A DNA stretch of 64,000 nt, taken from Scleroderma bovista. Its lineage: Eukaryota > Basidiomycota > Agaricomycetes > Boletales > Sclerodermataceae. Location: contig JAYMGJ010000237.1 in assembly GCA_037178675.1 (NCBI GenBank), forward strand, positions 44,950-108,949. Direction: 5' to 3'. Every line of letters begins with the position of its first letter. Position 1 is the stretch's first letter. The translations under genes and the position numbers were made by a program. The notes below the pieces were generated by a model. That model made no database searches and was not told the DNA's origin. It saw only the letters and a program-made list of their open reading frames with translations. Shown here in pieces: positions 1 through 64,000 of the stretch.

Positions 1-485
1 ACACCCACGTGGATGGCGACGACCATGACGGTGAGGACGATGCGACAAGGACAAGGGTGACAAGGACAAGGACAGCGATGGCGAGTGCGAGACAATGACA
101 CCCACCACCACCACTCCACCACCAGCATCAAGGATGATGACGATGACACCCCACCCCCTGTGTCATCGACATGGCCACTGATGACAATGACAACGACATC
201 CCCACCACCATCTTCATCGACGATGACCCCACCCTCAATGTTGTCGACATGGCCACCAACACTGACAATGATGACAGCAGTGTTGTCAACCACCAACACG
301 ATGACAATGGCCAATGACACAATCACTACCCAACTGTGTCGACAATGACCATCACCAGTGTCAACAACGCAAGACACTGGCCACCACCACACTGGCCCAC
401 CAATGCGACAACAGTGATGACACTGACCCACTACCATCCACCACCTGTGTTGATGATCCCACAATGACAGCGGTGGTGGTGGTGG
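1..485. repeat. Low-complexity trinucleotide-rich tract
   Basis: The plus strand is built from degenerate ACC, GAC and ATG triplets, so conceptual translation gives only D/H/T/P-rich nonsense on both strands. The composition matches the tracts at 41615-42450 and 52600-53815. I see no gene in it. It begins at the window edge, so its left limit is unknown. Confidence 0.75.
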
Positions 486-638
486 AATTTATTTACTATA
501 GTATTTAGTCTATGTCATACCTTGATACAATAAAAAATGTTTGCTTTAATGGCACTTCAGTCAACCCCCTTTGGGGACCTATTAGGTCATATTCTTCTAC
601 AGATGTATCCACCTAATAGGTCTTGTTTTATGGATATT

Positions 639-1891
639 TGTCAAAACCGGTTCTCCTCAGCGATCTTACTAGGAGGTCCAGAGGTGCAGGGAACTAATGA
701 GGAGGTAAGTCCAGACACTAGTAGGTGCTAGTTAGTGCGGAGAGTCAAGTCCGGGTCAAATGAACAAAGTCCGGGCACTAGAGAAGCACAGGGAGTAAGT
801 CCGGGTTTTTGCGGAGTAAGTCCGGACCGCGGGAAAATGGTCCGGAGTTGAGCACAGCTTGTCTGGAGTGAAGGACATCCCAGAGGTGGGATAAGTCCTG
901 AGAGGTCTAGCGTCGAGTCTGGGACAGAGGTGGCTTTTGCCCTCGTGCAAGTAGGAGACTTGCTAGGATTGGACATAGGACCAAGGGGACGAGATAGGAC
1001 GGAGGCCGGAGTTGGCCGGAGTTCAGGAGAACAAGATGGGATTTAGGAGAGCATGGTGGGTAGTACAGAGTGGGGAGTATCTTAGTCGAGATTTGATCTA
1101 AGGAAACTACTAGGCCGGAGTATAGTAGTTTATATAGTAAATGAGAACTAGGGTGAGTATATACGGTGACAAGTAAACACCTTAGTTGGGACAAGGGACA
1201 GAGCAGAAACGGACAGGAAAATAAAGCAGGTACAGGAAAATAAAGCAGGGACAGGAAAATAAACCAGAGCAGAAGCAGACACGGGGAACTAGAGTTACAG
1301 GGACGACGGAGGAAAAGCAGGGACAAGGGAACTAGGTCGGAAGAGGACAGGTAAGGGTCAGAGGTGGACTTAACTAATGTTAAGTCCGGAGCGATGTCCA
1401 GGACCGGAGGAAGTGGGACCGGAGGAAGTGGGAGAGCGGAGGAAGTGCATGACTGGAGGAAGTGCAAGAGCGGAGGGAGTGCACAGGTGGAGGAAGGGCG
1501 GAGTAGCTGGAGGAAGGTCCGGAGTTGGACATGGAAATGTCCTAAGCCTTTGGTGGACCTGACAGAGGAAGTGGAGCAGGAGCAGGAGCAGAACTGAGCC
1601 GGAGTTGGGCTACGTCGCAGACAAGGCTAAGGGAGTGGCCGGACTGAAACCGGAGTAGCGACTAGTGGTAGGTACAGGTCCGACACGGAGGAGTTAGACC
1701 GCGGATCTGTCTGTAAGAAGACAGGGGTTAGTCCTGAGGCAGAGATGGACGTAGTGACCGGAGTTGAGCTGGAGTGCAGCTATAGGGCTGGAGATGGCCG
1801 GACTAGATCCGGAGTTGCATCTATGCCTAAGGAGAGGTCAGGCGGGCCATGGTTAGACCGGAGTTGCGACTGGAAAAGTATGGATATGACA
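639..1891 (-). mobile_element. Solo LTR, family A copy 1 (gypsy-type)
   Basis: The segment starts TGTCA and ends TGACA and is flanked by the perfect 5-bp duplication ATATT (634-638 and 1892-1896), so it is a complete solo LTR of 1253 bp. The sense orientation is minus, judged from the end GGTTTTGACA, which resembles the sense end of the gypsy LTR at 59149-59794. It is filled with degenerate copies of the hexamer CTCCGG (CCGGAG on this strand) and contains a TATA-like region near 1125-1165. The complete reverse copy is at 7544-8833 and a truncated copy at 24002-25179. No coding capacity is evident. Confidence 0.9.
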
Positions 1892-2116
1892 ATATTCCCC
1901 AATGCTGGGGCTTTCACCAGTACCATACATGGGGATTCTCCCAAGCCTGGCCCTTTTGCCATGCCTGGGGATTCTCCAGGGCACTATTGAACAGCAGTGG
2001 AGAAATACATTTCTCCATGACTAATATACCTATGTGACATGATGTAACAGAGTGTCTGGGGTCCAGGCACAACTTTCTCCAGCGTGAATGGACCTTTATT
2101 TGACCACTTTCTCCAG

Positions 2117-2310
2117 GATGAATAGACCTAAATATGGGTTGAATGGAAACTTTTCTCAGCATAAATACACCTAAATTGGGGTTAAATGTGGACTTTTCCC
2201 AGCATAAATACACCTAAATATGGGTTGAATGGAAACTTTTCTCAGCATAAATACACCTAAATATGGTTTAAATGGAGACTTTTCCCAGCATTAATACATC
2301 TAAAATCAAC
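2117..2310. repeat. 43-bp minisatellite, about 4.5 copies
   Basis: A unit containing CATAAATACACCTAAATATG followed by a T-rich part ending TTTTCTCAG or TTTTCCCAG is repeated about every 43 bp. Copies differ by a few substitutions. The flanking 1897-2116 shares short words (GGGGATTCTCC) with the 63-bp minisatellite at 3815-4460. I see no gene between 1897 and 2630. Confidence 0.75.
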
Positions 2311-2630
2311 AGCATGTTGAAGGCAGATATTGATGCACTGGTTATAAACAATAGTTCCTGGATGATTGCATCTGCACAAGCGAAACAATCAGATTGCACA
2401 TGAAAAATAAATAAAAAACTGACTGGTAGGTCTGAGCTGCACTGGGGGAAGATTCAATTGTCCATCTGGTCTCTAAAAAACTGGACAGATCAAGCCCAGC
2501 TCCTAGGGCACCTGCATCCGCTGAATGAGACCCAATATCCCAAACACAAGCAATCAGAAATAGAATCACAGCTTACCACTAAATAGTAGTTCCATACCAT
2601 GCAACTGCCCATGTCTCTGTAAGAGCTTAC

Positions 2631-2640
2631 TCTGATACCA
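2631..2640 (-). other. Possible tRNA-iMet 3'-end primer-binding site of an LTR remnant
   Basis: On the minus strand this reads TGGTATCAGA, the classical complement to the 3' end of initiator methionine tRNA used by many copia elements. It is preceded by a sequence ending GATATCAC, as expected for an LTR end. No LTR pair or gag could be identified around it, so this may be chance or a decayed copia remnant. Confidence 0.3.
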
Positions 2641-2872
2641 GTGATATCATCATGGTGGATATCTCTATCAACAATTTTAGCCCTCAAAATATATATGAGG
2701 GAGGGGGTCAGTAGTGGGTGGGTCCCACACCCCCCTCCTCAAATCTTGGGATACTTGCTGTTCCACAAAATGTGGAGAAATTTGAGGTCTGGTGGAAGAT
2801 AAGTTGTATTAAAGTAATGGCCTGGATAACTTTCAGAGTTTGCTGTGATGGTAGAGTCACAATAAATCACAC

Positions 2873-3022
2873 ACTGATAGAATCCTTTCCATATATCTAA
2901 TCCACTGCCAAGTCTCCCAAGCCCCTCCTCCCTCCTTCAAGGCTTGGTGAATGATAGGTTGCAATGAAGTAGAATCCTTTTCATATATCTAATCCACCAC
3001 CAAGTCTCCCCAGCCCCCCCTA
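2873..3022. repeat. Two copies of a ~48-bp direct repeat (third copy at 3553-3603)
   Basis: The motif AATCCTTTCCATATAT then CTAATCCACCACCAAGTCT occurs at about 2878-2925, 2971-3018 and 3556-3600, followed each time by a C-rich run. The second and third copies bracket the peptidase fragment at 3022-3545 exactly. I cannot assign the repeat to a known element. Confidence 0.7.
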
Positions 3023-3545
3023 GTGGTCCCATCAAGGCTGAGAGGTAGGCCAGCCTTGAGTTGGCTCTTGGCATGCTCAGTTTTGACATCCATAGGAACT
3101 GTTGACATATGAGTCCACTCCTTCAGCATGGAGTGTGCCATGTCATTGAGATTCATCAAGATCTCCAAGACCAAATAAATACCTCAAAGACCAGTACCAG
3201 AGTAGTAGAAGTAGAGAATGACATGAAACTGTTGGTGAGGTTGTTCAAGGAGATGATGTGGGAAAGACATGATGGCAGAAGAGGGACAGCACTGGGTGAC
3301 CTGTGCCAGTTGCCTATGATAGATTGCATGGATGAACATGGGGAAGTAGTTTGGTGAGCAAGAGGACCAAGAGGAACAGGATTAGGGGAGACAGGAAGAG
3401 AAGAGAAGTGCTTTCCAGCAAGCTTGGTGAGTTCATCATGGTCAATGCCACCTGTACCCATAAGTACCATTTGATCAGCAGTATAGTTGATGTTGATGTG
3501 GTTGGCAAGGTCATTGCACTTAATGGACAGGATGTTTGCTTGGGA
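3022..3545 (-). pseudogene. Mitochondrial processing peptidase beta subunit fragment
   Basis: Minus-strand frames give consecutive blocks of the beta subunit of mitochondrial processing peptidase (the matrix enzyme that removes targeting presequences). They are NYTADQMVLMGTGGIDH with KHFSSLPVSPNPVPLG, then MQSIIGNW and LSHIISLNNLTNSFMSFST, then LKEWTHMS and AKSQLKAG..LSLDGTT. These lie in family order, but the stretch between the first and second block is deleted and reading frames shift between blocks. The N-terminal zinc-binding half and the C-terminus are absent, so this is a captured fragment and not a working gene. It is bracketed by the 48-bp direct repeats. Identification rests on recognising the motifs; I am confident of the family, not of the donor gene. 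Confidence 0.82.
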
Positions 3546-3597
3546 TGTAGGCATGCTGGATCCTTTCCATATATTTAATCCACCACCAAGTCTTCTT

Positions 3598-3700
3598 AGC
3601 CCCCCCCCCCCCCACCTCCACTTTCTCATCCTTCTGTCCATCTGTGCCCCCATTCACCCCACCCTCCCCCTCTTTTGAGACCTTGTAAATAAGTGGCAAT
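3598..3700. repeat. Poly-C run and C-rich linker
   Basis: A homopolymer of about 13 cytosines at 3601-3613 is followed by a C/T-rich stretch. It follows the third 48-bp repeat. No gene is visible up to the minisatellite at 3815. Confidence 0.6.
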
Positions 3701-3814
3701 GAGGTGATAGCCTGGATAATGGTTGAAGTTTTCTAGAACACATTTAAACTGGAAATGTAAAACTACATCAAATGGTGATGGTATGGTATGGATGCTTGAT
3801 AGAATTTCCATCAG

Positions 3815-4460
3815 TAGGCATGGAGAATTTACCAGCTGGGTGGAGGAATCCCAACCAAGTGTGGGAAAATCCCATACTAATGTGGAGAATCCCCAACATA
3901 AACATGGAGATTCTCCAAGCTGGTGTGGAGAAATCCCAAACTATGTGGCAAATTCCCAATATATACATGGAAATTCTCCAAGCTGGTGTGGAGAAATCCC
4001 ATCCTTGTATGGAGAAATCCCAGTGTAGTGTGGAGAAATCTCAAGGTATGTGGTGAATTCCCAATATAGACATGGAGATTCTCCAAGCTGGTGTGGAGAA
4101 ATCCCAAGCTATGTGGCAAATTCCCAATATAGACATGGAGATTCTCCAAGCTGGTGTGGAGAAATCCCATCCTTGTATGGAGAAATCCCAGTGTAGTGTG
4201 GAGAAATCCCAAGCTATGTGGCGAATTCCCAATATAAACATGGAGATTCTGTGGAGAAATCTCAAGGTATGTGGTGAATTCCCAGTATAGATATGGAGAT
4301 TCTCCAAGCTGGTGTGGAGAATTCCCAAGCTATGTGGAGAATTCCCAATATAGACATGGAGATTCTCCAAGCAGGACTGGAGAAATCTCAAGCTGGTGAG
4401 GAGAAATCCCATCCTAATGTGGAGAACTCTCAAGCTAATGTGGCAAATCCCCACCTAAGT
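3815..4460. repeat. 63-bp minisatellite, about 10 partial copies
   Basis: The unit contains ATGGAGATTCTCCAAGCT, GTGTGGAGAAATCCCA and AATTCCCAATATAGAC. The period is 63 bp, a multiple of three, so long frames stay open on both strands and translate as 21-residue repeats (for example MEILQAGVEKSQAMW). Units are lost or truncated in places, as at 4250-4290. I treat these open frames as by-products of the period, not as genes. Confidence 0.85.
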
Positions 4461-4569
4461 GACACCGCTTATGTTACTATTTAGTAACGTTAGTACGTAC
4501 CTGTCAGTGTTACTAGTTAGTAAGGACAATCGATTCTGCAGCACTTCAGCAATTCACACAGTACTCAGC

Positions 4570-5340
4570 TGTCACTTAGGAAGACTATAGTAAACACAGT
4601 AGTTAAAGACTAGTTAAAGATAACCTATAGGATCTAATCAATAGATAAGGATGTCACGTGTGAGATATGACGACACGTCATTACCAATCGTGCGGACTTT
4701 ATTTATGGTGCGCACTCCCCTGTCTCTCATGATGACAAATCACCTTTGCTTGTCATCGCCAACAATGAGCATGCCACAATGCTCATTTCTCCACTGTTTC
4801 TTGGCACTTTTTTCATTCTTGTTTTCTTACGTGTCTAGTACATATTTACCACTGTTACTTAGGAAAACTGTAATAAAAATGGTAGTTAAAGATAACCTGT
4901 AGGATTAGACAAGGATGTCACGTGTGAGATATGTTAACGTGTCATTACCAAATGTGCAGACTTTGTTTACAGCGTGCGCTCCCCTGTCATGGCAACTCCC
5001 GCTGCTGTCTCCCACGATGACAAATCCTCTTTGCTCGTCGTCGCTGACGATGAGCACACTACAACATTCATTTCTTCACCATTTCTTGGCGCTTTTTTTC
5101 CGTTCTTGTTTTCTTATGTGTCTAGTACATATTCCCTGTTGTAATAATAATAATAATAATAATAATAACATTGGTGTTCTGTGGTATTATCAGTTGGTGA
5201 CTGGTGACTTCTGCTGCTGATAAATCATCTTTGTTTGTCATTGCCAATGATTAGCACACAGAACAGACATTTCTTCACTATTTCTTGGTGCTTTTCATTG
5301 TTCTTGTTTTATCACCCATATAATACATATTTCTTCTTAT
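4570..5340. repeat. 264-bp tandem duplication with a third partial copy
   Basis: The words GGATGTCACGTGTGAGATATG and TGACAAATC..TTTGCT recur 264 bp apart (4649 and 4913). A third, diverged partial copy covers about 5213-5340. Each copy ends near the sequence TGTCTAGTACATATT. No coding frame is shared between copies. The unit may be a decayed terminal repeat, but I could not identify its parent element. Confidence 0.75.
5142..5168. repeat. (TAA)n microsatellite
   Basis: Nine tandem TAA triplets inside the second unit of the 264-bp tandem duplication. Confidence 0.9.
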
Positions 5341-5739
5341 ATTATTAGTTAACAAAAGGTATAGTAACCTGGCAATGATAAGGCTGACACCACCAAAGAA
5401 GCAGGCAGCAAAGTATCTGCTTACAAGGAGTGGGGTCAATACAAACAGTCACAAGAGGACCATCAGACAATGTCACATCATCTGAAGAGGATTCAAACCC
5501 ATTGAGAATCATACCAATGGCACCATCTTGATCTTGCACTCAGGTAGCGGTTCTGGGGCCTGCTTTGACTTGGCATAAAAGCTCCGGGATTTTGCACGGA
5601 TGGCCTCCACATAGCAGAGCACAGTTTAAGGACGCTTCCGGAGGTCTGTGAGCACCTCATGGATGCAGGGTCACTTTGAAGGCTGTGTTGTCTCGGGTTG
5701 TGCACAAATGACAACTTATGAGCTTTAGTCCTGAAGGAG

Positions 5740-6910
5740 GAGGGGGGGACTATGGAACAAACACACCATGTCATGCTGGCACCATAGCTGCCAATTAGGG
5801 CTTGTGCCCTTCAGTCCTTGAGGGAGGGGGGAGGCCACAGTGGGACAGACACCCCATGTCAAGAAACAGACACTGCTGTTGGGGCTCGCGCCTTCAGTCC
5901 TTGGATGGGGGGGGGGCTACAGCAGGGCTATCGCACTGGCGCCATAGCATGTTTGTGGCTGCATAATGGGCTGCCACAAAACAGACACTGCCGATTGGGG
6001 CTTGCACCCTTTGGTCCTCCAAAAAGGGGGAGGGGGGCTACAGTGGGACAGATGCCCCATGTCGCAAAACAGACACTGCCATTCGGGCTTGCGCCTTCAG
6101 TCCTTGGATGGGGGGGCTACAGCGGGGCTGTCGCACTGGTGCCATAGCATGTTTGTGACTGCATCATGGGCTGCCACAAAACAGACACTGCTGATTGGGG
6201 CTTGTGCCATTTGGTCCTCCAAGGAGGGGGAGGGGGGCTACAGTGGGACAGACACCCCATGTTGCAAAACTGACGCTGCCATTTGGGCTTGCGCCTTCAG
6301 TCCTTTGGGGGGGGGGGCTGCATTGGGTCAAATGCCCCATGTCACGATGGTGCCATGCATACAGAAGGGAGGAGGGGGGCTATGGCAGGACAGACACCCG
6401 ATGCCCATGTCGCGAAATAGGCGCTGCCATTCGGGCTTGCACCTTCAGTCCTTGGAGGGGGCTACAATAGGACAGTGCCCCATGTCCCATGCGTACAGAA
6501 GGGGGGGAGGGGGGCTACAGCAGGACAGACGCTGCCATTGGGGCTTGCACCTTCAATCCTTGGAGGGGGGCTACAGCGGGTGGCATTGGCGCCATAGCAT
6601 GCCTGTGACTGTAGGTTGCTGCGAAACAGACGCTGCCAATTGGGGCTTGCGTCTTTAGTCCTTGAAGGGAGGCACTACAGCGGGACAGACGCCCCATGTT
6701 GTGCTGGCACCATGCATGCTTGTAGCCATGGAATGAATTGGACTGCCGCGAGACAGACGTCCCATGGTTGCGCTGGCGCGATGTGCTTGACCGTAGAATG
6801 GGCCAGGTTGCTGCGACAGATGCCACATGTTGCGCTGGCATTGACAATGCGCTTGTGGCCGTAGAATAGGTCGGGTTGCCGTGAGACAGAGCCACCAATT
6901 GGGGCCTGTC
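5740..6910. repeat. G-rich tandem array, 200-bp higher-order period
   Basis: Blocks carrying GGGGGGCTACAG.GGGACAGA, CCCCATGT, CAGACACTGC and GCCTTCAGTCCTTGG repeat across this stretch. Two blocks at 6031 and 6231 are exactly 200 bp apart, and smaller units of about 85-115 bp are nested within. Plus-strand G runs of 6-10 recur in every unit. Long frames here are period artefacts. The adjoining 5345-5740 holds diverged units and no recognisable gene. Confidence 0.8.
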
Positions 6911-7538
6911 TTTCGGTGGACTATGAAGATCATCCAGCTTTGGTGTGATTTAAGGGATAATGATGGCAACGGGTCTAACAACATTTGAGTTAAAGATAAC
7001 AAATGATGGGTAATTTTATTCATACTGTAGTTCGATTTAAAAAGTGTTGATTTTGAGATGGTGTATGACAAGGAGGAGAATGGCGTACCTGGCTACATGA
7101 GACAGATAGCGGAAGAGGTTGTGATCCTGTGGCTTCAGTTTGTGTATATCTTGCGGGTGTACTCCCAGAAGATGAATGCAAGCTCACGGAAATTCGTAGA
7201 CAGCATGATAAACTATCAAACCTGTCAGGAAAGTGTCAGTGGTAGCCCACGCATGATTAGAGTAGCACTTATCTTGCATGAACTTGAATGCCAGGATGAG
7301 TGAAGCCAAGAATGCTCGAGGTCATATTGGCTGCTTGATCTTCGGTCGTGGTCGGCGGGCAGTCTGCAACAACGTGGAGTCAGTGCAAGGAAGAGAACAG
7401 CCACATCCAGTGGCTATGCTGCACAACAATGGGATGCCAGCATGCCAGCCACTTGATATGCAGCGTCGCAGATTTAGTAGTCTCCTGTAGGCAACCCTCA
7501 AAATTTGAAGGAAGATAGTCGTTCCTCAGATTTAGTGA
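6911..7538. other. No recognisable gene
   Basis: Only short frames are present, including an 81-codon plus frame at 7058-7303 and a 70-codon frame at 7278-7490. Neither resembles a family I know. The stretch separates the G-rich array from the solo LTR. Confidence 0.5.
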
Positions 7539-7543
7539 ATTTC

Positions 7544-8833
7544 TGTCATATCCATACTTTTCCAGTTGCAACTCCGGTCTAACCATGGCCTGCCTGACCT
7601 CTCCTTAGGCATAGATGCAACTCCGGATCTAGTCCGGCCATCTCCAGCCCTATAGCTGCACTCCAGCTCAACTCCGGTCACTATGTCCATCTCTGCCTCA
7701 GGACTAACCCCTGTCTTCTTACAGACAGATCCGCAGTCTAACTCCTCTGTGTCGGACCTGTACCTACCACTAGTCGCTACTCCGGTTTCAGTCTGGCCAC
7801 TCCCTTAGCCTTGTCTGTGACGTAGCCCAACTCCGGCTGGTACATCCAACTCCGGCTCAGTTCTGCTCCTGCTCCTGCTCCACTTCCTCTGTCAGGTCCA
7901 CCAAAGGCTTAGGACATTTCCATGTCCAACTCCGGACCTTCCTCCGGCTACTCCGCCCTTCCTCCACCTGTGCACTCCCTCCGCTCGTGCACTCCCTCCG
8001 CTCTTGCACTTCCTCTGGTCGTGCACTTCCTCCAGTCCCACTTCCTCCGGTCCCACTTCCTCCGGTCCTGGACATCGCTCCGGACTTAACATTAGTTAAG
8101 TCCACCTCTGACCCTTACCTGTCCTCTTCCGACCTAGTTCCCTTGTCCCTGCTTTTCCTCTGTCGTCCCTGTAACTCTAGTTCCCCGTGTCTGCTTCTGC
8201 TCCGGTTTATTTTCCTGTCCCTGCTTTATTTTCTTGTACCTGGTTTATTTTCCTGTCTGCTTCTGCTCCATCCCTTGTCTCGACATTAAGGTGTTTACTT
8301 GTCACCGTATATACTCACCTTAGTTTCATTACTATATAAACTACCGTACTCCGGCCTAGTAGTCCTTAGATCAAATCTTGACTAAGATACTCCCCACTCT
8401 GTACTACCCATTATGCTCTCCTAATCCATCTGTTCATCTGAACTCCTGAACTCCGGCCAACTCCGGCCTCCATCCTATCTCGTCCCCTTGGTCCTATGTC
8501 CGATCCTAGCAAGTCTCCTACTTGCACGAGGGCAAAAGCCACCTCTGTCCCAGACTCAATGCTAGACCTCTCAGGACTTATCCCACCTCTGGGATGTCCT
8601 TCGCTCCGGACAAGCTGCACTCAACTCCGGACCACTTTCCCACGGTCCGGACTTACTCCGCAAAAACCCGGACTTACTCCCTGTGCTTCTCTAGTGCCCG
8701 GACTTCATTCGTTTGACCCGGACTTGACTCTCCACACTAACTAGCACCTACTAGTGTCTGGACTTACCTCCTCATTAGTTCCCTGCACCTCTGGACCTCC
8801 TAGTAAGATCGTTGAGGAGAACCGGTCTTGACA
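7544..8833 (+). mobile_element. Solo LTR, family A copy 2 (gypsy-type)
   Basis: It starts TGTCATATCC, ends GGTCTTGACA, and carries the 5-bp duplication ATTTC at 7539-7543 and 8834-8838. It is inverted relative to copy 1 and 1290 bp long. The sense strand has at least 17 CTCCGG hexamers upstream and downstream of a TATA-like ACTATATAAAC (8331-8341), which is the expected U3 promoter position. A CTCCCTCCGCTC-type tandem lies near 7970-8060. Confidence 0.92.
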
Positions 8834-8908
8834 ATTTCATAGGTTTATATTATATTAAATGCAAGATGAAACTATTGGAAGAAAAAAAAGAGGGGAGTGG
8901 AGTGGACG

Positions 8909-10883
8909 TTAAGCATCACTCTCCGACTCTGTGCTGTCTCCATCGTCTGCTTGGTCTCCATTCTTGGTGCCATTAGCCCCATCTACATCACTACTCCCTG
9001 CTAAAATGTCCTGACTCTTTACTGCTGCTACCTTGAGCTTCCTGGAGGACTTCCTGACCACCAATGCGAGAGGGATTTCGCACTGGGAGGATATTGTCTG
9101 GCCAACCAACCAGGGCCACCCCATGACACTCAACAATGTCACGCTCATAGTTCTCGTAGTTCATCCGCTTGCTCCTGTTCTTGTTCTTATGCTTGTATTT
9201 ATCACAAAGGATGATGGCTGTTGGTTGTACTAATGAATAGACGAGTAGCAAAGGAAGGAGTTAAGCTGTCAAGTCCGGGTCTACTCCGGTAGGGGGTCCA
9301 GTCAAGTCCGGACGAGCGCGGACGAAGGGGGAGAGCAGAGGGCTGGACAAGAGATTAGTCCGGCCGGAGTTGGTGACCGCTTGGATTCAACGACTAAGGA
9401 TAACGAGCGTTGATCCCTTGTGTAGGTTCCGGTCAAGAAGGGGAGACGGAGACAGAGACGGAGACGGGCAAGATCAGGAGTAGAGACTATGGTTGATTTC
9501 AGACTGAGGAGTACAGGATAAACTACAGAGTACTTATACTAAGTAAGAACTAGGGTCGAGTATATACGGTGACAAGTAAACAGCCTAAAAGGTGGACAAG
9601 GGACAACCAGAGAAAGTACTAGGTCAGGTCCGATGAAAATAAAGTCAGGTCCAGGTAAAATAAATCAGGTCCGGTGAAAATGCTACAAGGTATAGGATAT
9701 ATCGAGTTCACGGAGAACTCACGTCAAGACAGGGTAAACGGCGAAGTGTGGTAACGAGCGAATGGAGCATAGACCAAGGGTCATGCTTAACGGAAGGTTA
9801 TCTGCGCGACCGTTGACCGGAGTAACTGAGAACGACCGGAGTTGAGCTGTAGGCCTGCGATGTGACCGGAGTAACCGGATATGGTCCGGAGTTGGACATG
9901 GTCGTAACATAAGCTTACCAAGCCCTTGTATAATGGACCAGCATTCACTAACAAGCTTATTGAGGCCATGCAAAGGTTCTCACGTTAAGGTGGCACAAGA
10001 ATCTACAGTCAGTGTATCATCACATTAGGTTCAGCATGTTAAAAAAATAAAAAGATAATACCAAGCCCAGAGACCACAAAAGCTTCAAGCTTGAGTGCCA
10101 TACGGCACGGCTCGAGGTCAAGGACAGTGCCTGCAAACTTCTCCGCTTTCTCTGTGAAAAATAATTTGGGACCGCTGAGATCTTCCACCCCTCCTCTAAC
10201 AGCAATGTAAAATACTTCGGCACCTAGGCAGGAGCATAGCGAGGTCCACTACATATTGTTAGAAGTATGCCTAGGGAATTGATTAAAAACATACCTCCTG
10301 GTCCATAGCATCAAAAGATGCTTGCATGTCATGTTGAATGCGCTTTGGATTGTCACGAATAATCTGCTACTTCTTGGCATGCAGCTGCAGGACATGGTCT
10401 TGGTATCCTGTCTTTTGAGCAGGAGTGAGTTTCGAGTAATGAGACAAAAGTGACCCCTTGTGTGCATCAATAAACTCTGGTAACCTCCAACGTTCACCTT
10501 TCGAGAGGTCTTGTACAATCTAGTTAGTGGTGAACTAGTGAGCCCAGTAGAAAAGACGTACTTTCATTAATATCATTCAACCGCTGGTGAACAAATGCGT
10601 TCCAAGTGTTAGGGCGACAGGATTTCTTTCCGGCACTCCCGCCAAAATACAGCTGGCGACAGACCCATCGTGCTGACCTAGCAAAGTCAAGAATAGTATG
10701 AACAAAGGAAGAAAACATACTGGCCATGTTTTTTTGATATTGTGAGCACCTCCTGCATGTAGGCTATACGTGCATTGTGATGGCATCCGTGAGCGCCCTG
10801 GACTTTTCACGTCGAGCTATCTTCTGCGACATGGTAAGTTTTGGGTGTGCTGTTGGGACTTTGGTTGTCTTCGTGTGGGCCAT
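8909..10883 (-). pseudogene. Multi-exon gene of a basidiomycete family of unknown function, decayed
   Basis: Minus-strand exons can be followed from MAHTKTTKVPTAHPKLTMSQ (start 10883) through RPNTWNAFVHQRLNDIN, then GERWRLPEFIDAHKG with SHYSKLTPAQKTGYQ and IIRDNPKRIQHDMQ, then GAEVFYIAVRGGVEDL with EPCRMALKLEAFVVS, and finally MNYENYERDIVECHG with ALVGWP and an acidic tail ending near 8909. Introns of 43-60 bp with GTATGT or GTACGT donors and TAG/CAG acceptors join them. I recognise the order as a widespread Agaricomycete family with an HMG-like N-terminal region, function unknown. Lesions: a short insertion after ITMH, an in-frame TAG within HAKK.QIIRD, and a TGA before PLHGLNKL. The fifth intron contains the solo LTR 9267-9909. 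Family call fairly sure; function unknown. Confidence 0.68.
9267..9909 (-). mobile_element. Solo LTR, family B copy 1, inside an intron
   Basis: It starts TGTCAAGTCC and ends CGTAACA, with perfect 5-bp duplication TAAGC at 9262-9266 and 9910-9914. The sense orientation is minus. It shares the TTTACTTGTCACC..TATATACTC promoter segment and CTCCGG words with family A but is half its length (643 bp). It sits four bases inside the donor of an intron of the surrounding pseudogene. The inverted sister copy is at 48721-49359. Confidence 0.92.
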
Positions 10884-11020
10884 CGGTAAAATGTGCACAA
10901 GCACCGTTGTAAGAAGGACAGAAAAAATTTGAAGGACCAACCTTGGTATTTGAATGAGGCATGATCCCAACCCTTAACAACAAAAATTAGCGAACCGGGT
11001 AGTCCGTGGCACATATGGTG

Positions 11021-12022
11021 AATAGCACCCGAGTCGGAGGGCTTGAAACTATTGTTATGCGTTGTCCTACAAGTTGATTTGTGCTAGTGCATTACACGAT
11101 GCCAGTCAAGAATTACAATAGATCTAGGAATAAAGACTGACCAAAAAAACTGAAGAGCGCATGCACTGTTAGCAGGATCACAGACCTTGTTCACTCAAAT
11201 AAAAAGTTCTGTTTGAATATGCCGTTGCATCTTGTCGAAATCTGGCTAGCCACGATGCTGACCAGGCTAACAGCATCAGCACCCAGGGTTAAAATTGCAT
11301 CCATGTCAGCCAAAGCTGAAGATGCAGAACAGCCGGCTACTTACCCACTTCCCGTGCAACGCCTGCTACATTGTAGTTTCATTAAAAACGGTACACTGGA
11401 GGGTCGAGGAGCTGGTGTGAGATGCTCAGAAGGACCTGGGAAAAGGATAGAATATTCAGTAGCACTGCCACATCCCAATAGACAATGTTGATGCTCACCT
11501 TGTGCCTCACGTCTATATAGACTATGTCAAGTTGGTGTCAGATAATAAGATAACACTTACCAGGCGGCACAGGAACACAGCGTGGTGTGGGTTCCACAGT
11601 GAATTTAGGCATAATCAGGGGCTAGTTGTGCGAGAGAATGAAAACATGAATAGCTGAAAGAAATAAACTGAAATACATACCAAGTAGAATATTTGGCGAC
11701 GACCCGCTCAGCAGAGAGGCACAGGCGAACGCATCACTTACGTTCTGGATGCATGTATGCCCAACCCTCGAAGCATATTAATGTTAGTAGAGTTCGCAGA
11801 TAGAACAGAATTCGTGCATCTGTGCAGTACCAGGTAAAGAATGGTTGTCTCAGCCATAAGGTGATCATTTACATAATGTTCACATGAGTCTACTATATGG
11901 CTGATCGACGTCACTCAGTGGACTTGTGGATCCAGAGTCAGTCGTGTCACACAGCACTCTTGAACAGGAAGATTTCAACGCTGAGCGCCCTGATTGTCAT
12001 TATCTATTTTCAGTTCTTTCAT
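11021..12022. other. No recognisable gene
   Basis: One 92-codon plus frame at 11213-11491 and several shorter frames show no family resemblance. The stretch lies between the decayed gene and the gypsy-1 remnant. I see no pol sequence, so gypsy-1 is truncated at or near 12000. Confidence 0.5.
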
Positions 12023-13068
12023 CTACAATAATACAAGGTCTAGGATACATGTATATACTACATTATATGAAATACATTCGTGATTGGGGCTGAAAGAGAG
12101 AGGGGGGGGGGGGGGGCTAGTCAATGAGTACCACGTGATGGACCCCAGCGCGTCACGCTGTTCCTCTGCCATCGCTCGGGGCACTCCGAAAACCTCCTCC
12201 TCATCCGCCTCATCCTCCTCTGTGGTGTTCCCCACCTTCTTGCGCTTGCTGGCCCCCTTAGGCGATGTATTCACCCCACTCCATTGCCACCTCCTCACCA
12301 CCCACTTTGGTACCGCCACTCCGCCTGTCTCTGTTCTGCTCCCTGCTACCATTGAGCTCTCCGCAGCCATCCCCTTGGTACTCCACGAACAGGACTTGTG
12401 CGCAGCTTGGCATTGTGCGCATGCTGTCGCCTTCGAGCTCGCCTGGGCTGCGCAGCCCACCAGGTTGTTGAGATGTTCTCGGCACCTCACGCAGGCCAGA
12501 CATCTCCACACTGTTGTCTCTGTTGGCGCCGTCACCTCCCTGCTACCCTGAGTTGCTGTGATCGCCTCCGCTCATGCTTGCAACCTCCACTGTTGCACCT
12601 GCACCTTCTGTGCCTCAAACTTCTGCCTGTGTCACTCTATATGCACCTCCTGCAGCACCTCGATCCACCTCTCACGCTCTCTCCCCTCCTCTGTCTTCCA
12701 TTCCTCCTCTACCTTGTGCACTGCTTCCACTTTTGCTTCTTCCTCCACCTTGTGAGCCACCTCTGCTCTCGCTTCCTCCGCCTTGTGTGCCTGTCACGGA
12801 GCCCTCATGTCAATACCTTGCAGCAAACAGAGTGATTGCTACTCACCTCCTTTTTCCTCTTCACCTCCGCTCACACCTCCTCGACCTTCCGTCATTGCTC
12901 CGCTTCTGCCACCTTCCTGGCTACTTCTCTCCACTCATGCTCTATGAACTTTGCCATCACGTCAGCCTCGTCGTCTTCAGAGTCAGTGACCAACTCATGG
13001 TCTTCCGCCTCCTTCCAGTCATGCTGCTGCTGCTTGCCAGGGGTGGGTGTGTTGCATTGAGAAGTCAT
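12023..13068 (-). pseudogene. Antisense coiled-coil/cysteine-cluster gene of gypsy-1
   Basis: From the ATG at 13068 the protein begins MTSQCNTPTPGKQQQHDWKE, continues into an acidic stretch and a long E/K/A-rich coiled coil, and ends in a cysteine cluster CLACVRC..GC....TACAQCQ..KSC followed by a K/R- and E/D-rich tail. An intron GTGAGTAGC..GTGACAG near 12795-12850 joins the two coiled-coil exons. Four in-frame TGA codons sit where arginine would fit the heptads (after AEAEQ, KVEEV, EVHIE and WRLQA). A TATA-like TGTATAAGAG lies about 55 bp upstream. The start codon is about 165 bp from the gypsy-1 polypurine tract and the gene runs antisense to the element. The same arrangement is seen in gypsy-2. 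The family is common in Agaricomycetes and of unknown function; nucleic-acid binding is a guess from the cysteines. Confidence 0.62.
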
Positions 13069-13231
13069 GTCGAAGTAAAAGGACAAGGTGTATGAACAAT
13101 GCAGGCAACATGCATCACACTCTTATACATGCTGATGGTAAATTCCAAACTCCGATCAAAACACTTGTCTCAGCAAAACAATGCCAAAATCGCGAAGTCC
13201 ACATGCACAAAGGCCCTCAAGGGTTCAGGCC

Positions 13232-13246
13232 CTAAAGGGGGGATAC
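13232..13246 (+). other. Polypurine tract of gypsy-1
   Basis: CTAAAGGGGGGATAC immediately precedes TGTCAT, the start of the 3' LTR. The same block, CCTAAGAGGGGGATAC, precedes the LTR of gypsy-2 on the minus strand (59795-59812). Confidence 0.75.
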
Positions 13247-13260
13247 TGTCATGGCCGCAT
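13247..13260 (+). mobile_element. Start of gypsy-1 3' LTR, interrupted by element C
   Basis: TGTCATGGCCGCAT is the first 14 bp of the LTR. The LTR continues at 56061 with GACACTGCC. Joining the two restores TGTCATGGCCGCATGACA, a 6-bp stem hairpin like TGTCACAACTGTGACA at the start of the gypsy-2 LTR. The duplicated target CGCAT is at 13256-13260 and 56056-56060. Confidence 0.75.
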
Positions 13261-13555
13261 TATAGAAAGGTGGTGGTCTGCACATGGAAGGTCTAGCCTA
13301 AGGAAGGAGAAGGAGGAGCTGTAGTGACCTCAGTAGATATTCAAGCTACTAAATTAGAGTAATACCTGTAGTGACTACTACAAGTTAGTATGTGTAAAAT
13401 GAGTGTGTATGGACTACTTACCCTCAGTAGCTTGAATAGCTACTGAGGGACTAATGAGAATAACTACTGTGTATAGTGCGCTCGAAATGCTTATGTAAGC
13501 ATCGTGCGGTCATGTGCTGAAGTACCAGTAACACATGCTGGTTGACTTTCAACAC
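13261..13555 (-). repeat. 3' LTR of element C
   Basis: On the minus strand it starts TGTTGAAAGTCAACC and ends CTTTCTATA. It is about 95% identical to 55762-56055 by eye, with a clustered difference near 13438. It is preceded (minus sense) by a purine tract and followed by the target copy ATGCG. Confidence 0.85.
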
Positions 13556-13567
13556 GCTCCCTTAAAC

Positions 13568-14197
13568 TGCATGTGTTAGTAGGGACAGTAGAAAAAATAG
13601 ATGAAATCAAAGAGGTATTAAATGTCAAAAGAATGAGTACTTAATGGTTCCAAAACGAATGTACAGCCTGTTGTTTGAGTGTCCGAGAAATATTTGAAGG
13701 TTTGTGACTCCTGCATCGTTATTCGATTTGGTAAGTTGCGTCGCGCTGGCATATCTGTGTTGATTGCAATGCACGGAGGACTCATCCATGGTCCTCGTCA
13801 TCACATTGGCGCTCCCCCTGCATCCTGGACTCGAAGGTAAGTTTACTTAACCTTCTGATTTGCCTTTTAGGTCTCCAGGTTGACCGCAATGTGTTTGTGC
13901 GTCCAAGGTAAGTCTTCTTGACTTCCAGCATGCGATTGTCATTTCTAGGTGCGATCTTGATTTGCCCACATCAACGCCTGGGTCTATAGACTCCATAGGC
14001 ACGGTTCGGGTCATTCCCAAGTGGCTGCATTGTGTGTGCGCATCCTAGGTGAGTTGTTTCGTGTTCTGGCATTTGGCCGACTTGATTGCAGTTTATTCGC
14101 TCGATCTTGAGCCTTCTGCATTGCCGTTGACGCCTGGAGTGTCTGTACGGATGCCTTTCAAGTTGGATGGGTGGCCTTGACAACACAGGTAAGTTTC
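13568..14197. other. Element C 3' untranslated region, no clear gene
   Basis: An 84-codon minus frame (13971-14225) overlaps the end of the gag-like frame but resembles nothing I know. The rest carries only short frames. This lies between the gag-like stop and the 3' LTR of element C. Confidence 0.45.
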
Positions 14198-15306
14198 TTA
14201 CTCGCGTTCTTCGTCTGTAGCGCATGCGCTGACTCTCTCCAGCCAGCAGCGCTGCTTTGACTCATATTGAGTCGCTGTCGCCGCTGCTAGTTGTGCCGTC
14301 CACGTCGCCAACATCTCCATCATCTCTGTATCCATTTCCATCGCCATCACCAGCCCTCCCACTCTCGACAATTGGTGCAATCGCCTCGTCTCTGCTCTCG
14401 ACTTGTCCAAAGATGTCTCGATTGCCGCAACTGGCGCGTTCCGTGGTACGTACACGTCACCTTCTGCAGTGCTGATCCATTTCCATTGTCTAGCATGCTT
14501 GGCCATCATGATTTCGCGCGTCTCAGGTGAGTCTTGCATCCTCGACCCGATTCGATGCATTCTGACACTCTCTGCTTCGTTTCCAGCTGTTTGCATGTCA
14601 TTTCCAACACAGTACATGTGCGTATGTGCACTCGACCCATCCGCATGGCTCCCACAGCATTTTGGCTCGTCTGGGTGCCGTCTTGTGGTGCTAACAGGTG
14701 AGTCTGGCAGTTTCTTTCGCCTTGGTGTTGTACTGATGGTTTCCGTTGTGTTTGCAGTGGTTATCCCATCTGTCTGAATGCTTGGCATGTCCGTGTGCCC
14801 ATTTGACACGTCCGTGTGGATTCCAATGCCATCCATCACGTTTATGACATGTTTCGCATCCATAACGCCCAGGTACATCCCTGCATGCTCACCATTGCTC
14901 ATACCATTCATTTCAGCTCTGTTCGGCACATCCAGAGTGTCCGTCGAGCCTCTCGACTGATCCGCCTCGCCCGTCGACCCATCTGCCTGGCTGCTTGACC
15001 GATCTGCTCCATTTCTAGGGCCATTCGCATTGCATGCACGCCCACTCGTGTTTCCAAGACGTACGCATGGTATTCCACTGCCGTTTGGGCTCTCCGACTT
15101 GATCAACACGATTATGAGTGCATCAGACTCGTTTGGCATATCTGTGGGCTTGACTCCATGGCCTGGACCACCGACAGCCATCCATAATTGCTGGCAACAT
15201 TTGACTGTCGCGTTCAGCTCGTCAACGCTCACTTGCCCGCTCATACCTCCTTTGCAGCCCTCCAACTTGACTCCTTCAGCATCCTCAGTCCCTCTCAACT
15301 TGTTTG

Positions 15307-15611
15307 TGTTGAAATTCCCAGTCCCTACAGTACTGTTCCGCTTTATTCTTAGTATGGACATGCCGAGCATTCCTTACATAATCACGGTCATTCTTTATAG
15401 AATGTTTTCTTTCGTTTCGTACCTCAGTCTCTGTTTGCACAGAAGTACTGAGGTAAGACTATCCTACACACTCTTTTACTATCATACTGACCCATGTAGT
15501 CTGTTCTGACTCTTGTCTAGGTTAGTTAAATACAGTCTCTGTTTGCACAGAAGTACTGAGTCTGTTCTGACTCTTGTCTAGTGTCGAGTTTTGCCAGTTC
15601 ACCTCACAAAA
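15307..15611 (+). repeat. Copia 5' LTR
   Basis: Starts TGTTGAAATTCCC and ends CACAAAA, 305 bp. An internal duplication of CTCTGTTTGCACAGAAGTAC is visible (15430 and 15536). Confidence 0.93.
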
Positions 15612-15623
15612 GGTTATGAGCCC
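15612..15623 (+). other. Half-tRNA primer-binding site (initiator Met anticodon arm)
   Basis: GGTTATGAGCCC directly abuts the LTR. It is the complement of the anticodon stem-loop of initiator tRNA-Met (GGGCUCAUAACC), the primer type known from Drosophila copia and yeast Ty5, not of the tRNA 3' end. Confidence 0.75.
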
Positions 15624-15678
15624 CGAGCTCTTACAACACTAGACAACATAGTACTACAACTCCCGCACAATGTCTGCT

Positions 15679-18600
15679 CCCGGTACCTCAGCCTCTGCGG
15701 CTGGAAAATCTTCAAAGTCTGCAACCACACTTTCTACAGTGTCGAACAAGGCCACATCTGGCTCAAGTTGTCTATACAACATTCCTTCTCTCGACAACAA
15801 TGGAACCAATTTTCACATGTGGAAATTTCGGGTCCAAACAGTCCTGGGTGTCCGACATCTTTGGTCAGTCGTTAGCGGAGAAGATCCGAAACCAGATGCA
15901 ACTATGCAGCCAGATGAGTTTGCAGAGTGGCTCGCGAAGGACAAAGAGGCTCACACCCAACTAACGCTCACACTAAAGGATGAACCCCTCAGCGGAGTTC
16001 TTTATTCCATGACATCCGCCGAAGTCTGGAAAAAGCTCAGTGAGCGATACGAAGGCCGCGGGAAACAATCTATTGGATACCTTATAAGCGAACTCTTTCG
16101 GAGCACCCTCACGGATGACACCTCTATGGAGTCCCAGCTAAACTCGATGTGGCAAAAAGCCAATGTCCTGAAGACAATTGGCCAGCCGCTCGATGACTCT
16201 CTTGTAGCCACCTTCCAACATCCTATTCAACCCTCCGCACCATCTTAATGGCCGCGGATGACAAACTCACGACGGACATGGTTATAAACCAAGTTCTCAT
16301 CGAAGAGAGGTCACGGAAATCACCTGGGCAGACAGCCCTTAGTGCGAAGGTGACGAGCCAAACAAAGGGCAAGGGAAAAGCCAAGTCTGGTAAAAAGAGT
16401 CAGAAGAAAGAAGGTACTTGCACCTACTGCTCGAAAGACGGCCACACAGAGGATGTATGCTTTAAGAAAAAGCATGACATAGCTGCGAAGGACGGAGCGG
16501 AGAAGCCAAAGGAAAAGGCGAAAGAGGAGAAGACCGATTTAGTGGCTCGCGTCGCACAAGTGGACGGAAACTCACCCCCGCCTCTCCATCTGTTTGTTGC
16601 TCGAAACCAGACAGACAAGGCCACTGCTCGTGACTGGATCATAGATTCAGGCGCATCAGCCCACATGTCATGCCAGCGCAAGTGGTTCACGACATATCGT
16701 CGGCTTGTACCACCCCAATCCGTCACTGTTGGAAACAGAATGTCTATCCCTGTGGTGGGTATAGGACGCATCCGCGTCAACCTTAAATTGGATGGTGGGC
16801 ACACAGTGACCACCGTCATACGCGATGTCTACTACGTGCCTGATCTTGATGGGAATCTCCTTTCTGTCTCATATTTAGCTGAATTCAATCTTGAAGTTAC
16901 TTTTGGCCGCAACTCTTGTTGAATCCTAGACGGAAATCAAGTGGTGGGCAAAGGCTACAAATGGAACTCACTGTACTTGCTAGCTGCAACACCTTCTCTC
17001 GAAGACCAAACAGCCTACATAGTTCATGGTCCTTCGTCTTCCCTCGACCCTGAGCTCCCTCTTACAGCTCTCACGTCTCGAAAGACATCGTCGGAAGCCA
17101 ACTTTGATGTCTGGCACCGACGACTTGGACATGTAAATGTTCAATCAATTTTGAAATTGCTAAAGAAAGGAATGGTCGATGGAATAGTCATCAGTGACTC
17201 GAAGGAACCGCACGAAGACCAGTGCATACCTTGTCTTGAAGGCAAACAGCATCACGCTGTGATTCCCTCCAAATCCAATGTCAAAAGTCCAAGGGTACTA
17301 CACAGAACGTACTCGGACATCTGTGGACCCATGGAAACGACAGCGCGAAAGGGCTACCATTATTTCGTTACCTTCATCGACGGCTACTTGCACCGTCTTG
17401 TCGTTAAGTTAATAAAGCTTAAAAACGAAGTGCCAAAGCTTACCAAGGAGTACCTCGAGCGAGCGGAGGCAGAGACGGGCAAACGCGCGAATTATTTTCG
17501 CAGCGATGGAGGCAGAGAGTATGGATCCACAGCCCTACAAGACTATTTTAAATCAAAGGGAGTTCATCATGAAATGACGAACGCGTACACACTGCAGGAG
17601 AACGGAGTTTCCGAGCAGATGAACCGCACTTTGGTCGAAATGGCTTGTGCAATGCTCAGCGACGCTGGATTGCCCAACACGTACTGGGGGGACGCGATCC
17701 TCTATGCTATGCATGTCCTAAATCGCGTCCCTACCCGCGCTATCGCTGAGAATCTAACGCCGCACGAAGCATTCACTGGAAACAGGCCATCAGTCGCACA
17801 CTTGAGAATTTTCGGGTGTAAAGCGCACGTCCACGTACCTGGTGGCCGCATTTTTGAGTCCAGGGATGTTGTCTTCGATGAGGGGAGCACCAACGCCCCC
17901 TCCCACGTTAAGATCAACGATCAGTACCTAAACGTTGAAGAAACGAAACGGTCAGCGTCTGGAACGACTCCTGAAGCCATACAAACGAGCCCATACTCAC
18001 CTGTTGGGGATGGGGAGACAGCCAGCGCCAACGAGGACTCGGATGGCGAATCCGTCGACGGGACACCTTCAGAAAGGGTCAGCGATATCGAAAATGTGTT
18101 GATACATGCACCCATTTCATCCAATCCTGCTGGATCATCTCCAGATGGCATTTTGAGCTGCCAAATCGCAAGGATCGAAGTTCCTGTCAAACGGCATGTT
18201 AGTAAGGGTCAACAGCACACCAAACGGTGAGAACGTACCTTCGACGGATGTTCGAGCCATCCGCCTGCTCCACCGTCGCCGTATCCAGTCCCAATCCCCA
18301 CTCCAGCTGTGAGGCGCTCTTCTCGCGCTCACAGAGCGCCGATCCATGACGACGACTCGCATTTCTTCGTCAACACCTACAAGAGGACCACCCTGGAAGA
18401 GGAGATTCAACTTAATGATGAAGGGACGGACGACTTACCACGTTGCATTGAGGGTCTTGATGCAGGAGGAGAGACGGACGCATGCACTGATATTGTGGGT
18501 TGTGACGAGTCACGCTGTGATACGCTGACACAAAGTGCTCGCCGTGCTGCCACTGCAATGCCTCTAGACAGCGAACCACTCACCTACAGCGATGCCGATC

Positions 18601-20121
18601 TATGGCTGGGCGCCATGGGAGTCGAACTGAATACCTTCAAAGAAATCGGCCTGTACCAGGAAGTCGAGACGCCGCCCGATCGCAAGATAATAGACTCAAA
18701 ATGGGTTTTTAAAATCAAGCGCGGGCCAAACGGTGAAATTGACAAGTACAAGGCTCGTCTCGTTGCGAAGGGGTACACTCAAATAGAAGGACTCGACTAT
18801 ACGGATACATTTGCGCCCGTCACCAAGTTCACTACTATTCGTTCCCTACTCACACTCGCCGCACAGCATGATCTCGAAGTACATCAAGTAGACGTCAAAG
18901 CCGCCTTTCTGAATGGTGAATTGGAGGAGGAGCTTTATCTCCGTCCTCCACCTGGCTTCCGCGACGACTCAAAGGTCGTTTGGCGCTTACAGCGCGCCCT
19001 TTACGGTTTCAAACAAGCCTCGAAGGCATGGTACGACACGCTACGAAAAATGTTTGAGTCCCTCGGATTCACGCGCAGCAAGGCTGACCACAGTCTTTTT
19101 TACAAGGACAAGGATGGTGACCTATTGATTGTTGCTGTCTACGTCAACGACAAGTTGATTTTCTCAAAGAACCTCGATGCCATCAAACACCTCAAGTTGC
19201 AGCTGTCAGACCATTTTGAAATAATGGACTTAGGCGAAGCACGGTGGATCCTAGGTATGGAGGTTGTCCACGACCGTCAACAAGGAACCATTACCTTGTC
19301 CCAACACCGCTATGTCGAGACGATTCTAGATCGTTTCGGCTTAAAGGACGGACGATCCGTCTCCACCCCACTTGAGACCAACGCGAAGCTTGTCAAAATT
19401 GATGTCCCCGAAGTCAATGCTAAGACGTATCAAAGTGCGCTCGGTGGACTAATGTATGCCATGCTGGCGACGCGCCCAGACCTGGCATATGCAGTGGGTG
19501 CATTGAGCAAACATGCAGCTTGCCCTGGACAGGTGCATTTTGCAGCTTTAAAACGAGTTTACCGCTACCTACGTGGCACGACGGACACCCGTCTCATTTA
19601 CAGGAAGACGTCAGAAATGTCCCTACTGGGCTATGTCGACGCGGACTGGGCTGGCAATGTCAATGACCGCCGCTCAATTTCTGGCTACACTTTTGTTACA
19701 GCTGGAGCAGCTATCAGTTGGTCATCGAAGAAGCAACCGTCCGTCGCTCTCTCGAGCACGGAAGCTGAGTATATGGCTGCTGCTGCCGCCGTGAAGGAAG
19801 CCACCTGGCTAAAACTATTATTTTCGGAGATCGAGCCATCACTCTCGCACATGCCTGTCAAGCTATTAATTGACAATCAGTCAGCGATGTCTCTCGCAAA
19901 AAAATGCCACTTTCCATGATCGGACGAAGCACATCGCAATTTGTCATCATTAAATCAGGGAGAAGGTAGACGAGGGAGAAATCGTTCTGGAGTACCTTCC
20001 GACTGCAGAACAGGTTGCTGACGTACTCACGAAACCTCTCAGTCGAGAGAAACACATTTGTTTTATAGAAGGTATGGGTTTGATTATTCAAAAGGACTAT
20101 CTCGTTGAGTGGGTGTGTTGA
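15679..20121 (+). pseudogene. Copia Gag-Pol polyprotein, inactivated
   Basis: Starting MSAPGTSASAAG, a UBN2-type Gag is followed by a CCHC knuckle (CTYCSKDGHTEDVC, 16423), protease (WIIDSGASAHMS), an HHCC zinc region (WHRRLGH), integrase (TYSDICGP, FRSDGGREYG, QENGVSEQMNRT), reverse transcriptase (DVKAAFLNGELEEELYL; YVND) and RNase H (YVDADWAG; SSTEAEYMA). From 16248 it stays in one frame. Lesions: a small deletion near 16215, TGA at 16920 and 18228 where arginine fits, a deletion of roughly 40 residues after HVHVP (17843), YVDD changed to YVND at 19140, and a frameshift in an A-run near 19900. The final stop lies in the first bases of the 3' LTR. The element is therefore recent but already defective. 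Confidence 0.92.
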
Positions 20122-20416
20122 AATTCCCAGTCCCTACAGTACTGTTCCGCTTTATTCTTAGTATGGACACGCCGAGCATTCCTTACATAATCACGGTCAT
20201 TCTTTATAGGATGTTTTCTTTCATTTCGTACCTCAGTCTCTGTTTGCACAGAAGTACTGAGGTCTATCCTACACACTCTTTTACTATCATACTGACCCAT
20301 GTAGTCTGTTCTGACTCTTGTCTAGGTTAGTTAAATACAGTCTCTGTTTGCACAGAAGTACTGAGTCTGTTCTGACTCTTGTCTAGTGTCGAGTTTTGCC
20401 AGTTCACCTCACAAAA
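20116..20416 (+). repeat. Copia 3' LTR
   Basis: 301 bp, starting TGTTGAAATTCCC; lacks four bases present in the 5' copy. It is followed by the target copy GTTTG. Confidence 0.93.
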
Positions 20417-21550
20417 GTTTGGACGATGCACGCACTCAGGCATTGCATTTGGCACATTTGCGCTGCTTCTCGGGTCTCTCGCCTCGCTGCTTGCACGTAC
20501 TGTCCACTCCCCTTCGGGCGGCAGTCTGTGTGTGCTAGGTATGTCGCCATTTGCGTTTCCGTTGCACTGACACTTTTCACAGTTCATTTGTTGGAGTCGC
20601 GACTGGTGTTCGCACTCCTTGTCGCCCTCGTCAACTCCACTGGCCCTTTCCGCCGGTTCTCTGCCCAACAAGGCCGTCCTGTTGATGTCCACGATCTTTT
20701 GTCCACCCTCGTCAACTCCACAAGCCCTCTCCACCAGGTCTCCGCCCAGCAAGGCCGTCCTGTCGACATCCGCGTCCATTTCTGGTGGGTTGGCCGACTG
20801 GGCTGTCCCATTTGTGTGTCCTGCCATCACGACACCGTCTGCCGCCTCCTGCTTGCACTCACCTGGTGTCAGAGGCAGTGAGTTCTGTGGTACGTTTTGC
20901 ATTTCGTGTGGTGCACTTTCGAGTACAACAAGTGTCGTCTCTGTGCTATTGGCACTACTGCCCATCGCCGAAGCCTCAGTTGAGCTCGTGCATGGGTCTT
21001 TGGTTCATCCAATGTTTCCATCGTCGACACCTTTGGTGCCTCAAGTGAGGGCTTTCGTTGGTAGGTCTTCCCTTTCTGCACCTGTGGCTGCATTCTTGCT
21101 CGTAGGACTCTTTGCTGACAAATAACATTTGGCATTGTTTGTTCTGGCTGCGAATTTCTTCAAGCAGAGTTCTTGGGTTGGATCATAGTCACGGAAACAG
21201 TCCGTGAGGTAATTGTAGATTTCATGTGTGGTTTTGCGGCAAATTCAGACGTAGATAGTTGGTGGGGCTGTTTCCATGAATGTGCACCATAGTAGTGTGT
21301 TGGACCCATGCCAATCATCTGTTCCATCGCCCGGTCTGCCAGCTAGCACATCTAGACAATAATGCGTGGCTGTGTACTCAAGTAACTTCACACGGTAAAT
21401 TTTCCAATTTTGTCCGTCTTCTGCGAGTGCAGGATCTATGCCTCACGAAGACTCAGTAGCTTAGTGGAGGAGGCATCCAACTCAGTGTGGACGGCAAGAA
21501 TGTATGTAGGCTACCTAGTAGTGTGGTAGATACATTGAGCAAACAGTATT

Positions 21551-21860
21551 CACTGTGGGAAGTAAACGTGCTGAAAATCAGTGCCATTGGCACTGATTTC
21601 CCCTGAATCAGTGCCACTGGCACTGATATCCAGTACATGAATTTTATTGGCACTGATTGTCAGTACCCTGAGTTTCTTGGCACTGATTTCCAGTACCATG
21701 TATTTTTGTGATACTGATTTTCAGTACATTACATTCCACTGGCACTGATTTCCAGTACCATATATTTTCGTGACACTGATTTTCAGTACATTGCATTCAC
21801 TGGCACTGATTTCCAGTACCATAGATTTTCGTGACACTGATTTTCAGTACATCGACATAA
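21551..21860. repeat. Left inverted repeat and subterminal array of the CACTA element
   Basis: After the ~35-bp terminal repeat, about eight alternating units of GGCACTGATTTCCAGTACC and GACACTGATTTTCAGTACA follow at 45-65 bp spacing. Arrays of this kind are typical transposase binding sites in CACTA elements. Confidence 0.8.
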
Positions 21861-21954
21861 GTTGCCTAAAAGGGCATTTACAGTAACTTGTCCACACACC
21901 ACAGTGCTCACACCACCTTTCTTGTCATCAAAGTCCATTGACGTCGTTACAACC

Positions 21955-22876
21955 TTGCTCAATATCCTCATCGGTTTGAGTTGCATTCTTGGCCCAAAGT
22001 CATTGCTCTCTACTTGCTTCTCACTATCCAGACGACACTCCACCGTTTCACCATGAATGTCGAATGCGATGTTGCCCAGGCTTCCAAGGACATCGAGAAC
22101 GTCCACACCACTGGCAAATATATCATTGAGGAATGGTCCCATCAACGTGTCGAGGCTCCACACGGGGCCAGCTGTGTTGACTTCAACGCCTATTTCTCCA
22201 AGTGGAAGAACCTCAAAGTCATCATTGGCACTGCTTACTCCTGGTTCGCTCTCGATGTATGTTCAGCCCATATTCTCCCCTCTTTTTGTCACTGATCCAC
22301 CGTAGATTGCTTTCTATGGCCTTGGCCTCAATAGCTCCATTATTTTGACCGCTATCAACTTTGGTAACCCCATTGGATCCAAGACGACCTCTCGCTACGT
22401 TTATGACAACCTCAAGAACATTTGTGTCAGAAACCTCATCCTCCCTGTCACAGGTCTTATCCCAGGATACTGGGTCTCCTTCTTGTTCATTGACTCCTGG
22501 GGTCGCAAGCCCATCCAGTTGATGGGCTTCATATTCTCTTCATCATCATGGGTACATTCATTTTATCCACATCAACGCATTGGCTCACCCCTGTGTAGGT
22601 TTCACTTACGACAAACTAATTTCAACAAAGGCGGGCATGAGGCCATTTCGTGTTCCTCTACTGCCTCACCAACTTTTCCAAAACTTCAGTCCCAACATGA
22701 CCACCTTCATCATTCCCGGCGAAGCCTTCCCCACGCATTACCGCTCGACAACACACGGCATCTCTGCTGCACCCAGAAAGCTTGGCGCCGTGGTTGCCCA
22801 ATTTGTTGACATTGGTAGCAAGGTTCATGAAGCACGGTCGTACTGTAGAATGCTGGTACAGCCACTGCAAAGGGAT
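21955..22876 (+). pseudogene. PHO84-type phosphate transporter fragment captured in the CACTA element
   Basis: The reading ALYLLLTI..HRFTMNVECDVAQA, FSKWKNLKVIIGTAYSWFAL, then [49 protein letters not shown] and [20 protein letters not shown] is the central and C-terminal part of a fungal H+/phosphate symporter of the major facilitator superfamily. An intron of 49 bp (22257-22305, GTATGT..GTAG) and a second one near 22552-22596 are retained, so the segment was copied from genomic DNA. A frameshift after FLYCLTNF (22660) and loss of the N-terminal helices and last helices make it non-functional. The fragment lies just inside the left subterminal array. Confidence 0.8.
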
Positions 22877-23378
22877 TGAGTCTTAATCATATGGCAATTG
22901 TAGTGAGAAATGAAGATCCCATGTATATACGGTAGATACACTGTGAATCCATCATTATGCTCACAATATGAAGTCGTCCTCGTCAAGTTCATCATGTACA
23001 TGTTCCTGTCCACCTGCATCTGTGAAGGTTGTCATTGCGGCCCCAGGCACCCGATCAATGATCTCCCCATCTCCCTCGTGTCTTGACTAGTCCTACAACG
23101 GCTTTTAAGCTCCTGATATCCATGATTATCCTCGCCCTCCGATCCAGAACACATTTTCTTCTGAGGCTACTTTCCCATCTGTGTCCCATGGCTTAACAAG
23201 TGCAAGAATGATTGATTTCCCTCCGAGCGCTCCAAAGAATGGCCCAGCAGGCACAGCAAGGGAGATTATTTTTTCTAGGTCACCATACCCAATTCGGGTC
23301 AAGATGGAACCAGCGTGCGTCTCGAACTCAGTTTCGAACTACAGGTTTTTGTGTTTAGTCACTATAGATTAGTATCCG
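22877..23378. other. No recognisable gene
   Basis: Short frames only, between the captured transporter fragment and the transposase 3' end. Confidence 0.45.
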
Positions 23379-26300
23379 AATATGATGGACATACCCTGAC
23401 GTAGCAATTCCTGTGCTCCAATGCACCAAGCCTACGTGACACTTGTGTAGTCCGAAACAAATCTCCACCATGCCATATCCTGAGCTTCCCTGCTGTGAAT
23501 AATGCAGCTGTTGGAAGCTGTTTCTTGACTTTTGCATTTCATTTGCCAAGTATTTGGCAAAAGTATCGTGCGATCCTTTCCCGAAGGTCTGAATCTAGCT
23601 TGGGCACTTTCTCATAGGGTGGGCGCAGTATGTGGTCTGGATCTGGCGAACCCAGAGTGAGTTTAAGTGTAACAGTGACGTACACACTCACAATCCTAAA
23701 GGATGCGTTCATAACCAATTGGTCCATCGTCCTCACGCTCATCTTCGTTTGCAAGCTCCTCCAAAAGGTTGTAATGCATCCGCAGCTGTTCTAAATATGT
23801 GCGATGAAGTAGTGCCCTATTTAGATTGCTCCAAGGGCGGCTGCGTGAACGGAGTGAGTTCTGGAGCATCCTGCAAAACCGCTCCATGTGAAAAGTCCAA
23901 GTGGTCCACACTGGTCCACAGTCTCGAATACCTTGTACAATGTGTAATAGGCCATGGATTGTGAGCATGCAAGCAGGCAGTCGTTCGATATCATATTGAT
24001 AAGTCCAGACACTAGTAGGTGCTAGTTAGTGTGGAGAGTCAATCCAGGTCAAATGAATGAAGTACCTACTTCTAGAGAAGCACCCAATTGTAAGTCCGTT
24101 TCCTGCCGAGTAACTCCGACCGTGGGAAAGTCCGGAGTTGAGTGCAGCTTGTCCGGACGAGGATCCCAGAGGTGGGATAAGATCCTGAGAGGTCTAGCAT
24201 TGAGGTCTGGCTTCAGAGGTATGTGCTTTGCCCTCGTGCGAGTAGGAGACTTGCTAGGATCGGACATAGGACCAAGGGGACGAGATAGGACGGAGGCCGG
24301 AGTTGTCCGGAGTTTAGGAGTTCAGATGAACAGATGGATTAGGAGAGCATAGTGGGGAGTATCTTAGTCGAGATTTGATCTAAGGAAACTACTAGGCTGG
24401 AGTATAGTAGTTTATATAGTAAATGAGAACTAGGGTGAGTATATATGGTGACAAGTAAACACCTTAGTCAGGACAAGGGATGGAGCAGAAACGGACAGGA
24501 AAATAAAGCAGGTACAGGAAAATAAACCAGAGTGGGAGCAGACACGGGGAACTAGAGATACAGGGACGACGGAGGAAAAGCAGGGACAGTGAAGTAAAGG
24601 GAACTAGGTCGGAAGAGGACAGGTAAGGGTTGGAGGTGGACTTAACTAATGTTGAGTCCGGAGCGATGTCCAGGACCGGAGGAAGTGGAACCAGAGGAAG
24701 TGGGACCAGAGGAAGTGCACGACCGGAGGAAGTGCAAGAGTGGAGGGAGTGTACGACTGGAGGAAGGGTGGAGTAGCTGGAGAAAGGTCCGGAGTTGGAC
24801 ATGGAAATGTCCAAGGCCATTGGTGGACCTGACAGAGGGAGTGGAGTGGAACAGGAGCAAACCTGAGCTGGAGTTGGATGTACCAGCCAGAGTTGGGCTA
24901 GGTCGCAGACCAGACAAAGGGAGTGGCTGGACTGAAACCGGAGTAGCGACTAATGGTAGGTACAGGTCTGACATGGAGGAGTTAGACCATGGATCTGTCT
25001 AGAGGAAGACAGGGGTTAGTCCTGAGGTGGAGATGGACGTAGTGACCGGAGTTGAGCTGGAGTGCAGCTATGGGGCTGGAGATGGCCGGACTAGTTCTGG
25101 AGTTGTGTCTATGCCTAAGGAGAGGTCAGGCGGGCCAGGGTTAGACCAGAGTTGCAACTAGAAAAGTATGAATATGACATAGGCCATGGATTGTGAGCAT
25201 GCAAGCAGGCAGTCGTTCAATATCATATTGATAATAGTATCTAGGGACAAAACATTAGCATGATTACAATACAATCAACCATATGGAACATGGTACCTAC
25301 TTCTTGTATTTCTGCACCCAATCTATCATGCAAGCTTCAATGTTGTTGAGTTGCTTCACCAGGATGAAAACTGCAAAGTAATTTTCATGATCTCCATGAG
25401 CTCACACATGTGTGCATAGTATTTTTGCTTTGGAAAGTGCCCTTCCAGTAATTTTGGAGCGAGGTGAACAAACCAGAATCCCCATGACTCAGCAGTGAAG
25501 AGCGACCGATCTGTTGCAATATTCACAAGCACGCGCACAAATGTAGATGGTATGTGTCGAACAGCATCAGTGGTCTCCCTTCCGATCTCCTGCCAGATCT
25601 CAGGGGCAATTTCGAAGTCTTCTTTCCCCGTCCCGAGCTCCTTGAACTGGCCTGTCCAGAAATCAACGAGGTTTGGGATAATGTTCTCTAGGAACAAGTG
25701 GAACCATTCCCACGCAGAAGATTGTGCATAATCCAGAGATCCAATGCAGTTGAGGGCTGGCAGTCCCTTGATACCTGTCTGCTTTGCAATCTTAGCCTTT
25801 TTTGTTTTTGATTTGGCCGCGGAAATCCTTTCGCTGGCGTCTGAGAAGTTCTTGTGGTGTTGTAAAGTGGCTGCTTGATACAAGGTCCTTTCACTCTGAT
25901 GTTGAGATGGAGGGTGAAGCAGCACATAGTAAGTCTTGCCTAAGCCATGAACAGCTTGCACTTTGCACGAACAACAAGGATAGAATGAATTGTGACCCTT
26001 GAGATTCAAAAAGCACTTGATCGCAACGATATCGCCTGATTTGAGAATGATATAGGTGTGCATTTTAAAAAGTACTTGCTGTAGTGCATTGAAAGTTTGG
26101 ACACCATATGCTAGCTTGGCACATTCATTGTCCAAGGGCACGAGAAAAGACCTTAGGTCTTTTGGTTGGCGAGGGCCAGGCACAATTCCAACGCACAGGA
26201 GGTTTTTAGAATGGGTTCGTACGTCTGGAGGGAGGTTGTAGTTCTGCAGAAGGATTGGTGTACCTGAAGGGCCCTTACGTTGCCGTCTGAAGAGTAAGTA

Positions 26301-27330
26301 ACTGTCAGTGCAAAGATCCAATGTGATGTCTCAGGAATCCAAGAAGTATCGGTGAGGTAATTTTTCTCCGTCAACCATTACATGGTGATGGAGAAGCCGC
26401 TGGTAATGATTTGCATCAAAGACATCCGAGATATTGCTTTTTGCAAGATTATAGGCCGCGCGATACGAGAGAGCTTTGATCATCTTTGTGCTCTGGAAAT
26501 ATCCCTGCAACTGAGGGATGAGGGGGAGGTAGGTGAACTGTCGGCATGGCTTTCCATGCTGATTGCGCTGTGCTTCTCCACAACATGGACAAGACTCGAG
26601 GTAAATGTATTTTTCTGTATAGGTGATGCAGGAATTTTTGCAGCAGTCTATGGACAGTGGTTGAACCCCAGATAATCTGGCCATGTGCTGAAAGATGATG
26701 TATTGCGAGTCAAGGTTCATCTTGTGTCGGAATGCAAATCGCATTTGCAAGTATGTACGTCAAGAGATATGGCCCATCATAAGAAGATTGAATGTGCGGA
26801 CATTATCACGATCTTCGTCTGACAGAATATCATTTCCTATTGCATCATTGGCGTGTGCAAAGTGCAGAACAACTTTAGCTGGCACATACGGAAGGTAAAT
26901 AAATCTCCTTCTCATGTATCATCTCCCACCTCATCTGACATGTCATCTCCCTCTACCCATGACCAGTCATCATCGACATCTTGAACATCATGTTCATAGT
27001 TGGCAGGTGCCTCAGACTCAGACGTCCCACTTGTGGAGCCTGATGACCCAGATGTAGACGTCTGGTGAGAACAATCATCTATGAGAGGCCTTTAGTTCCA
27101 TCGAACATGTCATTTGTTGAACCAACCTTCAACCAGATCTGATTGTGAGTCTGCTGACTCGCCTTCACTGGAATTGTGCGTGCCATCCACCTGCAGTCCC
27201 ATGTGCGCAGCTTTCCAATAGTGACGTGTCCGCTGTGCACTGCCCAAACGCATACCACATCCTGGATGGCACCAACAACGTTTCTTACCACGGGATCAAA
27301 CTGGGGGCATGGTGGTATATACAGTTAGTA
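23379..27330 (-). pseudogene. tnp2/DUF4218-type transposase of the CACTA element
   Basis: Reading from the right, the minus strand gives a cysteine-bearing N-terminal region near 27300, an acidic linker (DDDWSWVEGDDMSDE), CPCCGE at 26572, and a tnp2-like body (SAWEWFHLFLENIIPNLVDF, DFWTGQFKELG, EIWQEIGRETTDAVRHIPS). The C-terminal part ACMLTIHGLLHIVQGIR with GPVW and FHMERFCRMLQ is DUF4218-like, then HILRPPYEKVP and LRERIARYFCQILGK. The gene would excise and insert the element by acting on the CACTG ends. It is broken by the truncated LTR at 24002-25179, by a TGA before RTYLQMRFAF (26760), and by several shifts. Catalytic residues were not assigned. The family call comes from these motifs plus the termini and 3-bp TSD. 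Confidence 0.75.
23948..25233 (-). mobile_element. Truncated family A LTR with 54-bp flanking duplications
   Basis: 24002-25179 matches family A from its position 705 to its TGACA end and lacks 66 bp at the other terminus. Instead of a 5-bp target copy, it is bracketed by 54-bp direct repeats (23948-24001 and 25180-25233) that differ at one base. These duplicate transposase coding sequence in frame (YQYDIERLPACMLTIHG). Confidence 0.82.
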
Positions 27331-27739
27331 CATCGTTGAAGTTGTTATGGCCAGTGTTGTGAGATGGTGGTAGCACCCACTGGTTTACCTGACATACGTA
27401 CAGGTCAAGCTGCCCACACCTGCGCCAGTAAGGTTGGTGACACTTGAGATGCAGCTTGTGGTGGAATCAATCGCGCTGGGTGTATCGGAGGGTTGGCATA
27501 TCAATGGTCATGTGATCACTATCAGCTTCCGAATGTGGAAGTCTCAGCTTCTGCTGTCTGTTTCTCCTCCTTCCACCATCCAGGCTTAAGTCCCAATGCC
27601 GAAGCAGAAGCAGAAGAAACAATCAAGGCTTGATTGTTTAGGGGAGTCGTTATCAGAGCTCCATGGTGAGTTGGAGATACATAGACGTGAGTTTCCGATG
27701 TGCACAGGTATCATCATATCTTGATCACATCTCGATGGT

Positions 27740-30365
27740 CTATAGGAAAAGAACATGGCAAAGAAGAGAGGAAGAGAAGCGAGTACCAAGGTGATCACAC
27801 TAACCAATCGCTTGGACGGCTTTGAAAGTCCAAGGGGCGAGCAGGTCACGCAGGCGGCTACCAGATAATAGATGCCCTGGGCCTCTCAAAGAAGAAACGC
27901 AAGTACAACAGGATCACAGTATGTTTATCAGTCCCTCAATTTTTATGCTCTTTAACCGCATTCTATTTGATAGGACAATGTACACCACTTGGTCTACTGG
28001 TACCTTGACACTAGTCGCTTGCTCACTCATCAAACCAACAAGTTACTTGTTGAAAAGGTCATTCAGAAGGTAAAGGGGCCCATTTTGGGCGCTAAGACGG
28101 CCGAAGCCTGGCAAGGGCACAGCAGGAAGTCAGAACAAGGTAAGCAGGGACAGCAATGTGTATTGATCGATGAACTCAGGAGCAGTTTAGAAACAGAAAT
28201 CGGTTGAGTCGGAAAGTGAAGACGACGACTGTCCAGAAAGACGGCCGAAGCCTGGCAAGGGCACAGCAGGAAGTCAGAACAAGGTGAGCAGGAAATATAA
28301 TGTGTATTGATCGATGAACTCACGAGCAGTGTAGAAACGGAAACTAATCAAGTCGGAAAGTGACGCTGAAGACGACGACCATCCAGAGAGATGGCCCAAG
28401 CCTTGCCAGGGCACAGTAGGGAGTCAGAAAGAGGTGAGCAGAGATACCAATTGGTATTAATTGCTGATCCCATGAGCGGTTTAGAGAAAAGCAAACAAAC
28501 CAGTGGAGGACTCTGTCGGCGAACGTTTGCATACCCAGACATTGGCCAATGCGCCCCAGACGGCAGAGACTCGGTCGGCTCTGTGACATTACCCATTCTA
28601 CATGCTCACCATTATCTAGGAAGCTATCGGTGAACGTTCACATACCCAGACATTGGCCAGTGCGCCTCAGACAGCAGAGACTCGGGTCGGCTCTGTGACA
28701 TTACACATTCTACGTGCTCACCGTTACTTAGGACTCTGTTGGCGAACATTCATGTACCCAGACATTGGTCAATGCGAAAGGAGCCAGCTCATGGTGAGCT
28801 ACACAAGAAGAAAAGGGATGATACCTCCCTTGGACCGCAGGTGAGTTCGAGATGTGCATCAACTGTTCTTCAAAATTCTCACGTGCTCACAGGATTTGAC
28901 TGAGCTTGAGGAGGTTGATGAAGAAGAGGTGCAATCCTCCTTGGCTCTGGCAATCATGCAAGAAGATTTCCCAAAACAATGTCCGGGGATACTCTGCCAG
29001 GATAAGGTTCCGTCCGAGCTGTCTAAAGACCTTTTTGTAGCACTGCAAAAATATGTTGCCATGACTCAAGAACAATGTGGTCGCGACTTCAAGACGGCAC
29101 AGTTAGGAATGCAAATTTGTGCTATGGTCAGACAGGACCATAGGAAAATGGAACAACTCAAGATTGCGACGGAAAAAGGTTGGCCCATTAGCTCAATCAA
29201 CTTCAAGAAAATTCCAGGACGCATTGTGAAGTTACAAGAACAACTACATCCAGTTGTCCACAACAAGACCTTCCACGAACAGCAACATGTCTGGAAGAGC
29301 TTCGAGGCCGATTTGGCTGCAGATAGGTGGACGTTGCCAACATTTGCTAAGGTGCGGAACTCTGTGCTGAGTTCTGGATCAGCAACAATGGACCATGCAC
29401 GTGCTGGATAGTACGTCTGTAACATGCAACTAACTTCCGAGTTGCTGCAACTAATGTAAACATTCAACAGCTATGTGGAAAAGGGTGGTGCAATCATTCA
29501 GCACACCCTCATGGCCTTGTTCCCACTGTCACCGGCATTGGCTGCAACATTACGCCCTCTATCACACACACAATTTTTGACATACTTTCTGACTATGTGA
29601 CAGTCACGAAGAGTCACAAGATTATGGTTGCGAGTGGTGACGCAGGTTCCTTCATTCACCCTGCAGACAATGATGATGACGAGTTGGAAGAGATATATCA
29701 GAGAACCCTCATCATGTTTCGTCCAAAAAAGCTGGAGATCCTCACATATGAAGTGGATAGTACTCAGGATGCGGCTCAGGCACTGCTGGCACTGCAGGGG
29801 AAAGCAAAGGTTTTCATGTTCCATGATTATGTGTAGCCTGCACCATGCCTTGACTGACATCATTTGTCCCTTTTGTCCCAGCCACAACCGCGCCCAAGAG
29901 TCTGCACTGTTACGCTAGGTGATAGTTCGAATCAAACCACAGACAGGTCACCATTGGACTCACAAGCAAAGGTCAATGCCCACTCGCTTGCATTATCCAG
30001 CTAATATGGCAGATTATTACTGACTTAGCTACTAAACCAGATCACTAATACAGCATTGAGTATCATTTCGCCAGCACCTAATGCACTGATGAACGTGTCA
30101 GAACCAATGCCGATAGAAGCCACGGCCCGTGTCCTAGTTTACTAGATGTATCTGAGGTATTGTACTGATGTATTGTCACCCACACAGCCCCAGTGGCCTG
30201 CCTCGAATGGGAGTGTAGGACAAAGAACAGAACCTGCTGCGCAGGTGAGCAAATGTCCAGTACTATGATGTCATCTATAATTGAATTTACAGGCGCATGC
30301 TCATACCACCACGAAACGCGTGACCCGATCAAGGGTTCATCAACCTGGCCGACCATGAAGGACGC
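27740..30365 (+). pseudogene. Second gene of the CACTA element, with tandemly duplicated exons
   Basis: A plus-strand gene opposite to the transposase. It begins near MAKKRGREASTKV (27755). A 55-bp intron (GTATGTTTAT..TGATAG) leads to DNVHHLVYWYLDTSRLLTHQ. Between 28130 and 28770 two kinds of exon are tandemly repeated together with their introns. Next comes an acidic exon set (LEEVDEEEVQSSLALAIMQ; CAMVRQDHRKMEQLKI; PTFAKVRNSVLSS), an intron at 29411-29470, and a last acidic exon (DNDDDELEEIYQRTL). A final exon after the intron GTGAGCAAAT..TTACAG ends near 30345-30365. I do not recognise the family. Some CACTA elements carry a second product that binds subterminal repeats; that role here is only a suggestion from position. 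One-base losses near 28572 and 27855 suggest decay. Confidence 0.5.
28140..28770 (+). repeat. Two sets of tandem exon-plus-intron duplications
   Basis: Set 1: introns of 51 bp at 28140-28190, 28284-28334 and 28434-28484 (GTRAGCAG..TTTAG or TGTAG), separating phase-0 exons of 31 and 33 codons that share SESEDDD..PER.PKP and GSQ. Set 2: introns of 37 bp at 28583-28619 and 28695-28731 (GTGACATTAC..TAG) separating copies of GER.HTQTLA.APQTAETR; the middle exon has 25 codons in phase 0. Introns within a set are nearly identical. Confidence 0.8.
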
Positions 30366-30589
30366 TACTATGCTTCATCTCTCAAGCTCGCTCACCTTGT
30401 GACGGCCCTGACTGACTGACAATTGGACACTTCAAAACTGTTTTTGTCGGACTACTTTCTTGCTAGTCGGACTCCGGTAACATGTATTGTTGACTCCAGG
30501 TGAACTTACACTAAGATTCATGTACTGATGCATGGTTCCTGTGATTCGTATTAATGTAATTTTGACTCGAAATATGTCATCAGAAATCA

Positions 30590-30835
30590 GTGCTGTCATT
30601 GCTGAAAATCAGTACCATTCAATGCTGAGAACCAGTGTCAAAAATCAGTGCCAAAATCAGTGCCATTAACGCTGAAAAGTAGTGCCGATGGCACTGATTA
30701 TTAGTAGCAAAAATGATCAAATCAGTGCCACTGTTCGGCACTGATTTTCAGTGCATGGTACTGATATCCAGCGCCTTTGGCACTGATATACAGCACATAT
30801 GGCACTGATTTTCAGCACGTTTACTTCCCACAGTA
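30590..30835. repeat. Right inverted repeat and subterminal array of the CACTA element
   Basis: Units of CTGAAAATCAGTGCC and GGCACTGATTTTCAG recur and the end is the inverse of 21551-21590. The stretch 30420-30590 to its left has no gene. Confidence 0.8.
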
Positions 30836-30988
30836 ATTGATGAGGTTGGGGGGCCCCGCAGGGCCGCCAGTCCGAAGCAATGCTGTGATTCTGGGCGGCG
30901 AGACGAGCTGTATCCCAGTGACTAGGAGTCTGCGACGCTTCAGCCCAGAGGCTCAATGCCCAGAAAATTAGGAGCGACTCACCCACAA

Positions 30989-33933
30989 TCAGCAGATGGG
31001 AGGCTGCGCATACCGCGTGAAAGGCTCGTTGCCTGAGGAATCTGCTTGCAAGTATGGGGCCAGGATCATGGCATGCTTGCGGAGATACAGGGAGAAGGCT
31101 TTGCCAGCCCAGCGACCTTGAGATTGGACTACTTCGAATGGAACCCCCCAGAGGAGGTACTCGAGTGTGCCACCTATACGAAGGCTGTGGCCTTTGATAT
31201 TGGCCAAACCTAAGCATTTGGTGAGCTCCGATATGTGCGATAGGAATTGTTTGCGTGTGAGGGGGCGGAACAATCTGTCTTTGAACCTCTACACAAAGAG
31301 GTGGCTCTGAGGGGGGGCTGGATTTACATGGAAGTGGTTGTATAGGGCCATTACTGGGTCTGAGGGGCCTTCTTGCTTGGCACACTGAACAGATTCGCCC
31401 CAACCAGTGGAGGGGGTCATCTTGGTCCATGGGAGGTCAAATTTGATGACTTCAAGGCCATGGTGATCGGAAACGGATGAAACCGCCGAACGTGTGATGT
31501 GTTTGGAAGGGTTGAAAGCTTTGAGGTTTGTGACTGTGAATTCTCCGAGGTGCACCACGCACCAGAAACATACTGCCAAGCAAGCAAACACTGCTGCATC
31601 CAGGGGTTGGTCGAGAGAAAGCTCCTGCTTGAGAGATGTGATGATGTCTGTGATGAAAGGTGCATGGAGGGGGCGCTTGGAGAATGATGGAGCGAGCTTG
31701 GTTACCCCTTCTAGGCAACATCTCAGTGTGTCTGGGTCGACCAGCCATGGTTGGCCATGAAGAGTGTGCCAGGCTCGAAGGCCAGCAGCATAGTTAGAGA
31801 GGGTGGCACCTGCATAAGCACTGGCACAGCATGAGAGAAAAGCAAGTACTAGTTGTGCGGGCGTGGGGCAGCGCGTTGGCTCTGGGATATTCTGTTGGTC
31901 ACAGAAAACATGAAAAACTAGGAGTCCTGCACCATAGGCGGCTTTGGTGGAGTCCTGCCATGAGGCATTGAGGACCTGCAGGATGTGGTCTAGGTGCTCC
32001 TCTGATGCCACGGGGGATGCAATGGCAAGGGGGTTGGGTGCGGGAAGCCAGAGCCGAAGGCGGTCTTTGGCGGGGCAGTGCGGGCGCAGAGGAGAGGGGG
32101 ATGGAGCAAGGTCTAAGTGGTATGGTAGAGGGCGTGGAATGACGTTGGTCGTCAACTGAATGGGAGTGCGGAAGCGGGAATTCATAGCTGGGTTAGCAGG
32201 GGGCAAAGGAATTGGCAGTGATGGTGTTGTGCTCTTGGCGCTGACGGATCCTGTCCCTATCGAGCTCTCCTGCACAGAGCAGGGCATGGTTGATGACCTT
32301 GGTGGCAGGAGGGGAATACTGACCAAGCTGAAGAGTGAGGAGTTCGGCAGGGGAGGGGGGGCTGAGTGCATTGATGATGAAAGGGTTGAGCTTGCAGGGA
32401 ATGGGGAAGGCAGGAATAAGGGTATCCAAGGAGCCAAGGATTCTGCATGAGGGACCATCTGCTGGGTTGTGCTCGCTTTGCACATATCTAGTGCTGATGT
32501 CAAGGTGGCTGGGAATGGAGTGAAGGAGAGCGTGGATCCTTCTGAATATGGTGTTGGTGGCACGGTTGCGGTGATGGCCATTTTTCCAGCCCTCGACAAT
32601 GCCTGTGTTGTCACCATGGGTGATGACCCATCCTCTAATGCCAACCAAAGAAGTGATGGCACACACAAGGAGCTCAAAAACGACTGCCTTGGCCCATCCA
32701 ATGTCCTTTTGTCCGTCTCTGAAACGCCATCCTGGCAGGAGGCGCCAGGCATGCCAGGTGCTTCCAATGATGATGCCCAGGCCAATTCCTGAGCTTGCAT
32801 CAGAGAAAGCAAGAGGATCTATGAAAGGGGAGGGAGGGATGATGGGGCACGAGACGGCTCCTGAACTAAGGGCATTGACCCACCAAGATAAATCAGCTGC
32901 AATGGCTTTATCTGGGTGATGGGACATGAAACATATTTTTGCACATGTCCCCAACATGTGTTTGAAACCTGTTAGGTAACTGCGGCCATGGGGGATTGCT
33001 GAGCAGGCATGCAGCAGCTTACCATACAGTTCCCTGACATCTTGTAGGGCATGTGTTGATCAAGATCGCCACAATCTGATGGCGGTGAGGTATTTTACTA
33101 CTTTGGACAGACTCAAAGAGACACATTTGTTGGCGACATCCCACAGAAAACCTATGTAGATTGTGGTGGGGCTGAAATGTTGATCTTTAGACTTTTCCCA
33201 TGGAATCCCTAGGGTGTCTGAGAGGGAGTCGATGTCACTAAAGTCAAAAGTGAAGAGCTGGTCGTGCTCTGAGCGTGGTGAGCTGCTTGACAGATCTTTG
33301 ATAGGAAAGGCACAGTCCTCACTGAACTCATCATTGGAGCCATCCACATATGTAATTCCTTTGAACCAGATGCGGCTACCTGAAGTCATGAGGCCTGAAG
33401 GTTTGATTGTATCACTCCATGAGGCTCTCCGTGCATTGTATTCCATGAGGTAATTACAACGGATGCGGAAGAAAACATGGTCATCTACCCATTTATCCAT
33501 TGGTCCGAGTCCATGAGCTCGCATAATCTCGCAGCCAGCATCCGCCATGTAGCCATACGCGCCTGCTGATGGGGTAGCCCCAAAAGCGGTGAATGTGTCA
33601 ATGCAGCCCAGGGAGTCTGAGATTTTTACCACTGCTGCAGGCCATTGTGATTGGTGAAGGGGGACAGTGCGATAGGCCTCTGCTACATCACGAGTGGCTG
33701 CCTCCGAGCCTGGGGGGAGGTGAGAGATCAGTAGATAGATGACCGAAAATTTGCCCCAGGTGGTGGGGAAATCATCTGCATTTATGTGAGAATTAATGGA
33801 AGAATTAGGGTGGGGAGGGGATGGGGATAGCAGAAACAAGAAATTCTGAATTAATCTGAATTTGCCAGGGCACCCTGGTTTAGGAATTATAGAGAGGGGA
33901 GGATTGAAAAGGACCAAGGACGGATTCTATGAC
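30989..33933 (-). pseudogene. RT, RNase H and tyrosine recombinase of the DIRS-like element
   Basis: From 33933: PLSIIPKPGCPGKFRLIQNF, ATRDVAEAYRTVPLHQSQWP (first RT aspartate), WVDDHVFF (catalytic VDD), then HMLGTCAK and DPLAFSDASSGIGLGI with THGDNTG (RNase H). A frame change near 32190 leads to the recombinase: LVLAFLSCCAS..LSNYAAGLRAWH (core-binding region), VVHLGEFT, GHSLRIGGTLEYLL, SQGRWAGKAF and SLYLRKHA. The recombinase tetrad is HxxR, W and Y as expected, but the first arginine (normally RLGE) is histidine. A stop also separates HLFV from RFKDRLF near 31290. Such elements insert by recombinase without a target duplication. It is a decayed copy. Confidence 0.85.
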
Positions 33934-33936
33934 TGA

Positions 33937-34510
33937 CACTGCAAGCATTTCTCAATGTTTCATGACAAAACATTGTAAAAAAATAAAAGAAAGAGATACT
34001 CCTTTATTTACAATTTTGTTCAACAAAAAAGGGAAATATCATACAGCATCATTTTTATCATTTTTTCTGTCAAGACATGATTTGAGATCATTTATTATGT
34101 TAGAACTATAAAAATTTTAACCTTTTTCTTCTGTCTGTTCCTTGCAAAACAAATAAAGAAAAGACAATGTAACTTTTCTCATAGTAAGCATTTTGGCATG
34201 TTTTATTAGAAATAAGATACCATATTATTCTTCAGAACATGTTGAAAGAAAACAACAAATTTTTCTTCAAGAAACATGGTTGTTCCTGGATGCTGATTGA
34301 CTGGCTAGTATGACGCTCCATCTGTACCAAAAATCACGCGCATTTTTTAGGGTGCTTGCACAAAACTTTTCGTGTGCAATATTTCTTTACATCCCTGTGC
34401 AACTTTTTTTTGCTGACCGTGCTTGTGTGTGATATTTTTTACACCCCTGCGCGACTTTTTTTTGCTGACCATCTGTACATTTTTTGGTGCACTTTTTTTT
34501 TTGGCAGAGA
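33937..34510 (+). repeat. Left terminal inverted repeat of the giant element
   Basis: Matches the reverse complement of 51330-51890 at roughly 85-90% over the outer 270 bp, diverges for about 110 bp, then matches again. The inner half has repeated words CCTGYGCRACTTTTTT and TGCTGACC, possible transposase binding sites. The last part (34490-34580) is unique sequence up to the LINE. Confidence 0.85.
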
Positions 34511-34849
34511 GACAAAACATTAGTGAAATGCACGGGTCAGTATGGTTGGCATTTGTGTACCCGCATACAGTGGTCACAAGTAGGGGGGGGAAACCGCTTC
34601 TTGACTCCACTCCAGTTGGCACCCCGTTCAGGACCCCGAAATCTGAACAGCAGTATCACCAAGCAAAGCCCGTCGACACCAAGTCTGACGTTAAAAGAAG
34701 CAACTTACTATAGGCTTTAGTCTACTGAAGCATATACACCCACTACCCAGCAATTAGATCCAGCAACTTCTCCCCCCAACACTGACCTAGGCATCACTCA
34801 CCAACCCCCCTTCAGACTAGCCCGCTATAACCCCACAATCGCTTCAGCT

Positions 34850-36786
34850 ATGAGTGGTAGCGATAATGGGCCAACGGGCGACCCTCCCCTAGCAGCAACC
34901 CCCTCAGCTACCATCCCCCATCCCCGCATGATGGTGAACACTAGAAGACAGACCGCAGTATACGGAAAGTTAATGACAGACAAAACCAAAGAGGATCTAC
35001 TCAATCACCCCTCTATCGCCTCCTCAATAACCTCTGCGGCCCAAGCAAAGAAGCACCTAACTGAACGTGGTCTCATCAAAGAGGGCCATGACCCCGACCA
35101 CTCCTCTCTGTGCCTGGCCCTGCTCAATATTGCCCACACAGCCCCAGGCATCACAGCAATCGCAGCAGATGCCATCCTTCAGCAGCCATCCTGATCGATT
35201 CATTACCATCTGGCCCCTCCCTATCACCACCTCCCAACCCCTCCTCCCAAGTCGACACATTGTCCATCGCCCTCAAACGTCAGATCAATTCCCTGAAAGA
35301 ATGCATGGAAGAAATCCACACAACAACAGAGACCAACAAGATGTCAGCAGAGGCCCTTGCCAGAACAGTAGAGGAAACAAGAAATGAGCTGCATAGCATA
35401 GCGCAGTACGTCAGCGACACAGCAGATGAGCTAACAGGACTTCCAAACCAGATCAAAGAAGCCATCACTGCTACTCCTGCCTCATCACCCCAGCAAGATT
35501 GCCCCTCCACCCCATACAGAAATGCGCTAATCACAAAAACGCCACCCAGTAGACCCGACCCAACCGCACATACCCACTGCCCTGATGCCACCAGAGCAAA
35601 TGCAGCCATAAAAGAAAGGCAAATCCTGTTAGACATCGGCCCAGATCATCCTACCATTAATAAGGAGACACCACGTAACGAAGTAATCACCCTGATTCAG
35701 AAGGCGCTAACGAACCTACAGGATCCAAGTGGACCCACCCTACAGGCCAAGGCCATCATACACCTGCGTAACGGCGGCTACATCATCGAAATGGCATCAG
35801 CGGAAGCCACAGTTTGGGTAAGAGATCCAATAAGAAAGATGATACTAATGGAAAGCCTAGGAGGAAACGCACGCGTAAAAGATACAACATACAACATCTT
35901 GGTCTCGTTCGTTCCAATCACGGCAAGAGTAGAAGACAAACAAACGCTATGAGACATAGAAAAAACCAACGACATTCCTCCTGATTCCATTACCCAGATG
36001 AAATGGATCAAGGACCCCCAAAGGCATGGAAGAAACCAGCGAGTAGCGCACGTACTGATGTCCCTCAACAATCCCAAAGCAGCAAACAAGCTCATAGAAT
36101 CAGGCATATACTTCGACTATGGCAAATTCCACGCGTACAAAGACAAGAAAGAACCGCTTCGTTGCCTCAAGTGCCAGCATTGGGGCCACATGGCCAAAAA
36201 CTGCACAGAGGAGAAGGACACATGCGGTACATGTGCAGGGGAGCACCGCCACTCCAAGTGCAACTCGTACCGCACCTACTACTGCATCAGCTGCAAATTG
36301 TCATCGCACAGCAGCTCAGACAAGGAATGCCCCGAATACAAGACTCAGCTCAAAGCACTCAACGCCTGCATCCCTGAAAACTCAATGCCATACTTCCCGA
36401 CCAAGGAACCATGGATGCAGGTATCACTACCTCCCAAACCCCAGAGACCCATCATCCAGCCTCAACCATTCGCAGACAAAACACCCCCTGAACACCCTGC
36501 AGACCCCCAACAGCGAACCATCAAATGGATGATCCAACGGCAAGCACCGGGACCTCAACAACCGCCACCAGCTCCTGTCATCAACGGAAGAACCTTAGTC
36601 CCTCTTGGACACAGCAAACCCATAAGCTCTCCCCCAACAATGGAAAGCAGACCACGAACCCACCCGGACCCCTTCCCAGCACTATCCCCCCTACACTTCC
36701 CCGGGAACCTCCCACCATCTCCCCCCTGTTCTCACGAACAACCCACACAACAAGAGAACCCACCCCCTTCCTCACCACTTCCATGA
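34850..36786 (+). pseudogene. LINE ORF1 (nucleic-acid binding, CCHC)
   Basis: Starts MSGSDNGPTGDPPLAA. The first 110 codons are in one frame; a shift near 35190 leads to the second part (TLSIALKRQINSLKECMEEI; SAEALARTVEETRNEL; a coiled coil). TGA at 35950 interrupts TL.DIEKTND where arginine is usual. The last third has three zinc knuckles: CLKCQHWGHMAKNC, CGTCAGEHRHSKC and CISCKLSSHSSSDKEC, then a proline-rich tail. It would coat the element RNA. The stop overlaps the ORF2 start as ATGA. Confidence 0.85.
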
Positions 36787-39700
36787 ACAAGCAAGCAACA
36801 CACCCCACACTCCCGCAGCACCTACGCATATGGCAGCAGAACCTCAACACTTCCCACACAGCCCAACTCACGCTACTCAACAGCCCCATATCAGATGAAT
36901 GGGACATACTAGCCCTGCAGGAACCAGCACTAAACTCGCTGGGCAACACCAGGGCCAATACCCACTGGAGAGTAGCGTACCCGACCCGCAAGTACACCCA
37001 CGAAGACAAGCCCAGAGCAGTAATGCTAATCAACTCCAAGATCAGTACTAACACATGGAAACAGATCCCTTTCCCATCGAGAGACGTCGTGGTCATCCAG
37101 CTCAAGACGTCAGGTGGACATTGCACAGTGTTCAACTTGTACAACGACAACAACCATGATGAGACCATTGAAGAACTGGAACGGTTCTTGAGCACCAACA
37201 TCCAGGAGTTACGCCCATCCAAAGACGACCACATGCTGTGGCTGGGCGACTTCAACTGGCACCACCCCCTCTGGGACAAGGATCGCAACAGCCACCTGTT
37301 CACAGCAGCGGCCCTAGAAGCGTCAGGCAAGATACTCGAGCTGGTCACCGACTACGGCATGGTCCAGATCCTCCCCAAGGACATACCAATGTTGCAGTCA
37401 TCAAGCACACAGAACTGGACACGGCCAGACAATGCATTCTGCACGGAACACATGAGTGAATCGCTTGTGTCCTGCAACACGGCACCAGAGAAACGTGGAC
37501 CCAAAACTGATCACCTCCCCATCCTGACAGTACTCAAAATGACAACCAGAGCCTCCAACGAAAACCTGCCCTGGAACTACTGCAGCGTAGACTGGGATAA
37601 GTTTCGATCAGCATTAATGAACTCGCTAACCGAAATTGCAGGACCCCCCAGAATACCGGAGACAGCCGAGGAGTTCCAATTAGCGGCACGCAACCTTGAT
37701 GAAGCCTTACACCGCACAGTAGAGATGAAGGTCCCCAAGACTCGACCTCATCCCCACATGAAACGGTGGTGGACAGAAGACCTGACCAAGCTAGCCAGCG
37801 AACTCAAACAGCTGCGCAAGACCGTTCATAGATACCGAGCGTTGCCAGAACACACTATACATGCTCAAGTACACAAGAAAGAAAACGCCCTAAGCAAAGA
37901 AATCTGGAAAACAAAAGAGGACCACTGGAAAAACTGGCTCAACGACATGACTGGTACCGACATCTGGATAGCGCATAAGTATATCTCGAACCCAGGCGGA
38001 GACGGAGGAAAAACATGAATCCCCACCCTATGCACCACTAACCCAGACGGGCAACCCACTCATGCGACAACAAACAAGGAAAAGAGCGAGATTCTTGCCC
38101 AGGCTTTGTTCCCCACCTCCCAATGAGTCCACAGTCCCCACTGACTACTTGTACCCAGAACCGATGGAGCGTTGGACTGAAATCACAAAGGAACAACTAA
38201 CGCAAGCCATCAACAACCTCAGCCCATACAAAGCCCCAGGACCAGACAGCGTAGCCAACATCGTGTTCCAACGCTGTCAGGTCCTTGTTGAATACCTCCT
38301 TCCCATATTCAACGCAGCCATCAATCTAAGAACATACTACAACCCATGGCGCGATTCAATAACGGTAATCTTGCATAAACCAGGGAAACCCGACTACTCA
38401 GTTCCAAAAGCCTACTGCCCAATAGCCTTACTGAACACAACAGCAAAGCTCTTATCTGCTATCGTTGCAGACCGCACATCATACATACTGGAATCGCACA
38501 ACCTCCTCCCAAACACCCACTTTGGAGGAAGACCAGGACGCTCCATGGAAGACTCCCTCCACCTACTAGAAAACACCATCTGACATGCGTGGAGGCAAAA
38601 ACGAGTTGTTTCAGCACTCTTCCTCGACATTGAAGGCACGTTCCCCAATGCTGTCACCGACTGACTGATACACAACATGAAACGTCACTGATTTCCCCCG
38701 GAAATAGTCAGCTTCACAGACAGAATGCTTCGTGGAAGAAGAACAAAACTACGGTTCGATGATTACACCTCAGAGTGGTTCAACATTTCGAACGGAATCG
38801 GACAAGGCGATCCACTATCCATGATCCTATACATCATATATGACTCAGACCTGGTAAGGACGGCAACAGGAAAACAGGAATTGACATTGGCATTTGTAGA
38901 CGACACTGCCTTCCTAGCCATAGGAAAAACATTCCAGGAGATGCACCAGATACTCCAGGACATGCTGGAAAGAAGCGGAGGTGGATTCGAGTGGTCAAAC
39001 TTACACAATTCTCGCTTTGCCCCCAGCAAATTTGTGCTAATAGATTTTTCGTTAAACAGGACCAAGGAACATCCCCCATTAGTAGTCAGAAAAGCCACAA
39101 TAAACCTGTCCCCCACCCACAAGTTCCTTGGCGTCATACTCGACCAAGAACTCCGCTGGCGTGAACACACAGCCTACGCTATCGCAAAAGGAGCACGCTA
39201 TGCTATCCTCCTCCGACGGCTATCCAGAACAGCACAAGGAGTACCCACAAAACTGATACGTCAACTATACCAGACAGTAGTAATACCCCGCACACTCTAC
39301 GCTGCAAGCGTCTGGCTCCGCCCGACATACAACAGGACAACAGACACTCCCATTCGAGGATCCATAGGAACAGCAAAGAAGATCACCCAAATGCAGAGAA
39401 CAGCACTCCTGGCGATAACCGGTGCAATGAGATCGTCCCCTACCAACTCCCTAGAGATCCATGCAAATCTGTACCCAGGACCCCTTCTGGTACAACGCGC
39501 ACTGTTCAACTCCCTCATATGCATATCCACCCTCCCACCCCACCACCCGCTCAATCCCATCGTAACCCACATAGCAAAGCGAGGACCGGTAAAGCGTCAC
39601 CAATCGGCCCTCCACCTCATGATGAGATTTCTCGCAGTGAACCCAAGGAAAATAGAGCTCATACACCCATGCCCTACCCACCCGAACTCATGTACCCCGT

Positions 39701-40760
39701 TCACCACGTCCATAGCCAGCTCAAAAGAGGACGCCATCGCCAAGTTCCAGAACTGCAACACCTGCACCATAATATTCACCGACGGGTCCAGCACTGGCAG
39801 GAAAGTCAGAGCAGCAGCCTCCCTTTACGTAGACTACACCCACATAGCAACATTACAATTCCACTTAGGAGAAGACACCAAACACACAGTGTTCGAAGCA
39901 GAGGCAGTAGGACTGATTCTGGTGGCCCAACTTTTATTGACAAGAAATGAGACAAGTTTCCCAGCGACGTCTTTGCTGACAACCAGGCAGTAATCAGATC
40001 AGGTGCGCGACCCACAGCCAAACCGGGACACTATCTACTGCTCCATTTCAGAAAGCTGGTCTGACACCTGCAGAAGAAAAAGGACCTCGATGACAAGGCA
40101 GTTCGCCTGAATTGGATAGCCGGACATATGGACATAGAGGGCAATGAACTAGCCGACAGAGAGGCCAAACTAGCGGCGCTGAGAAAGGAAACATCCAGCC
40201 CACAGAGGGACCTACCCAAGGCGCTCCGGAAAAGGCTCCCAGTAAGCACGTCTGCAGTCAAACAGACTCATGAGAGCCAAATCCAAAAAAGATGGCATGA
40301 GGAGTGGAAGAAATCTCCCCGACACCCCCATATCAAAGTGCTAGACCCCTCGCAAACGCCAAACTCATTCCTACAACTGACAGGTCACCTGAAGAAGAAA
40401 CACACCTCAATATATGTCCAACTCCGCACAGGCCACATCCCGCTAAACAAGCACCTCCACAGAATCAAGAAGAGCGCCACCCCCATGTGCCTTCAATGTG
40501 GTGACAATCAAATCGAAACAGTTCATCATTACTTATTTGACTGCCCCAGATACAACAGGGAATGGCACATACTTTGACAGAAGCTAGGTCAAAATGCGCT
40601 GTCAACCTCCCACCTCTTATCTGAGAAAACCGCACAACAAGCGCTGTTCAGATATATAGACAACACAAAATGTTTACACCTGGTATTCGGCGACATCCCT
40701 ACCCCCCCAAAAAGCAGCAACCCCAGACGGCTCAAACCCACAGAACGGCACAGAACGTAA
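36783..40760 (+). pseudogene. LINE ORF2: endonuclease, reverse transcriptase, RNase H
   Basis: Start chosen at ATG 36783, which overlaps the ORF1 stop. APE endonuclease motifs: IWQQNLNTS, LALQEPAL, LWLGDFNWHHPLWD and KTDHLPIL. RT: YKAPGPDSVANIVFQ, NPWRDSITVILHKPGKPDY, FGGRPGRSMEDSLHLLE, NGIGQGDPLSMILY and the catalytic FVDD (38894). RNase H: IIFTDGSSTGR and WIAGHMDIEGNELADREA. A C-terminal CLQCGDNQIETVHHYLFDC knuckle closes it. In-frame TGA codons at 38016, 38581, 38662, 38689, 40062 and 40575 all sit at arginine positions. A further frameshift lies near 39950. The copy is dead but full length. Confidence 0.9.
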
Positions 40761-41614
40761 CGAAGACAACAACATGCCATACCCAACATGCTGCATGCCA
40801 TCAACTCAACCCATGCCCAGATCCCCTCCCTCACTTAGTGATACCTACCCTCAGCATAACTTCACTCTGATGTAGACCTCACAGATGCAACAGATGAACA
40901 CCATGGCCAGATCCCACTCGCACGGGAGAAAGACATCAAGCTACAGTAAATCATGACGAAGAACAATGGGACCTGAACGTCTCTATCCAACGACGGCACA
41001 AGCATCGTGGACCCCCACCCAACCCGACCCACCCAAGAGGGATGCACCACCACACGTCAAGACCGGCGTACCACCGCGCATACGTTCATCCGCAACCTAC
41101 TGGCACACCACACCGTGACGCCAGCACCAAGCTTATGCCCGCTGGCACACACATGCAGAGACGGCCTTAATCGGCCACAGGAAGCTCGGAAGTAGTACAC
41201 TTGATTCCCTCTTGGTTCCGCCGACTCATTACCGAGCGGCCGGGACCGTGTCTGTACAGAACCCCAGACAGACAGATCACAAACCCTCCCCCACCTCATC
41301 AGACGGCACAACTAAAATGCGCAGTGGGAACATGGTGGACCCTTGGGGGACCTTACAGTCCTGGCCAGGGGGGCATTCGTGTGTCAGGGGAAGAGCCAGG
41401 CCACAGGAGGCCTTAGAACATAATACCGCTAGTAGAGTGCAAAATGGGGTGCTACCCCCGAAGCACTATAATTCAACATTAAAAATAAAAATAAAAAAGT
41501 AGGGGGGGAAGAGGAGGGTGGTATGTACTGCATTGCTAGCTCGGACAACCATGCCCACTCAATTGATAATGATTAACAAAAAAATGTCCATAGCTAAAAT
41601 AAGCACTAATACTA

Positions 41615-42450
41615 ATGGTAACGGTCATTTGTGTTGTTGCCGTCGCCGTGCGGATGTTGGTGCTGGTGCTGGGGGCAGTTGTTCGTGTTGTCGCCGTCGT
41701 CGTTGTCATGCAAGTGATGGTGCTGTGTCGTTGTTGTACGTCGCCACTGTCATCCACCTCGTCGTCCGTGTCGTGTCATTGTGGCACTGGCCATCTGTGT
41801 CACCTCATTGTCATTGTCGTTGTCGTCTCACCGTGGCGCTTGCCATGGGTGTCACGTTGTTGTTGTCTTTGTTGTGCTGCCATTGACGTGTCGTCGTCGT
41901 GCAGATGCAGGTGTAGTCATTGTTGCCGTGTAGGTGATGGTCTGGTCCTGGTGCCGTGGTAGTTGTTGTGCAGGTGCTGGCGCTGTTGTTGTCGCTGTTG
42001 TCATGTGGGTGCTGGTGCTGGATCGTAGTCATCGTGTGGGTGATGGTGCTAGTACTGGAGATGGGATGGTTGTGGTCGTGGCTGTGCAGATGTGGGTGCT
42101 GTTGGTGGTGCTGGTGTAGTCGTTGTGGTCGTGGTCGTGCGGATGCTGGTGCTGGTGCTGTTGTCGCTGAGGTAGTTGTTGTCACTGTCATGCGGGTACT
42201 GGTACTGGTACTGGTACTGGGGTGGTCATCATAGTCGCCATGGTGGCGTGGGTCTGCTGCTGCTGGAGTCGTCATTGTCTGGTAGTGTGGCTATGATTGG
42301 CGTTAGTGGTGGTAAGAGTGTTGGTACATACTGGTGCTGGTGCTGGTGCTAGAGTGGTCGTCGTGATCGTCGTGATCACATGGGTACTGCTGCTGCTGGA
42401 GTTGTCATTGTTGTGGCAGCGTGGCTATGACCAGTATAGAGCATGGTGGT
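41615..42450. repeat. Low-complexity TCG/TTG/GTG tract
   Basis: Degenerate trinucleotide-rich sequence (words such as GTTGTTGTCG and GTGCTGGTGCTGG), CpG-rich, with long chance frames on both strands. Similar to 1-485 (complement) and 52600-53100. It follows the LINE inside the giant element. 42450-42630 holds nothing I recognise. Confidence 0.75.
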
Positions 42451-42630
42451 TACATGCTGGACACTTGTCGTTGTTGGGTGCTGATCGTGAGAGATACACA
42501 TGGGCATGTACCCATAGGCGCAGGTATGGGTGCGGCCCAAGAACCATATACAGTACATAAGTATGAGATATATGACAGTCATAGGTATGGAAATTGCATG
42601 GTGTAGTCCAAGGATGTACATACAGTAAAC

Positions 42631-43678
42631 TTAGGTACAATTTCGAGCCCGAGTGCCACGTCGAGCGTTGCGTGGTTTGTCCAGCTCTTTACGCCAACTA
42701 AGGTATCGGCCATATGATGTGGCCCAAGCAGCTTGCAAAAGCGCACGGGGACACTTCTCCGGGTCTATAACGCGAGCTGTAGGTGACCAATCTCGCATAC
42801 AATCAAACAACACTTCGTCCACACCCCGAGCGCCCAGCTCAGCGAGGAGTGGAGCCTTCGTGAGTTCAAGGCCACGCTGGAAAATGTTCTCCACATCATC
42901 AAGTGCGACATTCGGGTAGATCGTCTGAGCAAGAGTGTTCAATATTGTCAGTACTGAAGCGCTGGAATATGAAACAAAGACGCACCCCATAGGCATAACT
43001 GTCTTCATTGAAACAATCCATTCTAATCTTCGATTCACCGGGTTTGTGAATCCACAGATGGAATTGCATGGATGTTATGGAAAACCACGTGTGACCATCC
43101 GCGGTCACCAATGAAAACCCCTCAGCACTCGCATAATCCGTCCACTCAGCAAATGTCATCGGTTTTAACGACCAAAGATTCCTCACGATGGATCTGTTCG
43201 CACCTGGGCTGTGAAATGGCTGCTCTTGTTTGAATAAAATCTTGCCAACAAGTAATAGGCCAGGAAGATCTTGAACGTAGGCCCGGAGCTTCTTTGTAAC
43301 GTCGCGATCGCTTTGACTGAACACGCACTCCATTACCCAGATCGTCTCCGGCATAATGGTACCCGCTTTGCGCCCCTCATGCCACACCTGGACCGTTAAG
43401 TCGGGCACTCCGTTGATAGACTCCCCTTGATGAAAAGTGTTGGAACCTGCTTGACAATATGCAATAGCTGAAGGGATCGGGATAGTACACAGACTGTCGT
43501 TAAGATCCGCTGTGAGAATCAATAAGAGGGATTCATGAGCAGGGCTGGGCGATAGAGCCATTAGACGTTGAGAGTCAAAGAAGAAGGTGATTTTAGGCCT
43601 GAGATGCAATGGTTCGTCACAGCGTGGGATGGTAATAATAGGTAACACACCTGATCCACGTTTTCTGATACTCATCAC
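42631..43678 (-). CDS. Basidiomycete protein of unknown function, possibly nuclease-like
   Basis: Begins MMSIRKRGSGVLPIITIP at 43678. The main exon contains GVPDLTVQVW (residues 91-100), WVMECVFSQSDRDVTKKL (114-131), LVGKILFKQ, SLVTADGHTWFS and EDSYAYG. The downstream exon in another frame (DDVENIFQRGLELTK, GVDEVLFDCMRDWSP, NARRGTRARNCT) completes it, so a small intron after AYG (about 43000) is likely, although I could not fix the junction. I recognise the order as a common Agaricomycete family. The pattern PD..T then E after about 24 residues resembles a restriction-endonuclease fold, but the usual lysine is absent, so nuclease activity is speculative. No nonsense codon in either exon. Confidence 0.55.
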
Positions 43679-43679
43679 T

Positions 43680-44205
43680 TTCTAAGTGTTCCATGATGTA
43701 GATGTAATCACTAAAAGATACATTTTTGTACTGCTCGAGTATCCATTAAACTCTTGACATCCGAGAACAACACCAACTTACAACTAAGTATTCTTGTTGG
43801 CCCCTCGAAAGATCCCGAAGAATTTTCTTGCACTTTGCTTGATAAATGAGCAGTCAGTCACAGAACACTGTTGTTATATTTTTCATGACCTTACCAAGAG
43901 TTGAGTATACTTGTGAGGGAGAGGTATTCTGCTGTGTGACCAAGGCACCAGATTTGACAGTGGGTGAAAAAACCTGCCCATCCCTAGGCATAACATGTGT
44001 GGGCAGCCCTTTCTGAGTGGATGGAAGGGAAGATGCCATCCAGTTTTTCTTCCTCATTCTTTGTTCACCCTTGACATGAGCTTGTGGGTATGGATCAAGA
44101 GGTGGGCTTATGTCAGCACCTGAAACTGATGGCGAAATAGGAGCACACACACGCACTGAATCGAATAAAACAGATCAAACAATCAACGAATTTTTCGTAA
44201 GATAA
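43680..44205. other. Spacer with one 100-codon minus frame
   Basis: The frame 43854-44156 (MRVCAPISPSVSGADISPP) could be an upstream exon of the neighbouring minus-strand gene or unrelated. No family resemblance. Confidence 0.35.
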
Positions 44206-44209
44206 CTAA

Positions 44210-44777
44210 CTAATTACATGGACAAGGGCCACAGAAATTACTGTCATACATGTTGTTAAAGATGGAAAACCCCAATGTCCACAAGCTCTGGAACACAATA
44301 GTCTCTCCCAAGTCGGATGAGCTCAACCGGAGAGACATGGCATAAATTCTCTTTGACGCGATCGACGACCAACCCGCAGAGCTCAGAAGAGCATCGGAAC
44401 TTGTCAGTGAACTCGAACAAGTCGCGGAGGTCTGAAAATGTATAAAAAGAACAGATGCTAACACATTAATTTAGAGGTTAAATAATTGAGTTACAAGAGA
44501 GGACTTACTAGCCACAACTCCCCTCAAGGTACAAATCAAATTGCTTCACGGTCAATGGCAGTATAATTGGGTCCTCGTCAATTGTCCCCTCCGTCCTCGG
44601 TTCGCCAAAGTGCATACCCAAGGTGAGCATGTCAGAGAAGATTTTGGAATCTTTCTCCAAGGTATCACGGACAAGTTTGTATAGCGTATCCTCAGCCTGG
44701 AAAATCAGTGAACCATTTGGATAGTAGAAGCGGGGGTGGCGGATAGCAGTGCTCTCAGGAGGAGGTACAGACATCAT
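44210..44777 (-). pseudogene. BTB/POZ-domain protein, short and probably broken
   Basis: Exon 1 (44777-44516) reads HPRFYYPNGSLIFQAEDTLY, then DTLEKDSKIFSDML, GTIDEDPIILPLTVKQFDLY, the core of an Agaricomycete BTB/POZ domain (a protein-interaction fold, often a cullin-3 adaptor). After a GTAAGT..TTTCAG intron (about 44510-44432) the next exon gives DLRDLFEFTDKFRC, RVKENLCHVSPVELIRLG and ends near 44278. The frame does not join cleanly at the splice site and the C-terminal half seen in the other BTB gene (50271-51272) is missing. Confidence 0.6.
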
Positions 44778-45324
44778 GAATATACGAGGAAAGCTGTACT
44801 TGGGCTTATAGGTACATATTTACCAATGTTTGTACCTGAGCTCTTGTAGCGATCAGAATTCTGCCCATTAATGACATGTCCTCCACTGCCCAACGAGTGT
44901 TTCCACTCCTTCCATGACACTACCATGGCGGATGGCCAGCTGATGTTCACAACGCTTATGAAGTCATCAAGAGAACATACGATCGAGCCGTTTGTGTCCT
45001 CCGATCTGATAGTTCTTCCGATCCCACTCGGGTCGCGTTTCACGTTGATGCACTCTCTTCAACAGCACTCCCCATACTTGAAGCACTTATTCCTAGTAGT
45101 TCCAGCCATGAAGATGAATGTTTGCCTGTTGAATGGATCATGGGCATTGCAAGACTGCTGGGACAAGCGGTTCAAGACCTTCAGGTCATGGCGCATATCG
45201 CCAACACTTTGTCAGTCCAATTTTGTGTTAGGGAGCTATACTGACTTATTTCATAGGGAACAGCAAGGTGTTAGTATCCCAGGACTTGTAACAAAAGTCA
45301 CGAACGGTCAATGAGGATGACCTC

Positions 45325-47169
45325 AGCAGTCGATCTGCCTCGACTTCCTTACTGAGGTTGTCACGAACAATAGTCGTCACATCAATCTCAGTGAACTTGC
45401 TCATATCCTAGGGATTAGCCATATGACACTTTGGCGAAACATGCGGAAACATGGCCTGAAGCGGAGCTACACTTTATTAAGCAACAACGAGCTGGACTTA
45501 CTAGTGAGGACATTCAAGAGGCACAAACCGGAGTCTGGCTTCAGATATTTACTTGGACACTTACAGTGTCAAGGGGTTCGAGTCCAATGTAAACAGATAT
45601 GGCAATCGTTGCGTCATGTTGATAGACTAGGTCAACGTTTACGAGAGCGTCGTGTTATTCAACCCAGGGTATATCGTGTCAAGAGATCAAATGCACTCTG
45701 GCATATCGACGGTCATCACAAGCTCATCCGATGGGGGTTCGTGATTCATGGAATCATTGATGGCTACTGTCGAACGGCACGTACTAGGCTCACTGATATG
45801 TTCCTTGGTTGGCTGGTCTTATGGTTTCAACAGATTACCGGCTTACAAGCAAGTACAGATAACTATGCATCAACCGTTCTCGATGTATTCCTCGATGCAC
45901 GGGAGAAATATGGTCTGCCATCACGTATGAGAGGTGATTGAGGTGGTGAAAATGTCAATGTGGCTACATATATGGTGGCTGCTCCCTCAGATGAGGTGCA
46001 TTCGACCCAGGGACTTCTGGAGGTCTGGCAAGGCTCCCAAGGACTAAGGAGACTAAGAAACTAGAGAGTGGAAGGGTGGTTCAGTCACTCCAAGACTGAG
46101 CTCAAAGATATACACTGAAGAGAAGGATCTTTTTTTTTTTAGTAAGCTAAGTACAAGCCTACATAGCTAAGGTAAGAGTCCAGTATCAGTACTACCAATC
46201 TACACACCCAGAGACAGGACTGTCTCTACAACGGGGCCCCAACCATGGATAGTTCATGTGGGGATCATAAGTCACTGCTATGAACATCATCTCTATGATT
46301 ACCTTGACATCTGAACTACAGATCTACCTGAAACTCTAGGATTGAGCGCATATGGGTCGAACTTGGAACCCAATTTGTACGCCGATGGCGCGGATTTTTT
46401 GTTCATTGTGAAAGACGCCATCGCCTCGATATAGAGAACATCAACCATCTATGGCTCCTTCAGAGACTCTTTCTTGGGCCCATCAATGGTGATTGTGAAG
46501 TTTTTCGCCAGGAATGGAACCTTCACCCTATAAGTGGGCCCACGACCAATAACAAAAGTCCACAGGTATGTCATGTGTATTGGTTGTACCCAATTTTACT
46601 GACATGTCCACAAGGACTTGCGGCTTATCAGTCACGTTACACTAGGGGTGTATCGTGATGAATGTGAGGGTATCCATCCCCTCACTATGGAACAGTACTA
46701 TGGTGTCCACGGCCGTGAACAGATCCGTTTAAATGGTCAAACTGGTGCAGGACATCCTCTTGACGAGGATCCAGAGGAGGGTGATGAAGGAATCATTGCA
46801 GATGGACATAGAGGTATCCTTGAAAGGCTTGAAGCTGACATTCGGGTTCAAGTGCATCACGAAGCCGTTGAGGTTCCAGGAAAAGGATTGCCTTTCATGT
46901 CTGTTGAAGACGAAACCGAATTTTGGTCAGTGCTTGACCATGTGATGCTTGAAAATATTGTGCCAACATGGTATGGATTACTATCAGAGGGGGATGAAAT
47001 AGAAGGTGGCGAATCAACACTGGAGCACATTCCAATCGGGCGTCGTGGAACAAAATATGTTACTGTGTCATTGGCAGAACCAGTGTGGGCAAGGCGGGCG
47101 AAGACTTGGTGCCAGGCGCTCACTGTTTTAACTCTCTTTGATGCAAGTGGCTACTTCGATGAACAGTAG
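45325..47169 (+). pseudogene. Integrase-core (DDE) protein of the giant element
   Basis: An N-terminal helix-turn-helix (LSELAHILGISHMTLWRNM) leads to RRVIQPRVYRVKRSNALWHI, where WHIDGHHKLIRWG gives the first aspartate. LPSRMRGD.GGENV gives the second, with TGA (45939) in place of the usual arginine. SRIERIWVELGTQFVRRW-like sequence at 46340 gives the glutamate. The C-terminal part after a 40-bp intron (GTATGTCATG..CACAAG, 46576-46615) reads GVYRDECEGIHPLTMEQYYG, QTGAGHPLDEDPEEG, IGRRGTKYV and ends at 47169. An insert of about 58 bp after GYCRT (45772) looks like a GC-AG intron. About 340 bp of unrelated DNA separates the second aspartate from the glutamate. The family is an rve-like integrase core widespread in basidiomycetes. 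It is the only candidate DNA strand-transfer enzyme in the giant element. Currently disabled. Confidence 0.75.
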
Positions 47170-47313
47170 TAGATTCGTAAATTATGGTAACACAACCTGG
47201 TGGGTATTTAATCCACGTTCGCTTGAGCATTGCAATTTGTCTTTCTTTGTAGTGACACTGTTGATCACGCACTCGGACTACTACTCTGCTAATACGGCTG
47301 CTTCACTGCTTCT

Positions 47314-48437
47314 ATGGCAGGCAATCAGTACTGTCATGAGGTTGAGAATGGCCAAAAATGTGGTTGCGAGCAGTTCACGGAACCCATCGACCCAAATGCT
47401 CGTTATTTTTGTCGGGAATGTCTGCATGGATTCAGCAAACACAAACTGCAAGAACTACCTGGAGAAGAACCGGGCCCGTTGGTGGCCAAGGCGAAGGTAG
47501 AGGACAATGACACTGTCAGCCGGAAGCTTTTGGAAGTATTCCATCAACGGAAGGCCTCGAGTTGTTTCTTGACAGTTGCTTCATATCAACTAGTTCACCT
47601 TCCTGTGATTATGTTTTAGTCTGTGTTCACATGAGCTTAAATCATATGTACATTATCCAAAGCATTGATCAAAATAATCCACATTCGTACTTGAACCTCT
47701 TGTGGTGCATCTATGTTTTGGCTGGTAGATGCAGCCCTCTGTGACTTCCCGATGAAGCTGGCCTGTTTCTATAGTATCTATACATTAGAATACACAGAGG
47801 AAGCATCTGAACAGTACCTTGGTTTTGGTTGCCAAGGCTCGTCTGCCACTGGTGCCACCACTCTTGAACCCTTTGATTGCTTCTTCACGTGCTTGGTGGA
47901 GAATCCCCATTACGAGTCCGAATGGAACTCACACTTTCGAGTTTGGCGTATAGCTTGTGCTGGCGAAGTCGCCGAAGCACTTCCCGAACGTGTTCAGTAT
48001 GGTCCTCCATGTTGTCCGAGTAGACTAAGATGTCGTCGAGGTAGACTACGACGCAGACATCGAGCATGTCCGCGAAGACTGAGGTGACGAACTGCTGAAA
48101 GGCTGCAGGGGCGTTGGTGAGACCGAAGGGCATCACCTGCCACTCATACGAGCCGGGTTATACACGGCAGAACAATGTCAATGTGCCCATACTGGCCAAG
48201 GAGCGGCTAAGTTTGCATTCTGCAGGACTTGGACTCATGAAGAAGTCGATACTTACTTCAAACGAGAGGTTTTTCCATGCGCGCTAGGGTATGCCACTGA
48301 ATGTGACAAGGGTAAAAGCAAAGATCGCCCAACTTACTGGAAATTGATCAACAAGGAGAAACAGTGGTACAAGCTTGCAGTAACTCGTGGTCCACCCACC
48401 GGCGAGGATTTGTACCGCTATCGAGGACGGCCAAAAT
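47314..48437 (+). pseudogene. Cysteine-cluster protein of unknown function, split by a gypsy scrap
   Basis: Starts MAGNQYCHEVENGQKCGCEQ, then FCRECLHGFSKH, a small zinc-binding-like cluster, and a charged linker. After a region with introns (around 47590-47780) EEASEQYLGFGCQGSS appears. The gypsy fragment at 47917-48155 then interrupts it. Beyond, the frame AAKFAFCRTWTHEEVDTYFK, then DRPTYWKLINKEKQWYKLAV and PPTGEDLYRYRGRPK, ends at 48437. I recognise the C-terminal block as a common Agaricomycete pattern but know no function. Confidence 0.5.
47917..48155 (-). mobile_element. Fragment of a Ty3/gypsy reverse transcriptase
   Basis: On the minus strand the reading [20 protein letters not shown] followed by [18 protein letters not shown] contains the catalytic YLDD. 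It is close to the same stretch of gypsy-2 (63560-63780), but less decayed: it keeps the arginines that gypsy-2 has lost. Only about 240 bp are present and no LTR accompanies it. Confidence 0.85.
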
Positions 48438-48442
48438 GACCA

Positions 48443-49861
48443 TTGCCAGACTCGAATGTAATCATAGGTATGATAACGAGTCCCACACTCTCTAACCAGT
48501 ACTCATACATCATCGTAGCGCTGTGTATTCCTGTTCCGGCTAAAATATACACATCATGGGACCCAAATTTCGAATCATCTCTGTCAAGTGACGGTTCGGA
48601 TTATGAGGCTTCACTATTCCAAGCAGCGAAAAGAATACCAAAACGGGACCCCTACGGTATGTCATTTAGTGACCATAGCGATTGTATCTGACTTCCTTTA
48701 TAGAATTGTCTCCTCGTACTTGTTACGACCATGTCCAACTCCGGACCATATCCGGTTACTCTGGTCACATCGCAGGCCTACAGCTCAACTCCGGTCGTTC
48801 TCAGTTACTCCAGTCAACGGTTGCGCAGATAACCTTCCGCTAACTACGACCCTTGGTCTATACTCCATTCGCTCTTACTACACCTCGCCGTCTACCCTGC
48901 CTTGACGTGAGTTCTCCATGAACTCGATATATCCTATACCTTGTAGCATTTTCACCAGACCTGATTTATTTTACACGGACCTGACTTTATTTTCACCGGA
49001 CCTGACCTAGTCCTAACTCCGGTCATCCCTTGTCTGCTATTAGGTTGTTTACTTGTCACCATATGTACTCGACCCTAGTTCTACTTAGTATAGGTACCCT
49101 CTAGTTTACCTTGTACACCTCAGTCTGAAATCAACTTAGTCACTACTCCAGTCTCTGCCTGTCTCCGTCTCCGTCTCCATCTCTATCACCTTGACCGGAA
49201 CCTACGCAAGGGATCAACGCACATCGTCCTTGTCGTTGAATCCAAGCGGTCACCAACTCCGGCCGGACTAATCCCTCGTCCAGCCCTCTGCCCTCCTCCT
49301 TCGTCCGCGCTTGTCCGGACTTGACCGGACCCCCTACCGGAGTAGACCCGGACTTGACAGTACTGGACAACCAAAGGGAAAACGGGGCCGATATCAATTG
49401 GCCTCGCCACGCATCATTGAAATTGATAGTGACAACTCTGACGAGCCGACATCTGGCACTCAAGGAAGGGTCGGTCCTGTCACCCGATCCAAGTCATCAA
49501 GGCGTATGTCTCGTTTCCTTATTTCTAAAATTTTGTTGTGTACTTACAACCAAGCTGGTCCATTACAGTAGTTTTCCTTCCTGGTGGTAACAATTTAATG
49601 GATGCAACCAGCCTTCAAGATGACATGAAACCGCTCTCAGTCTCTCCACTTCGACCTGCGCATGCCGACCAGTCATATCAAATTTCACATAGCACTGGCA
49701 TTATGAATCGCTGTATCGCAGTGCCTCTCAGGGTTGTCAAGACTCTCAATATTTTTGGAAGATTTGACGACTGCCCATCCATACACCCACTCATCAATCC
49801 ATGGACCAAGGATTATTTCATTGGTGCAGTAGAGCTAGCGATTCACGTTATGGAGAAGTGA
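48443..49861 (+). pseudogene. Short acidic gene split by the solo LTR
   Basis: Left of the LTR: SWDPNFESSLSSDGSDYEAS with KRIPKRDPYG. Right of it: PRIIEIDSDNSDEPTSGTQG, an I-I-E-I-D run followed by acidic residues that resembles a SUMO-interacting motif, then after a likely intron (about 49508-49600) SPLRPAHADQ, VVKTLNIFGRFDDCPSIHP and NPWTKDYFIGAVELAI to a stop at 49861. The last block resembles a common Agaricomycete hypothetical family. Function unknown; whether both sides were one gene is inference. Confidence 0.4.
48721..49359 (+). mobile_element. Solo LTR, family B copy 2
   Basis: Starts TGTTACGACC, ends GGACTTGACA, with the 5-bp duplication GTACT at 48716-48720 and 49360-49364. It is 639 bp long and inverted relative to 9267-9909. 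Confidence 0.93.
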
Positions 49862-50270
49862 GGTACGAAGGTGACATACTTCTTATATGTACCACCAGAA
49901 ACACTTTCACGTTATCACCTGCTTCTTTTACCCCAGCATACCTTCCCTTGCGATGGTTTCTACCACTCAATAATGCCAGCCTATCAGTTGTTCATCTTGG
50001 TTTCATTCCTTCCCTAGTTTCAGATGATAAGAGTCACTTTGTCATCTCAGTTTCGCACTTTTATCTTCACCATTACTCTTGTTTTCTCTATGTTACAATT
50101 TCTTTACCTTTAATTAGTCCAACCGAGAACTCCTCGTAGAAATGCGAAGGCTCCTGGCCGCTGCTGCACTACATGTTGTGGGGTATTTGCTTCTGTTTGT
50201 ACCTGAGTTCTTCAGTGCTGTTGCAAACACGTTCAGAGCATTGCTCAAGCCACCAGTCGTGTCCAACCAA
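49862..50270. other. Upstream region of the BTB gene, no clear gene
   Basis: AT-rich with short frames (49801-50139). It probably contains the promoter of the BTB gene. I could not define a TATA box with confidence. Confidence 0.4.
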
Positions 50271-51272
50271 ATGTCGCTACCTGTGCGACACCATCAGATG
50301 TTCTATTTTATGGATGGGACCCATATCCTCTGGGTGAGTTACCTGCCATCTCCAAACTATCCATCCCGTTCACTTAGTCACGTCCCAGGTTCAAAATGTA
50401 CTATTCAAAGTCCATCAGAGTGTTCTCTCTGACAAATCCATTGCCTTCAAGCAAATGTTCGGTGCAACCAAAGACTGTGGAGTTATTACACTCGATGGGC
50501 ACGCTGATGACAAACCAATTTTGTTGCCTCCCCTGGTCACAGAAGCTGAATTTGAATTGTTTCTGTCTGTATGCTACAACAAGTAAGTTGATAAGCTCGA
50601 CACTATTTAAATTGTTATACTGATCTTGTCACTTTCAGGTGGCACCCAGATACTTCACAATTATCTGAAAGTACCATATTGGTCCTCCTCGAACTCAGTC
50701 GAATGTACGAATTGAAGGAAGCCCGTGAGCACACCATAAAGCAGCTCAACTCTTGCCGCTACTCAATCCAACCCACCACGTTAATATCTGTTGCCCTAAA
50801 ATATCACATCAAAGACGTCTTCTGTTACGCATTCAACAAGCTGGTCTCAAAGCATGTAAATGACCTCGAGCTTTCGGACTACGACCTCCTTACCAATCCT
50901 GTATGGATAACGCTCTTGAGAGTCAAGGAGCGACTTGATCTCCACTGCCGCATTGTGGCATGTGAACCGCCACCTGTGAGGCATTCGATGTATTGCCAGA
51001 AACAGCGGAAATGCTACGAAGAGTGGTGTCAGGTCTGGTGGAACGGAATGGGCTGCTATTTGCTTGACAGTTGTAACCCTCAGTCCTATGACGCTGCGGT
51101 ACAACAGTTCGAAGGCCTTTGTTATGGCAATATGGACCCGGAGTGCTGGAAAACAATGCTTACTTTCATCAAGGCAGGGAGGGCATTTAAACACGAGGAA
51201 GATCTTGTTGAGACCACGGCTCAGGGTTTGGCAGCGTACCTTATCTGTGAACCTGATCTTGACAACTCTTGA
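50271..51272 (+). CDS. BTB/POZ-domain protein, apparently intact, 296 aa
   Basis: Three exons (50271-50333, 50389-50582, 50639-51272) with introns of 55 and 56 bp (GTGAGT..CCCAG and GTAAGT..TTCAG) give an uninterrupted 296-residue protein. The BTB core is GTHILWVQNVLFKVHQSVL, SDKSIAFKQMFG and DDKPILLPPLVTEAEFELFL. The C-terminal helical half reads ELKEAREHTIKQL, TLISVALKYHIKDVFCYAF and CYEEWCQVWWNGMG with RAFKHEEDLVETTA, a pattern I know from Agaricomycete BTB proteins. BTB proteins usually dimerise and may recruit cullin-3 ligases or chromatin factors. The gene lies directly inside the right inverted repeat of the giant element. It is the only multi-exon gene in the tower without a visible lesion, which could mean recent capture or selection. 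Confidence 0.8.
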
Positions 51273-51329
51273 CAACATATGATACTACCTGTAGCATAAA
51301 CTTGTGCACAATATATACAACATTTTGTC

Positions 51330-51890
51330 CTACCCACCACCAAAAAAAAATGTGCACAAAAAGTTTTGCGGAAGCACCCTAAAAACGCGCAGGGGTGTGT
51401 AAAAAATATTGCACACAAGCATGGTCAACGAAAAAAGTTGCGCAGGGATGTAAAGAAATATTGCACACGAAAAGTTTCGCGCAAGCACCCTAAAAAACGC
51501 ATGTGATTTTTGGTACAGATGGAGCATCATAGGCTAGAGTGTTATAACCAAAAATATATAACATGTTTCCTAAACATTTATTTTTATAGAATAGAATATT
51601 TTTTGATTCAATCTTTTACTCCAGAAAATTGAAAATGCTTGCTGTGAGAAAAGTTACATTGTTTTTCCTTTATTTATTTTGCAAGGAACAAGCAGAAGAA
51701 AAAGGTTAAATCTTTTTTATTCCCAACATAAGAAATGATCTCAAATCATGTTTTGACACAAAAAATGATGAAAATGATGCTGTATGATATTTTTCTTTTT
51801 TGTTAAACAAAATTGTAAATAAAAGAGTATCTCTTTCTTCTATTTTTTTTACAATGTTTTGTCATGAAACATTGAGAAATGCTTGCAGTG
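51330..51890 (-). repeat. Right terminal inverted repeat of the giant element
   Basis: Reverse complement of 33937-34510 with the same outer 17 bp. The central part is more diverged. The inner end lies about 60 bp beyond the BTB stop codon. Confidence 0.85.
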
Positions 51891-51893
51891 TGA

Positions 51894-52530
51894 GAGAGGG
51901 TAAGGTCTGAGGTATCTACCTTTGTTAATTTCTTTATGGATAGATTCATTGAATTCAGTGCTGTAAGTATCTATAGAAGGCCTGTTGGGCGGAGATTGCA
52001 TACAGTAAATACAAGGGAAATTAAGAGTGAAACCATGTCTAAGCCCCAAAGGGATCTTTGAAAAACGATGGAGAAGGTTTGTGGAACGAAGGAGTGACAC
52101 CCATGTATCTACCTTATAGGGAGTGAGTGGGGCGAGTTTTCTGTGCGCGAGGGCAGCGAGAAGTGTCATGCATGGAGGAACCACATCCTGAGCACAGGTG
52201 ACGATTTGCATGGTCTTCAAGACAGCCAACTGACTGCTGTCACTTGGTGCAGAGATGCTTTCCATCCTTGGTGAGCAGGACTTTGAGCTCGCACTTGGCA
52301 AAAGTGTCATATTGCTGGTCCCAGGTCTTGGGGGACATGCAGTCCACAACTTGGTGCGGGTGACGGCCGAGGCAGACTGCACACATCAGCAAACCAACCC
52401 TAATGGGTAGCCAAGCTGACAGCACTTGACAGCACTTAGCCGAGCACCCAGTCTGTCTGACTTTGCAGTCTGGTCCAGCCTGACAGTCACTCCATTGTAT
52501 CCAGTAGTAGAGTAAAAAAAAAAATAAGTT
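51894..52530 (-). pseudogene. Gag-like region and start of RT of the DIRS-like element
   Basis: From the right: LPIRVGLLMCAVCLGRHPHQ with CELKV, LCTKWQQSVGCL and HLCSGCGSSMHDTSRC is a cysteine/histidine cluster typical of the Gag-like part. After a frame change come YKVDTWVSLLRSTNLLHRF, SKIPLGLRHGF, PPNRPSIDTYSTEF and GRYLRPYPLS at the junction with the giant element. The last block is the N-terminal RT region. It continues at 33933. An A-run at 52515-52525 may be near the element boundary. Confidence 0.78.
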
Positions 52531-52599
52531 TATTAAAATAGAACTAGTACTATGAATACAAAGTAAATAATATATATGTTCGTACGGTGAGGGGTGAAC

Positions 52600-53815
52600 G
52601 GGGATCATCATCGCATGGGTGACCATCATTGGGGGCTGGGTGTCCCCGTCATTCCTGGTGGTGATTGCCGTGTTGTCGACACAGGTGGTGGAGTTGTTGT
52701 TGTCATTGCTGGTGGATGCGTCGTCGATGCAGGTGGAGTTGTTGTTGTCATTCTCATTGTTGTTGTTGTTGTTGTCGCTGGTGGAGGCATCATCAATGCA
52801 GGTGGTGGTCGTTGTTGTTGTCGGGTCGCGACAACAATGCTGGTGGTGGTATGGTGGCCGTGTCGTCAGGTACCATCGCTGGTAGCTGTCGTCGTTGCAT
52901 TGGTGCTGGCCATCGCCGTCGTCGTTGTCATCTGGTTGACAACGTGGGTGGTGGTGGTCACGTCAACGACGCTGGTGGTGGCCGGTGTTGTTGCTGTCGT
53001 CCGTTGTTGGGGTCGTTGTCGTTGCTGATGGTGGTGGTCGCGTCGACGACGTTGGTGGTGGTGATGGTCGGTGGTGGCTGTGGGTGAGGCGCGTAGTGAA
53101 GTCGTAAATACTATTAGAAAATATTGGTAGTTCCATATGCTGATATAATCATTACACAAACACACGCACACACACACAATTGAAAAATTTCTCTAAGTCT
53201 CTTATTCTCTTCATCTTCCACCACCACCACCACACCACACGTTGACCACCACCCAACAGCCACCACCACCGTTGACGATGACGACGACGTGACCACCACC
53301 ACCCCAGTACCATCAATGAAGACAACAACAACGACAGGGCCACCACCACCCACTACCATCGACAACAATGACAATGACCCACCACCATCAACACGACCAC
53401 CACCATCATCAACACGACCACCATCACCATCAACAACAATGATGACAACCCACCACCGTCGACGCGACCACCACCACCATCAATGACAACGACAACGACC
53501 CACCACCATCGACGCAACCACCACCACCCCACTACCCTCGACGAAGACAACAACGACCCACCATCCCACCACCGTCGACGGAACCACCACCACCCCACTA
53601 CCGTCGATGACGATGACGACTACCACCACCACCCGACAGCCACCACCACTACCGTCGATGACAACGACCACAACCACCTCGATGATGACGTGACCACCAC
53701 CCCACTACTAGTGACGACAACGACGACACCACCCCCTGCCTGTGCTGATGGCCACCCCACCACCGTCGTTGACGATGACACAGCCACCACCTCGACAACT
53801 GCCATTAGTATATAG
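52600..53815. repeat. Low-complexity tract with inverted strand composition
   Basis: 52600-53090 is rich in TGG/TTG/TCG on the plus strand; 53216-53815 is rich in CCA/CAA/CGA. The AT-rich centre (53091-53215) includes a short CA run at 53158-53178. The two arms are roughly reverse complements in composition and share degenerate words, so a quasi-hairpin is possible. Translations are period artefacts. 53816-54240 carries a minus-strand frame possibly belonging to the next gene. Confidence 0.75.
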
Positions 53816-54344
53816 TATATAATATTTATTCTCTGTACTGTACACAATTTATTAACCTGAACACTGAGTGAATTAAGATGGACAAAAACTAAGTACAGGC
53901 AATAAGGATATTGGTACTGTTGGCTTGTACAAGGCCTTCTGGGACAGTCTGGGACAGCTGGAACAGCCTGGGACAAGTACTGGAACAGTCTGTCCAGTTC
54001 TAGCCAGTTAGGTACCTTGTTGGGAGAGCTGGGGTTCTGGGAGAGCTGTCCAGTACTGTCCAGTACTGTCCAGGGGAGGGTTGGTTTGCTGATGCAGATA
54101 GAAAGCTCGTCACCCCCTTTGAGAAATTTCGGGTGTTTGTTGGACGGGGAAGCGCTTGGTTCGGGTATAGATCGTTTGGCCCCTTTGGCTAGGGTACCAG
54201 GGGTGGCCTGGGACGATGCTGAGTTTGCCATGGTCAAGAAAGAGGTCTTGATCTAGACAGGAATGAATGAGCATGATTGCCATCACGACATGGTTGTCAC
54301 AAGAATGATGAGGGGCCCACGAGAAACGAGGGTCCCCCTTTCCT

Positions 54345-55406
54345 TCACGAGATCTGCTCGGAGGCAGCAAGCGTGGTATGGCAAGCAAGAGTGCCGAGAT
54401 GGGCCGTTAGCCCCAATAGCCTCCCATTGAAGAGAGGGAGGCAGGGGGAAAGAGAGTGGGGAGGACGATGAGAAGATACACTCACCTCTCTCAGCGCTGT
54501 GAGTTCACATTCATGTGCTTCAGTGATGATCACATCCTTGGCTTCCTGCAGGACTTCCTGGTTGATCCTAGCAAGCAACCAATTGTGGGCAGTGCCTGCT
54601 GCCAGATGCCATTTCCTCCGTTGTTGGGCTTGGTACGCAAGTAGCACCCGCTGGCTGAACCTGTCCGTGGCATGACGCCACAGGTGCCCATGTATCGCAG
54701 TCCAGAAGTTCACGAACATTTGAATCTGGTCATCGGCCCACTCATTGTCCCTCATGGAGACTATGATGCATGGAGTGGCTTTGGAGAAATCCTCTGAAGA
54801 GAGGTCCTCATCTGCTATAAGCTTGGGGACCTCTTCTTTCTTGCCACGGGGCTTTGAGGTGGGAAGATCAGAAGCAGGGGCAACTACAAGGACTTGCGCA
54901 TCGTCCTCATCCCGGCGGACAGCTACATAGTCCAAATCTTCCTGGGAAGCGGCAGATTTCTCTGCTGCTTTGAGGCCACAATTCGTGAAGTACCACAGGT
55001 CACAGTAGGTGCCTTTTTTCATCTTGGCTTGTGCAGTGGCAAAGGGGATTATTATCGGGCCTGATGGGACAGGGTCATCGCGGATAGGGTTGTACTTAGC
55101 CTTGTTCTTCCTGCGCTCTTCGAGACGTGCAGCTTCAAGAAGATCTGCTTCTTCTTGTCTATGGCGTTGGGCTTCTACTTCCACTGCCTGTTCATGTTTG
55201 CACTGGGCTAGCCCTTGCTCTGCCTGACGCTGGAGCCAGGCTGCACGGTCTCTAGTGTTGTTCTCATTCCAGATATTAGTAAGGATTATGGCAGCTTGAG
55301 CATCTGGGACACCTCCATCTGTAAGAAACTGGCGCTGAGCAGCGAACTCAGGTGCCACGAAGTCGGGGACGACTGCGTCATGTGGGTCTTGCTGTGGACC
55401 ATCCAT
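54345..55406 (-). CDS. TE-associated protein of unknown function, WYFTNCG family
   Basis: Starts MDGPQQDPHDAVVPDF at 55406, about 345 bp downstream of the element C primer site and in the same orientation. An N-terminal region EFAAQRQFLTDGGVPDAQAA is followed by a Q/E-rich coiled coil, KYNPIRDDPVPSG, then KMKKGTYCDLWYFTNCGLKA, a short linker and EWADDQIQMFVNFWTAIHGH. The end is a helical C-terminus with LLAYQAQQRRKWHLAAG. I recognise this pattern as a highly multiplied Agaricomycete family without known function. A GTGAGT donor at 54485 suggests it continues into an exon near 54250 (MANSASSQATPGTLAKG..). No nonsense codon is seen. Its position suggests it is a Gag-like or accessory product of element C, but it could also be an inserted gene. 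Confidence 0.55.
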   Translation of the reverse strand: MDGPQQDPHDAVVPDFVAPEFAAQRQFLTDGGVPDAQAAIILTNIWNENNTRDRAAWLQRQAEQGLAQCKHEQAVEVEAQRHRQEEADLLEAARLEERRKNKAKYNPIRDDPVPSGPIIIPFATAQAKMKKGTYCDLWYFTNCGLKAAEKSAASQEDLDYVAVRRDEDDAQVLVVAPASDLPTSKPRGKKEEVPKLIADEDLSSEDFSKATPCIIVSMRDNEWADDQIQMFVNFWTAIHGHLWRHATDRFSQRVLLAYQAQQRRKWHLAAGTAHNWLLARINQEVLQEAKDVIITEAHECELTALREVSVSSHRPPHSLSPCLPLFNGRLLGLTAHLGTLACHTTLAASEQIS

Positions 55407-55749
55407 TACAAGCGACAATGAACAGAAAAGCCTGACAGACTCAGGAAGTGAGTTCGAAGGAGAAAGGGAGAGGAAAGGGAGAGAAAAACATGAAAGAAGG
55501 ATAGAAACGAGAGAGAGGCAATAAAGAAAGTCTTGGCACAAAGGGCCAGCAGTGGGACTGCCAGCTGGAATGGGTGCAAGGTGGGAGAAGGTGAAGAAAA
55601 GGCTGTGCCACCTCGCACTCTCATGCATAGACTAAATTCTACGCTTCCACATGCTGCGGCTGCAAAGAAAGGCAACTTTGACCATTTCACTTGTTTTATC
55701 AGTGGGTTCCTTTTTCTCGTTTTCCTTTCCTCCTGGCTAGGCAGAGCCA

Positions 55750-55761
55750 GGGCTCATAACC
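55750..55761 (-). other. Half-tRNA primer-binding site of element C
   Basis: Minus strand GGTTATGAGCCC directly abuts the 5' LTR end (CTATA). It is the same initiator-Met anticodon-arm complement as in the copia element at 15612. Confidence 0.78.
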
Positions 55762-56055
55762 TATAGAAAGGTGGTGGTCTCCACAGGGAAGGTCTAGCCT
55801 AAGGAAGGAGAAGGAGGAGCTGTAGTGACCTCAGTAGATATTCAAGCTACTAAATTAGAGTAATACCTGTAGTGACTACTACAAGTTAGTATGTGTAAAA
55901 TGAGTGTGTATGGACTACTTACCCTCAGTAGATATTCAAGCTACTGAGGGACTAATGAGAATAACTACTGTGTATAGTGCGCTCAAAATTCTTATGTAAG
56001 CATCGCACGGTCACACGCTGAAGTACCAGTAACACATGCTGGTTGACTTTCAACA
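55762..56055 (-). repeat. 5' LTR of element C
   Basis: Minus strand TGTTGAAAGTCAACC to CTTTCTATA. Partner of 13261-13555. Preceded (minus sense) by the target copy ATGCG at 56056-56060. Confidence 0.85.
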
Positions 56056-56060
56056 CGCAT

Positions 56061-57436
56061 GACACTGCCAGACTCCACAATACCTCTAGTCTGTTGCAGA
56101 CTCAAGTCCGATTGTGATCGGACACCTCCAACGCTATGTATCCATCTCCGCTCCGACAGTCAATGCTCTGTCTCCTTTTAGTAAATAGTTCTGTGCTTAC
56201 GCCTCCAGTTATTGTATGTTCCCATTCTGCTTCTGTTCCTGTTTCCTTTGTTCCGGTTTTAGATTAGATCTGATTACTCATGGACCATTACGCTTATCAC
56301 TGATCTCCGTTCTGTGCATGTTACTCATCCATTTGTCATCTGCAGACTCTTAGCTATGTCTCCACTATGCCTCTCTCCGCTTCTCGGTTACTGTACATAT
56401 CCGATGTAAAGTATAAGTACTCCGCACACTGAGGGGATTGTCCCTCAGTTCGAGAGAGAGAGAATTCCACATTTATATACCGCTACAAGCAAACAGATGT
56501 GCTGAGACGCGGTGCCAGAAGGCCATAGGAGGTGTTAAGAAGTGTAGCTAAAGAGTTGTTGCACGTAGATTGGTAGGTCAGCATTGTATGTAGGTGGTTT
56601 TGTCAAGGCAAAGTAAGGTTTCGGTGTAAGGAAAGCAAGGCTGTAAAAGAAAAGAAAAGAAAACAGATATCCCTCTGCTTCTAACTCAATCTCAATCAAA
56701 TGCTTCCTGGCCGCTCGTGCAGGTACCCAGAGAACTCGTGTTTGCTCCTGCAGGAGAGTAACCTCTGTAAGAAAGTGTAACTGATGAACACTGAAGGGGA
56801 GTGTTGAAGGAGGGGGGAAAGTTTGGTGGTTGGATTGATGAGGACAGCCTTGCAGGGTGGGGACTGGTTGGCTGTTGACATGGCTGAGTATACCACCCCA
56901 CAGTGATTGACAGATGAAAACATCCAGCCAGTGGGTGTTATTGGGGAGACACGGGGGTAGATGTTGCATGTGTGAGCAACGTGTTGAGTCAGTGATGGAA
57001 GTGTTGCACTGTTGTAGGACAAAAACAGTGGCGACGAGGGCTGTCAACTGCAAGACGACTGTTGTAAAGGCAGGAGGTCGCGCTGCCTCCTTATGCATTG
57101 CACAACACGTCTTTTCCTCTGCCACTAGAGTGTGGGAAAACTCAAGGATGGTGGTGGTATGAGTTCAAGAGTGCCCTTTGTCCCTCAGTTCAAATATCAG
57201 CTTGAATACCTCTTGTGAACTCCTCTGTCTCTGCTCTCCATCTCCATCATTGTTCGATACCTCTGATTACCTTCGGACCTCTGTTCTCTGAAATACAAGG
57301 ACTAGTATTTGCAAGGGTGCAGCACATACACTGAAGCCAACGTCCTCAAACCTCCCGCAAAACCTATCCCACAGTTCCCAGTCTCCGCACTGAACTCTGC
57401 TGTCATCGGAGTTCGTCAGAGGAAACGGTTCTGACA
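56061..57436 (+). mobile_element. Remainder of the gypsy-1 3' LTR
   Basis: Continues from 13260. It begins GACACTGCC and ends GGTTCTGACA, matching the CTTGACA ends of families A and B. It holds a TATA-like TTTATATACC at 56470 preceded by CT/GA-rich sequence. Minus-strand frames here (such as 56535-57125) resemble no known protein. The LTR would be about 1.39 kb in all. Confidence 0.6.
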
Positions 57437-58599
57437 ATCATACAAGTTACCTCCTGGGAGAGATGCAAGAAAATGACATTTGCTAACAGCCTGCTTTATT
57501 CTTATCAATTTCACCAACTTGCTCAACCTTGTTAGTCCAGCTCATCATTATTCATACAAATTTGCATGATCAAAAGTCCATTTATTGTTACTATGATAAA
57601 ATATACCTATGGTCACAGTTGCTGGTACATCTGCACAGATCTTTCTTACTGAGACTTCATATCAGATTTGTCAAGGATGATAACTATTGGTACATTTGTC
57701 AGCTCTCTAATGCTACTGCCTCAGATCATCAGTATAATTGTTGCTTTACCTTACATGCTGGATCTGTACTCTCCCCAAGATATTCATGCTCATGCCATTC
57801 TTCCTTGCACTCCTGATCAGAGACCACATTATTCAGACATTTCTCAGCTCTCTAATACTGCTACTTCTGATCAGCAGTAGCCCAACAGATGTACCTTGTA
57901 TGCTAGGTCTGTGCTCTCCCACAGATATTCATGACCATGCACTTCTGTGGTTGCAATAGATGAGTGCTAATAAGATGTCCTCCAATGCTGCTAAAGGTGC
58001 CAGCTGTGGCCAGTGGAATATGTCTTCCTAACTAGATCAAAATTCTCACCTAGATGTCCCTGGCCATGTCCCTCTGTGGTTACAATAGCTGATGATGCTG
58101 ACAAACCCTTCCTTGCTGGTTATTTAGAGCATATCTTTCTACACCAAGCATCATGGTGTAGTTGGTCAAATATGAGCTATAATATTTCTGTGAGAATGTT
58201 GACAAGTTTTGCAACAGTAACAGGAGTTGGTCCAGTCTACATGTCTGATACCTCCTACAATAGTTGCCTAATTATCAGAAGCATGGTCAATGTAATCAGT
58301 CTTCTGCATGTTGTATTCTACATCACTATTGCACATCTGTTACACTTTTATCAATGTGTCATTGGTTGAGAAATACTCTGTCAATTTGAAAGGCATGTTC
58401 TACTATGACAGAATGTATTGGATAGGAAATATTTCATTGCTCAGCTAGAGGCTCTCTCACTGTATAGAAAACAGAATGAGCCCATGTACCTGGTTAGGCC
58501 GTATTTTACCATGATATTGTTGGAGATAAACAGAACTGTTGTGGTATGTTTACCTACTTACATAAGCTTACATCGCACATACAGTAGAGTCTATTACCA
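57437..58599. repeat. AT-rich DNA with a ~150-bp tandem repeat, no gene
   Basis: Two to three diverged units with TGTACTCTCCCAAGATATTCATG-like cores (about 57765, 57910, 58050) lie in otherwise unrecognised sequence. Frames of 60-118 codons resemble no family. Confidence 0.5.
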
Positions 58600-58806
58600 T
58601 AGTCCCTCAGTAGCTTGCCAGCATACTGAGGGTGAGTACCATCTACTAACCACCGCATACACATACTGATACCTTGTAGTTATCTACAGGTATATACTAA
58701 TACATAGTAGCTTGCCAGCATACTGAGGTTACACTATAGATCTCTCCTTCTCCCTTCTTCTACTAACAGGCTAGACCTTCCCTGTGCAGACCATCACCTT
58801 TCTATA
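58600..58806 (+). mobile_element. Diverged LTR remnant of the element C family
   Basis: The sequence CCCTCAGTAGCTTGCCAGCA, later GGCTAGACCTTCCCTGTGCAG, then ACCTTTCTATA matches the 3' half of the element C LTR in plus orientation. An internal CAGTAGCTTGCCAGCATACTG unit is duplicated. The start was not found and no primer site follows. Confidence 0.6.
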
Positions 58807-58814
58807 GATATATG

Positions 58815-59148
58815 GCCTGGCCTGTGTGTGAAATTGTCACCATAATATATGGTCCAGACTGGGGGTGGGTTGTCACCATAATATAGGGTTGGGCCAGGAT
58901 GCAGGTATCACCATAGTGTATGGTCTGGCCAGGGTGTGTAGTTTAACCATAATATACAGTCCAGCCTGGGTGTGAGTGTCACCATAGTTTATGGTCAGGC
59001 CAGGGTGCTGGTGTCACCATAATATACAATCCAGCCTGGGTGTGGGTGTCACCATAATTTATGGTCAGGCCAGAGTACCAGTGTCACCATAGTGTACAGT
59101 CTGGCCATGGTACCAGTGTCACCATAATATACAATCTGACCTGGGTGT
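58815..59148. repeat. Minisatellite, 35-45 bp units
   Basis: GTCACCATAATATAC, CCAGCCTGGGTGTG and GGTCAGGCCAGGGTG recur about nine times. The array abuts the gypsy-2 LTR. Confidence 0.8.
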
Positions 59149-59794
59149 TGTCAAGACCAGTTCTTCACCAATCTGATCTCTATGAGGGGTCTGGGGGTCA
59201 GAGGTTGGCCTAGCAGTAAGACCGAGATGCTACGTAGCATAGTCATGCTTCCTGAGTAGTAGGAAGGCCGACCGAGGGTCTGACAGAGAGTCTGAGGGTA
59301 AACAGTCAACGACCAAGTACTTGTACGAGGGCAGAGGCAGAGAGCACAAAGAGAGAACAAAGGAGAAGTATCTTGAGAACAGAGGAGAAGTATCTTATTT
59401 GATATTCAAACTGAAACTACAACAGACCGAGTACCTAGGTATTTATACTGAGTGGAATGGAAGAGGCGATGTATGGGTAGTCGGGATTACCGACGAACAA
59501 TGAGCACAGTCGCACTGTGTGCTGAGTAAGTACGGTAAGTGTGATAACTGGATTACCAATAGGTAACATATTAGTAATGCAACGGGATGGGAATGTATAG
59601 TAACCGGAAACAAGAAAGGAAACATATTAGGTAATCGTACAGAGAGACAGAATGGACAACACGCTCACCGATCAGTGGCGATACAGGACAGATAGAGAAA
59701 CGGAAAAGGGAGTACATACAGTAGAACGGATGGCGAACACATGGACGTGATTGGACAATAGGGTACAGGGTGATTGGATGTCACAGTTGTGACA
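59149..59794 (-). mobile_element. 3' LTR of gypsy-2
   Basis: On the minus strand it starts TGTCACAACTGTGACA (a hairpin) and ends GGTCTTGACA, 646 bp. It is preceded by the polypurine tract at 59795-59812. The target duplication cannot be checked because the 5' LTR lies beyond the window. Confidence 0.78.
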
Positions 59795-59960
59795 GTATCC
59801 CCCTCTTAGGGCCGAGCCCATGAGGCTGCAATGCGTATTCCACACCGATTGTGTGCAACCATTGTCTGGGTTTGAAAATCGGTTAGGGCATATTTAAGAC
59901 TGGCCTTTGGTGATGGTAACCCAACAACCTTTCTTCTCCACAACTATTTTACTCATAATC

Positions 59961-61031
59961 ATGTCTTCTGGCAACAACAACAATGGCAACAACATCAACT
60001 GGATGCGTGCTGCCTCAGCCGGGTTGGAAGGGAAACCAACTGATTCAATCCAAGTCCAAATCGCCAAGTTCGACGAGCAGTTGTGTTGGCGACAGGAGCG
60101 ATTGATGAAGCAGGCAGCCAAACAGGAGGCGAGGAGATTGGCAGAGGAGGCTGTGAAGAAGAAGGCCAAGGAGGAGGTGAAGAGAGTCGCTGAAGAGAAA
60201 CGGAGGGCCGAGGAGCAGGCAAAGAAGATCACCGAGGAAAAGTTGCGAGCCGATTTCAAGGCAAGGCACAAGGCTGAGGCAGAAGTGAGGGTGAGAGAGA
60301 AGGCTGAGTTGCTCACAGCTGGTGAGGCAATGTGGGCACGCTTGGGACTAGGGCCCAAGCCCAAGGTGCGTGGTCGATTAATAATTTTATTTGATTTCAC
60401 TGACTTATTATTTGGTTAGCCTTGCCAAGTCACTGCTCGTTCCAACATGGGCATCATGGGGTTCAAGCCCCCTTGTGACCGATGCAGGCAGAGCGGTGAC
60501 AGCAGTGGGTGCAAGCTGGCCGATGGAGTGTGCACACCAACGTGCAGTCAGTGTCAATGATCTAAGGTAAAGTGTACCTTCAACATGTCAACGTTGGCGT
60601 TGGAACGGTCAGTGAGCGGAGAGAAGAGAAAACAGAGCAAGAAGGCGGTGGAGGTGGAAACATTGCCGAGAGGAGGCGAGAAGAGGAAGCAGATGAAGAA
60701 AACAGTCACCGAGGCTGCAAGTATGGAGGAGATCGAGGCGGCAATGGGAGGATTCTCGGTGGCTGGGCCATTGAGTTGACCAGACCCAGTTGTGGTGATC
60801 GACTGCAACACAAGAGAGCTGGCAAAGCTTGGTCAAAAGGTGGAAGGGGTCGCATGGGAGACAAAGAGGGTGGCTGACACTAAGGACCTGAAGGGTAAGG
60901 GCAAGGTGATGCCCGAGGAGAGTGAGGAGCAGCAAGAGTTGGATGAGACGGATGGGGAAGGTGAAGAGTCGGGAAATGAGGATGGAGAGGGTGAGTCCAA
61001 GTTCATCAGGAAAATGGGGAAGAAGGGATAA
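59961..61031 (+). pseudogene. Antisense coiled-coil/cysteine-cluster gene of gypsy-2
   Basis: Exon 1 (59961-60365) encodes MSSGNNNNGNNINWMRAASA and a long K/E/A coiled coil. A 54-bp intron (60366-60419, GTGCGT..GTTAG) leads to exon 2 in the same phase: CDRCRQSGDSSGCKLADGVC, PTCSQC, KVKC, then basic and acidic tails to a stop at 61031. Two TGA codons (60558, 60777) sit at likely arginine positions; otherwise the frame is open. A TATA-like ATATTTAAG lies about 70 bp upstream. The gene is antisense to gypsy-2, between the chromodomain and the polypurine tract, and its start is about 150 bp from that tract. Same layout as 12023-13068. A zinc-binding regulatory protein is a guess. Confidence 0.68.
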
Positions 61032-61260
61032 TCCATTATAATCTCTGGCAGATGTTTTTTGTGGGGTGATAATCAATTATCTGGTCATATATGATCATAT
61101 CTAGCATTATCCATTGCATGCTATGGTTATAATGGATTATCTTTTCCTCTTCATTTTCCTGATGAAGTAGTCAGACTGTAATTGTAATTGTATTTAGTTT
61201 TCTTTTTTTTCACTTTGTTTTCTTCACTGTCAATAGACTTTGTTCAGTGATTTAGACAAC

Positions 61261-63999
61261 TCAGTGTGAGAGGCTTTCTAAGGGGCCTGGCTTAGTCGGA
61301 TAGGCCTTATGGTAGTTGGCCACAAGTTCTGATGCGTGTCCGAGCTCAGTCGCGATCAACCAGGATGTTTCTTTGTCGGTACCTTCGTAACCAGCCCATC
61401 TAACTAGATAGAGGAGTGGGCATTGGCGTCGACATCAGTCGAACTTTGAGTCGAGGATCTCAGTGATCTCAAACTTGGGTTCACTGTCAACTTCGATGGG
61501 AGGTGGTGGAGGTTGAGACTGATTCAGTATTGTGTTCAGTGTTGCTGGTTCGAGCTGTGAGACATGGAAGATGGGGTGGACAGCATGCATAGAGTTGGGG
61601 AGACGGATTGTGAATGATAGGGTGCCAACTTGGGCAATGATTGGGTAGAGACTGAGGTTCTTCTCAAAGAGTTTCTTTGAGGGTCGGGTAGACCTAAAGT
61701 ACTTGGCCTTGACAAATACTTGATCACCAACTTTGAAATCAGGTGCAGGTGACCTTCTGGCATCAGCAGGGCCTTGGTACCTTTTCTGGGCAGCAGCCAT
61801 TTCTTCATGTAGGTACTCATGCAGTGACTCTAAGTCAACTGCATATTCCCTTGCCCGAGCCGATGAAAGATCACATTCAGAGTGCACAGCGAGGTTCGGG
61901 CGGTAGCCTTTGTTTGCGAAGAACAGTGATACACCAGTGGTAGTGCTAGGGGCATTGTTGTAGGTGAACTTGGTGAGGGGTAGTAGGTCCGACCAATTGT
62001 CCTGCTGGTAATTGCAGTACATCCTAAGGTATTGCTCGAGGGTTTGGTTAGCTCGCTTGGTCTGTCCGTCACCTTCTGGGTGATCACCCAAAGTGAAATG
62101 TAATTTCATATCTAAGGCCTTACCGAGTGATCGGAAGAAGTGCGAAACAAACTCTGAGCCTCGGTCAGACGTTACATGTGCAGGGATGCCGTGCTTAGTG
62201 AAGATATGGAGTAGGAAGAACTGTGCGAGCTCGGGGGACGTTATGGTGTTGTGAGTCGGGATGAATATGGCTTGCTTTTATAGTTGGTCAATGACTACCA
62301 GGATGGCTGTGAAGCCAGATGAGGATGGGAGTTGCTCAATGAAATCCATCGAGATGGAATTCCATGGTCAGTCAGGGACCGGTAATTGCTTGAGCATCCC
62401 ATAGGGTCAGTGACATGGTGTCTTAGCTCGGGCACAGGTTGTGCAGGACTTGACGTAGTCCTTTACGTAGGTATGAATGCTTGGCCATGTGTATTTGCGA
62501 TGAATGAGCTCTAGAGTGCGATTCTGACCGAAGTGTCCCGATAGGGGATGGTCATGCTTGTATCTGAGGACATGAAGACATAGATTATCGGCCTCGGGGA
62601 CATACATGTGACCATTGAGACATAGGTAACCAGTCTCATCAGTCGACCATTGGAGATTTGATATGTCTGAGAGGTGGGTTTTAGCAATGGGATTGGTCGG
62701 GAGATTGGCTAGGATATCAGCATGGAGAGACTCAACATCCATGAGTGCACTAGCTCTGAGTACTGGGGTGTGTAGGTATGTCGCACAAAGGGAATTGGTG
62801 AGCTGTTCAGCTGTGAACACCGGTTGGAGATTCTGTGGATTCACTCAGGCGAAGCCCCTATCCCCCTCTTTGGGGTAGACGTCCCAGTGTCGGGCTTTGC
62901 ACCAAGTTTACCAGGTCAGAAACAAATGATCAGGTTAAAAGAGGAGAGGTATTCCGACCATCAGGCTTGCCGATGGGTGAGAACCTTAAAGGTGGAGAAG
63001 TACTCCAAGTTTTTGTGGTCGGTCACAATGTTGATTGGGAAGGCAGGGCCCTCCAGATAATGCCAGGTCTTGAAGGCCTCAAAGATAGCAAGGAGCTCCT
63101 TGTCATGTGTATTGTAGTTCAGCTCAGGTGCGGTCAGAGTGCAAGAGTAGAATGCAATTGGTCGTATCTCGTCATCTGAACCTGTGATGGATAGGATACC
63201 AGTGATCGCATAGTCCAACGCATCGGTCTCGACCATCAGTTGGGCGCCTGGCTGGAAGTGGGTGAGGATGGGAGCGGTAGTGAAGGCCTCCTTGAGTTGA
63301 CTGAATGACTGTCAGCAGATGTCGGAGAAATCCCAAGGGGCATCTTTCTGTGTCAACCAAGTTAGTGGGACCACTATATCGGAGTAGTTGAATATAAATC
63401 AATGGTAAAAGTTCATGAAGCCGAGGAAGGACTGAATGTCCTTCACCTTGCAAGGTTTGGGCCAATCGCAGATTGTCTTGACTTTGTCTTGTGACATTGT
63501 CAAACCATTGGGGGAGAGGAAGTATCCGAGGTACTCCACTGTGTCCAAATGAAACTCACACTTTTCAGGTTTGGTGTAGAGCTTGTGCTGGCGGAGTCAC
63601 CGAAGCACTTCCTGAATGTGCTTGGTATGGTCCTCCATGTTGTCCGAGTAGACTAAGATGTTGTCGAGGTAGACTATGACACAGACATCGAGCATGTCCA
63701 CAAAGACCGAGTTGACAAACCACTGAAAGGCTGCAGGGGCATTGGTGAGACTGAAGGGCATCACCTGCCACTCATACGAGCCATAGCAAGTCCTGAAGGT
63801 GGTTTTCCACTCATCACCTTTGGCAATGCAAACCAGATGGTAAGCATGTCTTAGGTCAATCTTAGTGTAGACCTTTGCCTGACTCGGGGAGTCGAGTAGG
63901 TTGGAGATGAGGGGTAGAGGATACTGATCCTTCTTTGATATTTTGTTGAGTCCTCAGTAATCGACACAAAGTCAGAGAGAGCTGTCCTTCTTCTTGACA
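61261..63999 (-). pseudogene. Gypsy-2 polyprotein (RT, RNase H, integrase, chromodomain), partial
   Basis: Runs in from the right edge. [29 protein letters not shown] and [10 protein letters not shown] (YLDD changed to YLDN). RNase H: LMVETDALDYAITGIL and TDHKNLEYF. Integrase: an H2C2 zinc region (HDHPLSGHFGQNRTLELIHR, YVKSCTTCARAK), WNSISMDFIEQLPSS, TSDRGSEFVSHF and GDHPEGDGQTKRANQTLEQY. A chromodomain at the end (LLYLVRWAGYEGTD, SWLIATELGHASELV) marks a chromovirus that would target H3K9-methylated chromatin. TGA replaces arginine at 61435 (just before the chromodomain), 62407 and at about eight other sites. A TAA lies near 62280. Confidence 0.9.
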
Positions 64000-64000
64000 A

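Follow-up and report, generated by a model that had tools for sequence, protein, structure and literature searches.

The question raised by this locus is whether the 18-kb structure at positions 33,937 to 51,890 is one transposon of an undescribed kind or the product of more than one insertion. The window, by which we mean the whole 64,000-nucleotide stretch of Scleroderma bovista DNA that was analysed, had been read in a preliminary description as holding a single DNA-level insertion. Several observations behind that reading are borne out: the identical outer ends CACTGCAAGCATTTCTC are found at both termini, long imperfect inverted repeats are present, and TGA flanks the structure on each side. 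The reading itself fails on a second pair of ends, TATGAYGCTCCATCTGTACC, which splits the structure at 34308/34309 and 51531/51532 and is accompanied by a 6-bp target duplication. This duplication, GGCTAG, is the overlap of the two outer arms at the inner junctions, seen when the arms are aligned separately against intact MITEs: the left one runs to MITE position 372, the right one from position 367. The structure is thus two transposons, an IS3EU-type element nested in a CACTG MITE, and not one 18-kb element. The 372-bp MITE arm and the terminal repeat of the inner element together make up what had been described as a 560-bp inverted repeat; the genes inside belong to the nested transposon and are not cargo of the CACTG element. 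The features are as follows.

33934..33936, unstranded: 3-bp target duplication of the MITE (TGA), left-hand copy
33937..34308, plus strand: left part of the CACTG...CAGTG MITE, MITE positions 1-372
34303..34308, plus strand: GGCTAG, left copy of the inner element's 6-bp target duplication
34309..51531, unstranded: IS3EU-type transposon with TA...TA ends, inserted in the MITE
34309..34520, plus strand: IS3EU terminal inverted repeat, left side, beginning TATGACGCTCCATCTGTACC (inner limit approximate)
34593..41498, plus strand: LINE with a target duplication of about 13 bp (limits approximate), missing from the C676 copy
42631..43681, minus strand: conserved passenger gene, fold not recognised
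44508..44819, minus strand: exon of the first BTB-like gene, oriented divergently to the integrase-core gene and identified by homology to a protein of the relative L069 (PF00651)
45321..46658, plus strand: integrase-core transposase (PF24764, rva_4) in two exons, 45321-45941 and 46332-46658
45983..46230, unstranded: 248-bp insertion, missing from the C676 copy
47293..48439, plus strand: cysteine-cluster gene in two coding pieces, at approximately 47293-47500 and 48083-48439
48721..49359, unstranded: solo LTR (TGT...ACA), 5-bp target duplication GTACT
50118..51272, plus strand: second BTB-like gene, 3' end toward the right terminus
51330..51531, minus strand: IS3EU terminal inverted repeat, right side (inner limit approximate)
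51532..51537, plus strand: GGCTAG, right copy of the inner element's 6-bp target duplication
51532..51890, plus strand: right part of the CACTG MITE, from position ~367 to its end
51891..51893, unstranded: 3-bp target duplication of the MITE (TGA), right-hand copy

The outer MITE is about 722 bp long, with CACTG...CAGTG ends and the 3-bp target duplication TGA. In the 51.8-Mb genome its family has 126 + 129 = 255 termini, or about 128 copies, which amounts to roughly 0.18% of the genome as derived from these termini counts rather than from a full mask. A paired, two-ended MITE was found at 14 of 19 fetched loci (L002-L020), with lengths of 703-726 bp, and an exact 3-bp target duplication in 13 of the 14 as well as in the copies around the window element and C676, so that the 3-bp duplication is family-wide. 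Twelve of these 14 MITEs match the window's left arm over roughly positions 1-372 at 90.6-96.5% identity; the remaining two match it over positions 1-258 only. The proposed link between the outer repeat and the integrase-core gene is lost here, since the 14 paired copies, from the 100 of 255 termini listed, are too short to hold these genes. CAC...GTG ends and 3-bp target duplications are those of CACTA/EnSpm elements, and the alternative idea, trans-mobilisation of a CACTA-type element, applies to the 722-bp shell only, the inner genes being those of the nested transposon. The MITE itself encodes nothing, and a CACTA-type transposase of this genome presumably mobilises it in trans; a possible source is Transposase_21, which has 60 matches in the genome, 59 of them exceeding the cut-off (with 100 of the 255 MITE termini listed). 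A candidate 4-kb autonomous CACTG element (C371:35810-39912) proved to be two MITEs. The host sequence of the window's MITE resembles, read by eye, a reverse-transcriptase gene, and its reported in-frame rejoining held in part: with one TGA included, the frame stays open over the junction, but a TAA follows about 18 codons on, and the reverse-transcriptase-like reading, again by eye, lies in another frame. Pfam recognised neither a reverse transcriptase nor a recombinase in four host ORFs, the sole match being at chance level (E 0.88); we take these ORFs, from their motifs, to look like a DIRS-type element, for which Pfam gave no support.

Published IS3EU elements (Kojima 2023, PMC10045372; Kojima 2025, PMC12730594; in the sections covered) have TA...TA termini, 6-bp target duplications and an integrase-like DDE transposase, and in fungi extra genes beside it, all of which the inner element shares. 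A TATG start and CATA end occur in the window copy (C237), C676, C26 and C219, of which C26 and C219 are relatives with the same type of gene, and C219 has the integrase-core gene inside its element. Target duplications of 6 bp are exact at six of ten two-ended loci (C237 GGCTAG, C676 ATTGGC, C815 CTAGCC, C384 CTGCCT, C26 GGTGAG, C219 CCTAAT); C416 has one with a single mismatch, and no matching 6-bp duplication was seen at C309, C177 or C790. An inverted-repeat search gave nothing useful in 8 kb of C267 or in the C309 and C192 stretches. Judged by sequence, through its ends, its 6-bp duplication and its integrase-core gene, the inner element is of the IS3EU type, and as its ends and target duplication are those published for IS3EU, the suggestion of an undescribed integrase-core class is unsupported.

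The C676 copy, on another contig, shows the inner element at about 9.2 kb, free of the later insertions of the window copy. Its host is another copy of the MITE, its position there is 7 bp left of the window site, and it has its own 6-bp duplication, which makes it an insertion independent of the window's; the MITE around it has its own TGA duplication and flanks unlike those in the window. The possibility that the two are one composite that had moved was rejected because the inner sites and target duplications differ, and we found no evidence of a MITE and inner element moving as a unit. The window element is enlarged by the LINE (~6.9 kb) and the solo LTR, both of which entered the IS3EU element later. 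Within the LINE, the AP endonuclease scored above the Pfam cut-off and the RT, RNase H and zf-RVT matches under it. No target duplication was seen at the 248-bp insertion.

The integrase-core gene is confirmed by Pfam (PF24764, E 2.7e-24 and 4.3e-13). Two lesions disrupt it: the 248-bp insertion and, at 45939-45941, an in-frame TGA that places a stop after the second D of the DDE motif and before its E. PF24764, which we take as a stand-in for the IS3EU transposase, was also matched in L069, where the Asp-Asp-Glu residues are visible by eye; an IS3-like DDE integrase-core transposase is thereby found in both. A PDB sequence search with the transposase exon gave no match. Both BTB genes of the preliminary description stand by way of homology, as the window's own exons have no Pfam match to BTB: each matches the L069 BTB protein, the first weakly (36%, E 1.4e-5), and the homologous L069 exon is PF00651 (E 6.9e-5). 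A BTB-like gene adjoins 13 of 20 examined integrase-core loci. The cysteine-cluster gene was likewise recovered, its cysteines identified by eye; it is conserved in relatives, and a protein search with it gave three fragments. Compared with C676, the window copy is interrupted by an inversion of 337 bp (47566-47902). The label "nuclease-like" for the passenger gene at 42631..43681 remains unproven: 27 aligned sequences gave no Pfam match, and a homologue gave a low-confidence structure model with no PDB fold match at E<=0.001. All seven of its named homologues come from Pisolithus or Scleroderma. Polinton/Maverick protein-primed DNA polymerase and capsid genes had no Pfam match in 10 window and 10 L069 ORFs.

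The statistics show that, in this one genome, IS3EU-type ends occur in the MITE far above chance. A genome-wide search yielded 35 ends at up to two mismatches, falling into 25 loci with 18 distinct flanks, and six of these 18 lie inside the MITE (binomial P about 6e-13 at a 0.18% genome share); without the window's own copy the count is 5 of 17 (P about 1e-10). A backward control, whose hits are not broken down by number of mismatches, returned 62 as against 54 in the search itself; because the control total was no lower, the 19 hits with three mismatches were left out. About four chance hits are calculated among the 35 ends used, mostly in the two-mismatch class, so the three two-mismatch loci may not be elements. 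Family C, with one of seven loci in the MITE, was excluded from the P value since it was discovered through its MITE insertion and its count is biased.

The identical hexamer GGCTAG near the MITE centre was used by four insertions from three families, the junction CTGGCTAG followed directly by TATG being found, at up to two mismatches, in C237, C416, C759 and C815. C815 and C416 belong to the same non-autonomous family (78% identical) in opposite orientations, and C759 represents a third family at GGCTAG. The lengthwise comparison covered C815, C416 and C384; C275 and C759 have a single visible end. An earlier statement that C815 is inserted opposite to C237 was withdrawn, as orientation is not readable from the ends. 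Of the other MITE insertions, one lies 7 bp from GGCTAG and two at adjacent places in one arm; these three sites are at MITE positions of about 359-364, 520-525 and 526-531.

Two processes other than target choice might produce such an excess. IS3EU could insert widely, with the copies in MITEs persisting as harmless, and repeats do generally tolerate insertions; we consider this unlikely, as it predicts neither the repeated use of one hexamer among 722 positions nor 6 of 18 loci in 0.18% of the genome, given that other non-genic DNA should then be used too. It is also quite improbable that a few old insertions were multiplied by MITE movement or by gene conversion among MITEs: C384 and C838 are indeed one duplicated locus (99.9% over 3,373 bp), and C815 and C416 share site and family, yet three families in two orientations at GGCTAG plus three further sites require at least 5-6 separate insertions. 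A single 18-kb transposon of a new class, in which the CACTG ends are those of the integrase-core gene and this gene mobilises all that lies inside with 3-bp duplications, is hardly credible, even though the whole arrangement is present twice with TGA/TGA flanks. Against it stand the inner ends with a 6-bp duplication, different MITE positions of the inner element in the two copies, relatives of the gene between TA...TA rather than CACTG ends with 6-bp duplications, and 14 paired CACTG copies that are 703-726-bp MITEs.

We are highly confident in the joint explanation of a nested MITE/IS3EU origin and a statistical IS3EU preference for the MITE, with the following putative mechanism. The IS3EU DDE transposase would cut and paste the element through conventional strand transfer at both ends, staggered by 6 bp, and its target complex may favour certain short, fairly GC-rich sequences within the AT-rich MITE, either through the transposase's own helix-turn-helix part or through a passenger protein. 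The MITE would then be a dispersed, harmless landing pad for IS3EU. GC content in 40-bp steps rises slightly, to 0.33-0.38 at the MITE centre compared with 0.17-0.35 elsewhere. Recognition of a hairpin tip finds no support in the predicted fold, in which the GGCTAG hotspot is partly and the arm sites are fully paired; the inner 208 bp of the MITE are not an inverted repeat. It is possible, and we offer this tentatively, that the BTB-carrying IS3EU lineage actively recognises this one MITE family, integration being steered to a few hexamers, chiefly GGCTAG, by the transposase itself or by a passenger, for instance the BTB protein, the cysteine-cluster protein or the one of unknown fold. Such recognition, if true, would be the eukaryotic counterpart of bacterial IS3-family elements entering REP palindromes.

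There is no new transposon class here, and what replaces that false reading is a testable target choice, with three element families at one hexamer of a 722-bp repeat. If the targeting is real, it would connect eukaryotic relatives with a habit of bacteria, where IS3-type elements enter palindromic repeats, and would provide a natural safe-site integration system. The locus also shows that nested elements can pass for a single giant transposon bearing long inverted repeats, which is a caution for the annotation of very large fungal elements.

Two things look new: an IS3EU lineage that carries BTB genes, and a MITE serving as its landing pad. The papers listed by our literature searches, in the sections covered, gave no report of BTB genes in IS3EU or of IS3EU landing in a MITE. 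Fungal IS3EU examples carry TET/JBP and alpha-kinase genes (PMC10045372, PMC12730594; sections covered), whereas BTB-like companions are frequent here and "BTB" has no occurrence in the main text of PMC12730594; the repeated landing in one MITE likewise goes without mention in the covered sections of both papers. The termini here, TATGAYGCT or TATGGCG, differ from the TAYGG of the rust families described there. The outer MITE resembles a non-autonomous CACTA/EnSpm (CMC) element, EnSpm being given CAC...GTG ends and 3-bp duplications in PMC12730594 (in part). Nested LTR retrotransposons of plants reportedly target particular regions within other elements, and also palindromes (PMC6911290, in part), with a different enzyme and a different target. 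There is a likeness to the bacterial IS3-family elements IS1397 and ISKpn1, which target REP palindromes and whose specificity, experiments indicate, comes from the transposase (PMC1525189, in part): in both cases IS3 relatives prefer a small dispersed repeat, there short bacterial REP units on experimental evidence, here a 722-bp eukaryotic MITE on statistical evidence.

The preliminary description of this region had proposed a single element of ~18 kb with a 560-bp inverted repeat (window 33937..51890), and its outer ends (both CACTGCAAGCATTTCTC), imperfect inverted repeats and flanking TGA are indeed present, but inner ends with GGCTAG at the junctions show that this is not one element. Comparison with other copies of a CACTG...CAGTG MITE revealed that the MITE-like portion of the left repeat stops at ~372 bp, beyond which the window sequence becomes TATGACGCTCCATCTGTACC, with its mirror image on the right and GGCTAG at each junction; the 560-bp repeat is therefore composite, a MITE arm joined to the inner element's own repeat. 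In separate alignments of the two arms with intact MITEs, the left arm covered MITE positions up to 372 and the right one those from 367 onward. This overlap of GGCTAG, together with the TA...TA ends, indicates that 34309-51531 is an element inserted into a 722-bp MITE with a 6-bp target duplication (TSD). The features are as follows.

33937..34308 and 51532..51890: arms of the outer MITE
34309..51531: inner element
34593-41498: LINE, on the left side of the inner element
42631..43681, minus strand: gene earlier labelled 'nuclease-like'
45983-46230: 248-bp insertion in the transposase gene
47293..48439, plus strand: cysteine-cluster gene

The ends and TSD of the outer MITE mark it as CACTA-type, which upholds part of the earlier suggestion of a CACTA-type cargo element, but the genes belong to the nested element. 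In the genome containing the window (51.8 Mb, 850 contigs) the terminal 24-mer of the MITE gave 126 + 129 matches at up to 3 mismatches, 100 of them listed, against 0 in a backward control. A two-ended MITE of 703-726 bp was found in 14 of 19 fetched loci (L002-L020), with an exact 3-bp TSD of varying sequence in 13 of the 14; in the other five (L006, L007, L014, L015, L018) it is truncated or interrupted. The genome holds 60 Transposase_21 matches, and no autonomous partner with MITE-type ends was identified among the termini listed. One Transposase_21 (tnp2) match lies in the same window (25953-26348, minus strand; C237:70902-71297).

The integrase-core gene reported earlier is present in the inner element and matches PF24764 (Pfam). 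The proposal of a new transposon class did not hold: because TA...TA ends and 6-bp TSDs match IS3EU features in published passages (PMC10045372, PMC12730594), the element is filed under IS3EU, a placement by termini, TSD and gene match. A relative on contig C26 (L069), 74% identical to the window transposase over the first exon, has 99% identical inverted repeats, TA...TA ends and the TSD GGTGAG, and another on C219 (45% identity) has TATGGCG ends 7.2 kb apart and the TSD CCTAAT. The window transposase is broken by an in-frame TGA where L069 has CGA, and also by the 248-bp insertion, which lacks a TSD; a similar sequence (95%) lies at C498:136621-136848. There are 277 transposase homologues; the organisms named among the 120 listed are mushroom-forming fungi, fungi related to these, and a single sea cucumber.

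A second copy of the inner element, on C676, is mostly 95-96% identical, lacks the LINE and solo LTR, and its transposase stops where the window copy has the in-frame TGA. The MITE copy around it is another one, flanked by a TGA pair of its own, and the junctions are shifted 7 bp leftward in the MITE, with the TSD ATTGGC. These differences rule out movement of the same composite and mark the C676 copy as a separate insertion. The comparison also reveals the solo LTR (TSD GTACT) in the window copy and a ~13-bp TSD around the LINE, whose AP endonuclease exceeds the Pfam cut-off while RT, RNase H and zf-RVT are weaker. Over 3.4 kb (window 42600-45982) the 139 substitutions comprise 132 transitions (87 in CpG context) and 7 transversions, a sign such as methylation-linked C-to-T decay of repeats would leave. 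A 337-bp segment (47566-47902) is inverted relative to C676 at 98% identity, with ~250 bp of extra sequence adjoining. Degenerate TGGTGCTG/GTTGTTGTC-like repeats occur at 41640-42420 and 52630-52980; the C676 copy shares the former, which is therefore taken as part of the inner element.

Passenger genes were assigned to BTB because of a PF00651 match in L069. By homology (E<=1e-3), the integrase-core gene has a BTB-like gene close by in 13 of 20 fetched loci (C237, C676, C26, C309, C192, C267a, C151, C206, C517, C573, C219, C546, C202b), and no such gene was seen in C182, C202a, C267b, C447, C799, C539 and C61, the count being a lower bound as most loci extend just 1.5 kb each side, and leaving out two well-scoring integrase-core loci (C635, C647) and weak ones. 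The 'nuclease-like' gene is conserved, with 26 homologues in a large protein set, the seven named ones from Pisolithus or Scleroderma, which makes a Boletales host probable. No Pfam match was found in 27 sequences of this family, and a poor predicted model of one homologue (pLDDT 62) matched no solved fold at E<=0.001.

Genome-wide, 54 matches to IS3EU-type ends were found at up to 3 mismatches, compared with 62 for a backward control that was not broken down by mismatch class; for this reason the 19 3-mismatch matches were dropped. The 35 ends used (<=2 mismatches, ~4 calculated as chance matches) fall in 25 loci, or 18 once loci with common flanks are merged, and six of the 18 are in the CACTG MITE (C237, C676, C815, C416, C384, duplicated as C838, and C275). 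With the MITE's share of this one genome as baseline (~0.18%, 128 x 722 bp), 0.03 loci are expected (P ~6e-13); without the window's own copy P is ~1e-10.

The left junction, CTGGCTAG followed by TATG, occurs at four places with <=2 mismatches (C237, C416, C759, C815). Right junctions were found for three; that of C759 was searched for and not found. The non-autonomous elements at C815 and C416 belong to one family (78% identity) and are oppositely oriented. The C759 element is of a third family and contains a BTB-like gene; this is the only one of that family's seven loci in the MITE. Another neighbourhood of both elements is L100 (C774:9950-10080), where 9 bp separate a third-family end from the beginning of a CACTG MITE. 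Further insertion sites in the MITE are at ~359-364, 520-525 and 526-531. The four hexamers used as sites are 50-67% GC, compared with 28% for the MITE, and the rise is slight in 40-bp steps.

The pattern calls for no fewer than five to six independent insertions in the MITE, and we consider target preference their most likely cause, on evidence from one genome. It resembles that of bacterial IS3-family elements, which enter REP palindromes according to PMC1525189. In contrast to that case the inner 208 bp of the MITE is not an inverted repeat, and because of this, and of a predicted fold in which the insertion sites are not clearly in loops, we draw the likeness to REP insertion without claiming hairpin recognition.
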